Shown piece after piece: positions 1-64,000 of a stretch of DNA of 64,000 nt. The first letter of the stretch is position 1. The number at the start of each line of letters is the position of its first letter. The notes beneath the pieces are model-generated. The model was not told the origin of the DNA. It did not search any database and was given only the letters and a program-made list of their open reading frames with translations. The position numbers and the translations under genes were made by a program. Origin of the DNA: Acorus gramineus (lineage: Eukaryota; Streptophyta; Magnoliopsida; Acorales; Acoraceae). The stretch is taken from the NCBI GenBank assembly GCA_030737835.1, contig JAUJYN010000020.1, positions 1,922,001-1,986,000 on the forward strand, read 5' to 3'.

Positions 1-845
1 GGTTGGGTTGTCCCACTCACCGGAAGTCGGGTCGTCGCGCGACCGTCCGTCAAGATCTGCAAGACAGGGTATTAACTGGTGAGTAAAATCCACAAATACT
101 CCAAAATACACAAATAAATACCCAACACTCGGGCAAACGTACATACGACCCGTACGCACGCTAGCCCGAGCACCCCGACTCACTCCCGAACCCTCGGCAA
201 CCACCCGCATGGCCACCCGCCCCCGGATGCACCGCCGCGCCTCAGCCCGCGCACCCAGGCGCACCGCCGGGCCCCTGCCCGCACACCTGGACCTGCTGTC
301 GAGCCACCCGGGTGCACCGCGCGCCCACTGCGCCCCATCGCAGCAGCCCGCGTGCACCCCGCACACCCCGCGCTGGCCCACGAGCACACCGCACGCCCCG
401 CGCGCCCAGCACCTCGCCCCGCGCTCACCCCGCACGCACCTCTGCTGCCTCGCCGCGCTCCGCGCGCACCCCGCGCTCGCCCAGCACTCCATCAACTCGC
501 CGCGCGCGCACAGCGCGCCTGCGCCCCTGCGCAGCGCTCCGCGCGCGCCCCGCACGACGCCCTGCACGCATGCCTACCCGGCCAGCACCCCCAGCACGCC
601 CAGCGCATGCCCACTCGACCAGCACCCCCAGCACACTCACGCCCAGCGCCCAGCACGCGCGCCCTGCTGGCCTCCAGCTCCACCCGAGCGCACGCCCGCG
701 CGCACGCCCGCGCGCACGCACATGCGCGCCCTGCCAGCTGCTCCGCCTGCTGCGCCTGTGCTGCTACCTGTGCTGCTGCCTGCTACGCCTGCCTGCTGCC
801 ATCCTGCCCGGGACAGACCACCACCCTGTCCGAGCACCTCCACCT
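1..845 (-). mobile_element. Partial LTR, F-like family
   Basis: Minus-strand LTR piece cut by the window edge. Positions 21-56 match the short leader exon 3 of other copies (36 nt, acceptor-like cttgcag before it and gtgagtgg after it when read on the minus strand). About 150-840 is the CpG-dense GC tract of intron 2, seen here as CGCGCA-rich sequence. It resembles the LTR pair at 34544-41609 more than the neighbouring LTR. The piece ends near 845, where it switches abruptly to intron 3 sequence of another family, so this is a rearrangement boundary. The long open frames over the GC tract on both strands are compositional. Confidence 0.8.
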
Positions 846-3349
846 CTGATAGGTATAGCCAACGCCGGGGAGTTCCTACATCGGATCCAAACGAAGGGGA
901 GAACGATCCCATGTTGGCAAAGCGAAACCCAATGGAAAACAACCACTCTCGATACTCGCTCATCGAGATATCACACACATGCATATCAGCAACCAACACA
1001 CTCATATTAACCTCAAAGTAGTCATAGTCCCTAAACGGGAGTAACTACACAATCCAGTGGGTCGCTACATCGCCGACCCACCACACCCTCACCCTCACCC
1101 TCATAGGGTAACATGGTCTTTTGGGACTGACTAGGACGTTAATCACCCTTGGTCCACCGGTAGTCTCTCCTCCACTCTGTAGCTTACCTGGTATACTCCC
1201 ATGATCAGCACAGTCCGACGCATCGGAGGTACCTACAGATGGGAGCCCTCTGTCAGGACAGCCTGTCTAACGTCGGGGAGTCCCTACACGGATCCAACGA
1301 AGGGAAGAGAACAGCCTACCCACACGCATGCGATCCTCTTGGATCCGTCGACATCGCTTCCTAACATTTCTAATGTCATGAATTCTCAAGAATTCCTCCA
1401 GGGCGCATAACTAAGATGCGGGGAAACATATATTATAACAACAAGGTTATAATATTCTCTAAGGCATGCTTATCACAATATGCTCACATTTGATTTAAAA
1501 AAATTAAACTAAATGGGAACAAGCATGGGTCAAGGATTTCCTAGCATGAAACATGGTGTCAGGATGCATTTCCCTAGCATACAAGTCTAAGGTGGCATGG
1601 ATACATCATATTGATCATGCATAGATCAAAGCTTTTAAGTACAGGATATGGTGTCCAGGCATGTACGGGCCTCTATACACGATACATGGATGTATATCCC
1701 TAGCATGCAAAATATCTACATATTAGTTAGGGGGGGGGCATCGATGCGCGACGCGCGTCTATGTGGGTCGAGCGCATCCCTAGGGAGGGGGGGGGGGATT
1801 GGAATCAAACCACTCACCTTACGACCCGGGACCTTGCGCATCCCATCCGACGAGATCTGCAAGGAAGGGGCATCCAACTGGTGAGAAACAACACAATATG
1901 CACAAAGAAATTATTAGAAATACCCCATACTCGGACAAGCATGCATACGGGCTCGCACGCATGCGAGCACGCACGTACGCACACGAGTCCGAGTGCCCCG
2001 ACACCTACTCGAACACATGGGCAGCCACACGCATGGCCCCCCGCACGCGCACGCACGCACGCACCCCAGCACCATCGGCGCACTGCCGCGCGTCTGCCCG
2101 CGTGCACCTCGCGTCCAGCCCAGAGCGTACCCGCGCGCACTTCGCCCCCGCGCAGCACCCCGCGCACGCCCCAGCACGCGCACGCACGCGCGCGCGCGCA
2201 CTGGTCCCCTGCCCTGCGCCCAGGCACATGTCCAGGCGCACTGCCCCTGTGCGCGCACGCCGGCGCGCACTCGCGCGCGCACCCCCGCCCGCACCCCCGC
2301 TCGCGCCAACACCCGCGCGCACGTGCCCACGCGCATATGCGCACCCGACTGAGCGCTTGCCTGCACGCGCACGCGCGCAGACTGCGCCCAGCGCGCGCCC
2401 AGCCCGTCCTAACCTCATTTTTACCCTCCCCAACTCCTCACAAACACCCTAACCCATCTACCTAGCATGCATGACTTTCCCACAACCCCTTAAGCCATAA
2501 AAACCAAGAAAAGAAGGGGAGGAGCTCACCTTGGAGGGGGAACAAAAGGGGGAGGTTCGGGGGCCCTCGACGCACCCGCGGCCACCTCAACCGCCACCAC
2601 CACCACCACCACCTCCTCGCCCTCCTCAGCCCTCTATGGCTGCAATCAGTGGGGGGGGGGAAAGATCATGCAAGGGATCTTGAGAGAGAGAGGAACAAAC
2701 AACAACAACACATGGACAAAGTCTCACTTGCACTAGCACCTCCACCTTCTCTTCTCATTGAGACATTAAATCAAACACTTGGTGGGGCTTTGAAAAAAGA
2801 AAAGAGAGGACAAGAAAGCTAGTCGACGTGGGGATTTGGGAGGGGAGAGAGAGAGAGTGGAGATATTTATCACAAATATCTAAAGAGGGAAAGACTAAGT
2901 CGCCCTTTGACTAGAAATTCTGCGCAAGCTTCACTGGAACAGCCATAACTTCCTCGATACAGCTCCGAATTGCACAATTCGAATTCCATTGGAAAGCCAA
3001 GAGGATTATCTACAACTTTCATGTTTATGCCAAGATCCAATAATCCCTCTAGCTATTCCGCAATTAGAGCTAAACATGGAACAGGGCAGCTGCCAGAATT
3101 TCCCTCCCCGGGGTATACTTGGAAAAATACCCATAACTTTTACTACAAGAATCCAGTTGATCTAATTCCACTTCTGTACGAAAGCTAACTCAAAACTGGA
3201 CATCTCATAGTAAACTCATATTTAAACCTCTTCATCTTGGATTTTAACAAAATCAAATCCAAATACCAAATTGGAAATACATAATTTTAGGAAAAAAATT
3301 ATGTACCCAAATTTTCAAACAGAGCGCTCCAAATGACACAGGCACAACA
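846..3349 (-). mobile_element. Truncated LTR (O), E/H family
   Basis: Minus-strand LTR whose 5' terminus (tgttgtgcctgtgtcattt, read on the minus strand) lies at 3349. Going leftward it has the U3, exon 1 ending at about 2728, exon 2 at 2530-2639, the GC tract of intron 2 at about 1940-2420, exon 3 at 1818-1856 (39 nt), the post-exon hairpin at about 1743-1790, the EcoRI-type hairpin near 1380-1395, the ctccca/tgggag stem module near 1200-1250 and the G-rich tract near 1080-1110. Its distal end is missing at 846. At 3349 it abuts the truncated left LTR of element A with no spacer. Confidence 0.85.
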
Positions 3350-4504
3350 GACTTGGTCAATTGGTTTTGTTTGTTAGTGTGGTTGGGTTGACTAGGGTCA
3401 AAGTTCACTTAACCTAATTTTTATTCTAAGTGTAAGTGTCTGTGTGAGTGTGTGTGTGTGTGTGGCCCCTTAAGTGGGCGTGCACCCTCTCCTTCTCCTA
3501 TTCATCTTCTTCTCTCTCACTCACTCACAAATCTCTCAAACACTCTCTTTAAATCCATCATTTGATCTACTAGAGGTGCTTGAATTAAGAAGCCCTAGAA
3601 GAAGAAAAGGAAGGTGAGGACCCGATCTATCTTCCTATGGTCTCGGTTTCAATTTCCCCCTTGTTGACCTCCTCTCTTAGCTCCCTTTTCTCCTCTATTT
3701 TTCAGCCTTGCAAGGGCTGAGGGAGGTCTTGGTAGTGGTGGCTTTGGTGGTGGCGTTTCGGTGCGCGAAGAGCACCCGAAGTTCCCTCCTTTCCTTTCCA
3801 CCCTTGGGTAAGCTTTCCTCCCCCCCTAATTCTTGTTTAGATGCATGTTAGGATGTGTTTTTGAGTATGCATGGTATGCATGAGTGTTTGGGGTGTGGGA
3901 GGGCTGGGGGGGTGGTGCGGTGGGCTCGGGCGCGCGTGCGGATTCATCCGCGCGTGTGCGCGCGAGTCTGCGCGCGCAGGCAGTGCAGGTACGTGCAGTC
4001 GGGCGCGCTGGGGGCGTGCGAGCGTACGCGCGGACGTTTGGGCGTGCGCGCGGGCGTGGGCGCGGAGTGCTGCGCGGGGGCGCAGTGCGCGGGGTGCGCG
4101 CGGGGGTGCGCGTGTGGTGCTGCGCAGGGGCACAGTACGCGCGGGTAGACGCAGGGCTGGACGCGCGGTGCGTGCGGGCGCGCGCGGCAGCTTGTCTGGG
4201 CGCGCAGGCTGGGGCGCGGCAGCGCGCCCGGGGCAAGGGTGTGCGTGCGTGCGTGTGCACCCGTGCGTGCGCGTGCGGGTGGACGTGCGCATGGCTGCCC
4301 GGGGGTGCGGGAGTGTGTCGGGGCACTCGTACTCGTGTGCGTATGGGCCCGTATGCATGCTTGTCCTAGTGTTGGGTATGTAAAGCGTATTTCTTGTGTA
4401 ATTGTGTATTTTACTCACCATTTTGGTTTCCCATGTCTTGCAGATCTTGATGGGCGGTCACGCGACGACCCGGGTATTGGTGAGTGGGACAATCCAACTC
4501 AGCA

Positions 4505-4543
4505 GGGAGGCGTTCTATGCACGTAGGCGTGCATTGCCCTCCC
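4505..4543 (+). other. Conserved two-part hairpin HP1 (A, 5' LTR)
   Basis: Outer arms GGGAGG (4505-4510) and CCTCCC (4538-4543), inner arms ATGCAC (4517-4522) and GTGCAT (4529-4534), 6-nt apical loop. It starts about 25 nt after exon 3. The same fold with different arm sequences occurs in the other LTR families. Confidence 0.75.
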
Positions 4544-4850
4544 ATGGGGCACCATAATTGCGTATTAATTTGTAATAAGTGTAAGTTGTGCTATGCATGA
4601 TCATTATGTTGTATTCATGTCACCTTAGGCTTGTATGCTAGGAATATGCACCCTTGTGTTGTGGATAGAGGCCTATACATCCAGATACCATGTTTTCATG
4701 CTAGGAAAGCCTCGACCTACGCATGTTTCCCATTTAGTTTAATTTATTTAAATCAAATGCGAGCATATTGTTATTAGCATGCCTTAGAGAATATTATAAC
4801 CTCGTGGTTATAATATGTGTCTCCCCGCATCTTAGTTATGCGCCCTGGAG

Positions 4851-4866
4851 GAATTCTGAAGAATTC
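4851..4866 (+). other. Hairpin HP2, GAATTC-TGAA-GAATTC
   Basis: Six-bp arms around a TGAA loop, just after the conserved cgccctggag. Present in nearly every LTR copy with changing loop (TTGA, GTGT, AGGA) and, in the F pair, changed but still pairing arms. Confidence 0.7.
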
Positions 4867-5000
4867 ATGACATTAGTAGAGCTGCAATCGGTGTCGGCGG
4901 ATCCAAGAGGATCGCATCTGTGTGGGTAGGTTGTTTCTCTTCCCTTCGTTGGATCCGTGTAGGGACTCCTCAGCGTTAGACAGGCTGTCCTGACAGAGGG

Positions 5001-5050
5001 CTCCCATCTGTAGGTACCTCCGATGCGTCGGACTGTGCTGATCGTGGGAG
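5001..5050 (+). other. Stem module P1 in LTR intron 3
   Basis: CTCCCA (5001-5006) pairs with TGGGAG (5045-5050) and encloses about 38 nt that contain a small inner hairpin (CCGA/TCGG around 5020-5031). The module recurs one to three times in the third intron of each LTR family. A copy with different arms that still pair is at 36974-37029. Confidence 0.65.
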
Positions 5051-5146
5051 TAGACCAGGCAAGCTACGGAGTGGAGGAGAGGCTATCGGTGGGCCAAGGG
5101 TGATTAACAGCCTAGTCAGTCCCAAAAGACCATGTCACCGGCTTGA

Positions 5147-5190
5147 GGGTGAGGGTGAGGGTGTGGTGGGTCGGCAATGTAGCGACCCAC
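5147..5190 (+). other. G-quadruplex-type motif followed by hairpin HP3
   Basis: Four GGG runs (5147, 5153, 5159, 5168) with loops of 3, 3 and 6 nt meet the usual G4 pattern. GTGGGTCG (5166-5173) then pairs with CGACCCAC (5183-5190). Both are kept in most copies. The TGAGGG repeat is short and internal, so it is not a telomere. Confidence 0.65.
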
Positions 5191-5713
5191 TGGATTGTGT
5201 AGTTACTGCCACTTAGAGGCTATAATTTATTTGAGGTTAATATGAATTGTGATGCATGGGTTGTGCTATTCACTGAGCGTGTGGCTCACCCCTCGCATAT
5301 ATTTTTCTCTAGTTATATCTGAGTCGGATCTGAAGGAGGAGCTCCCCGAGGCACATCAGCAGTAGCGGAGCAGCGTCACGTTCTGCGTGTGAGAGGCCAT
5401 CAGCATCCCCCTTTGATTGTATGTATTGTATTCCGTGCTTAGGCACACGTTTGTATTACATTTGGATGTCATTGTATATATTGGCTCTCACAGGACAGTT
5501 GATTATGTATCGGGTCTGTAATATGTCTTTTGAATTACAGACTCAGTCTTTTAGCTTCCGCTATTTGTGTATATATTATGTCAGCCTCATTGTTGTCTGT
5601 GTTGTCATTTTGATGTTGTTTAGAGTATGTTATTGACCTCCTGTATAGACTGCTGATATCATATATACCATTGCCACGCCTCAAGGACAGCCGCCCTGGG
5701 GCGTGACAAAAGT

Positions 5714-5725
5714 TGGTATCAGAGC
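5714..5725 (+). other. Primer binding site, initiator Met tRNA
   Basis: TGGTATCAGAGC, five bases after the LTR end at 5708, is the usual plant LTR-element site complementary to the 3' end of initiator methionine tRNA. It marks where minus-strand DNA synthesis would start and fixes the left LTR edge. Confidence 0.95.
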
Positions 5726-5827
5726 CTGGTCCTGTCAGAGCCAATTGTTCTTTTTTCGTAGAGATGAGTCCTAGGATTTCTATATGAGTATTCTGATCCT
5801 AGTGTCTGGTTTTCTTAGGTTGCTGAT

Positions 5828-7080
5828 ATGCCTCCTCGCAGAGGAATGCGTGGACGTGGTCCCTCTCGACCTTTGGAGGTTCCCGGACCTACCAGAGGTG
5901 AGGATGCTACTGGAGAGTCCTCGGCTATGGGGCCAGGACTGGCGCAGGAGCCTCCTGCATGGGAGCGTGCTTACGCTCGGATAGCAGATCTGGTGGAGAC
6001 TCAGACCAGAGCATTAGAGGCCCAGACGAGGGCGTTAGCTGAGTAGGCTCGAGAGATTCAGGAGCTGAGGGCGATCCATGAGGCAGTTCCACAGGTCCCC
6101 TTGGTGGCAAATCCACCTGTGGTGCCCGACGTACCCCCTGTTCCCGTGGTGATTCCAGCGGTGGGAGTTCAGGATCCCCTGGAGAGGGAGGTGGAGCTGG
6201 AGGCTGTAGCGCGAGTGCATCAGAGTGGCCTCACTGCCTTTCTGAAGCTCCACCCTCCCGAGTTCCATGGACAGACGACGGACCCCCTTGCCCCTGAGCG
6301 ATGGTTGATGGAGGTGGACAAGATCTTCTCGACCATGCACTGCACCGATCGCCAGCGTGTCTCCCTGGCCACCTTCATGCTGAAGGGTAGCGCCGCCGAC
6401 TGGTGGGCTACCCGATCGGTGGACATTCCCGAGGGAGTGGAGCGGCTTTTATGGGTGGTTCCGGAGGTATTTCCTGGAGGAGTACTTCCCATTTTCGACG
6501 TGCCAGATCGTGATGCGGGAGTTTGAGCAGCTGACGCAGGGCTCCATGTCAGTCGCGGACTACTCTACGCGCTTCACGAGGCTTTCTAGGTTCGCCCCAG
6601 CCTTGGTGATGGATGAGGAGACGCGGTGCCGTCGTTTCAAGATGGGTCTCATCAGCACCATTCGGGTGCATGTCTCTTCTCAGGCGTTTACGAGGTACTC
6701 GGACTTGGTGTCTCGGGCAAAGACAGTCGAGCGAGACCTCGGGGCCTCCATGGGGATTCCAACCCCTTCTGCAGACCAGAGACCTCCCAGGAGCCAGGAC
6801 CAGGGACAGCGCAAGAAGAAGCGGCCCCGCTTTGATCAGACAGCGGCTGCCGCTACTCCAGTCGATGTGGTGCCAGTGCGAGGTCCAGCACCCATTGCAG
6901 CAGTACCAGTCCAGTCCAGGCGATCGGAGACGCGGCGCTGCTACCATTGTGAGCCCATCGGGCATATTTTATATAATTGCCATGACGCTGGCCGACCCCG
7001 CGTGCTGCCTCCACAGCAGCAGCAGCAGCTACACCAGCAGCCGTACCAACAGCAGCAGCCTCAACGCCAGCAGTAGCGGC
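5828..7080 (+). pseudogene. gag region of element A (fossil)
   Basis: Gag forms the capsid and nucleocapsid that package element RNA. The region starts with an MPPRRG-type N terminus at 5828, about 100 nt after the primer site, continues through a capsid-like segment (FLKLHPPEFHG and WWATRSV are recognisable) and ends with a CCHC zinc knuckle, CYHCEPIGHILYNC, at 6939-6980, followed by a Gln-rich tail. The knuckle spacing (CX2CX4HX4C) is canonical. Only traces of the gene remain readable and it is broken in more than one place. Family assignment is firm; function is lost. Confidence 0.88.
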
Positions 7081-7217
7081 AACCTCAGCGTCGGTAGCAG
7101 TAGCCACAGGGTGGTCGTGTTGACCAGAGGAGGCAGCCAGTGCAGCCTACGAGGCGTGCCCCTGCTCCTCAGCCGCAGTTTGTTCAGGGCTGAGTTGCAG
7201 CACTTTCGGTCGAGGAG

Positions 7218-10200
7218 GTGCAGGCTTCGGGTATCGTGGTCCGAGGTATTGTTCAGATCTCCCAGCTCCCTGCATATGTGTTATTTGATTCCGGAGCCAC
7301 GCACTCGTTCGTGTCTCCCGCTTTCGCGAGACGGACGGGCGTGGCGTCCGCCCCTCTTGATGTTATCCTGGTGATATCATTGCCTGTCGGAGACTGTATT
7401 CTCCTCCGTTCTGTTTACCGAGGGTGTACCGTGGTGATTGCGGAGCATGAGTTTCCAGTGGAGTTGGTAGAGCTCGCCATGACAGATTCGATGCCATCCT
7501 GGGAATGGATTGGCTTTCAGCTAGTCACGCCAGCATCGACTGTTTTGCCAAGTCGGTGTCTTTCCACCTTCCGGGTCGGAGGTCCTTCCAGTTCGTGGGC
7601 GATCGTGACATAGCCCCTTTGGGGTTCGTGTCGTCCATCCAGGCGTGGAGACTCCTTCAGGGAGGATGCGAGGGCTTTCTGGAGTATATTGCTGAGGAGG
7701 ACGCACCGCTGCGGGCAGATATCAGTCAGACCCCGATCGTGGCAGAGTATCCCAAGGTTTTCCCCGATGATCTTTCGGGATTACCGCCGGATCGCGCGAT
7801 CGAGTTTGAGATAAATCTGATTCCGGGGACCGAGCCGATTTTGAGAGCTCCGTACCGGATGGCCCCAGCAGAGCTGAAGGTGCTCAAGGAGCAGTTGGAG
7901 GAGTTGCTAGAGAAGGGCTTCGCACGTCCGAGTGTTTCTCTGTGGGGAGCCCCTGTTCTATTCGTCCAAAAGAAGGGCGGTTCGCTGCGGCTTTGTATTG
8001 ATTACAGGCAGCTGAACAAGCGGACCGTGAAGAACAAGTACTCCTCACCACAGATTGACGATCTGTTTGACCAGCTCCAGGGAGCGCGTGTCTTTTCTAA
8101 GATCGATCTCCGTTCGGGCTACTATCAGCTGAAGATCCGGGAGTCAGACATTCCGAAGACGGCCTTTCGTACCCGTTATGGGCACTACGAGTTCAGAGTA
8201 CTGCCGTTTGGGTTGACGAATGCGCCGGCAGCCTTCATGGATCTGATGAACCGGGTGTTTTGGCCCTTCCTCGACTCCTTCGTAGTAGTCTTCATCGATG
8301 ATATTCTGGTGTACTCGAGGAGTCTTGAGGAGCACGCTCATCATCTCCGCACTGTCTTGGAGACTTTGGCCCGACATCAGTTGTTCGCCAAGTTCAGTAA
8401 GTGCGAGTTTTGGTTGGAGCGTATGGCCTTTCTGGGCCACGTGATTTCCGGTGAGGGCATATCTGTGGACCCGGACAAGACGCTCGCCGTGTCGAATTGG
8501 CGTCGACCGTCGAACCCCACAGAGATTCGGAGCTTCCTGGGCTTGGCGGGTTATTACAGGAGGTTTGTCGAGGGTTTCTCGAAGATAGCTGTTCCTCTTA
8601 CCCGCCTCACTTGGAAGGATGTCCGGTTCGAGTGGTCCCCGGCTTGCGAGGAGAGCTTCCTGGAGTTGAAGCGAAGGCTCACCTCAGCGCCAGTTCTTAC
8701 CCTTCCGTCTGGGAGTGGTGGGTTCGCAGTTTACTCCGATGCATCGCGGTTGGGTGTGGGTTGTGTCCTGATGTAGCACGGTAAGGTTGTGGCTTACGCG
8801 TCGCGTCAGTTGAAGCCCCATGAGCAGAATTACCCCACCCACGACTTAGAGTTAGCAGCGATCATCTTTGCGCTGAAGATGTGGAGGCACTACCTCTATG
8901 GCGAGGAGTTTGAGCTCTTTACTGATCATAAGAGCTTGACATATTTGCAGTCCCAGCTGGAGCTCAACATGCGTCAGAGACGTTGGGTCGAGTTTCTGAA
9001 GGACTATGATTGTGACATCGCTTACCATCCGGGTAAGGCGAATGTCGTGGCGGATGCTCTCAGCAGGCAGCCCTTGGGCATGGCCGCCCACATGGCTGTA
9101 CGTCGTTGGAGGCTTCTGGAGGAGGCCGCTTGCTGGATCAGCGTTCGAGAGACTCCTGCGGGTGGCTTTTTGGCTAGGCTAGTGGTGCAGCCCATTCTTC
9201 TCGACAAGATCCGCACGGCACAGGGACAGGATCCTCACTTTCTAGTCCTCTCTGAAGGCGTCGCCCGGGGCGAGCGTCCGGACTACCAAATTCGCGAGGA
9301 CGGGATCCTGCGGTTCAGAGGTCGAGTATGCATTCCTGACGACGCAGAGCTGAAGCAGAAGATCTTGGACGAGGCCCATCGTTCGAGGTACACAATGCAT
9401 CCTGGTGGCACGAAGATGTACAGGGGCCTTCGTCGTGGCTACTGGTGGCGCGGGATGAAGACGGATATTGCCCGTTTCGTTGCCCGTTGCTTGGTATGCC
9501 AGCAGGTGAAGTCGGAGCATCAGCGCCTGCGGGGAAGCTGCAGTCCATTGAGATTCCTCAGTGGAAGTGGGAGCAGATCACCATGGACTTCGTTTTGGGT
9601 TTGCCGAGGTCACGTTCGGGTCGCGATGCCATCTGGGTAATCGTCGACCGACTGACGAAGTCCGCTCATTTCCTCCCCATCCGACTCACCGATTCTCTGG
9701 ACACCCTGGCGCAGTTGTTTGTCTCCGAGATTGTTCGTCTCCATGGCACTCCCGTCAGCATCATTTCTGATCGAGACGCGCGATTTACTTCGAGGTTCTG
9801 GCGTAGCCTCCAGCACGCCCTTGGTACGAACCTCCACTTCAGTACAGCGTTTCATCAGCAGACAGACGGCCAGTCAGGAGGACGATTCAGACCCTGGAGG
9901 ACATGCTGCGAGCTTGCATTCTCGACTTTGGGGGCAGTTGGGAGAGGCATCTTCCGTTGGTGGAGTTTGCCTACAACAACAGCTACCACTCGAGTATCAG
10001 GATGGCTCCATACGAGGCACTTTATGGCCGCAGCTGCAGGTCCCCCTTGTGTTGGGACGAGGTCGGAGAGCGCCAGTTGGAGGGACCAGAGATCATCCAC
10101 CATACCTCAGAGATGGTCAAGACGATTCGTGAGCGTATCCGAGTCGCTCAGAGCCGTCAGAAGAGCTACGCCGATCGTCGTCGCCGTGAGCTCGTCTTCG

Positions 10201-10621
10201 AGGTTGGTGACCATGTCTTCCTGAAGGTGTCCCCGATGAAGGGCATCTTCCGTTTCGGTGTGCGGGGCAAGCTGAGTCCGCGTTTCATTGGGCCGTTCCT
10301 CATCCTCGAGCGAGTTGGGGAGGTGGCCTATCACATCGCTCCCCCACAGTTGGCTCAGGCCCATGACGTCTTCCATGTCTCGCAGTTGAGGCGTTATGTC
10401 CACGATCCTGCTCACGTCATTCCGTTCGAGCCGCTCGTCTTCGAGCCGGACTTGTCATTCGTGGAGCAGCCGATCGAGATCCTGGACCGTCGCGAGAAGA
10501 GGCTCCGCACCAAGACCGTCCAGTTGGTCAAGGTGCGATGGCAGCACCGTTCCGGTGCCGAGGCCACTTGGGAGCTCGAGGACGCCATGCGTGACGCGTA
10601 TCCGCATCTTTTCCCTTCCTA
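7218..10621 (+). pseudogene. pol region of element A: PR-RT-RH-IN-chromodomain (fossil)
   Basis: Pol supplies the enzymes for copying and inserting the element. In order: an aspartic protease motif DSG at 7287-7295; reverse transcriptase about 7730-8480 with the palm motif FIDD at 8291-8302; RNase H about 8700-9060 with SDAS near 8735 and TDHKS near 8921; an integrase zinc-binding part about 9370-9510; the integrase core about 9580-9990 ([29 protein letters not shown]); and a C-terminal chromodomain about 10480-10615 (VRWQ and ATWELE are typical). The chromodomain is thought to steer insertion to heterochromatin, which fits the nested surroundings. Several breaks are present, so this is a fossil. 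Confidence 0.92.
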
Positions 10622-10657
10622 GATGTTTTTGTATTTATTTTGAGGACAAAATTTCCT

Positions 10658-10670
10658 AAGGGGGGAAGAA
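10658..10670 (+). other. Polypurine tract of element A
   Basis: AAGGGGGGAAGAA directly before the right LTR; this is the plus-strand priming site. The same tract is found at 38327-38339, 49452-49464 and, on the minus strand, at 13852-13873. Confidence 0.93.
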
Positions 10671-10916
10671 TGTTATATATGTGTCACTTTTAGCCTTCTG
10701 GTCACCATTGGAGCATTCTGGCAGTTTTTCAACTTTTTCTTTTTTCGATCGGAACCGCTAAAATTTTGGACTTTTGCTATCATCATGAGCTTGAGAACTC
10801 CGATTGAAAATCTAACTGCATATTATGTGTCCTGGTGCCATTTCAAGCCACTCACAAAAATTTCATCGAATTCCGATAACGTTTCAGAATTTCGCAGTTC
10901 CGAATCGTATCCGGGT

Positions 10917-11046
10917 TTTGACCAAGCGAAAAGTCATTGGGAGACTTGACCAAGTCAAAGATGACTTTGACCAAGTCAAGTTTGACCCTTGACTTGGTCA
11001 ATTGGTTTTGTTTGTTAGTGTGGTTGGGTTGACTAGGGTCAAAGTT
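10917..11046 (+). promoter_or_regulatory. W-box-rich promoter segment of the LTR
   Basis: By eye I count about ten TTGAC[C/T] cores on the two strands within 130 bp, several in repeated gaccaagtcaa units. TTGACC/T is the WRKY-factor W-box. The cluster lies just upstream of the (TG)n and pyrimidine-rich stretch before exon 1, where a U3 promoter should be. It suggests a wound- or defence-responsive promoter (inference). Similar clusters occur at 46724-46840 and, on the minus strand, at 59228-59341 and 63650-63770. Confidence 0.6.
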
Positions 11047-12102
11047 CACTTAAACCTAATTTTTTTTCTAAGTGTGAGTGTGTGTGTGTGCGTGTGTGTG
11101 TGGCCCCTTAACTGGGCGTGCACCCTCTCCTTCTCCTATTCATCTTCTTCTCTCTCACACACTCACAAATCTCTCAACCCATCTCTTTAAATCCATCATT
11201 TGATCTAGTAGACGTGCTTGAATTAAGAAGCCCTAGAAGGTGAGGACCCGATCTATCTTCCTATGGTCTCGGTTTCGATTTCCCCCCTGTTGACATCCTC
11301 TCTTAGCTCCCTTTTCTCCTCTGTTTTTCAGCCTTGCTAGGGCTGAGGGAGGTCTTGGTATTGGTGGCTTTGGTAGTGGCGTTTCGGTGCGCGAAGAGCA
11401 CCCGATCTTCCCTCCTTTCCTTTCCTTCCTTGGGTAAGCTTTCCTCCCCCCCTAATTCTTGTTTAGATGCATGTCAGGATGTGTTATTGAGTATGCATGG
11501 TATGCATGAGTGTTTGGGGTGTGGGAGGGCTGAGGGGGTTGGTGGGATGGGCTCGGGCGCGCGTGCGGATCATCCGCGCGTCTGCGCGCGCAGGCAGTGC
11601 AGGCGCGTGCAGTCGAGCACGCTGGGGGCGTGCGCGCGTACGCGCCGACGCGCAGGCGTGCGCGAGGAGTGTTGCGCGAGGGCGCAGTGCGCAGGATGCG
11701 CGCAGGGGTGCGCGCGGGGTGCTGCGCAGGGGCGTAGTACGCGAGGGTAGACGCAGGGCTGGACGCGCGGTGCGCGCACGCGCGACAGCGTGTCTGGGCG
11801 CGCGGGCTGGGGTGCGGTAGTGCGCCTGGGGCGCGGGTGTGCGTGCGTGCGTGCGCACCCGTGCGTGCGCGTGCGGGTGGCCGTGCGCATGGCTGCCCGG
11901 GGGTGTGGGAGTGTGTCGGGGCACTCGGACTCGCGTGCGTACGGGCCCGTATGCATGCTTGTCCGAGTGTTGGGTATTTCTAGCGTATTTCTTGTGTATT
12001 TGTGTATTTTACTCACCATTTTGGTTTCCCATGTCTTGCAGATCTTGACGGGCGGTCACGCGACGACCCGGGTATTGGTGAGTGGGACAATCCAACCCAG
12101 CA

Positions 12103-12141
12103 GGGAGGCGTTCGATGCACGTAGGTGTGCATTGCCCTCCC
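12103..12141 (+). other. Hairpin HP1 (A, 3' LTR)
   Basis: GGGAGG (12103-12108) pairs with CCTCCC (12136-12141); ATGCAC (12115-12120) pairs with GTGCAT (12127-12132). Same position relative to exon 3 as in the left LTR. Confidence 0.75.
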
Positions 12142-13306
12142 CTGGGGCACCATAATTGCGTATTAATTTGTAATAAGTGTAATCTGTGCTATGCATGATC
12201 ATTATATTGTATCCATGCCACCTTAGGCTTGTATGCTAGGAATATGCACCCTTATGTTGTGGATAGAGGCCTATACATCCTGATACCATGTTTTCATGCT
12301 AGGAAAGCCTCGACCTACGCATGCTTCCCATTTAGTTTAATTTATTTAAATCAAATGCGAGCTTATGGTTATTAGCATGCCTTAGAGAATATTATAACCT
12401 CGTGGTTATAATATATGCTTCCCCGCATCTTAGTTATGCGCCCTAGAGGAATTCTGAAGAATTCATGACATTAGTAGAGCTACAAACGGTGTCGGCGGAT
12501 CCAAGAGGATCGTATCCGTGTGGGTAGGCTGTTTCTCTTCCCTTCGTTGGATCTGTGTAGAGACTCCTCAGCGTTAGACAGGCCGTCTTGACAGAGGGAT
12601 CCTATCTGTAGGTACCTCCGATGTGTCGGACTGTGTTGATCGTGGGAGTAGACCAGGCGAGCGACGGAGTGGGGAAGAGGTTATCGGTGGACCTAGGGTG
12701 ATTAACAGCCTAGTCAGTCCCAATAGACCATGTCACCAGCTTGAGGGTGAGGGTGAGGGTGTGGTGGGTCGGCCATGTAGCGACCCACTGGATTGTGTAG
12801 TTACTGCCACTTAGAGGCTATAATTTATTTGAGGTTAATATGAATTGTGATGCATGGGTTGTGATATTCACTGAGCGTGTGGCTCACCCCTCGCATATAT
12901 TTTTCTCCAGTTATATCTGAGTCGGATCTGAAGGAGGAGATCCCCGAGGCACATCAGCAGTAGCGGAGCAGCGTCACGTTCTGCGTGTGAGAGGCCATTA
13001 GCATCCCCTTTTGATTGTATGTATTGTATTCCGTGCTTGGGCACACACTTGTATTACATTTGGATGTCATTGTATATATTGGCTCTCACAGGATAGTTGA
13101 TTATGTATCGGGTCTGTAATATGTCTTTTGAATTACAGACTCAATCTTTTAGCTTCCGCTATTTGTGTATATATTATGTCAGCCTCATTATTGTTTGTTT
13201 TGTCATTTTGATGTTGTTTAGAGTATATTATTGACCTCCTATATAGACTGCTGATATCATATATGCCATTGCCGCGCCTCGGGGACGGCCGCCCTGGGGC
13301 GTGACA

Positions 13307-13827
13307 GTTTCCACCCATGTTTTCCTTGACAAGAAATTGATTATGTATTGAACTGTAGTATGGTGATTGGTTTCCAGCCACTCACTGAGCTTGTAGCTCA
13401 CCCCTCGCATACTGTTTCTTTTCAGGGGCAGTGTTGGGCGTGGAGCTGGAGCTTTCCTGTGGCGTGGTCTTATGGGCGTGGAGCGTTCTTCCGGCCGGTG
13501 GCGAGTGCGAGGCTGTCAGCATTCCTAGAGTCATTTTATGCTTTGTAAATCGTGCATGTGGCACAGGTTGTATTTTCTTTGGTCTAGACTTGGCTCTCAC
13601 AGGACAGTGATTGTGTATTCAAGTCTGTAATAATGTTTTTGATTTACAGACATTGTTTATATATTATGCTTGCGCTTTTCAGTCAGTTATCATTATCTTG
13701 CTTTGTCGCCTTGTGTATTGTTGTTGGAGTCTTTATTGACCTCAAATATTGATAGCTGATATGATATTTATTAATTTTGCCACGTCTCGGGGACGCCTGG
13801 GGCGTGACAAAAAGTTGGTATCAGAGC
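13307..13827 (+). mobile_element. LTR 3' portion (Q) with adjoining primer site
   Basis: B/E-family LTR tail that begins exactly where the right LTR of A ends, so A appears to have inserted into this LTR; the part left of A is gone. It contains the end of intron 3, the TGAGC/GCTCA hairpin, an acceptor-like tttcttttcag and exon 4, and ends in gtgaca at 13809. A primer site TGGTATCAGAGC follows at 13816-13827, showing it was once a 5' LTR. The element interior is lost at 13828. Confidence 0.85.
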
Positions 13828-14457
13828 ACTCCAAATGACACATGCACAACATTCTTCCCCCCTTAGGAAATTTAGTCCTCAAAATTTAAGGAAACCCACA
13901 AGGGAAGACCGAATGTAGCAAGTATCACGCATAGACCTTTCGCTCCCAAGTGGTCTTTGCACCGGACTGGCGCTACCAACACACTATAATCAAAGGAACG
14001 GCCTTAGCGTGGAGCCTCTTCTCATGCTGGTCTCTGACCTCGATCCACTGCTCCACGAACGACAAATCCACCTCCAGGATGAGGCGGTCGAACGGAGTGA
14101 CACGAGCAGGATCGTGGACATAACGCCTCGGCCATGAGACAAGGACAACGTCGTAGGCATGAGCCAGCTGTCGGGGAAAGGCTACATGATAAGCCACCTC
14201 CCCAATCCACTCAATGACGAGAAATGGTCCCACTTAAGAGCAAACTCAGCTTGCCCAGAATGTCGAAACAGAGGGTGCCCTTAAACCAGGACACCTTCTT
14301 GAAAATATGATCGCCAAACCCAAAGGTAAGCCCCTGGCGACGACGACCTGGGTAGCCCTTCCATCGGTTCTGGGAGGTGCAGATGTACACACGAACCAAC
14401 CTGGCCACCGCAAGGTCAAACAACTAACTTATGGCCCATCCAACTGGCGCTCCTCAA
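13822..14457 (-). pseudogene. 3' end of a chromovirus interior, with LTR stub (fossil)
   Basis: On the minus strand, a 30-bp LTR start (13822-13851) is preceded by a polypurine tract (13852-13873) and by the integrase C-terminal and chromodomain region (about 13930-14420; HAYDVV and YVHDPARVTPF are recognisable). It is closely related to the plus-strand copy at 48890-49440. It is heavily degraded, with at least several breaks. Its far end stops at about 14457, where GC-tract sequence of another LTR starts. Confidence 0.82.
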
Positions 14458-17017
14458 CCGCGCGCGAGCGTGCGCGTGCGCGGGGTAGTGCGCCTGCGCA
14501 TGCGCCTGGGCGCGGGGCTGGGGGTCAGTGCGCGTGCTGGGGCGCGCTGGCTGGACGCGCAGTGCGCGCGGGCGCGCGCGGCAGCGCGTCTGGGCGCTCG
14601 GGCAGGCGCGCGGCAGTGCGCCGAAGGTGCTGGGGTGCGTGCGTGCGCGTGCGCATTCGTGCGTGCGCGTGCGGGGGGCCATGCGTGTGGCTGCCCGAGG
14701 GTTCGGGTAGGTGTCGGGGCACTCGGACTCGCGTGCGTACGTGCGTGCTCGCATGCGTGCGAGTCCGTATGCATGCTTGTTCGAGTATTTGATATTTCTA
14801 ATGATTTTTATGTGTAAATTGTGTTGTTACTCACCAAATTGGATGCCCCTACCTTGCAGATCTCGTCGGATGGGATGCGCGAGGTCCCGGGTTGTAAGGT
14901 GAGTGGTTCGATTCCAATCCCCCCCCCCCCCCGTCTCTAGGGATGCGCTCGACCCACATAGACGCGTGTCGCGCATCGATGAGCCCCCCTTGCTATAGTA
15001 TGAAAAACTATGCAATGCATGATTTATATGATGTAACCATGCCATATTAGACCTTGTATGCTAGGGATATGCATCCATATACCATGTATAGAGGCCCATA
15101 CATGCCTAGACACCATGTCCCTTGATTGGAAAGCCCCTATCTATGCATGTTTCCCATTTAGTTTAATTTATTTAAATCAAATGTGAGCATAATTTTATGA
15201 GCATGCCTTAGAGAATATTATAACCTTGCTGTTATAATATATGTTTCCCCGCATCTTAGTTATGCGCCCTGGAGGAATTCTTGAGAATTCATAACATTAG
15301 CAGTGTTACAAATCGTTGTCGACGGATCCAAGAGGTTGTCTTCTCCATTTGGTTGGATCCGAGTAGGGACTCCCCGGCGTTGGAAAGCTGACCTGACAGA
15401 GGGCTCCCATCTGCAGGTACCTCCGATGCGTCGGATAGTGCTGATCGTGGGAGTATATCAGGTAGAAGCTACGGAGTGTGGGAGAGGCTACCGGGTGGAC
15501 CAAGGGTTGGAGAGCGGTCTAGTCTGAAAAGGCCCATGACACCCCTAAAGGGTGAGCGTGGGGTGGGTCGGCAATGTTACGACCCTCTAACTTGTGTAGT
15601 TACTCCCGTATAGGGACTATGAATACTTTAAGGTTAATATGAGTGTGTTGATTGTTGTTATGCCTGTGTTTTGATATCTCGATAAGTGAGTGTCGAGAGT
15701 AATTGTTTTCCATTGGGTTCGCTTTGCGAACATGGGATCGTTCTCCCCCTCGTTGGATCCGATGTAGGAACTTCTCGGGTTAGTTCTCCTGACAGAGGGC
15801 TCCCACCCGTAGGTACCACCGATGCATTCGGAAGAGTACTGATCGTGGGAGTATACCAGGTAGAGGCTACCCGAGGAAAGGGCTACTGGCGGACCAAGGG
15901 TGTAGAGCGGTGAGTTGAGGAGATCGGGTTGTAGATACTACCCGGGAGAGGGTTAACGAATGATGTTTCGGGCGTGGGAATCGTTCTCCCCTTCGTTGGA
16001 TCCGAGTAGGGACTTCCCGGCGATTACAGCTGTCCTGACAGAGGGCTCCTGTCCATAGGTACCACCGACGCGTTCGGAAGAGTACTGATAGTGGGAGTAT
16101 ACCAGGTAGAGGCTACGCGGGAGAGGCTACCAGTGGACCAAGGGTGTAGAGCAGTCTAAGCCTCTTCCAAAAGTCCCAATAGTCTCCCTCCTGGAGTGAG
16201 GGTAAAGATGAGGTGAAGACACATCGCCGCGTGACCCATTCGTTGTTCGACCGTTCCCATAGCTGTTGGGTCCGGTCTTGTATCGATGTTTAAAGGACAT
16301 CGTTGGGCGATTATCTAGATGTAGATGATCCAGTAGTGTTGTGTAGACCAGTAAATCCGGGTCTCTTCGACCGACGGTATGGTCTCTCCCCAGACCAGTA
16401 AATCCGGGTCTCTTCGACCGACGGTATGGTCTCTCCCCAAAAGTCCCAAGAGACTCCCTCCGGGAGTGAGGGTGGGGGTGAGGTTGGTCGCGCCGCCGCG
16501 TGACCCAGTTATCCATGGGTTTCCACCCATGTTTTCCTTGAAAGGAAATTGATTATGTATTGAACTGTAGTATGGTGATTGGTTTCCAGCCACTCACTGA
16601 GCTTGTAGCTCACCCCTCGCATACTGTTTCTTTTTAGGGGCAGTGTTGGGCGTGGAGCTGGAGCTTTCCTGTGGCGTGGTCTTATGGGCGTGGAGCGTTC
16701 TTCCGGCGGGTGGCGAGTGCGAGGCTGTCAGCATTCCTAGAGTCATTTTATGCTTCGTAAATCGTGCATGTGGCACAGGTTGTATTTTCTTTGGTCTAGA
16801 CTTGGTTCTCACAGGACAGTGATTGTGTATTCGAGTCTGTAATAATGTTTTTGATTTACAGACATTGTTTATATATTATGCTTCCGCTTTTCAGTCAGTT
16901 ATCATTATCTTGCTTTGCCGCCTTGTGTATTGTTGTTGGAGTCTTTATTGACCTCAGGTATTGATAGCTGATATTTTATTTATTTTGCCACGTCTCGGGG
17001 ACGCCTGGGGCGTGACA
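14458..17017 (+). mobile_element. 5'-truncated LTR (M), B/E family
   Basis: Begins inside the GC tract of intron 2 (14458-14770) and runs to a normal LTR end at 17017. Exon 3 is 14860-14898 (39 nt), intron 3 14899-16637 (1739 nt) and exon 4 16638-17017. Between exon 3 and HP1 (about 14942-14977) is a C run of about 14. Intron 3 has three copies of the roughly 170-bp stem-module block (about 15330-15500, 15740-15905, 15985-16150); the first P1 stem is 15404-15409 with 15448-15453. The first copy of HP2 (aattcttgagaatt) lies near 15280. Confidence 0.88.
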
Positions 17018-17593
17018 GGAGAAGAGGAAAGGGAAACATACATAGCATAACAACACATGAAGAACACACACACACACACACCTTCTATAACCTTTAAGTT
17101 CGTCTTCTTCTCCTTCCTTTTCCTTCTCAAATAAACAAATGGGGGAGCCAAAGAGAGGGTGAGAAATGAGAGGTCGGATGGATTTTTCTCTAAGGGAGGG
17201 AGAGAGAAGGAGAGAAAAAGAGAGAGAGAGAGAGAGAGAGGCCATCAATGCCCAAGAAGGGGTTTGGTGGAGGTTTGACCTAGGCCAACCTAACCAAACT
17301 ACTAAACAAACATAGTTGACCAGTCAATGGTCAACCTTGACTTGGTCAAATTCTCCCCCCAATTGACAATCCAGCAACGACCAAAACCCGGATACGATTC
17401 AGAATTGCATATTTTTCAAAATGTTACCGAAACTCGATGAAATTTTTATGGGTAGTACAAAACGGTACCAGGACCCATAATATGCAGTTAGATTTTCAAT
17501 CAGAGTACTCCAACTCCCGCAGCTGGCTAAAAGCCAAAATTTTAGCGACTCCGATCGAAAAAAAATAAGGCTCCAAATGATACAGGCATAACA
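17018..17593 (-). mobile_element. LTR 5' stub (P)
   Basis: Minus-strand LTR start at 17593 (tgttatgcctgtatcatttgg when read on the minus strand, with differences), followed leftward by U3, a TTGAC-rich segment near 17300-17350 and the exon 1 region with a (CA)n run near 17067-17083. It stops at 17018, where LTR M ends. Its right flank is intron 2 of LTR N, so it inserted there. Confidence 0.78.
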
Positions 17594-18139
17594 CTTAAGG
17601 AGATAGAAATCTGCCTTATTTACAACCCAAAACCAACACCATCCATGCATAAACACAAACACCTCTTGTGCAGCAGCAATTACACATAACAACACTCTCC
17701 CAACAACACCCACATGTGCTATAAAGCCAGAAAAGAAGAGGGAAAGGCTTACCAAGAGAGGGGTAGGGAAAGGGGGGGGGCTCTCGAACGCACCCACGAC
17801 CACCTCGACCACCACCACCACTACCACCACCTCCTTTGCTTCTCTTCTTCATGGCTGAACCAAAATAGGTGGGGAAAACAGGGGATCCATTAGAGGCTAG
17901 GGAAGAACGAGAGGGGGAAGACAACATCAATACATGCACACACTAACCTTGATCACTTCCTCTTCACGCTCTTCCATCTTCTCCTTCTCCTTCTTTTTTT
18001 TCTCCACCAAACACACAAGAGAGGGAGAGCAGAATGAGAGAATGAGAGGCATTTTTGGATGGAGAGAGAGAGGGAGAGAGAAAGGGGGTTTTTACACTCC
18101 CAAATAGTGTTTAGGGGTGACTTTAAGGGGGGGAAGGGG
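17594..18139 (-). mobile_element. LTR N, left visible part
   Basis: Minus-strand LTR of the I family, covering the proximal part of intron 2, exon 2 (about 17757-17850, GGT-rich on the minus strand) and the exon 1 side. It is interrupted at 18139 by LTR B1 and continues at 24818. The close relative without B1 is at 60470-61010, which shows the uninterrupted order. Confidence 0.8.
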
Positions 18140-21100
18140 TGTTATGCCTGTGTCATTTGGAGCCATTTCGGTTAAGCCTTGGTCGCATCTGGGTCATTCA
18201 GGGCCTTTTTCTTTTTCGATCGGAGTCGCTAAAATTTTAGCTTTTAGCCATCTGCGGGAGTTAGGGTACTCTGATTGGAAATCTAACTGCATATTATGGG
18301 TCCTGGTACCATTTTGTACTACCCATAAAAATTTCATCGAATTCCGGTAACGTTTTGAAAAATATGCAGTTCTGAATCGTATCCGGGTTTTGAGAGTTCC
18401 TGGTTGGTCGAATAGTGTGAGATATTTTGGGGATGTGGTGACCTTTGGTAACCTTACCCCCACCTTGCTTGGGGAGGAAGAAACCATTGGTTATTTGATT
18501 TGTGAGTGGGTGAGCCTAACCCTAACCTCACACCCCCCTTAAGGTCACCCCTAGGCACTATTTGGGCATGAAAATAACATTTTTGCCCTCTCTCTCCCCC
18601 CCCCCTCTCTCCCATTTCGTGGTACACTTTCCCTCCCTCTCTTATGGCTCTCTTTCGCCCCAAGTGTTTGATTTTATGCCAAGGAGAAGAAGATGGAGCA
18701 AGAAGAGGAGGTGCAAGTGCATGAAGGTGAGTTTTGTGCCTTTGTTGTTGTTGTTGATTCCCCTCTCTCTAGCTCCCTTTTTATGCCCTTCTCTCCTCTG
18801 TTTTTCAGCCAAGAAGGGCTGGTGGAGAGGCTGAAGAGGAGGTGTGGTGGTGGTGGTGGTTGAGGTGGCCGTGGGCGCATCGAGAGCCCCGCATCTCCCC
18901 CTTTCCCTTTCCCTCTTTTGGTAAGTCCTCTTCCCCTTCTTTTTTATTTTTAGGGCTGTTGGGATGGTTGGGGAGGTCATGCATGCTAGGTAGATGGGTT
19001 AGAGTGTGTGTGAGGGGTTGGGGAGGGGTTAAAAGGTGCTGGGCGCGCGCGCAGACGCACATGCAGAGGGGCCCTGGTAGGCGCAGGCGGGCGCGTGCGC
19101 TTGCGCGCGGGTGCGCGCGGAGCGGGCGCATGGGTGCGTGCGGATGCTGGCAGCGAGCGGGGTGCGCGCAGGGCGTGCGCGCGAGTGCGCGCGAGCGCGC
19201 GGGGCAGGTTGTCTGGGCGGGTCTGGGCACGCGGCTGGGTGCCAGTGAGCGCGGGCGCGTGCTGGGGCATGCGCGGGGCTGCCCAGGGTCTCGGGTAGGT
19301 GCTGGGGCACTTGGGCATGCGTGCATACGCGCATGCTCGCATGCGTGCGAGCCCGTATGCGTGCATGTCTAAGTCTTAGGCATTTCTAGTAATTTCTAAG
19401 TGTTATAATGTGTTGTTACTCACCAAATTTGATGCCCTTACCTTGCAGATCTCGTCGGATGGGATGCGCGAGGTCCCGGGTTGAGGTGAGTGGTTTGGTC
19501 CAATCCCCCCCCTCTTGAGATGCGCTCGACGCGCGTAGTCGTGCGTCACGCATCGATGGGGCGTCCTAGCTATACTACTTGTGTAGATAAGTAGTATGAC
19601 CATGCTTAGACTATAATATGTTAGATATCTTGCATGCTAGGCTTATATTACATGTATTGTGTCCATGTATGAATGATTGTGTTGCATGCGCCCCTCTAGT
19701 ATGGGCATGTATTGTTGTAATGTGTATTGATGTATAGAATATGGCATGCCTTAGGTAGTATTGTAATACTACTCCCATCATATTAATTGGAATATCCAAC
19801 ATGATTAAGTCTGGGTTATTAACGGGCTGCCTAATATTCCCTTGCGATAAGACTCGAGGGCGTGGTGTAGTTGTTGCACCCATGCTAATGGGGCAAAGCT
19901 ATGACCGACTTCATGAGATGATGATCTCTCTCACCCTCTCCCTCTACATGAACTGAGTAAGTAGATGCGATTTCCTACTCAACTCATGTTCGTTTGGAAT
20001 ATTGGCATGCACCTGTTAGTGCGCGAGATCGCGCTTGACCCTTACCTTTTAAGTTTGTGATATCCAACACATGCTTAAGTTAGGCCTTGTGTGCTTATGT
20101 GATTAATGACCATATATGCATGTTGTATGATTTATTATGATGTAAATCTATGATTAGGGAGTATCCCTATGATTAATTGATATGTGATCGTGCATATGGT
20201 TCATGCACATAACTAAGATTAATTTCTCCTATAAAATATATGCACATGTTAAAACTAATTAGGTCTATCTGAAATAGGCGTGGGTATGACCCGTTGTCGA
20301 GTTGCATCTTATTAGTCAGAGCGCTAGCGATGTAATCACCCCCGTGCATCCGAGCGATGCACTCGTTTGGAATTTTGGAGAATTCATTATCTTATCGGTT
20401 TTGTTAAAACCGGTAGTTGTGGCATTAAGCTAGGCCTACCCGTGCTAGGCGTGTATATGAACTGTTATGCCTGTGTCATTTGGAGCCATTTCGGTTAAGC
20501 TTTGGTCACATCTGGGTCATTCAGGGCCTTTTCTATTTTTTGATCGGAGTTGCTAAAATTTTGGCTTTTAGCCACCTATGGGAGTTAGAGCACTCTGATT
20601 GGAAATCTAACTGCATATTATGGGTGCTGGTACCGTTTAGTACTGCCCATAAAAATTTCATCGAATTCCGGTAACGTTTTGAAAAATATGCAGTTCCAAA
20701 TCGCATCCGGGTTTGGTCGTTACTGGGTTTCGGTGGGCGAGATATTTTTGAGTGTATGGTGCGTACGAGCGTGCGCGTGAGTGGGGCAGGTTCTCTGGGC
20801 GGGCCTGGGCATGCGGCAGGGTGCCAGTGCGCGCGCGCGTGCGTGCGCGTGCGTGCGCATGCTGGGGCATGCGCGGGGCTACCCAGGGGCTCGAGTAGGT
20901 GCTGGGGCACTTGGGCATGCGTGCGTACGCGCGTGCTCGCATGCGTGCGAGCCCGTATGCGTGCATGTCTAAGTCTTTGGTAATTCTAGTGATTTCTAAG
21001 TGTTAAATTATGATGTTACTCACCAAATTTGATGCCCTTACCTTGCAGATCTCGTCGGATGGGATGCGCGAGGTCCCGGGTTATGGTGAGTGGTTTGATC

Positions 21101-24100
21101 CAATCCCCCCCCCCTCGGGATGCGCTCGACGCGCGTAGTCGTGCGTCGCGCATCGATGGGGCCCCCTAGCTATACTACTTGTGTAGATAAGTAGTATGGC
21201 CATGCTTAAGCTATAATATGTAGATATCTTGCATGCTAGGCTTATATACATGTATTGTATTCATGTATGAATGATTGTGTTGCATGAGCCCCTCTAGTAT
21301 GGGCATGTATTTTTGGTAATGTGTATGGATGTATAGAATATGGCATGCCTTAGGTAGTATTGTAATACTACTCCCACCATATTAATTGGAATATCCAGCA
21401 TGAATAAGTCTGGGTTAATAATGGGCACCTGCCTAATATTCCCTTGCGATAAGACTCGAGGGCGTGGTTTGCGCCCATGCTAATGGGGCAAAACTATGAC
21501 CAGCTTCATGAGATGATGATCTCTCTCGCCCTCTCCCTCTGAACGAACTGAGTAAGTAGATGCGATTTCCTACTCGACTCAGGTTCGTTTGGAATATTGG
21601 CATGCACCTGTTAGTGCGCGAGATCGCGTTTGACCCTTTCTTTTAAGTTGGCGATATCCAACGCATGCTTAAGTTAGGCCTTGTGTGCTTATGTGATTAA
21701 TGACCATGTATGCATGTTGTATGATTTATTATGATGTAAATCCATGTTAGGGAGTGTCCCTATAATTATTAGATGATTGTGCATATGGTTCATGCACATA
21801 GCTAGATATAATTCTCCTGGATATATTTATATGCGCATGTTAAAAACTGATAGGCCTATCTGAAATAGGCGTGGGTATGACCCGTTGTCGGGTTGTACCT
21901 TATTAGTTAGAGCGCTAGCGATGTAATCGCCCCGTGCATCCGAGCGATGCACTCGTTTGGAATTCAGGAGAATTCATTACCTTATCGGTTTTGTTAAGCC
22001 GGTAGTGGGGCATTAGGCTAGGCCTACCCGTGCTAGGCGTGTATATGAACCGCCTGTTGGGTTATGTGCCTTGAGATTATTTTTGCATGAGAGCAGAGGC
22101 AACCCCCTTGTGTCCGAGCGACGCAACCGTGTGGGAGTACAATAGTGTTCGCTCTCTTTGATATGTGATTATCGAGAGTAGTTGATTTCCATGGGTTCGC
22201 TTTGCGAACATGGAATGTTTACTCCCAATGTCGTCCGTGTTGAAGAGGCCCGGGTTGTAGCTGTCCTGACAGAGGGCTCCCATCCGTAGGTACCACTGAT
22301 GTGTTCGGGGGCGTACTGATCGTGGGAGTGTACCAGGTAGAGGCTACCCGGGAGAGGGCTAACGAATGATATTGCGAGCGTGGAATCGTTCTCCCCTTCG
22401 TTGGATCCGATGTAGGAACTTCCCGGCGTTGGAAAAGCTGTCCTGACAGAGGGCTCCCATCTGTAGGTACCACCGAGGCGTTCGAAAGCGTACTGATCGT
22501 GGGAGTATACCAGGTAGTGACTACCCGGGGAAAGGGCTACCGGTGGACCAAGGGTGTAGAGCAGTCTAGGTCTCTTCCAAAAGTCCCAAGAGTCTCCCTC
22601 CGGGAGTGAGGGTGAGGATGAGGTGAAGACACGTCGCCGCGTGACCCATTCGTTGTTCGTCCGTTCCCATAGTTGTTGGGTCCGGTTGCGTATCGATGTT
22701 CAAAGACATCGTTGGGCAGTTATCCCGATGTAGATGATCCAGTAGTGTTGTGTAGACCAGTAATCCCGGGTCTCCTCGACCAACGGTATGGTCTCTCCCC
22801 AAAAGTCCCAAGAGTCTCCCTCCGGGAGTGAGGGTGAGGGTGAGGTTGGTCGCGCCGCCGCGTGACCGTGTTATCCATGGGTTTCCACCCATGTTTTCCT
22901 TGAAAGGAAATTGCTTTAGTATTGAACTATTATGGTGATTGGTTTCCAGCCACTCACTGAGCTTGTAGCCCACCCCTCGCAGACTGTTTCTTTTCAGGGG
23001 CAGTGTTGGGCGTGGAGTTGGAGCTTCCCTGTGGCGTGGTCTTATGGGCGTGGAGCGTTCTTCCGGTGGGTGGCGAGTGCGAGGCTGTCAGCAGTCCTAG
23101 AGTCATTTTATGTATTGTAAATCGTGCATGTGGCACAGGTTGTATTTTATTTGGTCTAGACTTGGCTCTCACAGGACAGTGATTGTGTATTCGAGTCTGT
23201 AATAATGTTTTTGGTTTACAGACATTGTTTATATATTATGCTTCCACTTTTCAGTCAGTTATCATTATCCTTGCTTTGCCACCTTGTGTGTTGTTGTTGG
23301 AGTCTTTATTGACCTCAGGTATTGATAGCTGATATTTCATTATTGCCACGTCTCGGGAACGGCCGCCCTGGGGCGTGACATTATGTGCCTTGGGATTATT
23401 TCTGCGTGAGAGCAGAGGCAACCCCCTTGTGTCCAAGCGACGCAACCGTGTGGGAGTACAATAGTATTCGATATCATCGATATGTGATTATCGAGAGTAG
23501 TTGTTTTTCCATTGGGTTCGCTTTGCGAACATGGAGTGTTTCCTCCCAATGTCGTCCGTGTTGAAGCGGGCCGGGTTAAAGCTGTTCTTACAGAGGGCTC
23601 CCATCCGTAGGTACCACAGATGCGTTCGAAAACGTACTGATCGTGAGAGCATACCAGGTAGAGGCTACCTGGGAGAGGGCTAACGAATGATATTGCGAGC
23701 GTGGAATCGTTCTCCCCTTAATTGGATCCGATGTAGGAACTTTCCGGTGTTGGAAAAGCTGTCCTGACAGAGGGCTCCCATCCGTAGGTTCCACCGAGGC
23801 ATTCAAAAGCGTACTGATCGTGGGAGTATACCAGGTAGTGACTACCTGGAGAAGGGCTACCGGTGGACCAAGGGTGTAGAGGAGTATAATCTCTCCAAAA
23901 GTCCTATGTCACCTGTAAAGGGTGAGGGTATGAGGTGAAGACACGTCGCCGCGTGACCCATTCATGGTTCGTCCGTTCCCATAGTTGTTGGGTCCGGTTG
24001 CGTATCGATGTTCAAAGACATCGTTGGGCAGTTATCTCGATGTAGATGATCCAGTAGTGTTGTGTAGACCAGTAATCCCGGGTCTCGTCGACCAACGGTA

Positions 24101-24817
24101 TGGTCTCTCCCCAAGAGACCCAAGAGTCTCCCTCCGGGAGTGAGGGTGAGGGTGAGGTTGGTGATCCAGTAGTGTTGTGTGGACCAGTAATCCCGGGTCT
24201 CCTCGACCAACGGTATGGTGTCTCCCCAAAAGACCCAAGAGTCTTCCTTCGGGAGTGAGGGTGAGGGTGAGGGTGAGGTTGGTCACGCCGCCGCGTGACC
24301 CTGTTATTCATTGGGTTTCTACCCATGTTTTTCCTTGGAAGGAAATTGTTTTAGTATTGAACTGTTGTATGGTGATTGGTTTCTAGCCACTCACTGAGCT
24401 TGCAGCTCACCCCTCACATAATGTTTATTTTCAGGGGCAGTGTTGGGCGTGGAGCGGGAGCTTTCCTGTGGTGTAGTCTTATGGGCGTGGAGCGTTCTTT
24501 CGGCGGGTGGCGAGTGCGAGGCTGTCAGCAGTCCTAGAGTCATTTTATGTATTGTAAATCATGCATGTGGCACAGGTTGTATTTTATTTGGACTAGACTT
24601 GGCTCTCAAAGGATAATGATTGTGTATTCGAGTATGTAATAATGTTTTTGGTTTACAGACATTGGTTGTATATTATGCTTCCGCTTTTCAGTCAGTTATC
24701 ATTATCTTTGCTTTGCCACCTTGTGTGTTGTTGTTGGAGTCTTTATTGACCTCAGGTATTGATAGCTGATATTTCATTATTGCCACGTCTCGGGGACGGC
24801 CGCCCTGGGGCGTGACA
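18140..24817 (+). mobile_element. Solo LTR B1 (holds B2)
   Basis: Complete LTR of about 3.76 kb once B2 (20463-23380) is removed. It is flanked by the 5-bp repeat AGGGG (18135-18139 and 24818-24822). No interior is present, so it is a solo LTR left by recombination between two LTRs. Leader: exon 1 ends at 18726, exon 2 18809-18920, intron 2 18921-19448 with GC tract about 19030-19340, exon 3 19449-19485, intron 3 19486 to 24434 across B2, exon 4 24435-24817. HP1 arms are GATGCG 19519-19524 and CGCATC 19549-19554. Confidence 0.9.
20463..23380 (+). mobile_element. Nested LTR B2 lacking exons 1-2
   Basis: Starts with tgttatgcctgtgtcattt at 20463 and ends gcgtgaca at 23380, inside intron 3 of B1. 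After about 290 bp of U3 it jumps straight into the intron 2 GC tract (about 20757-20960), so the exon 1 to exon 2 part is missing. The rest (exon 3 near 21049, hairpins, two stem-module blocks, exon 4) is normal. Its flanks (tgaac, ttatg) do not match, and about 11 bp of the host LTR are absent at the site. Confidence 0.85.
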
Positions 24818-24929
24818 AGGGGGATGGTGAGGTTAAGCTTAAAGTTACCCACACCCAACCACTATTTTTCACATTATAGCGAAGCGTGAAGTGACGCATC
24901 ACATCACTCGAAATACCTCACCCACCGAA
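24818..24929 (-). mobile_element. LTR N, right visible part
   Basis: Continuation of the minus-strand LTR interrupted by B1, matching 61018-61130. It is cut again at 24929 by LTR C1. The true LTR start of N is not in view. Confidence 0.78.
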
Positions 24930-25333
24930 TGTTATGCCTATGTCATTTGGAGCCTTATTTTTTTTTCGATTGGAGTCGCTAAAATTTTGGTTTTTAGCTA
25001 CCTGCGGGAGTTGGAGTACTCTGATTGAAAATCTAACTGCATATTATGGGTCTTGGTACCGTTTTGTACTACCCATAAAAATTTCATCGAATTCTGGTAA
25101 CGTTTTGAAAAATATGCAGTTCCGAACCGTATCCGGGTTTTGAGAGTTCTTGGTTCGGTTGGTCGAATAGTGTTAGATATTTTGGTGAATATGGTGACCT
25201 GTGGTAACCTCACCCCCCCTTGCTTAATGGTTAAGCAACCCTTTGGTTTTTTTGAGTGTTAGAGGGTGAGACTAGGTTATGTTTACATCCCTCTTTTTCC
25301 ATTGCACTCACCCGCCCCAGAGAACTTTTTGGG

Positions 25334-25369
<36 letters not shown>

Positions 25370-27924
25370 ACGTCTCTCCCTCTCCCTCTCTGTTTTTGTG
25401 TGTGTGTGTGTGTTGTTGAAGAAGGAAAAGAAGAAGAAGAAGCACAAGAGAGAGTCCAAGAAGGTGAGTGTGTGTGTGTTGTTGTTGTTTCTCTTCTCTC
25501 TGTCTCCCTCTCACGACCCCCTTTAACCCCCCTGTTTTCAGCCAAGAAAGGCTTGAGGAGATGCTGATGAGGTTGTGGTAGTGGTGGTTGAGGTGGTCGT
25601 GGGTGTGTCGAGAGCCCCGCATCTCCCCATTTCCCTCCCCCTCTTTTGGTAAGGCAGATCTCTGTCTTCTAAAGATCTCTGTGAAACTAGTATTTAGAAG
25701 CATATTTTCAGGATTGTGTCCCATATGATATGATCATCTATTTGTCTAGATGTTATATATGAAATTTGGTGTCATTATGATACCTATGTTGTGAGTTAGA
25801 ACCTGTTTTGCATGACCTGTCTACATTCGCATGTGAATTGACCTGCTTCTGGAAATATTTTATTTTGGGTTTGTAGAGGCTTAATTAGGGTATGATGTCT
25901 TCTCGGATTATGATCCCAACATGTCATAGAATAGGTATGATATATTTCATAATTTTTGGATGTGTATTTGGTGTTGTGGAGATCAAATAGTAGGGCTGGT
26001 TGCAGCAGGTTTAGCAGTTTTGCTCGATTGTGTGTCAAGGAGTTGTTGTGCATGTTGTGGAAACTATCAAGAGTTAGGTAGTATTTGTTTGAAGTACTCA
26101 CCCCCTTTTGATGCCCTTGCCTTGTAGATCTTGTCGGTTGGATGCGCGACGGCCCCGGTATTGGTGAGTGGTTCGATCCAACCCTTCGGAAAGCGTTGGA
26201 TGCACGTAGTCGTGCGTCGCGCATCCATTGGGCACCCTGATTATACTACCTATTTAGATAAGTAGTATGGTCATGTCTAACAAACAATATGCTAGATATT
26301 TGCATGATAGGTTTGTATAGCTCGTATATTGCATAGAACCCCCTTTTCTACCATATACTAGCCTATGTATTATATTCGTGTATGAATGATTGTGTTTTCT
26401 TGCACCTTCTTGTTTGGACATGTATTTCATATGAGTCTTATGGATGTATAGAATATGGCATGCCTTAGGTAGTCCCTTCTAGTAATACTACCCTATTATT
26501 AGTAATATCCAGCATGATTAAGCCTGGGTTAATAAACGGGCACATGCCTAAGACTTGAGGGCATGGTGTAGTAGTTGCGCCCATGCTAATGGGGCAAAGC
26601 TATGACCAACTTCTTGAGATGATGAGCTCTCTCTCGCCCTCTCTCTTTGTACGAACTGAGTAAGTAGATGCGGTTCCTACTTGACTCAAGTTCGTTTGAA
26701 AATATTGGCATGTACCTGTTAGTGCGCGAGATCGCACTGGACCCTTCCCTTTTTAAGTTGGTGATATCCAACGCATGTTAGAGTATATTTTGTATGTTTA
26801 TATGATTAGTGCCCTTATATGCATGTGTAGTTAGGCCTTGCCTTGTATGTATGTTGTATGATGTGTTGTTTATGCCATATACTCATGTTAGGGAGAAACA
26901 CCCTGTAGTAATCATATGTTATTGTGCATGTGGATCAAGTTCCTTTGGTGATATAATTCTCCTGTAACATATAATCGAAAGTTAAAACTGATTAGGTGTT
27001 ATGCCTGTGTCATTTGGAGCCTTATTTTTTTATCGGAGTCGCTAAAATTTTGGGTTTTAGCCACCTACAGGAGTTGGAGTGCTCTGATTGAAAATTTGGC
27101 TACATAATTTTTCTCCTAGAAGTTATGCATTTCCGATTTGGTATTTGGATTTGATTTTGTTAAAATCCAAGATTAAGAGGTTTAAATATGATTTTATCAT
27201 GAGATGTTCAGTTTTGAGTTAGCTTTCATACAAAAGTGGAATTAGATCAACTGGATTCATGTAGTAAAAGTTATGGGTATTTTTCCAAGTATACCCCGGG
27301 GATGAGAAAATTCTGGCAGCAGCCCTGTTCAATGTTTATCTCTCATTTCGGAATAGCTGGAGGGGTTATTTAATCTGAGCATAAACATGAAAGTTGTAGA
27401 TAATCTTCTTGGCTTTCCAGTGGACTTTGAATTGTGCAATTCGGAGCTATATTGAGGAAGTTATGGCTGTTCTAGTGAAGCATGTACAGAATTTCGGGTC
27501 ATGGACGATTTTTGTCCTTTGAACCCCACTTTGTCTATATAATGTCCTCCCCCCAAATGTCTCCTCTCTCACTCTCTTTGGTCCAGCCCTCTTGAGGTGT
27601 TTGGTAGAGTTTTAGAAGGGGAAGATGGGGAAGAAGTGCTTGGAAGAGCAAAGAAGAGAAGCAAGAAGAAGAGGAATGAAGGCTGAAGTGGTGTTAGTGG
27701 TGGTGGTGGTCGAGGTGGTCATGGGCGTGCTTGCGAGCTCCCACACCTCCCCCTTCCCTTTCCCCTTCTCTTGGGGTGCCTGCGTGCCCGTGTGTCTGCT
27801 GCCCTGTGTGTGCTGCCTGTGCCCAGCTTGCTCTGTCTGCTGCCCTGCCAGCACCAGCACTCATGCCCAGCAGCTGTGCCCAGCGGCTGTGCCCAGCATG
27901 CCCTGCCTGCTGCCCTGCCAGCAC

Positions 27925-28215
27925 CTGCGTCTGTGCCCAGCGCGCCCTGCGCCTGTGCCCAGCGTGCCCTGCGGCGTGCCCTGCGTCTGTGCCCAGCGCG
28001 TCCTGCGCCTGTGCCCAGTGCGTCCTGCGATGTTCCCTGCGACTGTGCCCAGCGCGCCCAGCGACTGTGCCCAGTGCGTCCTGCGATGTTCCCTGCGCCT
28101 GTGCTCAATGCGTCCTGCGATGTTCCCTACGACTGCGCCCAGCGAGCCTAGCGACTGTGCCCAGTGCGTCCTGCGACGTTCCCTGCGACTGTGCCCAGCG
28201 CGCCTTGCCCTGCCT
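27925..28215 (+). repeat. Minisatellite in LTR C2 intron 2
   Basis: Imperfect tandem copies built from tgtgcccagcgcgtcctgcg and gatgttccctgcgac blocks, in a higher unit of roughly 50-60 bp. The open frames across it are a by-product of the period and composition. Confidence 0.75.
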
Positions 28216-28347
28216 GTGCAACCCGAGTGCTGCCCCGCGTGTGCGTGCCTCCCTCTGCATGCGTGCTGCCCCGCTTGCCCTGCTCGCGTGCTGCCTCACG
28301 ATGCGCGATGACCCGGGTTGCGGTGAGTGGTTCGATCCAACCCTTTG

Positions 28348-28385
28348 GGATGCGCTCGATGCACGTAGTGGTGCATCACGCATCC
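28348..28385 (+). other. Hairpin HP1 (C2)
   Basis: GGATGCG (28348-28354) pairs with CGCATCC (28379-28385) and ATGCAC (28359-28364) with GTGCAT (28371-28376). The outer arms differ completely from those of A and F but hold the same place and shape. Confidence 0.78.
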
Positions 28386-31300
28386 ATGGGGCTTCTTTGG
28401 ACCCTAAATATGCTAGATATTTTCATGCTAGGATTGTATAGCTCGTATATTGCGTAGAACCCCCCTTTTCTACCATATACTTGCCCATGTATCATAATCA
28501 TGTGTGAATTATTATGTATGCTTGCGCCCTTCAAGTATGGGCATGTGTGATGTGTTTGTATGGATGTATAGAATAGGGCATGCCTTAGGTAGTATTGTAA
28601 TACTACTCCTACCATATTAATTGGACTATCCAGCATGATCAAGTCTGGGTTAATAACGGGCACCTGCCTAATATTCCCTTGCGATAAGACTCGAGGGAGT
28701 GGTGTACTTGTTGCGCCCATGCTATGACCAACTTCAAGAGATGATGATCTCTCTCTCGCCCTCTCCCTCTGCACGAACTGAGTAAGTAGAGGCGATTTCC
28801 TACTCGACTCAGGTTCGTTTGGAATATTGGCATGCACCTGTTAGTGCGCGAGATCGCGCTTGACCCTTCCCTTTTAAGTTGGTGATATCCAACGCATGCT
28901 TAAGTTAGGCCTTGTGTGCTTATGTGATTAATGGCCATGTATGTATGTTATATGATTTATTATGATGTAAATCCATGTTAGGGAGTATCCCTATAATTAT
29001 TTGATAGGTTATCGTGCATGTAGTTCATGTACACAACTAAGATATAAGTCTCCTCGATATATATATGCGCATGTTAAGACTGATTAGGCCTATCTGAAAT
29101 AGGCATGGGTATGACCCGTTGTTGGGTTGTACCTTATTAGTTGGAGCGCTAGCGATGTAATCGCCCCCGTGCATCCAAGCGATGCACTCGTTTGGAATTC
29201 AGGAGAATTCATTATCTTATCGGTTTTGTTAAGCCGATAGTTGTGGCATTAAGCTAGGCCTACTCGTGATAGGCGTGTATATGAACCGCCTATTGGGCTA
29301 TGTGCCTTGGGATTATTTCTGCGTGAGAGCAGAGGCAAACCCCCTTGTGACCGAGCAACGCAACCGTGTGGGAGTGCAATACTATTCGATATCATCGATA
29401 TGTGATTATCGAGGGTAGTTATCGTTCCATTGGGTTCACTTTGCGAACATGGAGTGTTTCTTCCCAATGTCATCTGTGTTGAAACGGCCCGGGTTGTAGC
29501 TGTCCTGACAGAGAGCTCCCATCCGTAGGTACCACCGATGCGTTCGGAAGCGTACTGATCGAGGGAATATACCAGGTAGAGGCTACCCGGGAAAGGGCTA
29601 ACGAATGATATAGCGAGCGTGAAATCGTTCTCCCCTTCGTTGGATCCGATGTAGGAACTCCCCGGCGTTGGAAAAGCTGTCCTGACAGAGGGCTCCCATC
29701 CGTAGGTACCACCGATGCGTTCGGAAGCGTACTGATCGTGGGAGTATACTAGGTAGAGGCTACGTGGGGAAAGGGCTACCGGTGGACCAAGGGTGTAGAG
29801 CAGTCTAAGTCTCTTCCAAAAGTCCTATGTCACCTCTAAAGGGTGAGGGTGAGGATGAGGTGAAGACACGTTGCCACGTGACCCATTCGTTGTTCATCCA
29901 TTCCCATAGTTGTTGGGTCCGGTTGCGTATCGATGTTCAAAGACATCGTTGGGCAGTTATCCCGATGTAGATGATCCAGTAGCGTTGTGTAGACCAGTAA
30001 TTCCGGGTCTCTTCGACCAACGGTATGGTGTCTCCCCAAGAGACCCAAGAGTCTCCCTCCGGGAGTGAGGGTGAGAGTGAGGTTGGTGATTCAGTAGTGT
30101 TGTGTGGACCAGTAATTCTGCATCTCTTCGACCAACGGTATGGTCTCTCCCCAAAAGTCCCAAGAGTCTTCCTCCAGGAGTGAGGGTGAGGGTGAGGTTG
30201 GTCGCGCCGCCGCGTGACCTTGTTATCCATTGGGTTTCTACCCATGTTTTTCCTTGAAAGGAAATTGTTTTAGTATTGAACTGTTGTATGGTGATTGGTT
30301 TCCAGCCACTCACTAAGCTTGTAGCTCACCCCTCGCATACTGTTTCTTTTTAGGGGCAGTGTTGGGCGTGGAGCTGGAGCTTCCCTGTGGCGTGGTCTTA
30401 TGGGCGTGGAGCGTTCTTCCGGCGGGTGGCGAGTGCGAGGCTGTCAGCAGTCCTAGAGTAATTTTATGTATTGTAAATCGTGCATGTGGCACATGTTGTA
30501 TTTTATTTGGACTAGGCTTGGCTCTCACAGGACAGTGATTGTGTATTCGAGTCTATAATAATGTTTTTGGTTTACAGACATTGTTAATAACTTATGCTTC
30601 CGCTTTGCAATCAGTTATCATTATCTTTGCTTTTCCACCACCTTGTGTGTTGTTGATGGAGTCTTTGTTGACCTCAGGTATTGATAACTGATATTTCCTT
30701 ATTGCCACATCTCGGGGACGGCCGCCCTGGGGCGTGACATTTGGCCTATCTGAAATAGGCATGGGTATTGTTATGCCTGTGTCATTTGGAGCCATTTCGG
30801 TTAAGCCTTGGTCGCATCTAGGTCATTCAGGGCCTTTTTCTTTTTCGATCGGAGTCGCTAAAATTTTAGCTTTTAGCCACCTGCAGGAGTTAGGGTACTC
30901 TGATTGGAAATCTAACTGCATATTATGGGTCCTGGTACCATTTTTTACTACCCAAAAAAATTTCATCGAATTCCGGTAACGTTTTGAAAAATGTGCAGTT
31001 CCGAATCGTATCCGGGTTTTCGAGAGTTCCTGGTTTGATTAGTCAAATAGTGTGAGATATTTTGGTGAATGTGGTGACCTTGGGTAACCTTACCCCCCTT
31101 TGCTTAGAAGTGAAGCAACCACTTGGTTATTTTGCTTGTTAGAGGGTGAGAATAGGTTAGGTTCACCCCCACATTTTTCCATTACACTCAACCCCCCCAT
31201 GTGAGAAAAAGTCTCACTCTCTCTCCCTCTCCCACTCCCTACGTGGACTTCTCTTTGGCTCTCTTTCTCTCTTTCACACACACCCCCCATGTGTTTGTTG

Positions 31301-34300
31301 AAATGTCAAGGAGAAGAAGATGGAGCAAGAAGAGGAGGTGCAAGTGCAAGCAAGGTGAGTGTGTGTGCTAGTGTTGATTGTTTCTCTTCCCTCTCCTTCC
31401 CCCCATAGTGGATCCCTGATTTTTCCCCTTTCCCTTTGGTTCAGCCATGAAGAAGAGAAGAAAGATGGAGGTGGTGGTAGTGGTGGTGGCCATCGAGGTG
31501 GTCAAGGGTGCGCTTGCGAGCCCCTACATCTCCCCCTTCCCTCCCTCTCTCTTTTGGTAAGTTTCCCTCTTCTTTAATTGGCTTTTATGCATGTTAGGGT
31601 GTTTGGGAGGGCATGCATGACAGGTGTTTTGAGTTGGGTGCATGTAGGGGCAAGGGGGGGAGGGTTGGGGAGTGCTGGGCGCGCGCGCGGGTCTGTCCGC
31701 GCGCGTGCGCCCGCAGACATGCGCGCAGAGGGGCGCAGGCGGGCGCGTGCGCGTGCGCGTGCACGCGGGCGCGCGGGTGCGCGTTGAGCGGGCGTGCGGG
31801 AGCCCGCTGGCGCTGGCAGCGCGCGCAGTGCAAGCGGGCGCGCGCAAGCGTTCGTGCGCGCAGGGCAGTGCGCCTGGGCGTGTGTCTAGGCGCGCGGTTG
31901 GGTGCCAGTGCGCGCGCCCGCGTGCGTGCGCATGCTGGGGCATGCGTGGGGCTGCCCAAGGGCTCGGGTAGGTGCTGGGGCACTTGGGCATGCGTGCGTA
32001 TGCGCGTGCTCGCATGCGTGCGAGCCCGTATGCATGCATGTCTAAGTCTTTGGTAATTCTAGTGATTTCTAAGTGTTAAATTGTGATGTTACTCACCAAA
32101 TTTGATGCCCTTACCTTGTAGATCTCGTCGGATGGGATGCGCGAGGTCCCAAGTTGCGGTGAGTAGTTCAATCCAATCCCCCCCCTCTCGAGATGCGCTC
32201 GACGCGCATAGTCGCGCATCGCGCATCGATGGGGCCCCCTAGCTATACTACTTGTGTAGATAAGTAGTATGGCCATGCTTAAGCTATAATATGTAGATAT
32301 CTTGCATGCTAGGCTTATATACATGTATTGTATTCATGCATGAATGATTGTGTTGCATGAGCCCCTCTAGTATGGGCATGTATTTTTGGTAATGTGTATG
32401 GATGTATAGAATATGGCATGCCTTAGGTAGTATTGTAATACTACTCCCACCATATTAATTGGAATATCCAACATGATTAAGTCTGGGTTAATAACGGGCA
32501 CCTGCGTAATATTCCCTTGCAATAAGACTCGAGGGCGTGGTGTAGTTGTTGCGCCCATGCTAATGGGGCAAAGCTATGACCAGCTTCATGAGATGATGAT
32601 CTCTCTCGCCCTCTCCCTCTGAACGAACAGAGTAAGTAGATGCGATTTCCTACTCGACTCAGGTTCGTTTGGAATATTGGCATGCACCTTTTAGTGCGCG
32701 AGATCGCTCTTGACCCTTTCTTTTAAGTTGGTAATATCCAACGCATGTTAGAGTATATTTTGTATGTTTATACGATTAGTGCCCTCGTATGTATGTGTAG
32801 TTAGGCCTTGCCTTGTATGTATGTTGCACGATGTGTTGTTTATGCCATATACTCATGTTAGGGAGAACCCCTATAGTTAAGCATAGGTTATTGTGCATGT
32901 GGATCAAGTTCCTTCAGTGATAGAATTCTCCTGTAATAATTATGCGCATGTTAAAACTGATTAGGCCTATCTGGAATAGGCGTGGGTATGACCCGTTGTT
33001 GGGTTGTACCTTATTAGTTAGAGCGCTAGCGATGTAATCGCCCCCGTGCATCCGAGCGATGCACTCGTTTGGAATTCAGGAGAATTCATTATCTTATCGG
33101 TTTGTTAAGCCGGTAGTTGTGGCACTAAGCTAGGCCTACCCGTGCTAGGCGTGTATATGAACCGCCTGTTGGGTTATGTGCCTTGGGATTATTTCTGCGT
33201 GAGAGCAGAGGCAACCCCCCCTTTTTGTGTCCGAGCGACGCAACCGTGTGGGAGTAAAATAGTGTTCGATATCATCGATATGTGATTATCGAGAGTAGAT
33301 GTTTTTCCATTGGGTTCGCTTTGCGAACATGGAATGTTTACTCCCAATGTCGTCCGAGTTGAAGAGGCCCGGGTTGTAGCTGTCCTGACAGAGGGCTCCC
33401 ATCCGTAGGTACAACCGATGCATTCGGAAGCGTACTGATCGTGGGAGTGTACCAGGTAGAGGCTACCCGGGAGAGGGTTAACGAATGATATTGCGAGCGT
33501 GGAATCGTTCTCCCCTTCATTGGATCCGATGTAGGAACTTTCTGACGTTGGAAAAGCTGTCCTGATAGAGGGCTCCCATCTGTAGGTACCACTGAGGCGT
33601 TCGAAAGCGTACTGATCGTGGGAGTATACAAGGTAGTGACTACCCGGGCAAAGGGCTACCGGTGGACCAAGGGTGAAGAGCAGTCTAAGTCTCTTCCTGT
33701 TGTGTCTGTGTCATTTGGAGCGCTCTGTTTGAAGATTTGGGTGCATAATTTTTTCTCTAATTAAGTTTTGTATTCCTGATTTGGTATTTGGATTTGATTT
33801 TGTTAAAATCCAAGATGAAGAGGTTTAATTATGATTTTATTATGAGATGTCCAGTTTTGAGTTAGCTTTCGCACAGAAGTGGAATTAGATCAACTGGATT
33901 CTTGTAGTAAAAGTTATGGGTATTTTTCCAAGTATACCCCGGGGATGGAAATTCTGGCAGCAGCCCTGTTCCATGTTTAGCTCTAATTTCGGATTAGCTG
34001 GAGAGATTATCTGATCTTGCCATGAACATAAAAGTTGTAGATAATCTTCTTAGCTTTCCATCAGTCTTGGAATTGAGCAATTCGGAGCTGTATCGAGGAA
34101 GTTATGGCTGTTCCAGTGAAGCTTGCGCAGAATTTCTAGTCGAAGGGCGACTAGGTCTTTTCCCCTTTAGATATTTGTGTGCTAAAAAGGCTCTCTCTCT
34201 CTCTCTCTCCCTCTCACTTCCACGACCAGCCTCTTCTGGTCTCTCCTCTCTTTTCAAACCCCTCCCCCTAGGTGTTTGATAAAATGATTCAATGAGAAGA

Positions 34301-34807
34301 GAAGGTGCTGGTGCTAGTGCAAGTGGATCTTTGTGTTTGTGTGTTGTTTGTTGTTCTCCCCTCTATATCAAGCTCTCTTTGCATGATCTCCCCCCCCTGT
34401 TTTGCTGCTGAAGAGGAGGCTGAGGAGAGGCTAGAGGCGGTGGTGGTGGTTGAGGTGGTCGCGGGTGCGTCGAGGGCCCCCGAACCTCCCCCTTTTGTTC
34501 CCCCTCCAAGGTGAGCTCCTCCCCTCCTTTTCTTGATATTTTTTGTTATATATGTGTCACTTTTAGCCTGCTGGTAACCGTTGGAGCGTTCTGGCAGTTT
34601 TCAGTTTTTACCGGTTTTTCGATCGGAACCGCTTATTTTTGGACTGTTAGCTATCGTCCTGAGTTAGAGGACTCCGATTAGAAATCTAACTTCATATTTG
34701 GTGTCCTGGTGCCATTTTAGGCCTCTCACGAAAATTTTATCGAATTCCGGCATCGTTTACAAAAATTTCGCAGTTCCGGGGCGTATCCAGGTTTTTAAGT
34801 CGCGCAC

Positions 34808-34815
34808 TATAAATA
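34808..34815 (+). promoter_or_regulatory. TATA box of LTR F1
   Basis: TATAAATA, about 265 bp into the LTR, followed by a pyrimidine-rich start region (34857-34890). Transcription would start near 34840, placing all predicted exons downstream. The twin is at 38604-38611. Confidence 0.75.
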
Positions 34816-34940
34816 AGTGGGATCTAAAACCCAATTACTGTTCATCATCCCCGACCTTGAGCTCTCTCTCTCCTCTTCTCCGTTTTTCTTCCGTTTGAGC
34901 CCCCTACACCCCTCAAAATCAAAAACCCAAAGCACGAGAG

Positions 34941-34965
34941 GTGTAGATCGGGTCCCGATCTACAC
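34941..34965 (+). other. Perfect inverted repeat in the F leader
   Basis: GTGTAGATCGGG, one base, then CCCGATCTACAC. It lies about 100 nt after the expected transcription start. The twin in F2 is 38738-38762. Family A has only the cccgatctat half at the same place. Confidence 0.8.
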
Positions 34966-35319
34966 TCCGGTGTTTTCAAAACCCGATTCCGACGACTCTA
35001 GCCACCCCGACCTCCCCTCTCTCTCCTCTGTTTCGGGCCATTTCGAGGGCCGTGATAGATCGGGGCGTAAGAGAACCATTGGGAAAGGTTTCGGCGCGCG
35101 GAGAGCAACCGGACTTCGCTCCCTCCCCTTGGTAAGATCTTTTTCCTCTCTTTTCTTGCATAGATGTATGCTAGGGAGGTGGATCTAGGGTTGGGTGGTG
35201 GTCGGAGGCGGTGGGTGGCCGTCGGGGGCAGTGGGAGGCGGTCGGAGGCCGTTGGAGGCTTTCGGATGGTGGTGGAGGTGCTCGAGCCGTGGCAGGCCTT
35301 GTCCTCGGGCGCAGGCAGC

Positions 35320-35990
35320 AGCGGCAGCGGCCCAGGCAGCGCGCAGGGTGGGCGCGTGCGGGGATGCGCGCGTGCGCGCGCGGGCGTGCGCGTGGGCGTG
35401 CGCGGGTCTGGTGCGAGGGGCTGGTCGTGCTGGGCGCGCAGGACGGGCTGGCAGTGCTGGCGTGCTCGGGCTGGAGGCCTCAAGCAGCGCAGCAGGCCGG
35501 GCGCGCGTGGGAGTGCGCGCGTGCGTGCGCATGGGCGTGCGCGCGGGCGTACGGGGCGCGTGCTGGTCGTGCTGGGCGGCTGGTGCTGGGCGGAGGTGTG
35601 CGCGAGGTGCGGGTCGAGCAGGCGGGGTGTGCGCGAGGTGCTAGGCGTGCAGGCGAGGTGTGCGCGAGGTGCGGCAGGGCAGTGTGGTGCGTGCGCGAGG
35701 TGTTGGCCGAGTGCAGGGTGCGCGCGGAGGGCGCGGCGAGGCCGTGGTGGTGCGCGCGGGGCGCGGCGAGGCGGCGGTGGTGCGCGCGAGGCGCGGCGAG
35801 GTGGCGGAGGTGCGCGCGGGGTGCGCGCGAGGCGAGGCGCTGCGCGCGGGGGCGCGCGGGGTGCTCGCGGGCCGGCGCGAGGCGCGCGGGGTGCGCGGGC
35901 GGAGGCGCGGCGGTGCACCCGGGCGGTCGGGTGGCCGTGCGGGTGGTTGCCGGCCGTGCGGGTAGTTGCCGGAGTGCTCGGGCTAGCGTG
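35320..35990 (+). repeat. CpG-dense GC/GT tract, intron 2 of F1
   Basis: Alternating purine-pyrimidine, CpG-rich sequence with about 30-bp internal units. F1 and F2 differ here by one unit gained and one lost (F1 near 35755-35790; F2 near 39430-39470). The open frames on both strands give Arg/Ala/Gly- or Pro/His/Thr-rich peptides and are not genes. Equivalent tracts in other LTRs: 3905-4330, 11545-11905, 19030-19340, 31675-32030, 39130-39790, 41700-42220, 47360-47750, 50430-50940, 58380-58740, 63020-63360. Confidence 0.8.
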
Positions 35991-36173
35991 CGTGCGGGTC
36001 GTGTGCACGTTTGCCCGAGTGTTAGGTGTTTGTTGTGGGTTTTGGGGTATTTATTTGAGTATTTAATAATATTTGTGGATTTATACTTACCAAGTAATAC
36101 CCTGTCTTGCAGATCTCGACGGGCGGTCGCGCGACGACCCAGATACTGGTGAGTGGGACAATCCAACCCAGTA

Positions 36174-36212
36174 GAGAGGTGTTATACGCACTTGGGCGTA
36201 TACCGACCTCTC
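36174..36212 (+). other. Hairpin HP1 (F1)
   Basis: GAGAGGT (36174-36180) pairs with ACCTCTC (36206-36212) and TATACGC (36183-36189) with GCGTATA (36196-36202), loop ACTTGG. Both stems differ from those of A, yet every pair is kept. The F2 copy is 39985-40023. Confidence 0.82.
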
Positions 36213-36824
36213 CTGGGGCACCGTGGATTATATTAACCTGTAATAATATGTATTGCATGTAAGCATGATGAAAAATGTAGAATGCATGCTACCCTAGGCT
36301 TTTATGTTAGGGACTTGCACCCATAGGATAGGTGTAAGAGCCATGCACCATGCCTCCTGTTCTTGTTAGGAAACCTCGACCTGTGTATGCGTCCTACTAG
36401 TTTATTTATTCAATTAAATACTAGTGTATGTTAAATCGCATGCCTTAGGTAATATTATCGGGAGGAGCCTTGCGAGGACAGCGGTGAGACCCGTGTTAGG
36501 GTACTCCGTGTTCCTTGTTTGGTTGTCGGGATGTCCTGTATCGGGACCTCATGCTGCTCTCCCAAGGTTTCTAGTCCCAATAATATTATAAGTAATGTTG
36601 TATGTTTGGTATGATTATTAGCATGTGTAGTGAATATTATAGGGGAGGGGCCTTGCGAGGACAGCGGTGAGACCCGTGTTAGGGTACTCCGTGTTCCTTG
36701 TTTGGTTGTCGGGGTATCCTGTATCGGGAACTCACGCCGCCTTCCCGAGTTCTTTCCCCCAATGATATTACAACTTTGCTTTTGATTGTACTTATTCCCC
36801 GCATCTTGGATATGCGCCCTGGAG

Positions 36825-36840
36825 GAACTCTGAAGAGTTC
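36825..36840 (+). other. Hairpin HP2 (F1), GAACTC-TGAA-GAGTTC
   Basis: Same loop as in A (TGAA), with one T-A pair replaced by C-G. The F2 copy is 40636-40651. Confidence 0.75.
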
Positions 36841-36973
36841 ATGACATTTGAGTGGTAGAGATGTGTTGTCGGCGGATCCGAGTGGATCATATGCGTATGG
36901 ATAGGCTGTTCTGTTCCCTGCGTTGGATCCGGTAGAGGCTACCCCCAGCGTTAGAAAGGCCGTCCTTCGGAGG

Positions 36974-37029
36974 ACCCACATCAGTAGGCACCTCCTGATT
37001 TGGTTTCGGACTGTGCTGAAGTTGTGGGT
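36974..37029 (+). other. Stem module P1 (F1)
   Basis: ACCCACA (36974-36980) pairs with TGTGGGT (37023-37029), replacing the CTCCCA/TGGGAG stem of other families. A small hairpin with a TTCG-containing loop (36962-36975) sits just upstream. Confidence 0.7.
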
Positions 37030-37242
37030 GGAGACCAAGCGGCCTACGGAGTGGAGGGAGAGACTATCGGTGGACCAAGGGTGACCAACAGCCTAGTCAG
37101 TCCCAAAATCCTATGTCACCCATTGATGGGTGAGGGTGAGGGTGTAGTGGGTTGGCGATGAGCGACCTACTGGATTTGTGAATAGATGATTATCAGTCCC
37201 AATAGCCTATGTCACCCATTGATGGGTGAGGGTGAGGGTGTG

Positions 37243-37266
37243 GTGGTTCGGCGAAGTACGAACCAC
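37243..37266 (+). other. Hairpin HP3 (F1)
   Basis: GTGGTTCG (37243-37250) pairs with CGAACCAC (37259-37266), a paired change from GTGGGTCG/CGACCCAC. Upstream, CACCCA/TGGGTG (37213-37228) forms another stem before the G-rich tract. Confidence 0.72.
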
Positions 37267-37798
37267 TGGATTATTTTGTTATGTTTTGGAGTCTGGATAA
37301 ATAATGGAATTGTGGTAAATATTGTCTGTGATGCATGGGTTGTGCTGTTCACTGAGCGTGTGGCTCACCCCTCGCATATGTTTTTCCCCAGTGGTCACTG
37401 AGCCTAAGCTAGAGCCGGAGCAGCAGTTGGAGCTTTCCGAGGGATTCCTTCAGTAGAGGAGCAGCGCCACGTTCCGCGAGTGCTAGAGGTTATCAGCATC
37501 CCTTCTTGACTGTATGTATTTGATTTCCGTGCTTGGCACGTGTTTGTATATGTTCAGTTGTATTTGTGTATATTGGCTCTCACAGGACAGATGATTGAGT
37601 ATCGAGTCTGTAGAATGTTTATTCACAGATTCAGTCTTTTGCTTCCGCATTTGGTGTATATATCATGTCAGCCCCTTTTGTTGCATGTGTGTCATTCTAG
37701 TTGTCTGTGTATGATATATATTATTGACCTCCTGTGTAGATTCTGATATTATATATACACTTGCCGCGTCCCTGGGTTGGCCGCCCTGGGGCGTGACA

Positions 37799-38339
37799 TT
37801 TTTTGGCTCAAGGGGATGTTGGGAAGGTTATTGGCGCCGACCGTCGAACCCTGCAAGGATTCGGAGCTTCCCGAGTTGGAGGGTTATTGCAGGAAGCTTG
37901 ACGAGGGACTCTCGAAGATAGCTGTTCCTCTTAACCGCCTTACTTGGAAAGATGTCCGGTTCGAGTGGTCCCCTTCTTGCGAGGAGAGCTTCCTGGAGTT
38001 TACTCGGAGGCTCACCTCAGCGCCAATTCTTACCTCTCCGTCTTGGAGTGGTGGGTTCGCAGTTGAGTAAAGGTGTGTCCACGATCCTGCTCACGTCATC
38101 CCGTTCGAGCCCCTCGTCTCTGAGCCGGACAGTCATTCGTGGAGCAGTCGATTGAGATCATGGACCGCCGCGTGAGGAGGTCCTGCACCAAGACCGTCCA
38201 GTTGGTCGAGGTGCGATGGCAGCACCGTTCCGGTGTTAAGGACACTTAGGAGCTCAAGGGATGCCAGGTGTGACGCATCTTTTCCCCTCCTAGATGTTTT
38301 TGCATATTTTGAGGACAAAATTTCCTAAGGGGGGAAGAA
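37799..38339 (+). pseudogene. Remnant interior of F (fossil)
   Basis: After 30 bp of host LTR (37799-37828) comes a piece from the reverse transcriptase/RNase H border (about 37829-38065; [10 protein letters not shown] is recognisable), then a piece from the integrase C terminus and chromodomain (about 38070-38290), then the polypurine tract (38327-38339). Most of gag and pol is missing and what is left is broken. The nearest full relative is element A. Confidence 0.85.
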
Positions 38340-41300
38340 TGTTATATATGTGTCACTTTTAGCCTGCTGGTAACCGTTGGAGCGTTCTGGCAGTTTTTCG
38401 GTTTTTACCGGTTTTTGATCGGAACCGCTTATTTTTGGACTGTTAGCTATCGTCCTGAGTTAGAGGACTCCGATTAGAAATCTAACAGCATATTTGGTGT
38501 CCTGGTGCCATTTTAGGCCTCTCACGAAAATTTCATCGAATTCCGGCACCGTTTACAAAAATTTCGTAGTTCCGGGACGTATCCGGGTTTTTAAGTCGCG
38601 CACTATAAATAAGTGGGATCTAAAACCCGAGTTACTGTTCATCATCCCCGACCTTGAGCTCTCTCTCTCCTCTTCTCCGTTTTTCTTCCGTTTGAGCCCC
38701 CTACACCCCTCAAAATCAAAAACCCAAAGCACGAGAAGTGTAGATCGGGTCCCGATCTACACTCCGGCGTTTTCAAAACCCGATTCCGACGACTCTAGCC
38801 ACCCCGACCTCCCCTCTCTCTCCTCTGTTTCGGGCCATTTCGAGGGCCGTGATAGATCGGGGCGTAAGAGAACCATTGGGAAAGGTTTCAGCGCGCGGAG
38901 AGCAACCGGACTTCGCTCCCTCCCCTTGGTAAGATCTTTTTCTTCTCTTTTCTTGCATAGATGTATGCTAGGGAGGTGGATCTAGGGTTGGGTGGTGGTC
39001 GGAGGCGGTGGGTGGCCGTCGGGGGCAGTGGGAGGCGGTCGGAGGCCGTTGGAGGCTTTCGGATGGTGGTGGAGGTGCTCGAGCCGTGGCAGGCCTTGTC
39101 CTCGGGCGCAGGCAGCAGCGGCAGCGGCCCAGGCAGCGCGCAGGCTGGGCGCGTGCGGGGATGCGCACGTGCGCGCGCAGGCGTGCGGGCGTGCGGCGTG
39201 CGCGCGGGCGTGCGCGGGTCTGGTGCGAGGGGCTGGTCGTGCTGGGCGCGCGGGACGGGCTGGCAGTGCTGGCGTGCTCGGGCTGGAGGTCTCAAGCAGC
39301 GCAGCAGGCCGGGCACGCGCGAGCGTGCGCGCGTGCGTGCGCATGGGCGTGCGCGCGGGCGTACGGGCGCGTGCTGGTCGTGCTGGGCGGCTGGTGCTGG
39401 GCGGAGGTGTGCGCGAGGTGCGGGTCGAGCAGGCGGGGTGTGCGCGAGGTGCGGGTCGAGCAGGCGGGTGTGCGCGAGGTGCTAGGCGTGCAGGCGAGGT
39501 GTGCGCGAGGCGCGGCAGGGCAGTGTGGTGCGTGCGCGAGGTGTTGGCCGAGTGCAGGGTGCGCGCGGAGGGCGCGGCGAGGCCGTGGTGGTGCGCGCGG
39601 GGCGCGGCGAGGTGGCGGAGGTGCGCGCGGGGTGCGCGCGAGGCGAGGCGCTGCGCGCGGGGGCGCGCGGGGTGCTCGCGGGCCGGCGCGAGGCGCGCGG
39701 GGTGCGCGGGCGGAGGCGCGGCGGTGCACCCGGGCGGTCGGGTGGCCGTGCGGGTGGTTGCCGGCCGTGCGGGTAGTTGCCGGAGTGCTCGGGCTAGCGT
39801 GCGTGCGGGTCGTGTGCACGTTTGCCCGAGTGTTAGGTGTTTGTTGTGGGTTTTGTGGTATTTATTTGAGTATTTAATAATATTTGTGGATTTATACTTA
39901 CCAAGTAATACCCTGTCTTGCAGATCTCGACGGGCGGTCGCGCGACGACCCAGATACTGGTGAGTGGGACAATCCAACCCAGTAGAGAGGTGTTATACGC
40001 ACTTGGGCGTATACCGACCTCTCCTGGGGCACCGTGGATTATATTAACCTGTAATAATATGTATTGCATGTAAGCATGATGAAAAATGTAGAATGCATGC
40101 TACCCTAGGCTTTTATGTTAGGGACTTGCACCCATAGGATAGGTGTAAGAGCCATGCACCATGCCTCCTGTTCTTGTTAGGAAACCTCGACCTGTGTATG
40201 CGTCCTACTAGTTTATTTATTCAATTAAATACTAGTGTATGTTAAATCGCATGCCTTAGGTAATATTATCGGGAGGAGCCTTGCGAGGACAGCGGTGAGA
40301 CCCGTGTTAGGGTACTCCGTGTTCCTTGTTTGGTTGTCGGGATGTCCTGTATCGGGACCTCATGCTGCTCTCCCAAGGTTTCTAGTCCCAATAATATTAT
40401 AAGTAATGTTGTATGTTTGGTATGATTATTAGCATGTGTAGTGAATATTATAGGGGAGGGGCCTTGCGAGGACAGCGGTGAGACCCGTGTTAGGGTACTC
40501 CGTGTTCCTTGTTTGGTTGTCGTGGTATCCTGTATCGGGAACTCACGCCGCCTTCCCGAGTTCTTTCCCCCAATGATATTACAACTTTGCTTTTGATTGT
40601 ACTTATTCCCCGCATCTTGGATATGCGCCCTGGAGGAACTCTGAAGAGTTCATGACATTTGAGTGGTAGAGATGTGTTGTCAGCGGATCCGAGTGGATCA
40701 TATGCGTATGGATAGGCTGTTCTGTTCCCTGCGTTGGATCCGGTAGAGGCTACCCCCAGCGTTAGAAAGGCCGTCCTTCGGAGGACCCACATCAGTAGGC
40801 ACCTCCTGATTTGGTTTCGGACTGTGCTGAAGTTGTGGGTGGAGACCAAGCGGCCTACGGAGTGGAGGGAGAGACTATCGGTGGACCAAGGGTGACCAAT
40901 AGCCTAGTCAGTCCCAAAATCCTATGTCACCCATTGATGGGTGAGGGTGAGGGTGTAGTGGGTTGGCGATGAGCGACCTACTGGATTTGTGAATAGATGA
41001 TTATCAGTCCCAATAGCCTATGTCACCCATTGATGGGTGAGGGTGAGGGTGTGGTGGTTCGGCGAAGTACGAACCACTGGATTATGTTGTTATGTCTTGG
41101 AGTCTGGATAAATAATGGAATTGTGGTAAATATTGTCTGTGATGCATGGGTTGTGCTGTTCACTGAGCGTGTGGCTCACCCCTCGCACATGTTTTTCCCC
41201 AGTGGTCACTGAGCCTGAGCTAGAGCCGGAGCAGCAGTTGGAGCTTTCCGAGGGATTCCTTCAGTAGCGGAGCAGCGCCACGTTCCGCGAGTGCCAGAGG

Positions 41301-41609
41301 TTATCAGCATCCCTTCTTGACTGTATGTATTTGATTTCCGTGCTTGGCACGTGTTTGTATATGTTCAGTTGTATTTGTGTATATTGGCTCTCACAGGACA
41401 GATGATTGAGTATCGAGTCTGTAGAATGTTTATTCACAGATTCAGTCTTTTGCTTCCGCATTTGGTGTATATATCATGTCAGCCCCTTTTGTTGCATGTG
41501 TGTCATTCTAGTTGTCTGTGTATGATATATATTATTGACCTCCTGTGTAGATTCTGATATTATATATACACTTGCCGCGTCCCTGGGTTGGCCGCCCTGG
41601 GGCGTGACA
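38340..41609 (+). mobile_element. LTR F2
   Basis: 3270 bp, near-identical to F1. TATA box 38604-38611, inverted repeat 38738-38762, GC tract 39130-39790, HP1 39985-40023, HP2 40636-40651. It follows a proper polypurine tract, so it is the true 3' LTR of the deleted element. Confidence 0.9.
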
Positions 41610-44516
41610 TTTTTTGGCTCAAGGGGATGTTGGGAAGGTCATGCATGTTGGGTAGATGTGTTAGGGTGTGTGTGAGGGGTTGCGATGGGTGAAAAAGGGT
41701 TAGAATGGCTTGGGCGCGCGCTGGGCGCGGTCTGCGCGTGTGCGCGCGCAGGCGGGCGTGCAGTCGCGCGTGGCTGCGTGCGCGCGGGAGTGAGCGCGGG
41801 TGCACGCGGGAGTGCGCGTGAGCGTGCGCGTGCGCGGGGAGGGCGCCTGGGCACTGCGCCTGGGTGCGGGGCAGGGCGCCTGGGCATGCGCCTGGGCGCG
41901 GAGCTGGGGACCAGTGCGCGCGCGTGCGTGCGCGTGCTAGGGCGTGCGCGGGGTGCTGCGCGTGGGGCGCGGGCTGGACGCGCGGTGCGCGCGGGCGTGC
42001 GCGTTCGTGCGACAGTGCGTCTGGGCGTGCGGGCAGGCGCGTGGCAGTGTGCCGATGGTGTCGGGGTGTGTGCGCGCGTGCGCATTCGTGCGTGCGCGTG
42101 CGGGGGGCCATGCGTATAGCTGCCCGAGGGTTCGGGTAGGTGTCAGGGCACTCGGACTCGCGTGCGTACGCACGTGCTCGCATTCGTGCGAGCCCGTATG
42201 CATGCTTATCCGAGTTTTGGGTATTTCTAAGCATTTCTATGTATAAATTGTGTTGTTTCTCACCAGTTGGGTGCCTCTACCTTGCAGATCTCGTCGGATG
42301 GGATGCGCGAGGTCCCGGGTCGTAAGGTGAGTGGTTTGATTCCAATCCCCCCCCCTCTCTAGGGATGCGCTCGACTCGCATAGGCGCGCGTCGCGCATCG
42401 ATGGGGTTCCCTAGCTATTAGAAGCTATGCACCCTTATATGATCAATATGATGCTATGCATGCCACCCTAGATTTGTATGCTAGGGATATGCACCCTTAT
42501 ATCATGTATAGCTGCCTATGCATGTTTAGTTACCATATTTTCATGCTAGGAAGCCCTGCCTCGACCTATGCATGTTCCCATTTAGTTTAATTTATTTAAA
42601 TCAAATGCGAGCATATGATTTTTAGCATGCCTTAGGGAATATTAAGGGGTCTTGCGAGGTCAACATTGAGACCCGGGCTAGGGTACTCCGTGTTCCTTGT
42701 TTGGTTTTCGGGATGTCCTATATCGGGACCTCATGGTGCCCTCCCAAGGTTTCTTTTCCCAATAATATTATATATGTTCCCCGCATCTTGGTTATGCGCC
42801 CTGGAGGAATTCTGAAGAATTCATGACATTAGAGTTGTTGAGATGTGTTGTCGACGGATCCGAGTGGATCATATGCGTATGGATAGGCTGTTCTGTTCCC
42901 TTCGTTGGATCCGTGTAGAGACTGCCCCAGCGTTAGAAAGGTCGTCCCGTGAGAGGGCTCCCATCAGTAGGCACCTCCTGATTTGGGACGGACTGTGCTG
43001 AATGTTGGAGTGGCCAAGCGGCCTACGGAGTGGAGGAGAGACTATCGGTGGACCAAGGGTGACCAACAGCCTAGTCAGTCCCAATATCCTATGTCACCTA
43101 TTGAGGGGTGAGGGTGAGGGTGTGGTGGGTCGGCGATGTAGCGACCCACTGGTTTGTGTAGTTGTGGACCAAGGGTGATTAACAGCCTAGTCAGTCCCAA
43201 TATCCTATGTCACCTATTGAGGGGTGAGGGTGAGGGTGTGGTGGGTCGGCGATGTAGCGATCCACTGGTTTGTGTAGTCATTGCCACTTTGAGGCTATGA
43301 TTGTTTTGAGGTTCATATGATTGTGATGCATAGTTTGGTGCCATTCGCTGAGTGTGTGGCCAGGTAGAGGCTACCCGGAAGAGGGTTAGCGAATGATGTC
43401 GCGAGCATGGAATCGCTCTCCCCTTCGTTGGATCCGATGTAGGAACTCCCCGACTTTGGAGGCCAGGGAGAGGCTACCGGTGGACCAGGGGTGTAGAGCA
43501 GTCTAAGTCTCTCCCAAAGTCCCGAGATGTCTCCTTTCAGGAGTGAGGGTGTGGATGAGGCGAAGACGCGTCCATCGTGACCCATTCGTTGTTCGACCGT
43601 TCCCATAGATGTTGGGTCGGGTCCTATGATCGACGTTGAGGGACATCGTTGGGCGTTTATCTAGAGGTAGATGATCCAGTAGTGTTGAGTAGACTAGTAA
43701 GTCCGGGTCTCTTCGACCGACGGCATGGTCTCTTGACCAGTAAGTCCGGGTCTCTTCGACCGATGGCATGGTCTTTAGACCAGTAAATCCGGGTCTCTTC
43801 GACCGACGGTATGGTCTCTCCCCATAAGTCCCAAGAGACTCCTTTCGGGAGTGAGGGTGGGGGTGAGGTTGGTCGCGCCGCCACGTGACCTAGTGATCAT
43901 TGGGTTTCTACCCATGTTTTTCCTTGAAAAAGGGAGCTGATTTATGTATTGACCTGTAGATGGTGATTGGTTTCCAGCCACTCACTGAGCTTGTAGCTCA
44001 CCCCTCGCATACTATTTCTTTTCAGGGGCAGTGTTGGGCGTGGAGCTGGAGCTTTCCTGTGGCGTGGTCTTATGGGCGTTGGAGCGTTCCTCCAGCGGGT
44101 GGCGAGTACGAGGCTGTTAGCATTCCTAGAGTCATTTTATGCTTTGTAATCGTGCATGTGGCACAGGTTGTATTTTCTTTGGTCTAGACTTGGCTTCCAC
44201 AGGACATTGATTGTGTATTCGGGTCTGTAATAATGTTTTTGATTTACAGACATTGTTATATATTATGCTTCCACTTTTCAGTCAGTTATCTTTATCTTGC
44301 TTTGCCGCCTTGTGTATTGTTGTTGGTGTCCTTATTGACCTCAGGTATTGATAACTGATATTACATTTTATTATTGCCACGTCTCAGGGACGCCTGGGGC
44401 GTGACACTTCCAAAAGTCCTATGTCACCTCTAAGGGGTGAGGGTGAGGATGAGGTGAAGACACGTCGCTGCGTGACCCATTCGTTGTTCGTCCGTTCCCA
44501 TAGTTGTTGGGTCCGG

Positions 44517-45126
44517 TTGCGTATCGATGTTCAAAGACATCGTTGGGCAGTTATAACGATCTAGGTGATTCAGTAGTGTTGTGTGGACCAGTAATTTCGC
44601 GTTTCTTCGACCAATGGTATGGTCTCCCCCAAAAATTCCCAAGAGTCTTCCTCCGGGAGTGAGGGTGAGGGTGAGGTTGGTCGCACCGTCGCGTGACCTT
44701 GTTATCCATTGGGTTTCTACCCATGTTTTCCTTGAGAGGAAATTGTTTGAGTATTGAACTGTTGTATGGTGATTGGTTTCCAGCCACTCACTGAGCTTGT
44801 AGCTCACCCCTCGCATACTGTTTGCGTATCGATGTTCAAAGACATCGTTGGGCAGTTATCCCGATGTAGGTGATCCAGTAGTGTTGTGTGGACCAGTAAT
44901 TCTGCGTTTCTTTGACCAACGGTATGGTGTCTCCCCAAAAGTCCAATGATTCTTCCTCCGGGAGTGAGGGTGAGGGTGAGGTTGGTCGCGCCGCCGCGTG
45001 GCCTTGTTATCCATTGGGTTTCTACCCATGTTTTCCTTGAGAGGAAATTGTTTGAGTATTGAACTGTTGTATGGTGATTGGTTTCCAGCCACTCACTGAG
45101 CTTGTAGCTCACCCCTCGCATACTGT
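44517..45126 (+). repeat. 305-bp tandem duplication inside LTR D
   Basis: Two successive copies starting ttgcgtatcgatgttcaaag, each ending in the tactgttt just before the intron 3 acceptor. The first copy therefore stops before the acceptor and only the second continues into exon 4. The junction shares ttgcgta. Confidence 0.85.
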
Positions 45127-46433
45127 TTCTTTTCAAGGGCAGTGTTGGGCGTGGAGTTGGAGCTTCCCTATGGCGTGGTCTTATGGGCGGGGAGCATTCT
45201 TCCGGCGGGTGGCGAGTGCGAGCCTATCAGCAGTCCTAGAGTCATTTTATGTATTGTGAATCGTGCATGTGGCACAGGTTGTATTTTATTTGGACTAGAC
45301 TTGGCTCTCACAGGACAGTGATTGTGTATTGAAGTCTGTAATAATGTTTTTGGTTTACAGACATTGTTTATATATTATGCTTCCACTTTTCAGTCAGTTA
45401 TCATTATCCTTGCTTTGCCACCTTGTGTGTTGTGGTTGGAGTCTTTATTGACCTCAGGTATTGATAGTTGATATTTCATTATTGCCACACCTTGGGGACG
45501 GCCGCCCTGAGGCGTGAAAGGTATGACCCATTATCGGGTTGTACTTTATTAGTTAGAGTGCTAGCAATGTAATCGCCCCTCGCATCCGAGTGAAGCATTT
45601 GATTGGAATTCAGGAGAATTCATTGTCATATCGATTTTGTTAAGCCGGTAGTTATGGCATTAAGCTAGGCCTACTCATGTTAGGCGAGTATATGAACCGC
45701 TTGTTGGGTTGTGCCTTAGGGCTTATCTCTGTGCAAGAGCAGAGGTATCTCCCTGCGTCCGAGCGACGCATCTCTATGGGAGTTCAAGGATATTTCGATA
45801 TCAATTGTATGGGAATACCGAGGATAGTTGATCTTCCATAGGGTTCACATTGCGAGCACGAAGTCTTCCTACCAATATCGTCGTGCACCGAAGCTGCCCA
45901 GCGTCAAAGTTGTCCTGTGTAGTGCCACCACTTGTAAGTGCTACCAATGCATACTTATGTACCCATCTGGCGGATGTACCGATCATGGAAGGCCGATAGG
46001 TAGAGGCTACGCTGGACAGGGCTACCGAACGATATTGCGAGCATGGAATCATTCTCCCCTTCATCAAATTCGTGTTGAAGCTGCCTAACGTTGAAACTGT
46101 CATGACAGAGGGCTCCCACTTGTAGGTAGTACCGATGCGTTCGGCAGATGTACTGATCATGGGAGTATACCATATAGAGGCTACTCAGGAGAGGGCTACC
46201 GGATGACGAGGAGTGTAGGACAAAAGGATTCTCCAAACAGTCCCATGGCACCCTTAGGGGTGAGGGTGAGGGTAAGTTGGAGGCACGTCGTCACGTGACT
46301 CTTATACCCATCGAGTATACTTTGGGTATGCTGCTCCTAACGCTTGAGGTATCGAAGCATATCTCTACCTCGTAGCGGATGGACTTGTTGTATTTTGTTA
46401 ACCAGTAACACCATGTATTATGGTTAGTAGTTG

Positions 46434-48319
46434 TGTTATATATGTGTCACTTTTAGCCTTCTGGTCACCATTGGAGCATTCTGGCAGTTTTTCAACTTTT
46501 TCTTTTTTCGATCGGAACTGCTAAAATTTTGGACTTTTAGCAATCGTCATGAGCTTGAGAACTCCGATTGAAAATCTAACTGCACATTATGTGTCCTAGT
46601 GCCATTTCAAGCCACTCACAAAAATTTCATCGTATTCCGGTAACTATGTGTCCTAGTGCCATTTCAAGCCACTCACAGAATTTTGCAGTTCCGAATCGTA
46701 TCCGGGTTTTGACCAAGCGAAAAGTCATTGGGAGACTTGACCAAGTCAAAGATGACTTTGACCAAGTCAAGTTTGACCCTTGACTTGGTCAATTGGTTTT
46801 GTTTGTTAGTGTGGTTGGGTTGACTAGGGTCAAAGTTCACCTAAACCTAATTAACCCTAAGTTGTGTTTGTGTGAGTGTGTGAGTGGCTAAGTGTGTGTG
46901 TGTGTGTGCCTAAATGAAGTCCACGCCCACCAATAGTGTTTCTATTCATCTTCTTCTCTCTCTCAAGCTCTCACATCTCCTCTCTTTATATCCCTCTTTT
47001 GATCTAGTAGGGGTGGAAGAAAGAAGAGGCCATTGAAGGAGAAAAGGAAGGTGAGGACCCGATCTATCTTCCCATGGTGTTAGATTTGATTTCCCCCTTG
47101 TTGAACTCCCCTTATGGAGCCCTTTTTACCTCTGTTTTCAGCCTTTCTTAGGCTGAGAAGAGGTCTTGGTGGTAGTGGTCTTGGTGGTGGTGTTTCGGTG
47201 CGCGAAGAGCACCCGATTTTCCCTCCCTTCCTTCCTCTCTTTGGGTAAGCTTTCCTCCCCCCTATTTCTTGTTTAGATGCTTGATTAGGATGTGTTTTTG
47301 GTTATGCATGGGTTGCATGTGTGTTAGGGGTGTGGGAGGGCTGAGGAAGGTGGTGGCCTTGGCTCGGGCGCGCGTGCGGGGTCATCCGCGCGCGTGCGCG
47401 CGCAGGCAGTGCAGGTGCGCGCAGTCGGGCGCGCTGGGGGCGTGCGCGCGTACGCGCGGACGCACGGGCGTGCGCGGGGTGCACGTGGGGGGTGCGCGCG
47501 GGGTGCTGCGCAGGGGCGCAGTACGCGGGGGTAGGCGCAGGGCTGGGCTCGCGGTGCGCGCGGGCGCGCGCAAGCGTGCGCGCGAGCGCGGCAGCGTGTC
47601 TGGGCGTGCGGGTCGGGGCGCGAGGGGCGGGGGCGTGCGTGCGTGCGTGCGCACCCGTGCGTCTGCGTGCGGGTGGCCGTGCGCATGGCTGCCGTGGGTG
47701 CGGGAGGATGTCGGGGCACTCGGGCTCGCGTGCGTGCGGGCCGTATGCATGCTTGTCCGAGTGTTGGGTATTTCTAGCGTATTTCCTATGTATTTGTGTA
47801 GATTACTCACCATTTTGATTTCCCATGTCTTGCAGATCTTGACGAGCGGTCACGCGACGACCCGGGTATTGGTGAGTGGGACAATCCAACCCAGTAGGGA
47901 GGCGTTCGATGCACGTAGGCATGCATCGCCCTCCCCTGGGGAACCATAGTTGCATATTAGCTAGTATTGAATGTGAACTATGTCTTGCATGATTAATATG
48001 ATGTATCCATGCCACCTTAGATTTGTATGCTAGGGATATGCACCCTTACATCATATTAGAGGCCTTTGCATGCCTAGACACCTTGCCCCGACCTGTGCAT
48101 GTTCCCACCTAGTTTAATTTAGTTAAATCAAATGCGAGCATGCCTTAGAGAATATTATAACCTTAATGTTATAATATGTGTCTCCCTGCATCTTAGTTAT
48201 GCACCCTTGAGGAATTCGTGTGAATTCATGACATTATTTAGCGTTACCATCGGTGTTGATGGATCCATGAGGATCGTATCCGTGTGAGTAGACTATCTTC
48301 TCCTTATTGGTTGGCATGC
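46434..48319 (+). mobile_element. LTR G, 3'-truncated, family A type
   Basis: Starts tgttatatatgtgtcac at 46434 inside C1. W-box-rich segment 46724-46840. Exon 1 ends 47050, exon 2 47142-47244, GC tract 47360-47750, exon 3 47836-47871 (36 nt). HP1-like arms at about 47900-47940 (GATGCA/TGCATC inside GGGAGG/CCTCCC). At about 48319, within intron 3, it passes into pol sequence at a shared ttgg, so its end was lost in a rearrangement. Confidence 0.85.
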
Positions 48320-49464
48320 CCTCAGGCAAAGTTTGAGAATCATCATTGAGTGGAAAGCGTTAGTCCATCGAGATTCCTCAGTGGACGTGGGAGTGGGTTA
48401 TCAGGGATTGTTGCAGACTCGTTAATGTCACGTTCGGGTCACGATGCCTTCTAGGTGATCATTGACCGACTGACTAAGTCCGCTCTTCCCTCCCTAATAC
48501 AGCTGATTGAGTCTCTAGACGCCTTGACGTGGGTTTCACCTTCGCGATTGTTCGTCTTCATGCACTCCAATCGGCGCCTATTTTGGTTGAGACGCGAGGG
48601 TTACTTTGAGGTTGTGGCGCAGCCTTTGGCGCGAGCCTCCATTTAAGTATAGCGTTTCATCGCCGATGGACAGCCAGGCAAAGAGGACGATTTAGACCTT
48701 GGAGGACATGCTAAGTGCCTACGTGCTCAATGATGAGGGCAGTTGAGTGAGGCACCACCCATTTGTTGGGGTATGCCCGCAAGACGACTGCCATTCGAGC
48801 ACCCAGATAGATCTGTGAAAGGCACTCTACAGGCGCAGTTTTATACCTCCCTTGTGTTGGGACGGTTGAGGAGCGCCAGCTAGAGGGGCCACAAATTAAT
48901 TGTTTGACCTTGCGGTGGCCAGGCTGGTTCCTGCGTGCATCTGCACCTCCCAGAACCGACAGAAGGGCTACCCAGGTCATTGTCGCCAGGGGCTTACCTT
49001 TGGGTTTGGCGATCATATTTCCAAGAAGGTGTCCTGGTTAAAGGGCACCCTCTGTTTCGACGTTTGGGGCAAGTTGAGTTTGCTCTTTAATGGGACCATT
49101 TCTCATCATTGAGTGGATTGGGGAGGTGGCTTACCATGTAGCCTTTCCCCCACAGCTGGCTCATGCCCACGACGTCGTCCTTGTCCAATGGCCGAGGCGT
49201 TATGTCCACGATCCTGCTCATGTCTTTCTGTTCGACCGCCTCATCCTTGAGGTGGATTTGTCGTTCGTGGAGCAGTGGATCGAGGTCAGAGACCAGCATG
49301 AGAAGAGGCTCCACGCTAAGACCGTCCCTTTGATTATAGTGTGTTGGTAGCGCCAGTCCGGTGCAAAGACCACTTGGGAGCAAAAGGTCTATGCATGATA
49401 CTTTCGGTCTTCCCTTTTGGGTTTCCTTAAATTTCGAGGACTAAATTTCCTAAGGGGGGAAGAA
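48320..49464 (+). pseudogene. Integrase-chromodomain remnant upstream of LTR H (fossil)
   Basis: Nucleotide similarity to A from the integrase core (48427-48530 resembles 9609-9715) through the chromodomain (about 49200-49380) to a polypurine tract at 49452-49464. Much more decayed than A, with many breaks. It belongs to the element whose 3' LTR is H. Confidence 0.83.
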
Positions 49465-49944
49465 TGTTGTGCCTGTGTCATTTGGAGCGCTCTGTTTGAA
49501 AATTTGGGTACATAATTTTTTCCTCGAAGTTATGTATTCCTGATTTGGTATTTGGATTTGATTTTGTTAAAATCCAAGATGAAGAGGTTTAAATATGAGT
49601 TTACTGTGAGATGTCCAGTTTTGAGTTAGCTTTCGTACAGAAGTGGAATTAGATCAACTGGATTCTTGTAGTAAAAGTTATGGGTATTTTTCCAAGTATA
49701 CCCCGGGGATGGAAATTCTGGCAGCAGCCCTGTTCTATGTTTAGCTCTAATTTCGGATTAGCTAGAGGGATTATTTGATCTTGGCATGAACATGAAAGTT
49801 GTAGATAATCTTCTTAGCTTTCCAACGGACTTTGAATTGAGCAATTCAAGGCTGTATCGAGGAAGTTATGGCTGTTCCAGTGAAGCTTGCGCAGAATTTC
49901 TAGTCAAAGGGCGACTAGGTCATTTCTCCTTAGATATTTTTGAT

Positions 49945-49988
<44 letters not shown>

Positions 49989-52900
49989 CTCTCACTTCCA
50001 CGACAACCTCTGCTGACCTCTCTTTCTCTCTTTCACAAGCCCCCCTAGGTGTTTGATAAAATGCCTCAAAGAGAAGAAGTGAAGGAGATGGTGCAAGTGC
50101 ATGAGTAGGTTTGTGTGGATGTGTTGTTGTGGTTGTTGTCTTCTCTTCTCTCAAGCCTTTTCATGATCTCCCCCCCCCCTGATTTGCAGCCATGGAAGAG
50201 GCTGAGGAGGGCTGAAGATGGTGGTGTTGGTGGTGGCGGTTGAGGTGGTCGCGGGTGCGTCGAGGGCCCCTGAAACCTCCCCCTTCCTTTTCCCCTCCCA
50301 AGTTAAGCCCTTCCTCTTCTTTTCTGGGTTTTCATGGCTTAAGGGGATGTTAGGGAGGTCATGCATGCTAGGTAGATGGGTTAGGGTGTGTGTGAGGGGT
50401 TGGGAAGGGTTAAAATGAGGTTGGGATGGGCTGGGCGCGCGTTGGGCGCAGTCTGCGCGCAGGCGGGAGCTGGCAGGCTCTGGCGGGCGCGCACGCGGGT
50501 GCGCTCGGAGTGGTCGCGCGGGTGCTCGCGCAAGCGGGGGTGTGTGCGGGAGTGCGCGCGAGTGCGCGCGCGGGACAGTGCGCCTGGGTGCGGGGCTGGG
50601 GACCAGTACGCGCGCACGTGTGCGTGCGTGTGCGTGCGTGCTGGGCGTGCGCGAGGTGCTGCGCGGCGGGGGCGCATGCGCGCGGGGGCGCGTAGGGCTG
50701 GACGCGCGATGCGCGCGGCCGCGCGCGTGCGTCAGCGGGTCTGGGCGCGCGCGTGCGACAGCGTGTCTGGGCGCGCGGGCAGGCGCGCGGCAGTGCGCCG
50801 ATGGTGTTGGGGTGCGTGCGTGCGTGCGCATTCGTGCGTGCGCGTGCGGGGGGCCATGCGTGTGGCTGCCCGAGGGTTCGGGTAGGTGTCGGGGCACTCG
50901 GACTCGCGTGCGTACGTGCGTGCTCGCATGCGTGCGAGCCCGTATGCATGCTTGTCCGAGTATTGGGTATTTCTAATAATTTCTATGTGCAAATTGTGTT
51001 GTTTCTCACCAGTTGGATGCCCCTACCTTGCAGATCTCGTCGGATGGGATGCGCGAGGTCCGGGTCGTAAGGTGAGTGGTTTGATTCCAATCCCCCCCCC
51101 CTCTCTAGGGATGCGCTCGACCCGCGTAGACGCGCGTCGCGCATCGATGGGGTCCCCTAACTAATATGTAGATATTTTGCATGCTAGGGATATACATCCA
51201 TGTATCGTGTATAGAGGCCCGTACATGCCTGGACACCATGTCCTGTACTTAAAAGCCTTGATCTATGCATGATCAATATGATGTATCCATGCCACCTTAG
51301 ACTTGTATGTTAGGGAAATGCATCCGGACACCATGTTTCATGCTAGGAAAGCCTCGACCTATGCATGTTCCCATTTAGTTTAATTTATTTAAATCAAGAT
51401 GGGATTATGTGATTATATTGTTGTAAGCATGCCTTAGAGAATATTATAACCTTGTGGTTATAATATATGCTTCCCCGCATTATAGTTATGCGCCCTGGAG
51501 GAATTCTTGAGAATTCATGACATTAGAAATGTTAGGAAGCGTTGTCGACGGATCCAAGGGGATCATATCCGCGTGAGTAGGCTGTCTTCTCCTTATTGGT
51601 TGGGATCCGAGGTAGGAACTCCCCGGCGATGGCCGACCTGACAGGGGACTCCCGTCCGTAGGTACCTCCGATGTGTCGGACAGTACTGATAGCGGGAGTG
51701 GACCAGGTAGAGGCTACGAGGGTGGGAGAGGCTACCCGGTGGGACCAAGGGTGAATAGCAGTCTAGTCAGTCCCAAGAAGCCCATGTCACCCCCTAAAAG
51801 GGTGAGGGTGAGGGTGAGGGTGGGTCGGCCATGTTACGACCCACTAGCTTGTGTAGTTACTCCCGTTTAGGGACTATGACTACTTTGAGATTAATATGAA
51901 TGTGTTGATTGTGGTTATGCATGTGTTTGATATCTCACTGAGCGAGTATCGAGAGTGGTTGTTTTCCATTGGGTTTCGCTTTGCGAACATGGGATCGTTC
52001 TCCCCTTCGTTTGGATCCGATGTAGGGACTCCCCGGCGTTGGCTATACCTGTCAGAGGACTAGGCGGAGGCCACGAGGGTGGGAGTGGCTACCTGGTGGA
52101 CCAAAGGTGTAGAGCGGTGAGTTGAGGAGATCGGGTTGTAGATACTACCTGGGAGAGGGTTATGGAATGATGTCGCGAGCGTGGAATTGTTCTCCCCTTC
52201 GTTGGATCCGAGTAGTGACATCCCCGGCGTTAGACAGGCTGTCTTGACAGAGGGCTCCCATCTGTAGGTACCTCCGATGTGTTCGGACTGTGCTGATCGT
52301 GGGAGTATACCAGGTAAGCTACGGAGCGGGGAGAGGCTACCGGTGGACCAGGGGTGTAGAGCAGTCTAAGTCTCTCCCAAAGTCCCAAGTTTCCTCCTTC
52401 CAGGAGTGAGGGTGTGGATGAGGCGAAGACGCGTCGCTTCGGGACCCATTCGTTGTTCAAACGTTCCCATAGATGTTGGGTCCGGTCTCGTGATGGATGT
52501 TGAAGGACATCGATGGATGATTATCTAGATGTAGATGATCCAGTAGTGTTGAGTAGACCAGTAAATCCGGGTCTCTTCGACCAACGGTATGGTCTCTCCC
52601 CATAAGTCCCAAAAGACTCCCTCCGGGAGTGAGGGTGGGGGTGAGGTTGGTCGCGCCGCCGCGTGACCCTGTTATCCATTGGGTTTCTACCTATGTTTTC
52701 CTTGAAAGGAAACTGATTATGTATTGAACTGTAGCTTGGTGATTGGTTTCCAGCCACTCACTGAGCTTGTAGCTCACCCCTCGCACACTGTTTCTTTTCA
52801 GGGGCAGTGTTGGGCATGGAGCTGGAGCTTTCCTGTGGCGTGGTCTTATGGGCGTGGAGCGTTCTGTCGGCGGGTGGCGAGTACGAGGCTGTCAGCATTC

Positions 52901-53182
52901 CTAGAGTCATTTTATGCTTTGTAAATCGTGCATGTGGCACAGGTTGTATTTTCTTTGGTCTAGACTTGGCTTTCACAGGACATTGATTTTGTATTCGGGT
53001 CTGTAATAATGTTTTTGATTTACAGACATTGTTATATATTATGCTTCCGCTTTTCAGTCAGTTATCATTATCTTGCTTTGCCGCCTTGTGTGTTGTTGTT
53101 GGTGTCCTTATTGACCTCAGGTATTGATAGCTGATATTATATATTAATTTTTCCACGTCTCGGGGACGCCTGGGGCGTGACA
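49465..53182 (+). mobile_element. 3' LTR H
   Basis: 3718 bp, TG to CA. A (CT)n run at 49949-49985 precedes exon 1. GC tract about 50430-50940, exon 3 51034-51071, a C-run after it, HP1 at about 51111-51150, intron 3 51072-52801, exon 4 52802-53182. Intron 3 has three stem-module blocks (about 51590-51745, 52000-52105, 52197-52370) and a strong G4-type motif at 51800-51824. It is the best full-length example of its family. Confidence 0.9.
51800..51824 (+). other. G-quadruplex-type motif in LTR H
   Basis: Five GGG runs separated mostly by TGA, preceded by CACCC that can pair with the first GGGTG. It is immediately followed by the HP3-type hairpin (gggtcg/cgaccc). Confidence 0.7.
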
Positions 53183-55249
53183 GGATGCTCAAATGACAGT
53201 CGTCATTGTAGGCAAACCCCACCAAGTGGATGATGCCTCTCCAACTGCCCCATAGCCGAGCACGCAGGCACTTAGCATGTCCTCCAAGGTCTTCAAATCG
53301 TCCTCATTGCCTGGCCATCCGTTGGCTATGAAACACTGTACTTAAATGGAAGCTCGCGCCAAAGCCTTCAAAAGGCTGCGCCAGAACCTCGAAGTAACCC
53401 TCGCGTCTCAGCCTGAAATAGCATCAACCAGAGTGCCATGAAGATGAACAATCGCGAAGGTGAATACCTATGCCAAAGCGTCCATAGACTTAGTTAGTCA
53501 GATAGGGAGGAATGTGCAGACTTAGTCAGTTGGTCAATGATCACCCAGATGGCATCGCGACCCAAACGTGACTTTAGCGAGCCACTCCCACGTCCACTGA
53601 GGAATCTTGATGGAATGACGCTTTTCCAACGTGATGATGATTCTCAAACTTCACCTGAGGGCATGCCAACAAGGGGAAGCAAAGTTACCCATATCGCCTT
53701 ACATCGCGCCACTAGCAACCTCGATGAAGACTACCTCAAAATAGTCCACAGATGCCCAATAAAACTTGTGAGATCCTTGAAGGCAACTAACGCATTCGTC
53801 AACCTTGACCGCAGTACTTAAAACTTATAGTGCCAGAAACGGTCATGAAACGCCATCTACGGGATGCCCAACTCTTGGATCTACAATTAGGGGTACCCCG
53901 TGCGAAGATCGATCTAAGAGAAGACACTCGCTCCCAGAGCTGGTCAAACAGATCATCAATTCACGGCAAATGGGTACAAAATCTTCAACCTTCATGGGGA
54001 GATCAGAACAATTCCTTGGACAATTAACTCCACATTCTGCTCCTCGAGCATCTCGACGCTTCTCAACCTAGTGCTCGTGATGACCCTGACACGATGGGTA
54101 AGCCGCCCAACCGCACTTAATTCGCAAGGCACGCAACATGAGGTCGTAGAACCCCAAAAATACTTGTGCGGCATCATCTACCTGATATGGCGGTTGAGTC
54201 CCATCACGAACGCCTGCATCGCATCTCCTCATTTGCGATCAAAGTGGCGGAAAAATGTGACAGTATCAAAAACTGTGCTTCACATGCTACCACAAATAGG
54301 TCACCCAAGAATAACCATTGGAACTCTAGCATCCTGCACTCAATGGGCAGATTCATCACGGGGAGTCCACGCTCTCGACATCATCTGGTAGCTCTCTACC
54401 AGGTAGCCTCCCATAACCACTACCTCTGCCGTATGGGCGCACCAACGGGCGTCATGAGTAGTACCTGGGAGCACCTCACAGATCAGCTACAACACCGAGC
54501 AGCTTCAACGCACGATGATATATTGGAGCGACTCTAAATGTTGCTATGGAACCCAGTCCATAAGCAATTGCCCACCAAGCTGCAAAAGGATGCACCCAAT
54601 CCCTATCGTACACATCATCACTCACTACAGCAGCTTCCAAGCGAGAGATAAAGGCGATCATCCAACAGATGTTTCAAAGATATTCCCTGACTGGGGAAAA
54701 GAACTCCTTGGGAGGGCACCTTAAGGTCTCGATATAGGATATCCCAACAACAAAACAAGGAACATAGAGCACCCTAGCCCGGGTCTCAATGATGACCCCG
54801 CAAGGTCCCTTATTCCCGAGCAGGAAAATGGAAGAAGACATCACTAATTAATGATCAATAAGCCACACCCTCAAAACTGGAAGCCGGTGCCGTTCGTGAA
54901 CTCCATGGTTATCAGCAATACTGATGCACGGGAATGAAGCTCCATGATCGAGACGCGATCAATACCTTAGAAATTGCAACAAATCCGTCAATACGACACA
55001 ACCGGGCTGGAATCTCCAGCCCAAATCATTGTCCAACAACAAGGAACCCAACCACTAACCCTATTCAGTCTACCCAGTCGAGACAACTAACAGGGTCCAA
55101 GGGTAGCCACGTCAACATCCACGGATGCGAGGAGGCATGTTAGCAACCTAAGATAAACAACTAAACCAAAGTACTCGGATGAAAATCCTACGTCTCATCT
55201 GTACGATTCGACTTAGGCTCTGATAGGACCAGGCTCTGATACAAACTTT
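53183..55249 (-). pseudogene. Decayed interior of element I (fossil)
   Basis: Read on the minus strand: primer site at 55233-55244, an MPPR-type gag start near 55138, then strongly decayed sequence. About 53190-53690 resembles the integrase core. About 54380-54530 and 54660-54830 are pieces of LTR intron 3 from other families, so the region is itself a patchwork. No frame of useful length survives and breaks are numerous. It ends against LTR H at 53182. Confidence 0.75.
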
Positions 55250-58189
55250 TGTCACGTCTCAAGGCAGCCGTCCCCGAGACGTGGCAATATATAAATATCA
55301 GTAATCATAAAAGATGTCAACATAACGCCAATATATATAACTACAAGGCTGGCAAAGCAATGATAACTGTAGCTCAACTGACAAATGCGGAAGCATAAAA
55401 ATATCAATAAGTCTGTAAACCAAAACATTATTACAAACTCGAATACACAATCACTGTTCTGTGAGAGCCAAGTCTAGTCCAATCAAATACATCCTCTGCA
55501 ACACGCACGATTAACAAATACATGACTCTAGGACTGCTGACAGCCTCGCACTTGCAAATAGCCGGACGGAACGCTCCATGCACACTGGACCACGCCACAG
55601 GGAAGCTCGAGCTCCACGCCCAACACCGCTCCTATAAAAGAAACAGTACACGAGGGGTGAGCTACAAGCTCAGTGAGTAGCTAGAAGCCAAATACCATTA
55701 CAAGGAAAACATGGGTGGAAACCCAATAGCGAACAAGGTCACGTGGCAGCGCGACCAACCTCACCCTCACTCCCGGAGGGAGACTCTTGGGACTCTTGGG
55801 GAGAAAACAAAGGTTAACCATAACACCTGGTGTTATTGGATATAATAATACAACCAATCCCTCCGCTACGAGGTAGAGATGTCACTGCAATACCTTAAAG
55901 CGTTAGGCATAACCTACCCGGAGTATACTCAACAGGTAAAAGGGTCACGTAACCATATGACTCCCAACTCATCCTCACCCTAGCCCACACAGGGGGGGGT
56001 GACCCTAGGGACTTTTGGGATAATAATGTTTGCTCTACACCCTTCATCATCTGGGTAGCCTCTACCTGGTATACTCCCATGATCAGTACATCTACCGAAC
56101 ACATCGGTAATACCTATAGGTGGGAGCCCTCTGTCAGGACAGCTTCAACACTGACGATAATGGGAGGAAACACTCCTTGTTCGCAAAGCGAGCCAAATGG
56201 AAACACAACTACTCTCGGTAATCTCCTACCGAAGCTAATTAATACACCAAAACTCCCACACAGATGTGTCACTCAGACGCAGGGAATTACCTCGGCTCTC
56301 GTACAGAAAATAAGCCCAAGGCATGACCCGATAGGCGGTTCACACACGCGCCTAGTACGGGTAAGCCTAGCTTAAACATCATAACCACAGGTACAACAAC
56401 AAATTCCCGTGAATTCTAGTCAAGTGCATCACACGGATGCAGGGTGGCGATTACATCGCTTGCTCTCTAACTAACTAAGGTACAACCCGACAACGGGTCA
56501 TACCCACGCCTAGCACAGGTAGGCACGATTAGTCTAACATGTGCAATTATAATAGGAGAATTTTATCACAGCTATGTACAAGATCCACATGCACGATAGC
56601 ATAATAATTGACTATAGGGGTCCTCCCTAACATGTATATACACCATAACAACATATTATGCAACTTACACACTAATCATGGCCTAACTACACATGCATAC
56701 GAAGCCATTAATCATGCAAGCATACCAAGTACAACCTAACATGCGTTGGATATCACCAACTTAAAAGGGAAGGGTTAAGCGCGATCTCGCGCACTAACGG
56801 GTGCATACCAATAATACCAAGCAAACCTAAGTCAAGTAGGAACCACATCTACTTACTCAGTTCACGCAAAGATGGAGGGCGAGAGAGAGGGAAGGCCTCA
56901 TCATTTCTGGAAGCTGGTCATAGCTTTGCCCCAACAAAATAGGTGGAACAACTATACCATGCCCTCAAGTCTTATGACCAGGGAATATGAAGTATGTACC
57001 CAGTTATTGTCACGCCCCAGGGCGGCCATCCCTGATACGTGACAAATATATATAATATCAGCAGTCTATACAGGAGATCAATAAAATACTCTAAACAACA
57101 TCGAAAATGACAACACAATCAGTAATGTAGCTGACATAATATATATACATATAGCGGAAGCTTAAACGACTAAGTCTGTAATTCAAAGACATATTACAGA
57201 CCTGAATACATAATCAACTATCCTGTGAGAGCCAATATAAACAATGACATCCAAATACAAGTGTGTGCCCAAGCACGGATAACAATACATACAATAAAGA
57301 AGGGGATGCTGATGGCCTCTCACTCGCAGAACCCAAAACGTGACGCTGCTCCGCTACTGCTGTGATGCCTCGGGGAGCTCCTCCTTCAGATCCGACTCAG
57401 ATACAGCTGGAGGAAAAAGAATATGCAAGGGGTGAGCCACACGCTCAGTGAATGGCACAATCTATGCAACACAACCCATATTAACCTTAAAAATAATTAG
57501 AGTCCCTAAATGGGAGTAACTACACAAGCTAGTGGGTCGTAACATCGCCGACCCACCCCACCCTCACCCTCACCCTCACCCTTTAAGGGGGGGGACATGG
57601 GCCTTTTCAGATTAGACTGCTCTCCTCCCTTGGTCCACCCGGTAGCCTCTCCCACACTCCGTAGCCTCTACCTGGTATACTCCCACGATCAGCACTGTCC
57701 GACGCATCGGAGGTACCTACAGATGGGAGCCCTCTGTCAGGACAGCTTTCCAACGCCGGGGAGTCCCTACTCGGATCCAACGAAGGGGAGAAAATAGCCT
57801 ACCCACACGGATACAATCCTCTTGGATCCGTCGACAATGATTTTTAACACTACTAATGCCACAAATTCTCAAGAATTCCTCCAGGGCGCATAACTAAGAT
57901 GCGGGGAAACATATATTATAACAACAAGGTTATAATATTCTCTAAGGCATGCTTATAACAATATGCTCTTATTTTGATTTAATTAAATTAAACTAAATGG
58001 GAAACATGCATAGATCGGGGCTTTCCAATCAAGGGACATGGTGTCTAGGCATGTATGGGCCTCTATACATGATATATGAGTGCATATCCCTAGCATACAA
58101 GGTCTAATGTGGCATGGTTACATCATATTATTCATGCATTGCATAGTTTTTCATTTATCACAAGTTAATATACAATTATGGTGCCCCAG

Positions 58190-58228
58190 GGGAGGGCAAT
58201 GCACGCCTACGTGCATCGAACGCCTCCC
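58190..58228 (-). other. Hairpin HP1 (J)
   Basis: GGGAGG (58190-58195) pairs with CCTCCC (58223-58228) and ATGCAC (58199-58204) with GTGCAT (58211-58216). Confidence 0.75.
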
Positions 58229-59165
58229 TATTGGGTTGGATTGACCCACTCATCGAAACCCAGGTCGTTGCGTGACCGTTCGCCAAGATCTGCAAGACAT
58301 GGGCATTCAATATGGTGAGTAAACTACACAAATACACATGAAATTTACTAGAAATACCCAATACTCGGACAAGCATGCATACGGACTCGCACGCATGCGA
58401 GCACGCACGTACGCACGCGAGTCTGAGTGCCCCGACACCCACCCGAACCCACCCTCGGGCAGCCACACGGATGGCCCCCCGCACGCGCACGGACGCATCC
58501 ACCCCAGCGCCCCTGGCGCACTGCCGCACCCCCTCTTCAGCCCGTGCGCACCGCGCGTCCAGCCCAGCGCCCGTGCGCACCGCTGGTCCAGCCCAGCGCG
58601 TACCCGCGCGCACTGCGCCCCTGCGCAGCACCCTGCGCGTACGCCCGCGTGTCTGCGCGTACGCGCTCACACCCGCCAGCGCGCCCGTCTGCGCGCGCCC
58701 GAGCCCCTTCCACCCCCTCCTCAGCCCACCCACACCCCCTAACACCTATGCAAAGCATGCATAACCACTTAAACACCCTAATCAATAATCTAAACAAGCT
58801 AAGGGAGGAGGAGGACTTACCAACAAGGAGGGGAAGGAAAAGGGAGGAAGCTCGGGTGCCCTTTGCGCACCAAACCACCTCTTTCGCCACCACCAACACC
58901 ACCACCTCCTCAGCCACTCTCAAGCCCTAGAAATGGCTGAAAACAGGGGTGGGGGAAGCCATGAGAGGGAGATAGAGAAAAGGGAAAACAATCAAACACC
59001 ACTCAAAGGTAGATCACACACATACCTTTCTTTTTCCCTTCTAGGGTTTTCTTTTTCTTCTCCTTCTACTACCTCTAATGGACAAAGGAAAGAAGAGGGA
59101 ATGGGTGATGGAGTGTGTGAGAGGGAGAGTGAGATGGGGAAAAGAAGGGGACGCCCACAAATAGG

Positions 59166-59166
59166 G

Positions 59167-59193
<27 letters not shown>
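59166..59193. repeat. (CA)n/(TG)n microsatellite
   Basis: Uninterrupted CA repeat just upstream of exon 1 of LTR J. Shorter versions sit at the same place in A (3440-3463, 11075-11100) and G (46896-46910). Confidence 0.9.
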
Positions 59194-59199
<6 letters not shown>

Positions 59200-61309
59200 A
59201 CTTAAGGAACAATTTGGGTTGGTGGGGATTGACTTTGAGTCAACTCAGCCACACAAAAAAACAAAACTATTTGACCAAGTCAATGGTCAAATTTAACTTG
59301 GTCCAAGTCTTCTTTGACTTGGTCAAGTCCCCCCTTTGACATTCCCACTTGGCCAAAACCCGGATACGATTCAGAACTGCCAAATTCTAAAACGTTACCG
59401 GAATTCGATGAAATTTTGATGAGTGGTTCGAAATGGCACCAGGACACATAATGTGCAGTTAGATTTTCAATCGGAGTTCTCGAGCTCATGTAGATAGCTA
59501 AAAGTCCAAAATTTTAGCGGTTCTGATCGAAAAAAGAAAAAATGGAAAACTGCCAGAAATGTCCCAAAGGTGACCAAAAGGCTAAAAGTGACACATATAT
59601 AACAGTTATTAACCCAGGCTTAAATCATATTAGATATTACTAACATAGGGGGGTAGTATTACAACTAAGACTACCTAAGGCATGCCACATTCTATACATC
59701 TATATAATTACAAGGAGATGCATTCCCATACAAGCAGGGCGCATGCAGACATGATCATTTACATATGAAAACAATAATACATAGGCAAGTACAAGGTAGA
59801 ATAGGGGGTTCTACACAATATACAAGCTATACAGTCCTAGCATGTAATATCAAACATAATAGGGGTGCCAAGATGGCCCATGGATGCGCGATGCATGACT
59901 ACGTGCATCAAGCGCTTCCCGAAGGGTTGGATCGAACCACTCATAGATACTTGGATCATCGCGTGTCCGGTCTACGAGATCTACAAGGCACAACCAATGA
60001 TCCTCAAAAGAAATATGGAACCTTCTGACACACATATAAGCCTACTTCATGAAGACCCTAACTCCTGATAGTTTTCACAATATGCATAACAACTCCTTGA
60101 CACACAATCAAGCAAAACTGGTATATCTGCTGCGACCAGCCCTACTATTTGATTTTCACAGCACAAAATACACATCCAAAAATTATGAAATAAATCATAC
60201 ACGTTCTCTAACATGTTTGTATCATAATCCGTCAAGAAATCATAACTTGATTTAGCCTCTACATGCTCAAAATAAAATATTTTCAGACACTTGTCAATTC
60301 CCACGCGAATCTGGATAGTCCATGCAAAATAAGTTTTAACCTACAACACAGATATTATAATGACACCAAATTTCATATATCGTATCTAGACACATGGATG
60401 ATCATATCATATGCGGCAATCCCAAGAATATGCCTCTAAATACTTGTTCCACAAGGATCTGAAGGAGGCAAGAAATCTGCCTTATTTACAACCCAAAACC
60501 ACCACCATCCATGCATAAACACAAACACCTCATGTGCAGCAGCAATTACACATAACAACACTCTCCCAACAACACCCACATGTGCTACAAAACCAGAAAA
60601 GAAGAGGGAAAGGCTTACCAAGAGAGGGGGAGGGAAAGGGGGAGGTGCAGGGGCTCTCGAGTGCACCCACGACCACCTTGACCACCACCACCACTACCAC
60701 CACCTCCTTTGCTTCTCTTCTTCATGGCTGAACCAAAATGGGTAGGGAAAACAGGGGATCCATTAGAGGCTAGGGAAGGAGGAGAGGGGGAAGACAACAT
60801 CAATACATGCACACACTAACCTTGATCACTCCCTCTTCTTGCTCCTCCATCTTCTCCTTCATGTTCTCCTTCTCCTTCTTCTTCTTCTCCACCAAACACA
60901 CGAGAGGGAGAGCAAAAAGTGAGAATGAGAGGCATTTTTGGATGGAGAGAGAGAGAGGGAGAGAGAAAGGGGGTTTTTACACTCCCAAATAGTGTTTAGG
61001 GGTGACTTTAAGGGGGCAAGGGGGATGGTGAGGTTAAGCTTAAAGTTACCCACATCCAACCACTATTTTTCACTTTATAGGGAAGCGTGAAGTGAAGCGT
61101 CACATCACTCAAAATGTCTCACCCACCGAAACACAGATAAGACCAAACCCGGATGTGATTCAAAATTGCATAATTTTTAAAAAAAGTTACCGAAATTCAA
61201 TGAAAATTTTCTTTTCAATCAAAGCACTACAACTCCCGCAGGTAGCTAAAATCCAAAATTTTAACGGCTCCGATAAAAAAAAAAGGCTCCAAATGACACA
61301 GGAACAACA

Positions 61310-61441
61310 ATAACCATCGGTTTTGTCACACCCCAGGGTGGCCGTCCCCGAGACGTTGCAAAAGTTGGTATTAGAGCCGTGTCCTATCAAAGCCAAGTAT
61401 TGTCTTAGAGATGAGTCATAGGATTTCTATATGAGTATTCT
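61310..61441 (+). mobile_element. LTR stub and element leader remnant
   Basis: A 37-bp piece of a minus-strand LTR end (61324-61360) is joined directly to a plus-strand primer site (61366-61377, TGGTATTAGAGC) and the first 65 bp of an element leader matching 5726-5790. The two halves face opposite ways, so this is a rearranged junction. LTR K then begins inside the leader. Confidence 0.7.
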
Positions 61442-64000
61442 TGTCACGCCCCAAGGCGGCCGTCCCTGAGACATGGCAAATATATAATATTTGCTATCTA
61501 AAATGAGGTCAATAAAGACTCTACACAACATCCAAGGGAACAACACAATTTTAAGTGAAAGCTGACATAATATAAATACATGCATGTAGCGGAAGCTAAA
61601 CGACTAAGTCTGTAATCCAAAACATATTACAGACCAGACTTACATAATCAACTGTCCTGTGAAAGCCAAATATATATAACAAAAGACATCCATACGCAAA
61701 TACTGTGCACAAGCACGGGTATCAATACATACAAGGAAAAAGGGGGATGTTGATGGCCTCTCGCTTGCCAAACCCAAAACACGGACGCTGCACTGACTCT
61801 GGTACTGCGCTTAGGGGAGCTCCTCCTTCAGATCCGGCTCAATGCCAACTGGAGCAAACAAATGCGAGGGGTGAGCCACACGCTCAGTGAATGGTACAAT
61901 TCATGCAACACAACGCATATTAACATTCGAAGGAATTATGGTCCCAACATATGGAAGCAACTACATAAGCTGGTGGGTCGCGTAACAACCCGAGGCCCAC
62001 CACACCCTCACCCTCACCCTCACCCTCACCGGGTGACATAGGACTATTGGGAGAAAGTCAACAGCTCTACACCGTTCGTCATCCGGTAGCCCTCTCCCGG
62101 GTAGCCTCTACCTGGTGGCCTCTCATGACAGCTACCTCTACCATATGGGCGCACCAACAGGCGTCATGAGTAGTGTCTGGGAGCACCTCACAGGACAGCT
62201 ATAAGCCGGGTAGCTTCAACATAGAGCCGACGGAGGGGAGAACACTCGACACACGCGAATATGATTCTCATAGATCTGTCGTCATCAGTCATTTAGACAT
62301 TGAAAAAGGGTAACGAATTCTCATGAATTCCCTCCAGGGCGCATAACTCAGATGCGGGGAAAACATAACATTCATAGTGCCAATGCCATGGTATGACCCC
62401 ATCAGAGGTCATACACATGCTTAACCTCACAAGGCAAGGTTCATGGTTTCATATAAGCATATATTAAGTATATAACAAGCACAATAATTACTCATGGGAT
62501 TTAATCATGCTAGCATCTAAATAAGTATAACCCCAAGGTCATAATGACCTTTAAGGCATGCCTATACTCATGCTTCTTCATGGATCGGCTAAGGATATGC
62601 TTAGAAAATATGGGAGCATGTATAAATCATGGTTAAGCTAGCGTGGGACATGATGCATAGACAAGCATGGTTCCTACACATGATACTAGGATGCATAGTC
62701 CTGGCATACTATCAAATATGGCATGGATGCAACCTAGCAAGGCAAGCATATATTTACAAACAAGGTCAATATGCAGTTATGATGCCCCAGGGGAGGGCAA
62801 TGCACGTCTACGTGCATCAAATGCCTCCCTACTAGGTTGGATCGACCCACTCACCGCAACCTGGGTCGTTGCGTGACCGTTCGCCAAGATTTGCAAGACA
62901 AGGGCATTCAATATGGTGAGTATAGCTACACAAAAACACTTAAAATTAACGAGAAAGTCCTAAGGCATAGACATGCACACTTAAAATTAACGAGAAATGC
63001 CTAAGGCATAGACATGCAAGTACGCACGTATGCGCACGTGTCTGAGTGCCCCAGCACCCACCCGTGCCCTCGGGCTGCCACACGCATGGCCCCGCACGCG
63101 TGCGCAAGTGCATGCACGCGCGCATGCTCCCCCCGTGCCTGCTGGCACTTTGCCGCGCACCCAGCCGTGCGCCTAGATGCACTACCGCGCACGCACGCAC
63201 CCTCGCGCGCGCCCTCGAGCACTCGCGTGCACGGTCCTCGCGCAACGCGCGCCTACCAGCGCCTGTGAGTACCCGCGCGCACGCTCTGCGCGTACCCGCC
63301 CACCGCGCGCAAGCGCCTGCCTGCGCATGCGCGCGTGTGCGGACAGAGCAGCACGCGCTCCAGTCCTCTTTAACCCTCTCCCTTTCACTCCTCTCTCACC
63401 CTAACCCTTAAACCTAGCATGCATGCCCTCCCAAATACCCAACTACTCACGAAAATCAGAGAAAGAGGACGGGAAAAGTTCACCAAAGAGAGGGGAAGGG
63501 AAAGGGGAGATGAAGGGCTCACAAGCACTTTTCGACCACCTCGACCGCCACCACCACCACCACCACCTCCCAAGCTAGACTCATAAATTCTCAAAAAGGA
63601 GAGAGAGACTCATAAATTCTCAAAAAGGGGGTTGGTGGGGGGTGGGTTTGACTTGAGTCAACTCATCCAAGCTACCAAACAAAACCCCTTGACTAGTTAA
63701 AAGTCACCTTTGACTAGTCAAGGTCTTCATTGACTTGGTCTAAGTCATCCTTTGACAATCCAAAATCGATCAAAACCTGGATACGATTCAGAACTGCAAA
63801 ATTTTCTAAAACGTAACCAGAACTGGATGAAATTCCTGTGGGCAGTACCAAATTGTACCAGGACCCATAATATGCAGTTAAACTTTCAATCGGAGTACTC
63901 AAGCTCACACAGATAGTTTAAAGCCAAAATTTTAGCGACTCCGGTCGAAAAAGAAAATGGCCAGAAATGGCCCAAATACAACCAATAGGCTAAAAGTGAC
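61442..64000 (-). mobile_element. LTR K, runs off the window
   Basis: Minus-strand family A type LTR from its 3' end (61442) almost to its start. The last bases match U3 about 15-20 bp from the expected terminus. G-rich tract 62004-62035, HP2-type arms 62313-62330, HP1 62791-62829, exon 3 about 62856-62889, GC tract 63020-63360, W-box-rich segment 63650-63770. A short tandem duplication of about 40 bp lies at 62938-63017. Whether it is solo or part of an element cannot be seen. Confidence 0.87.
62791..62829 (-). other. Hairpin HP1 (K)
   Basis: GGGAGG (62791-62796) pairs with CCTCCC (62824-62829) and ATGCAC (62800-62805) with GTGCAT (62812-62817). Confidence 0.75.

Follow-up and report, generated by a model that had tools for sequence, protein, structure and literature searches.

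BARE1 is a member of the Ty1/copia superfamily, and the intron of Ogre is located in gag-pol. In plant LTR elements such as Ogre and EVADE, functional introns in the transcripts give rise to subgenomic RNAs (PMC12786077). BARE1 has distinct RNA pools, one of capped, polyadenylated and partly spliced mRNA and the other of RNA for packaging (PMC3735527). The sunflower elements Tyran and Varan produce unspliced genomic RNA beside spliced short-gag isoforms, and Tekay elements are absent from the expressed set of sunflower (PMC7730604).

Splicing has also been reported for chromovirus-derived sequences. Full-length cDNAs of CRM4TR, the maize centromeric chromovirus-derived repeats, are polyadenylated and show splicing in the UTR and, in one case, in the LTR, with 5' ends 18, 40 and 43 nt downstream of the TATA box (PMC3648361). 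CRM gives back-spliced reads and a few normally spliced reads, and the accessible portion of the report describes no LTR leader introns (PMC7010299). No mention of splicing or introns was found in PMC3059260. In foamy virus, an animal retrovirus, the major splice donor is within R of the LTR and precedes the poly(A) signal. This donor is needed for gag expression; U1 snRNP on this donor suppresses polyadenylation in the 5' LTR (PMC3694450).

Here, we describe related LTRs with up to three candidate introns in a fixed order, all inside the LTR. They are found in a 64-kb stretch of DNA, hereafter the window. They resemble CRM4TR in being chromovirus LTR and UTR sequence with (putative) LTR splicing. 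Unlike them, CRM4TR consists of CRM-derived tandem repeats and not of intact LTRs, and shows one LTR splice in one cDNA, against three ordered candidate introns across families (PMC3648361). Foamy virus differs in having one donor, and no complete LTR introns are reported in the accessible part of PMC3694450. BARE1 is similar to what is proposed below as a plant LTR element with separate RNA pools, but its 104-nt intron is outside the LTR, immediately after gag (PMC3735527). The intron of EVADE removes the protease region, and neither Ogre nor EVADE is described as having a multi-intron LTR leader in the sections available (PMC12786077). The isoforms of Tyran and Varan alter the gag and RT-RH frames (PMC7730604).

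A preliminary description of this DNA, which took the LTRs to be of the Tekay/Del type, knew of no described multi-intron leader lying wholly inside such an LTR. For the general kind this is too strong, since chromovirus-derived LTR splicing was reported for CRM4TR (PMC3648361). A word search of the open-licence literature did not find a multi-intron leader inside an LTR. As far as the accessible portions of these sources go, no compared system has three complete introns inside the LTR, and the arrangement would be new if the splicing is real.

A Nest of Chromovirus LTRs

Self-comparison of the window shows a nest of related Ty3/gypsy LTRs. One element, element A, has both LTRs and an internal region. 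Its parts are as follows.

3350..5708, + strand: 5' LTR of element A (A5); the first ~320 bp are absent; all six splice-like sites are present, checked by letters
5714..5726, + strand: primer-binding site TGGTATCAGAGCC, downstream of the 5' LTR
5819..5830, + strand: predicted start of the gag exon, acceptor TCTGGTTTTCTTAG/GTTGCTGATATG (here and below, the slash marks the splice boundary), gag ATG at 5828
6384..10622, + strand: broken gag-pol with domain matches to gag, PR, RT, RNase H, IN, SH3 and a weak chromodomain
10671..13306, + strand: 3' LTR of element A (A3), ends TGTTATAT...GGGGCGTGACA; pairs with the 3350-5708 fragment at 92.5%

The sequence TGGTATCAGAGCC at 5714 is what we take to be a primer-binding site of the Met type. 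The domain matches include gag (8.7e-12), RVT_1 (7.9e-35), Integrase_H2C2 (9.9e-19) and SH3_Tf2-1 (7.3e-23), and the matches to rve (23.7 bits, cut-off 32.6) and Chromo (20.9 bits, cut-off 25.1) are below threshold. The domains of element A follow the chromovirus order: RT, RNase H and integrase, then an SH3-like domain and a chromodomain at the integrase end. Among the best 120 of 8000 matches, protein relatives are 47-74% identical, and the named ones are mostly from flowering plants; none of these 120 bears a clade name such as Tekay. The LTR termini are TG...CA (TGTTAT...GTGACA). Target duplications of 5 bp flank element C (TTTTT) and LTR F (GTTAT); none was found at some of the LTRs tried, such as the nested 20463-23380. 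The LTRs of the window are those of Ty3/gypsy chromoviruses.

Splice-Like Sites of LTR A

The six motifs are all found in LTR A where the preliminary description had placed them. In A3 they are donor 1 AAG/GTGAGG at 11240, acceptor 1 TTTTTCAG/ at 11331, donor 2 TGG/GTAAGC at 11434, acceptor 2 CTTGCAG/ at 12041, donor 3 TTG/GTGAGTGG at 12078 and acceptor 3 TTTTTCTCCAG/ at 12910. The counterparts in A5 are donors 3614, 3808 and 4480 and acceptors 3705, 4443 and 5312. If they act as splice sites, A3 is divided as follows.

11133..11239, + strand: putative exon 1 (start approximate), pyrimidine-rich, with more purine near donor 1; no ATG
11240..11331, + strand: putative intron 1, GTGAGG...TTTTTCAG, 92 nt, 40% T
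11332..11433, + strand: putative exon 2; no ATG
11434..12041, + strand: putative intron 2, GTAAGC...CTTGCAG, 608 nt, 66% GC
12042..12077, + strand: putative exon 3, 36 nt
12078..12910, + strand: putative intron 3, GTGAGT...TTTTTCTCCAG, 833 nt
12911..13306, + strand: putative exon 4 to the LTR end, with U/GU-rich stretches

The U/GU-rich stretches of exon 4 may be the poly(A) region. A branch-like motif, TACTCACC, is seen in intron 2 about 30 nt upstream of acceptor 2. Intron 3 of A contains a module of ~230 bp (12536-12766), which is common to other LTRs and is tandem in some; it occurs one to three times per LTR (12536-12766, 15341-16213, 51603-52423). Its copy number accounts for part of the variation in intron length. 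Intron 3 has the lengths previously given: 833 nt in A, 1243 nt in the LTRs starting at 34544 and 38340, and 1730 nt in the LTR starting at 49465. A conserved RNA fold of the module is unconvincing (15 copies, double changes at 7 of 38 pairs, covariation term -0.97), and a search of Rfam gave no match at gathering scores.

Recurrence across LTR Copies

The family letters used here are our own and need not match those of the preliminary description. Profile searches with short blocks around the motifs detected 14 E1, 16 E2, 18 E3 and 16 E4 homologous copies, on both strands of the window. Several of the copies are listed below.

843..3349, − strand: LTR B1 (partial); donors 1817, 2529 and 2727 rank 1, 3 and 5 of 202 GTs
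18140..20462, + strand: LTR H (first part); donors 18727, 19486 and 18921 rank 1, 2 and 3 of 174 GTs
27500..30739, + strand: LTR M; exon 1 nearly abuts exon 2 at 27555-27773; donor 2 and acceptor 2 lost, donor 3 kept
30769..33697, + strand: LTR K (partial); donors 31355, 31557 and 32159 rank 1, 2 and 3 of 239 GTs
34544..41609, + strand: element C with two LTRs (34544-37798 and 38340-41609); TATA box CTATAAATA; intron 1 absent, introns 2 and 3 kept; exons without ATG
49465..53182, + strand: LTR N, 3718 bp; donor 3 ranks 1 of 313 and donor 1 ranks 12; donor 2 lost; intron 3 of 1730 nt
55126..61023, − strand: start of element P; LTR 61023-59605 and 57007-55250, split by LTR F; then the 5' UTR, with TCTTAG/GTTGCTAACATG before gag
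57008..59604, − strand: solo LTR F; 5-bp duplication GTTAT; donors 59025 and 58820 rank 1 and 2 of 211 GTs; donor 3 is ATGAGT

Donor 1 is present with a score of at least 6.4 in 12 of 14 copies (9 of 14 by an automated scan of ±25 nt, 3 placed by eye), and acceptor 1 is CAG/CC in 11 of 16. Donor 2 is GTRAG in 13 of 16 copies, and acceptor 2 is YAG in 16 of 18 (15 by regular expression, 1 from the alignment). Donor 3 is GTGAGT in 16 of 18, and acceptor 3 is YAG in 14 of 16, one of the remaining two being cut off. GT donors and YAG acceptors with pyrimidine tracts are ordered on one strand, all six in A5 and A3 and fewer elsewhere. The claim that the same ordered motifs recur across families and on both strands holds, except that not every family has every site: C5/C3, G and M lack intron 1, and in L it has decayed; F and P have AT in place of the donor-3 GT, and N has an altered donor 2. 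The length of exon 3 is 36-39 nt across copies, as had been noted.

Two of these copies deserve a comment on their structure. The 3.25-kb LTRs of element C are 96.5% alike around only 541 bp, with TTTTT on both sides. Element C is a deletion derivative, which either was still able to move or became shorter at a later stage. LTR N (region 48307-53182) is preceded by a pol tail and by the GGGAAGAA stretch that is also seen in A, so it is likely the 3' LTR of another element.

Relatives were also sought outside the window. Viral contigs contained no relatives by protein and three pattern matches, without further LTR homology. Genome contigs contained five loci with Ty3-type RT (L004-L008). None of these eight outside loci, three viral and five genomic, is matched by any LTR block below E 0.02. 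The RTs of L004-L008 lie in five bacterial genome assemblies, with 48-65% identity, and L008 is in a 1.16-Mb contig. They are probably foreign DNA.

Donor Strength and Conservation of the Sites

The recurrence itself could be explained in another way. The motifs might be conserved promoter, enhancer or packaging elements, in DNA or RNA, that only resemble splice sites, with no splicing involved. Both the strength and the conservation of the sites bear on this reading.

Donors were scored with an approximate plant donor matrix. Of the 2558 sense GTs in 12 LTRs, 18 reach at least 8, and 15 of these 18 are among the 29 proposed donors, which leave out the lost sites (donor 2 in N and donor 3 in both F and P). 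The enrichment (p 6e-29) is descriptive only, because the matrix is approximate, the preliminary description had fixed the sites beforehand, lost sites are omitted and the copies are related. Strong donor-like GTs are also found on the antisense strand, as expected if the motifs are not splice sites: 12 of 973 score at least 8, a higher share than the 18 of 2558 in sense. Ten of the 12 are in the conserved 3' end of intron 2. The GT counts themselves, 2558 on the transcribed strand and 973 on the other, are strongly skewed by strand.

Donor 1 behaves differently from a conserved element, as it retains splice strength without retaining its sequence. It is variable in both sequence and setting (AAG/GTGAGG, GTATGT, GTGAGT, GTTAGT, GTGTGT) yet strong, and only 2 of 11 LTRs align to A3 around it. 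The polarity and order of the sites, the pyrimidine tracts and the YAG also agree with one strand, which counts against this reading.

In a column test, for which one or two near-duplicate rows were left out per block, acceptor 2 and donor 3 have mean pairwise identities of 0.90 and 0.95, compared with 0.67 in the other columns of the block (p = 2e-4). The signal of donor 2 is weaker (0.83 against 0.56, block p 0.08). Donor 1, acceptor 1 and acceptor 3 gave no signal in this test, in part because MAFFT put these sites in different columns. Pairwise comparison of sites with flanks gave 0.61 and 0.61 for donor and acceptor cores against 0.68 for flanks; several acceptor coordinates were wrong and the global alignment misplaced the sites, and the values are used neither way.

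It had been claimed that the exons stay alignable while the introns change. The alignments do not bear this out. An E1, E2, E3 or E4 base is aligned to A3 in 2.0, 3.5, 9.8 or 3.0 of 11 LTRs, respectively, and a base of introns 1, 2 or 3 in 2.3, 6.2 or 5.4. More families align over introns 2 and 3 than over exons 1, 2 and 4; only exon 3 aligns across a larger number of them. Identity to A3 is 0.70-0.78 in exons and 0.75-0.81 in introns. Conservation similar to that of the sites extends to U3, the intron-3 module and the LTR end, which is in line with conserved elements unrelated to splicing. So is the finding that GGTGAGTGG has complementary copies, TACTCACC and CCACTCAC, elsewhere in the LTRs.

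These copies are close to acceptors. ACTCACC (12011-12017, before acceptor 2) is the reverse complement of part of donor 3 GGTGAGTGG (12077-12085). CCACTCAC (13378-13385, before acceptor 3 of another LTR) is likewise the reverse complement of part of it. Pairing between donor 3 and these copies might matter.

Paired Loss of Sites and an Intron-1-Less Copy

It also speaks against conserved elements without splicing that introns 1 and 2 lose donor and acceptor in pairs. With A5/A3, C5/C3 and P/Q merged, copies lacking one of the two regions left out and families taken as independent, both sites of intron 1 are kept in nine families and both lost in four (C, G, M and L; Fisher p = 0.0014), and for intron 2 both are kept in nine, both lost in two (M and G) and the donor alone lost in one (N; p = 0.045). 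Intron 3 has no paired loss: F and P lost donor 3 and keep acceptor 3. Donor-1 strength and paired loss are less open than the p-values to bias from relatedness and the prior choice of sites: donor 1 is strong even though its surroundings hardly align, and donor and acceptor go together.

Copy M has no recognisable intron between exon 1 and exon 2. When exons 1 and 2 of other copies were compared with M after and before splicing in silico, the spliced form matched better in five of the seven tried: P (124/107), Q (113/96), N (96/84), K (119/113) and I (80/74). No gain was seen for H (85/86) and B1 (59/59). The junction in M is blurred over ~10 nt by GAAGAA purine repeats. Copy M may be derived from reverse-transcribed spliced RNA or from a deletion. 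A search for further spliced-junction copies with eight spliced LTRs gave no crossing match for A3, N, F and C5, and one for H, two for K, four for I and two for P. One each of those of K and P is copy M; the remaining matches, either short or due to misplaced exon ends, were disregarded.

Paired loss, the intron-1-less copy and the ranking of the donors favour genuine introns, as judged from the sequence. Elements that only resemble splice sites are an improbable explanation.

Composition, Upstream ATGs and the Junction to Gag

Exon 1 starts CT-rich, and its last 45 nt are 56-89% purine in the nine LTRs measured. Intron 1 is 35-50% T against 22-32% T in exons; the enrichment in U was not seen in introns 2 (19-39% T) and 3 (28-30% T). 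These T counts and the ATG counts below are slightly off for K, I and P, of which the acceptor coordinates are 1-15 nt out.

The exons of A3, D, F and C5 (250-407 nt) contain no ATG, where shuffling gives 3.5-4.9, and their scored introns hold 13-41 ATGs. The exons of A5 hold one ATG, in exon 3. The depletion was not seen in H, K, I, N, B1 and P (3-9 observed against 3.0-4.3 expected), of which N is behind a pol tail. An AUG-free leader is thus not general. In element A, the unspliced leader has 46 ATGs upstream of gag. Removal of the three LTR introns leaves 10, of which 9 are downstream of acceptor 3.

A coding function of the spliced exons would be a different interpretation, in which splicing produces a small basic accessory protein across exons 1 and 2 from Arg/Lys-rich frames as in H and K. 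Read by eye, an exon-1 ATG in H and K is followed by a run of AGG/AGA/AAG codons, open into exon 2. Against this, A3, D, F and C5 lack exon ATGs, the frames of N, B1 and L stop after about 15, 3 and 3 codons (also by eye), and the length of exon 3 differs by single bases. Such a protein is very hard to credit and was rejected, as the frame is not conserved.

Between the primer-binding site and gag, element A has acceptors at 5761 (score 11.4) and 5818 (score 8.5), the latter 9 nt upstream of the gag AUG. Element P keeps the acceptor at 5818, TCTTAG/GTTGCTGATATG, in the form TCTTAG/GTTGCTAACATG, but not the stronger one at 5761. No strong donor was found between acceptor 3 and gag in A, the best being 5.6 at 5419.

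These observations bear on a further alternative. The spliced unit could be a short non-coding RNA inside one LTR, with promoter, four exons and poly(A), made from solo LTRs as well and having no role in gag-pol. Every part is within the LTR, the solo LTR F retains all parts except donor 3, and in A exon 4 is followed by U-rich stretches and nine ATGs before gag, all consistent with such an RNA. Sites in solo LTRs say little, however, because solo LTRs arise by recombination. A non-coding RNA leaves unexplained the gag-side acceptor kept in A and P and the lack of exon ATGs in A3, C5, D and F. We consider it rather unlikely.

Proposed Model

The LTRs of these chromoviruses probably carry a spliced, multi-intron untranslated leader, with some transcripts spliced as mRNA and others left unspliced as the genome. 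Transcription would start ~300-500 nt from the beginning of the LTR. The transcript would contain three spliceosomal introns (only two in some families), placed entirely within the LTR, and four exons (about 105-150 nt, 102-116 nt, 36-39 nt and exon 4) would form a short untranslated leader. Of the four-exon untranslated leader in the preliminary description, the ordered motifs and the location in the LTR are real; the leader itself can be proposed only conditionally, and exon 4 runs through nine upstream ATGs to gag in A. Because exon 4 as drawn passes these ATGs, the joining of exon 3 or exon 4 to an acceptor just before gag is more likely.

A portion of the transcripts would be spliced to give mRNA. 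In element A, donor 3 (or a donor in exon 4) could be joined to acceptor 5818, nine nt before the gag AUG. The junction to 5819 is predicted because the acceptor at 5818 is kept in P and that at 5761 is not. It would take out the upstream AUGs together with the primer-binding site and the 5' LTR's poly(A) region. In A-type copies, the first AUG of the spliced leader would be that of gag; A5 itself has the one ATG in exon 3. Unspliced transcripts would retain R, U5, the primer-binding site and the introns, and would be reverse transcribed, so that the introns persist in new copies. From the retroviral cycle, and not as a result obtained here, the reverse-transcribed RNA must be mostly unspliced, because the LTRs of new copies contain the introns.

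It can be tentatively speculated that a chromovirus lineage has a multi-intron leader wholly in the LTR, and that splicing from the LTR to gag splits a translatable mRNA from the unspliced genome. In A-type copies this mRNA would have no upstream AUG and no primer-binding site, and the poly(A) region of the 5' LTR would be removed. The LTR would then be an inherited splicing cassette. This wider reading, also drawn from sequence comparison, is possible rather than probable.

The model bears on how plant LTR elements have gag translated past kilobase-long AUG-rich leaders, how polyadenylation in the 5' LTR is avoided, and how genomic RNA and mRNA are separated. If LTRs carry their own spliced leader, the exact junctions can be sought in existing RNA-seq data. 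The variation of LTR length in such families would then be partly variation of intron length, and host transcripts driven by these LTRs could start with ready first exons and strong donors.
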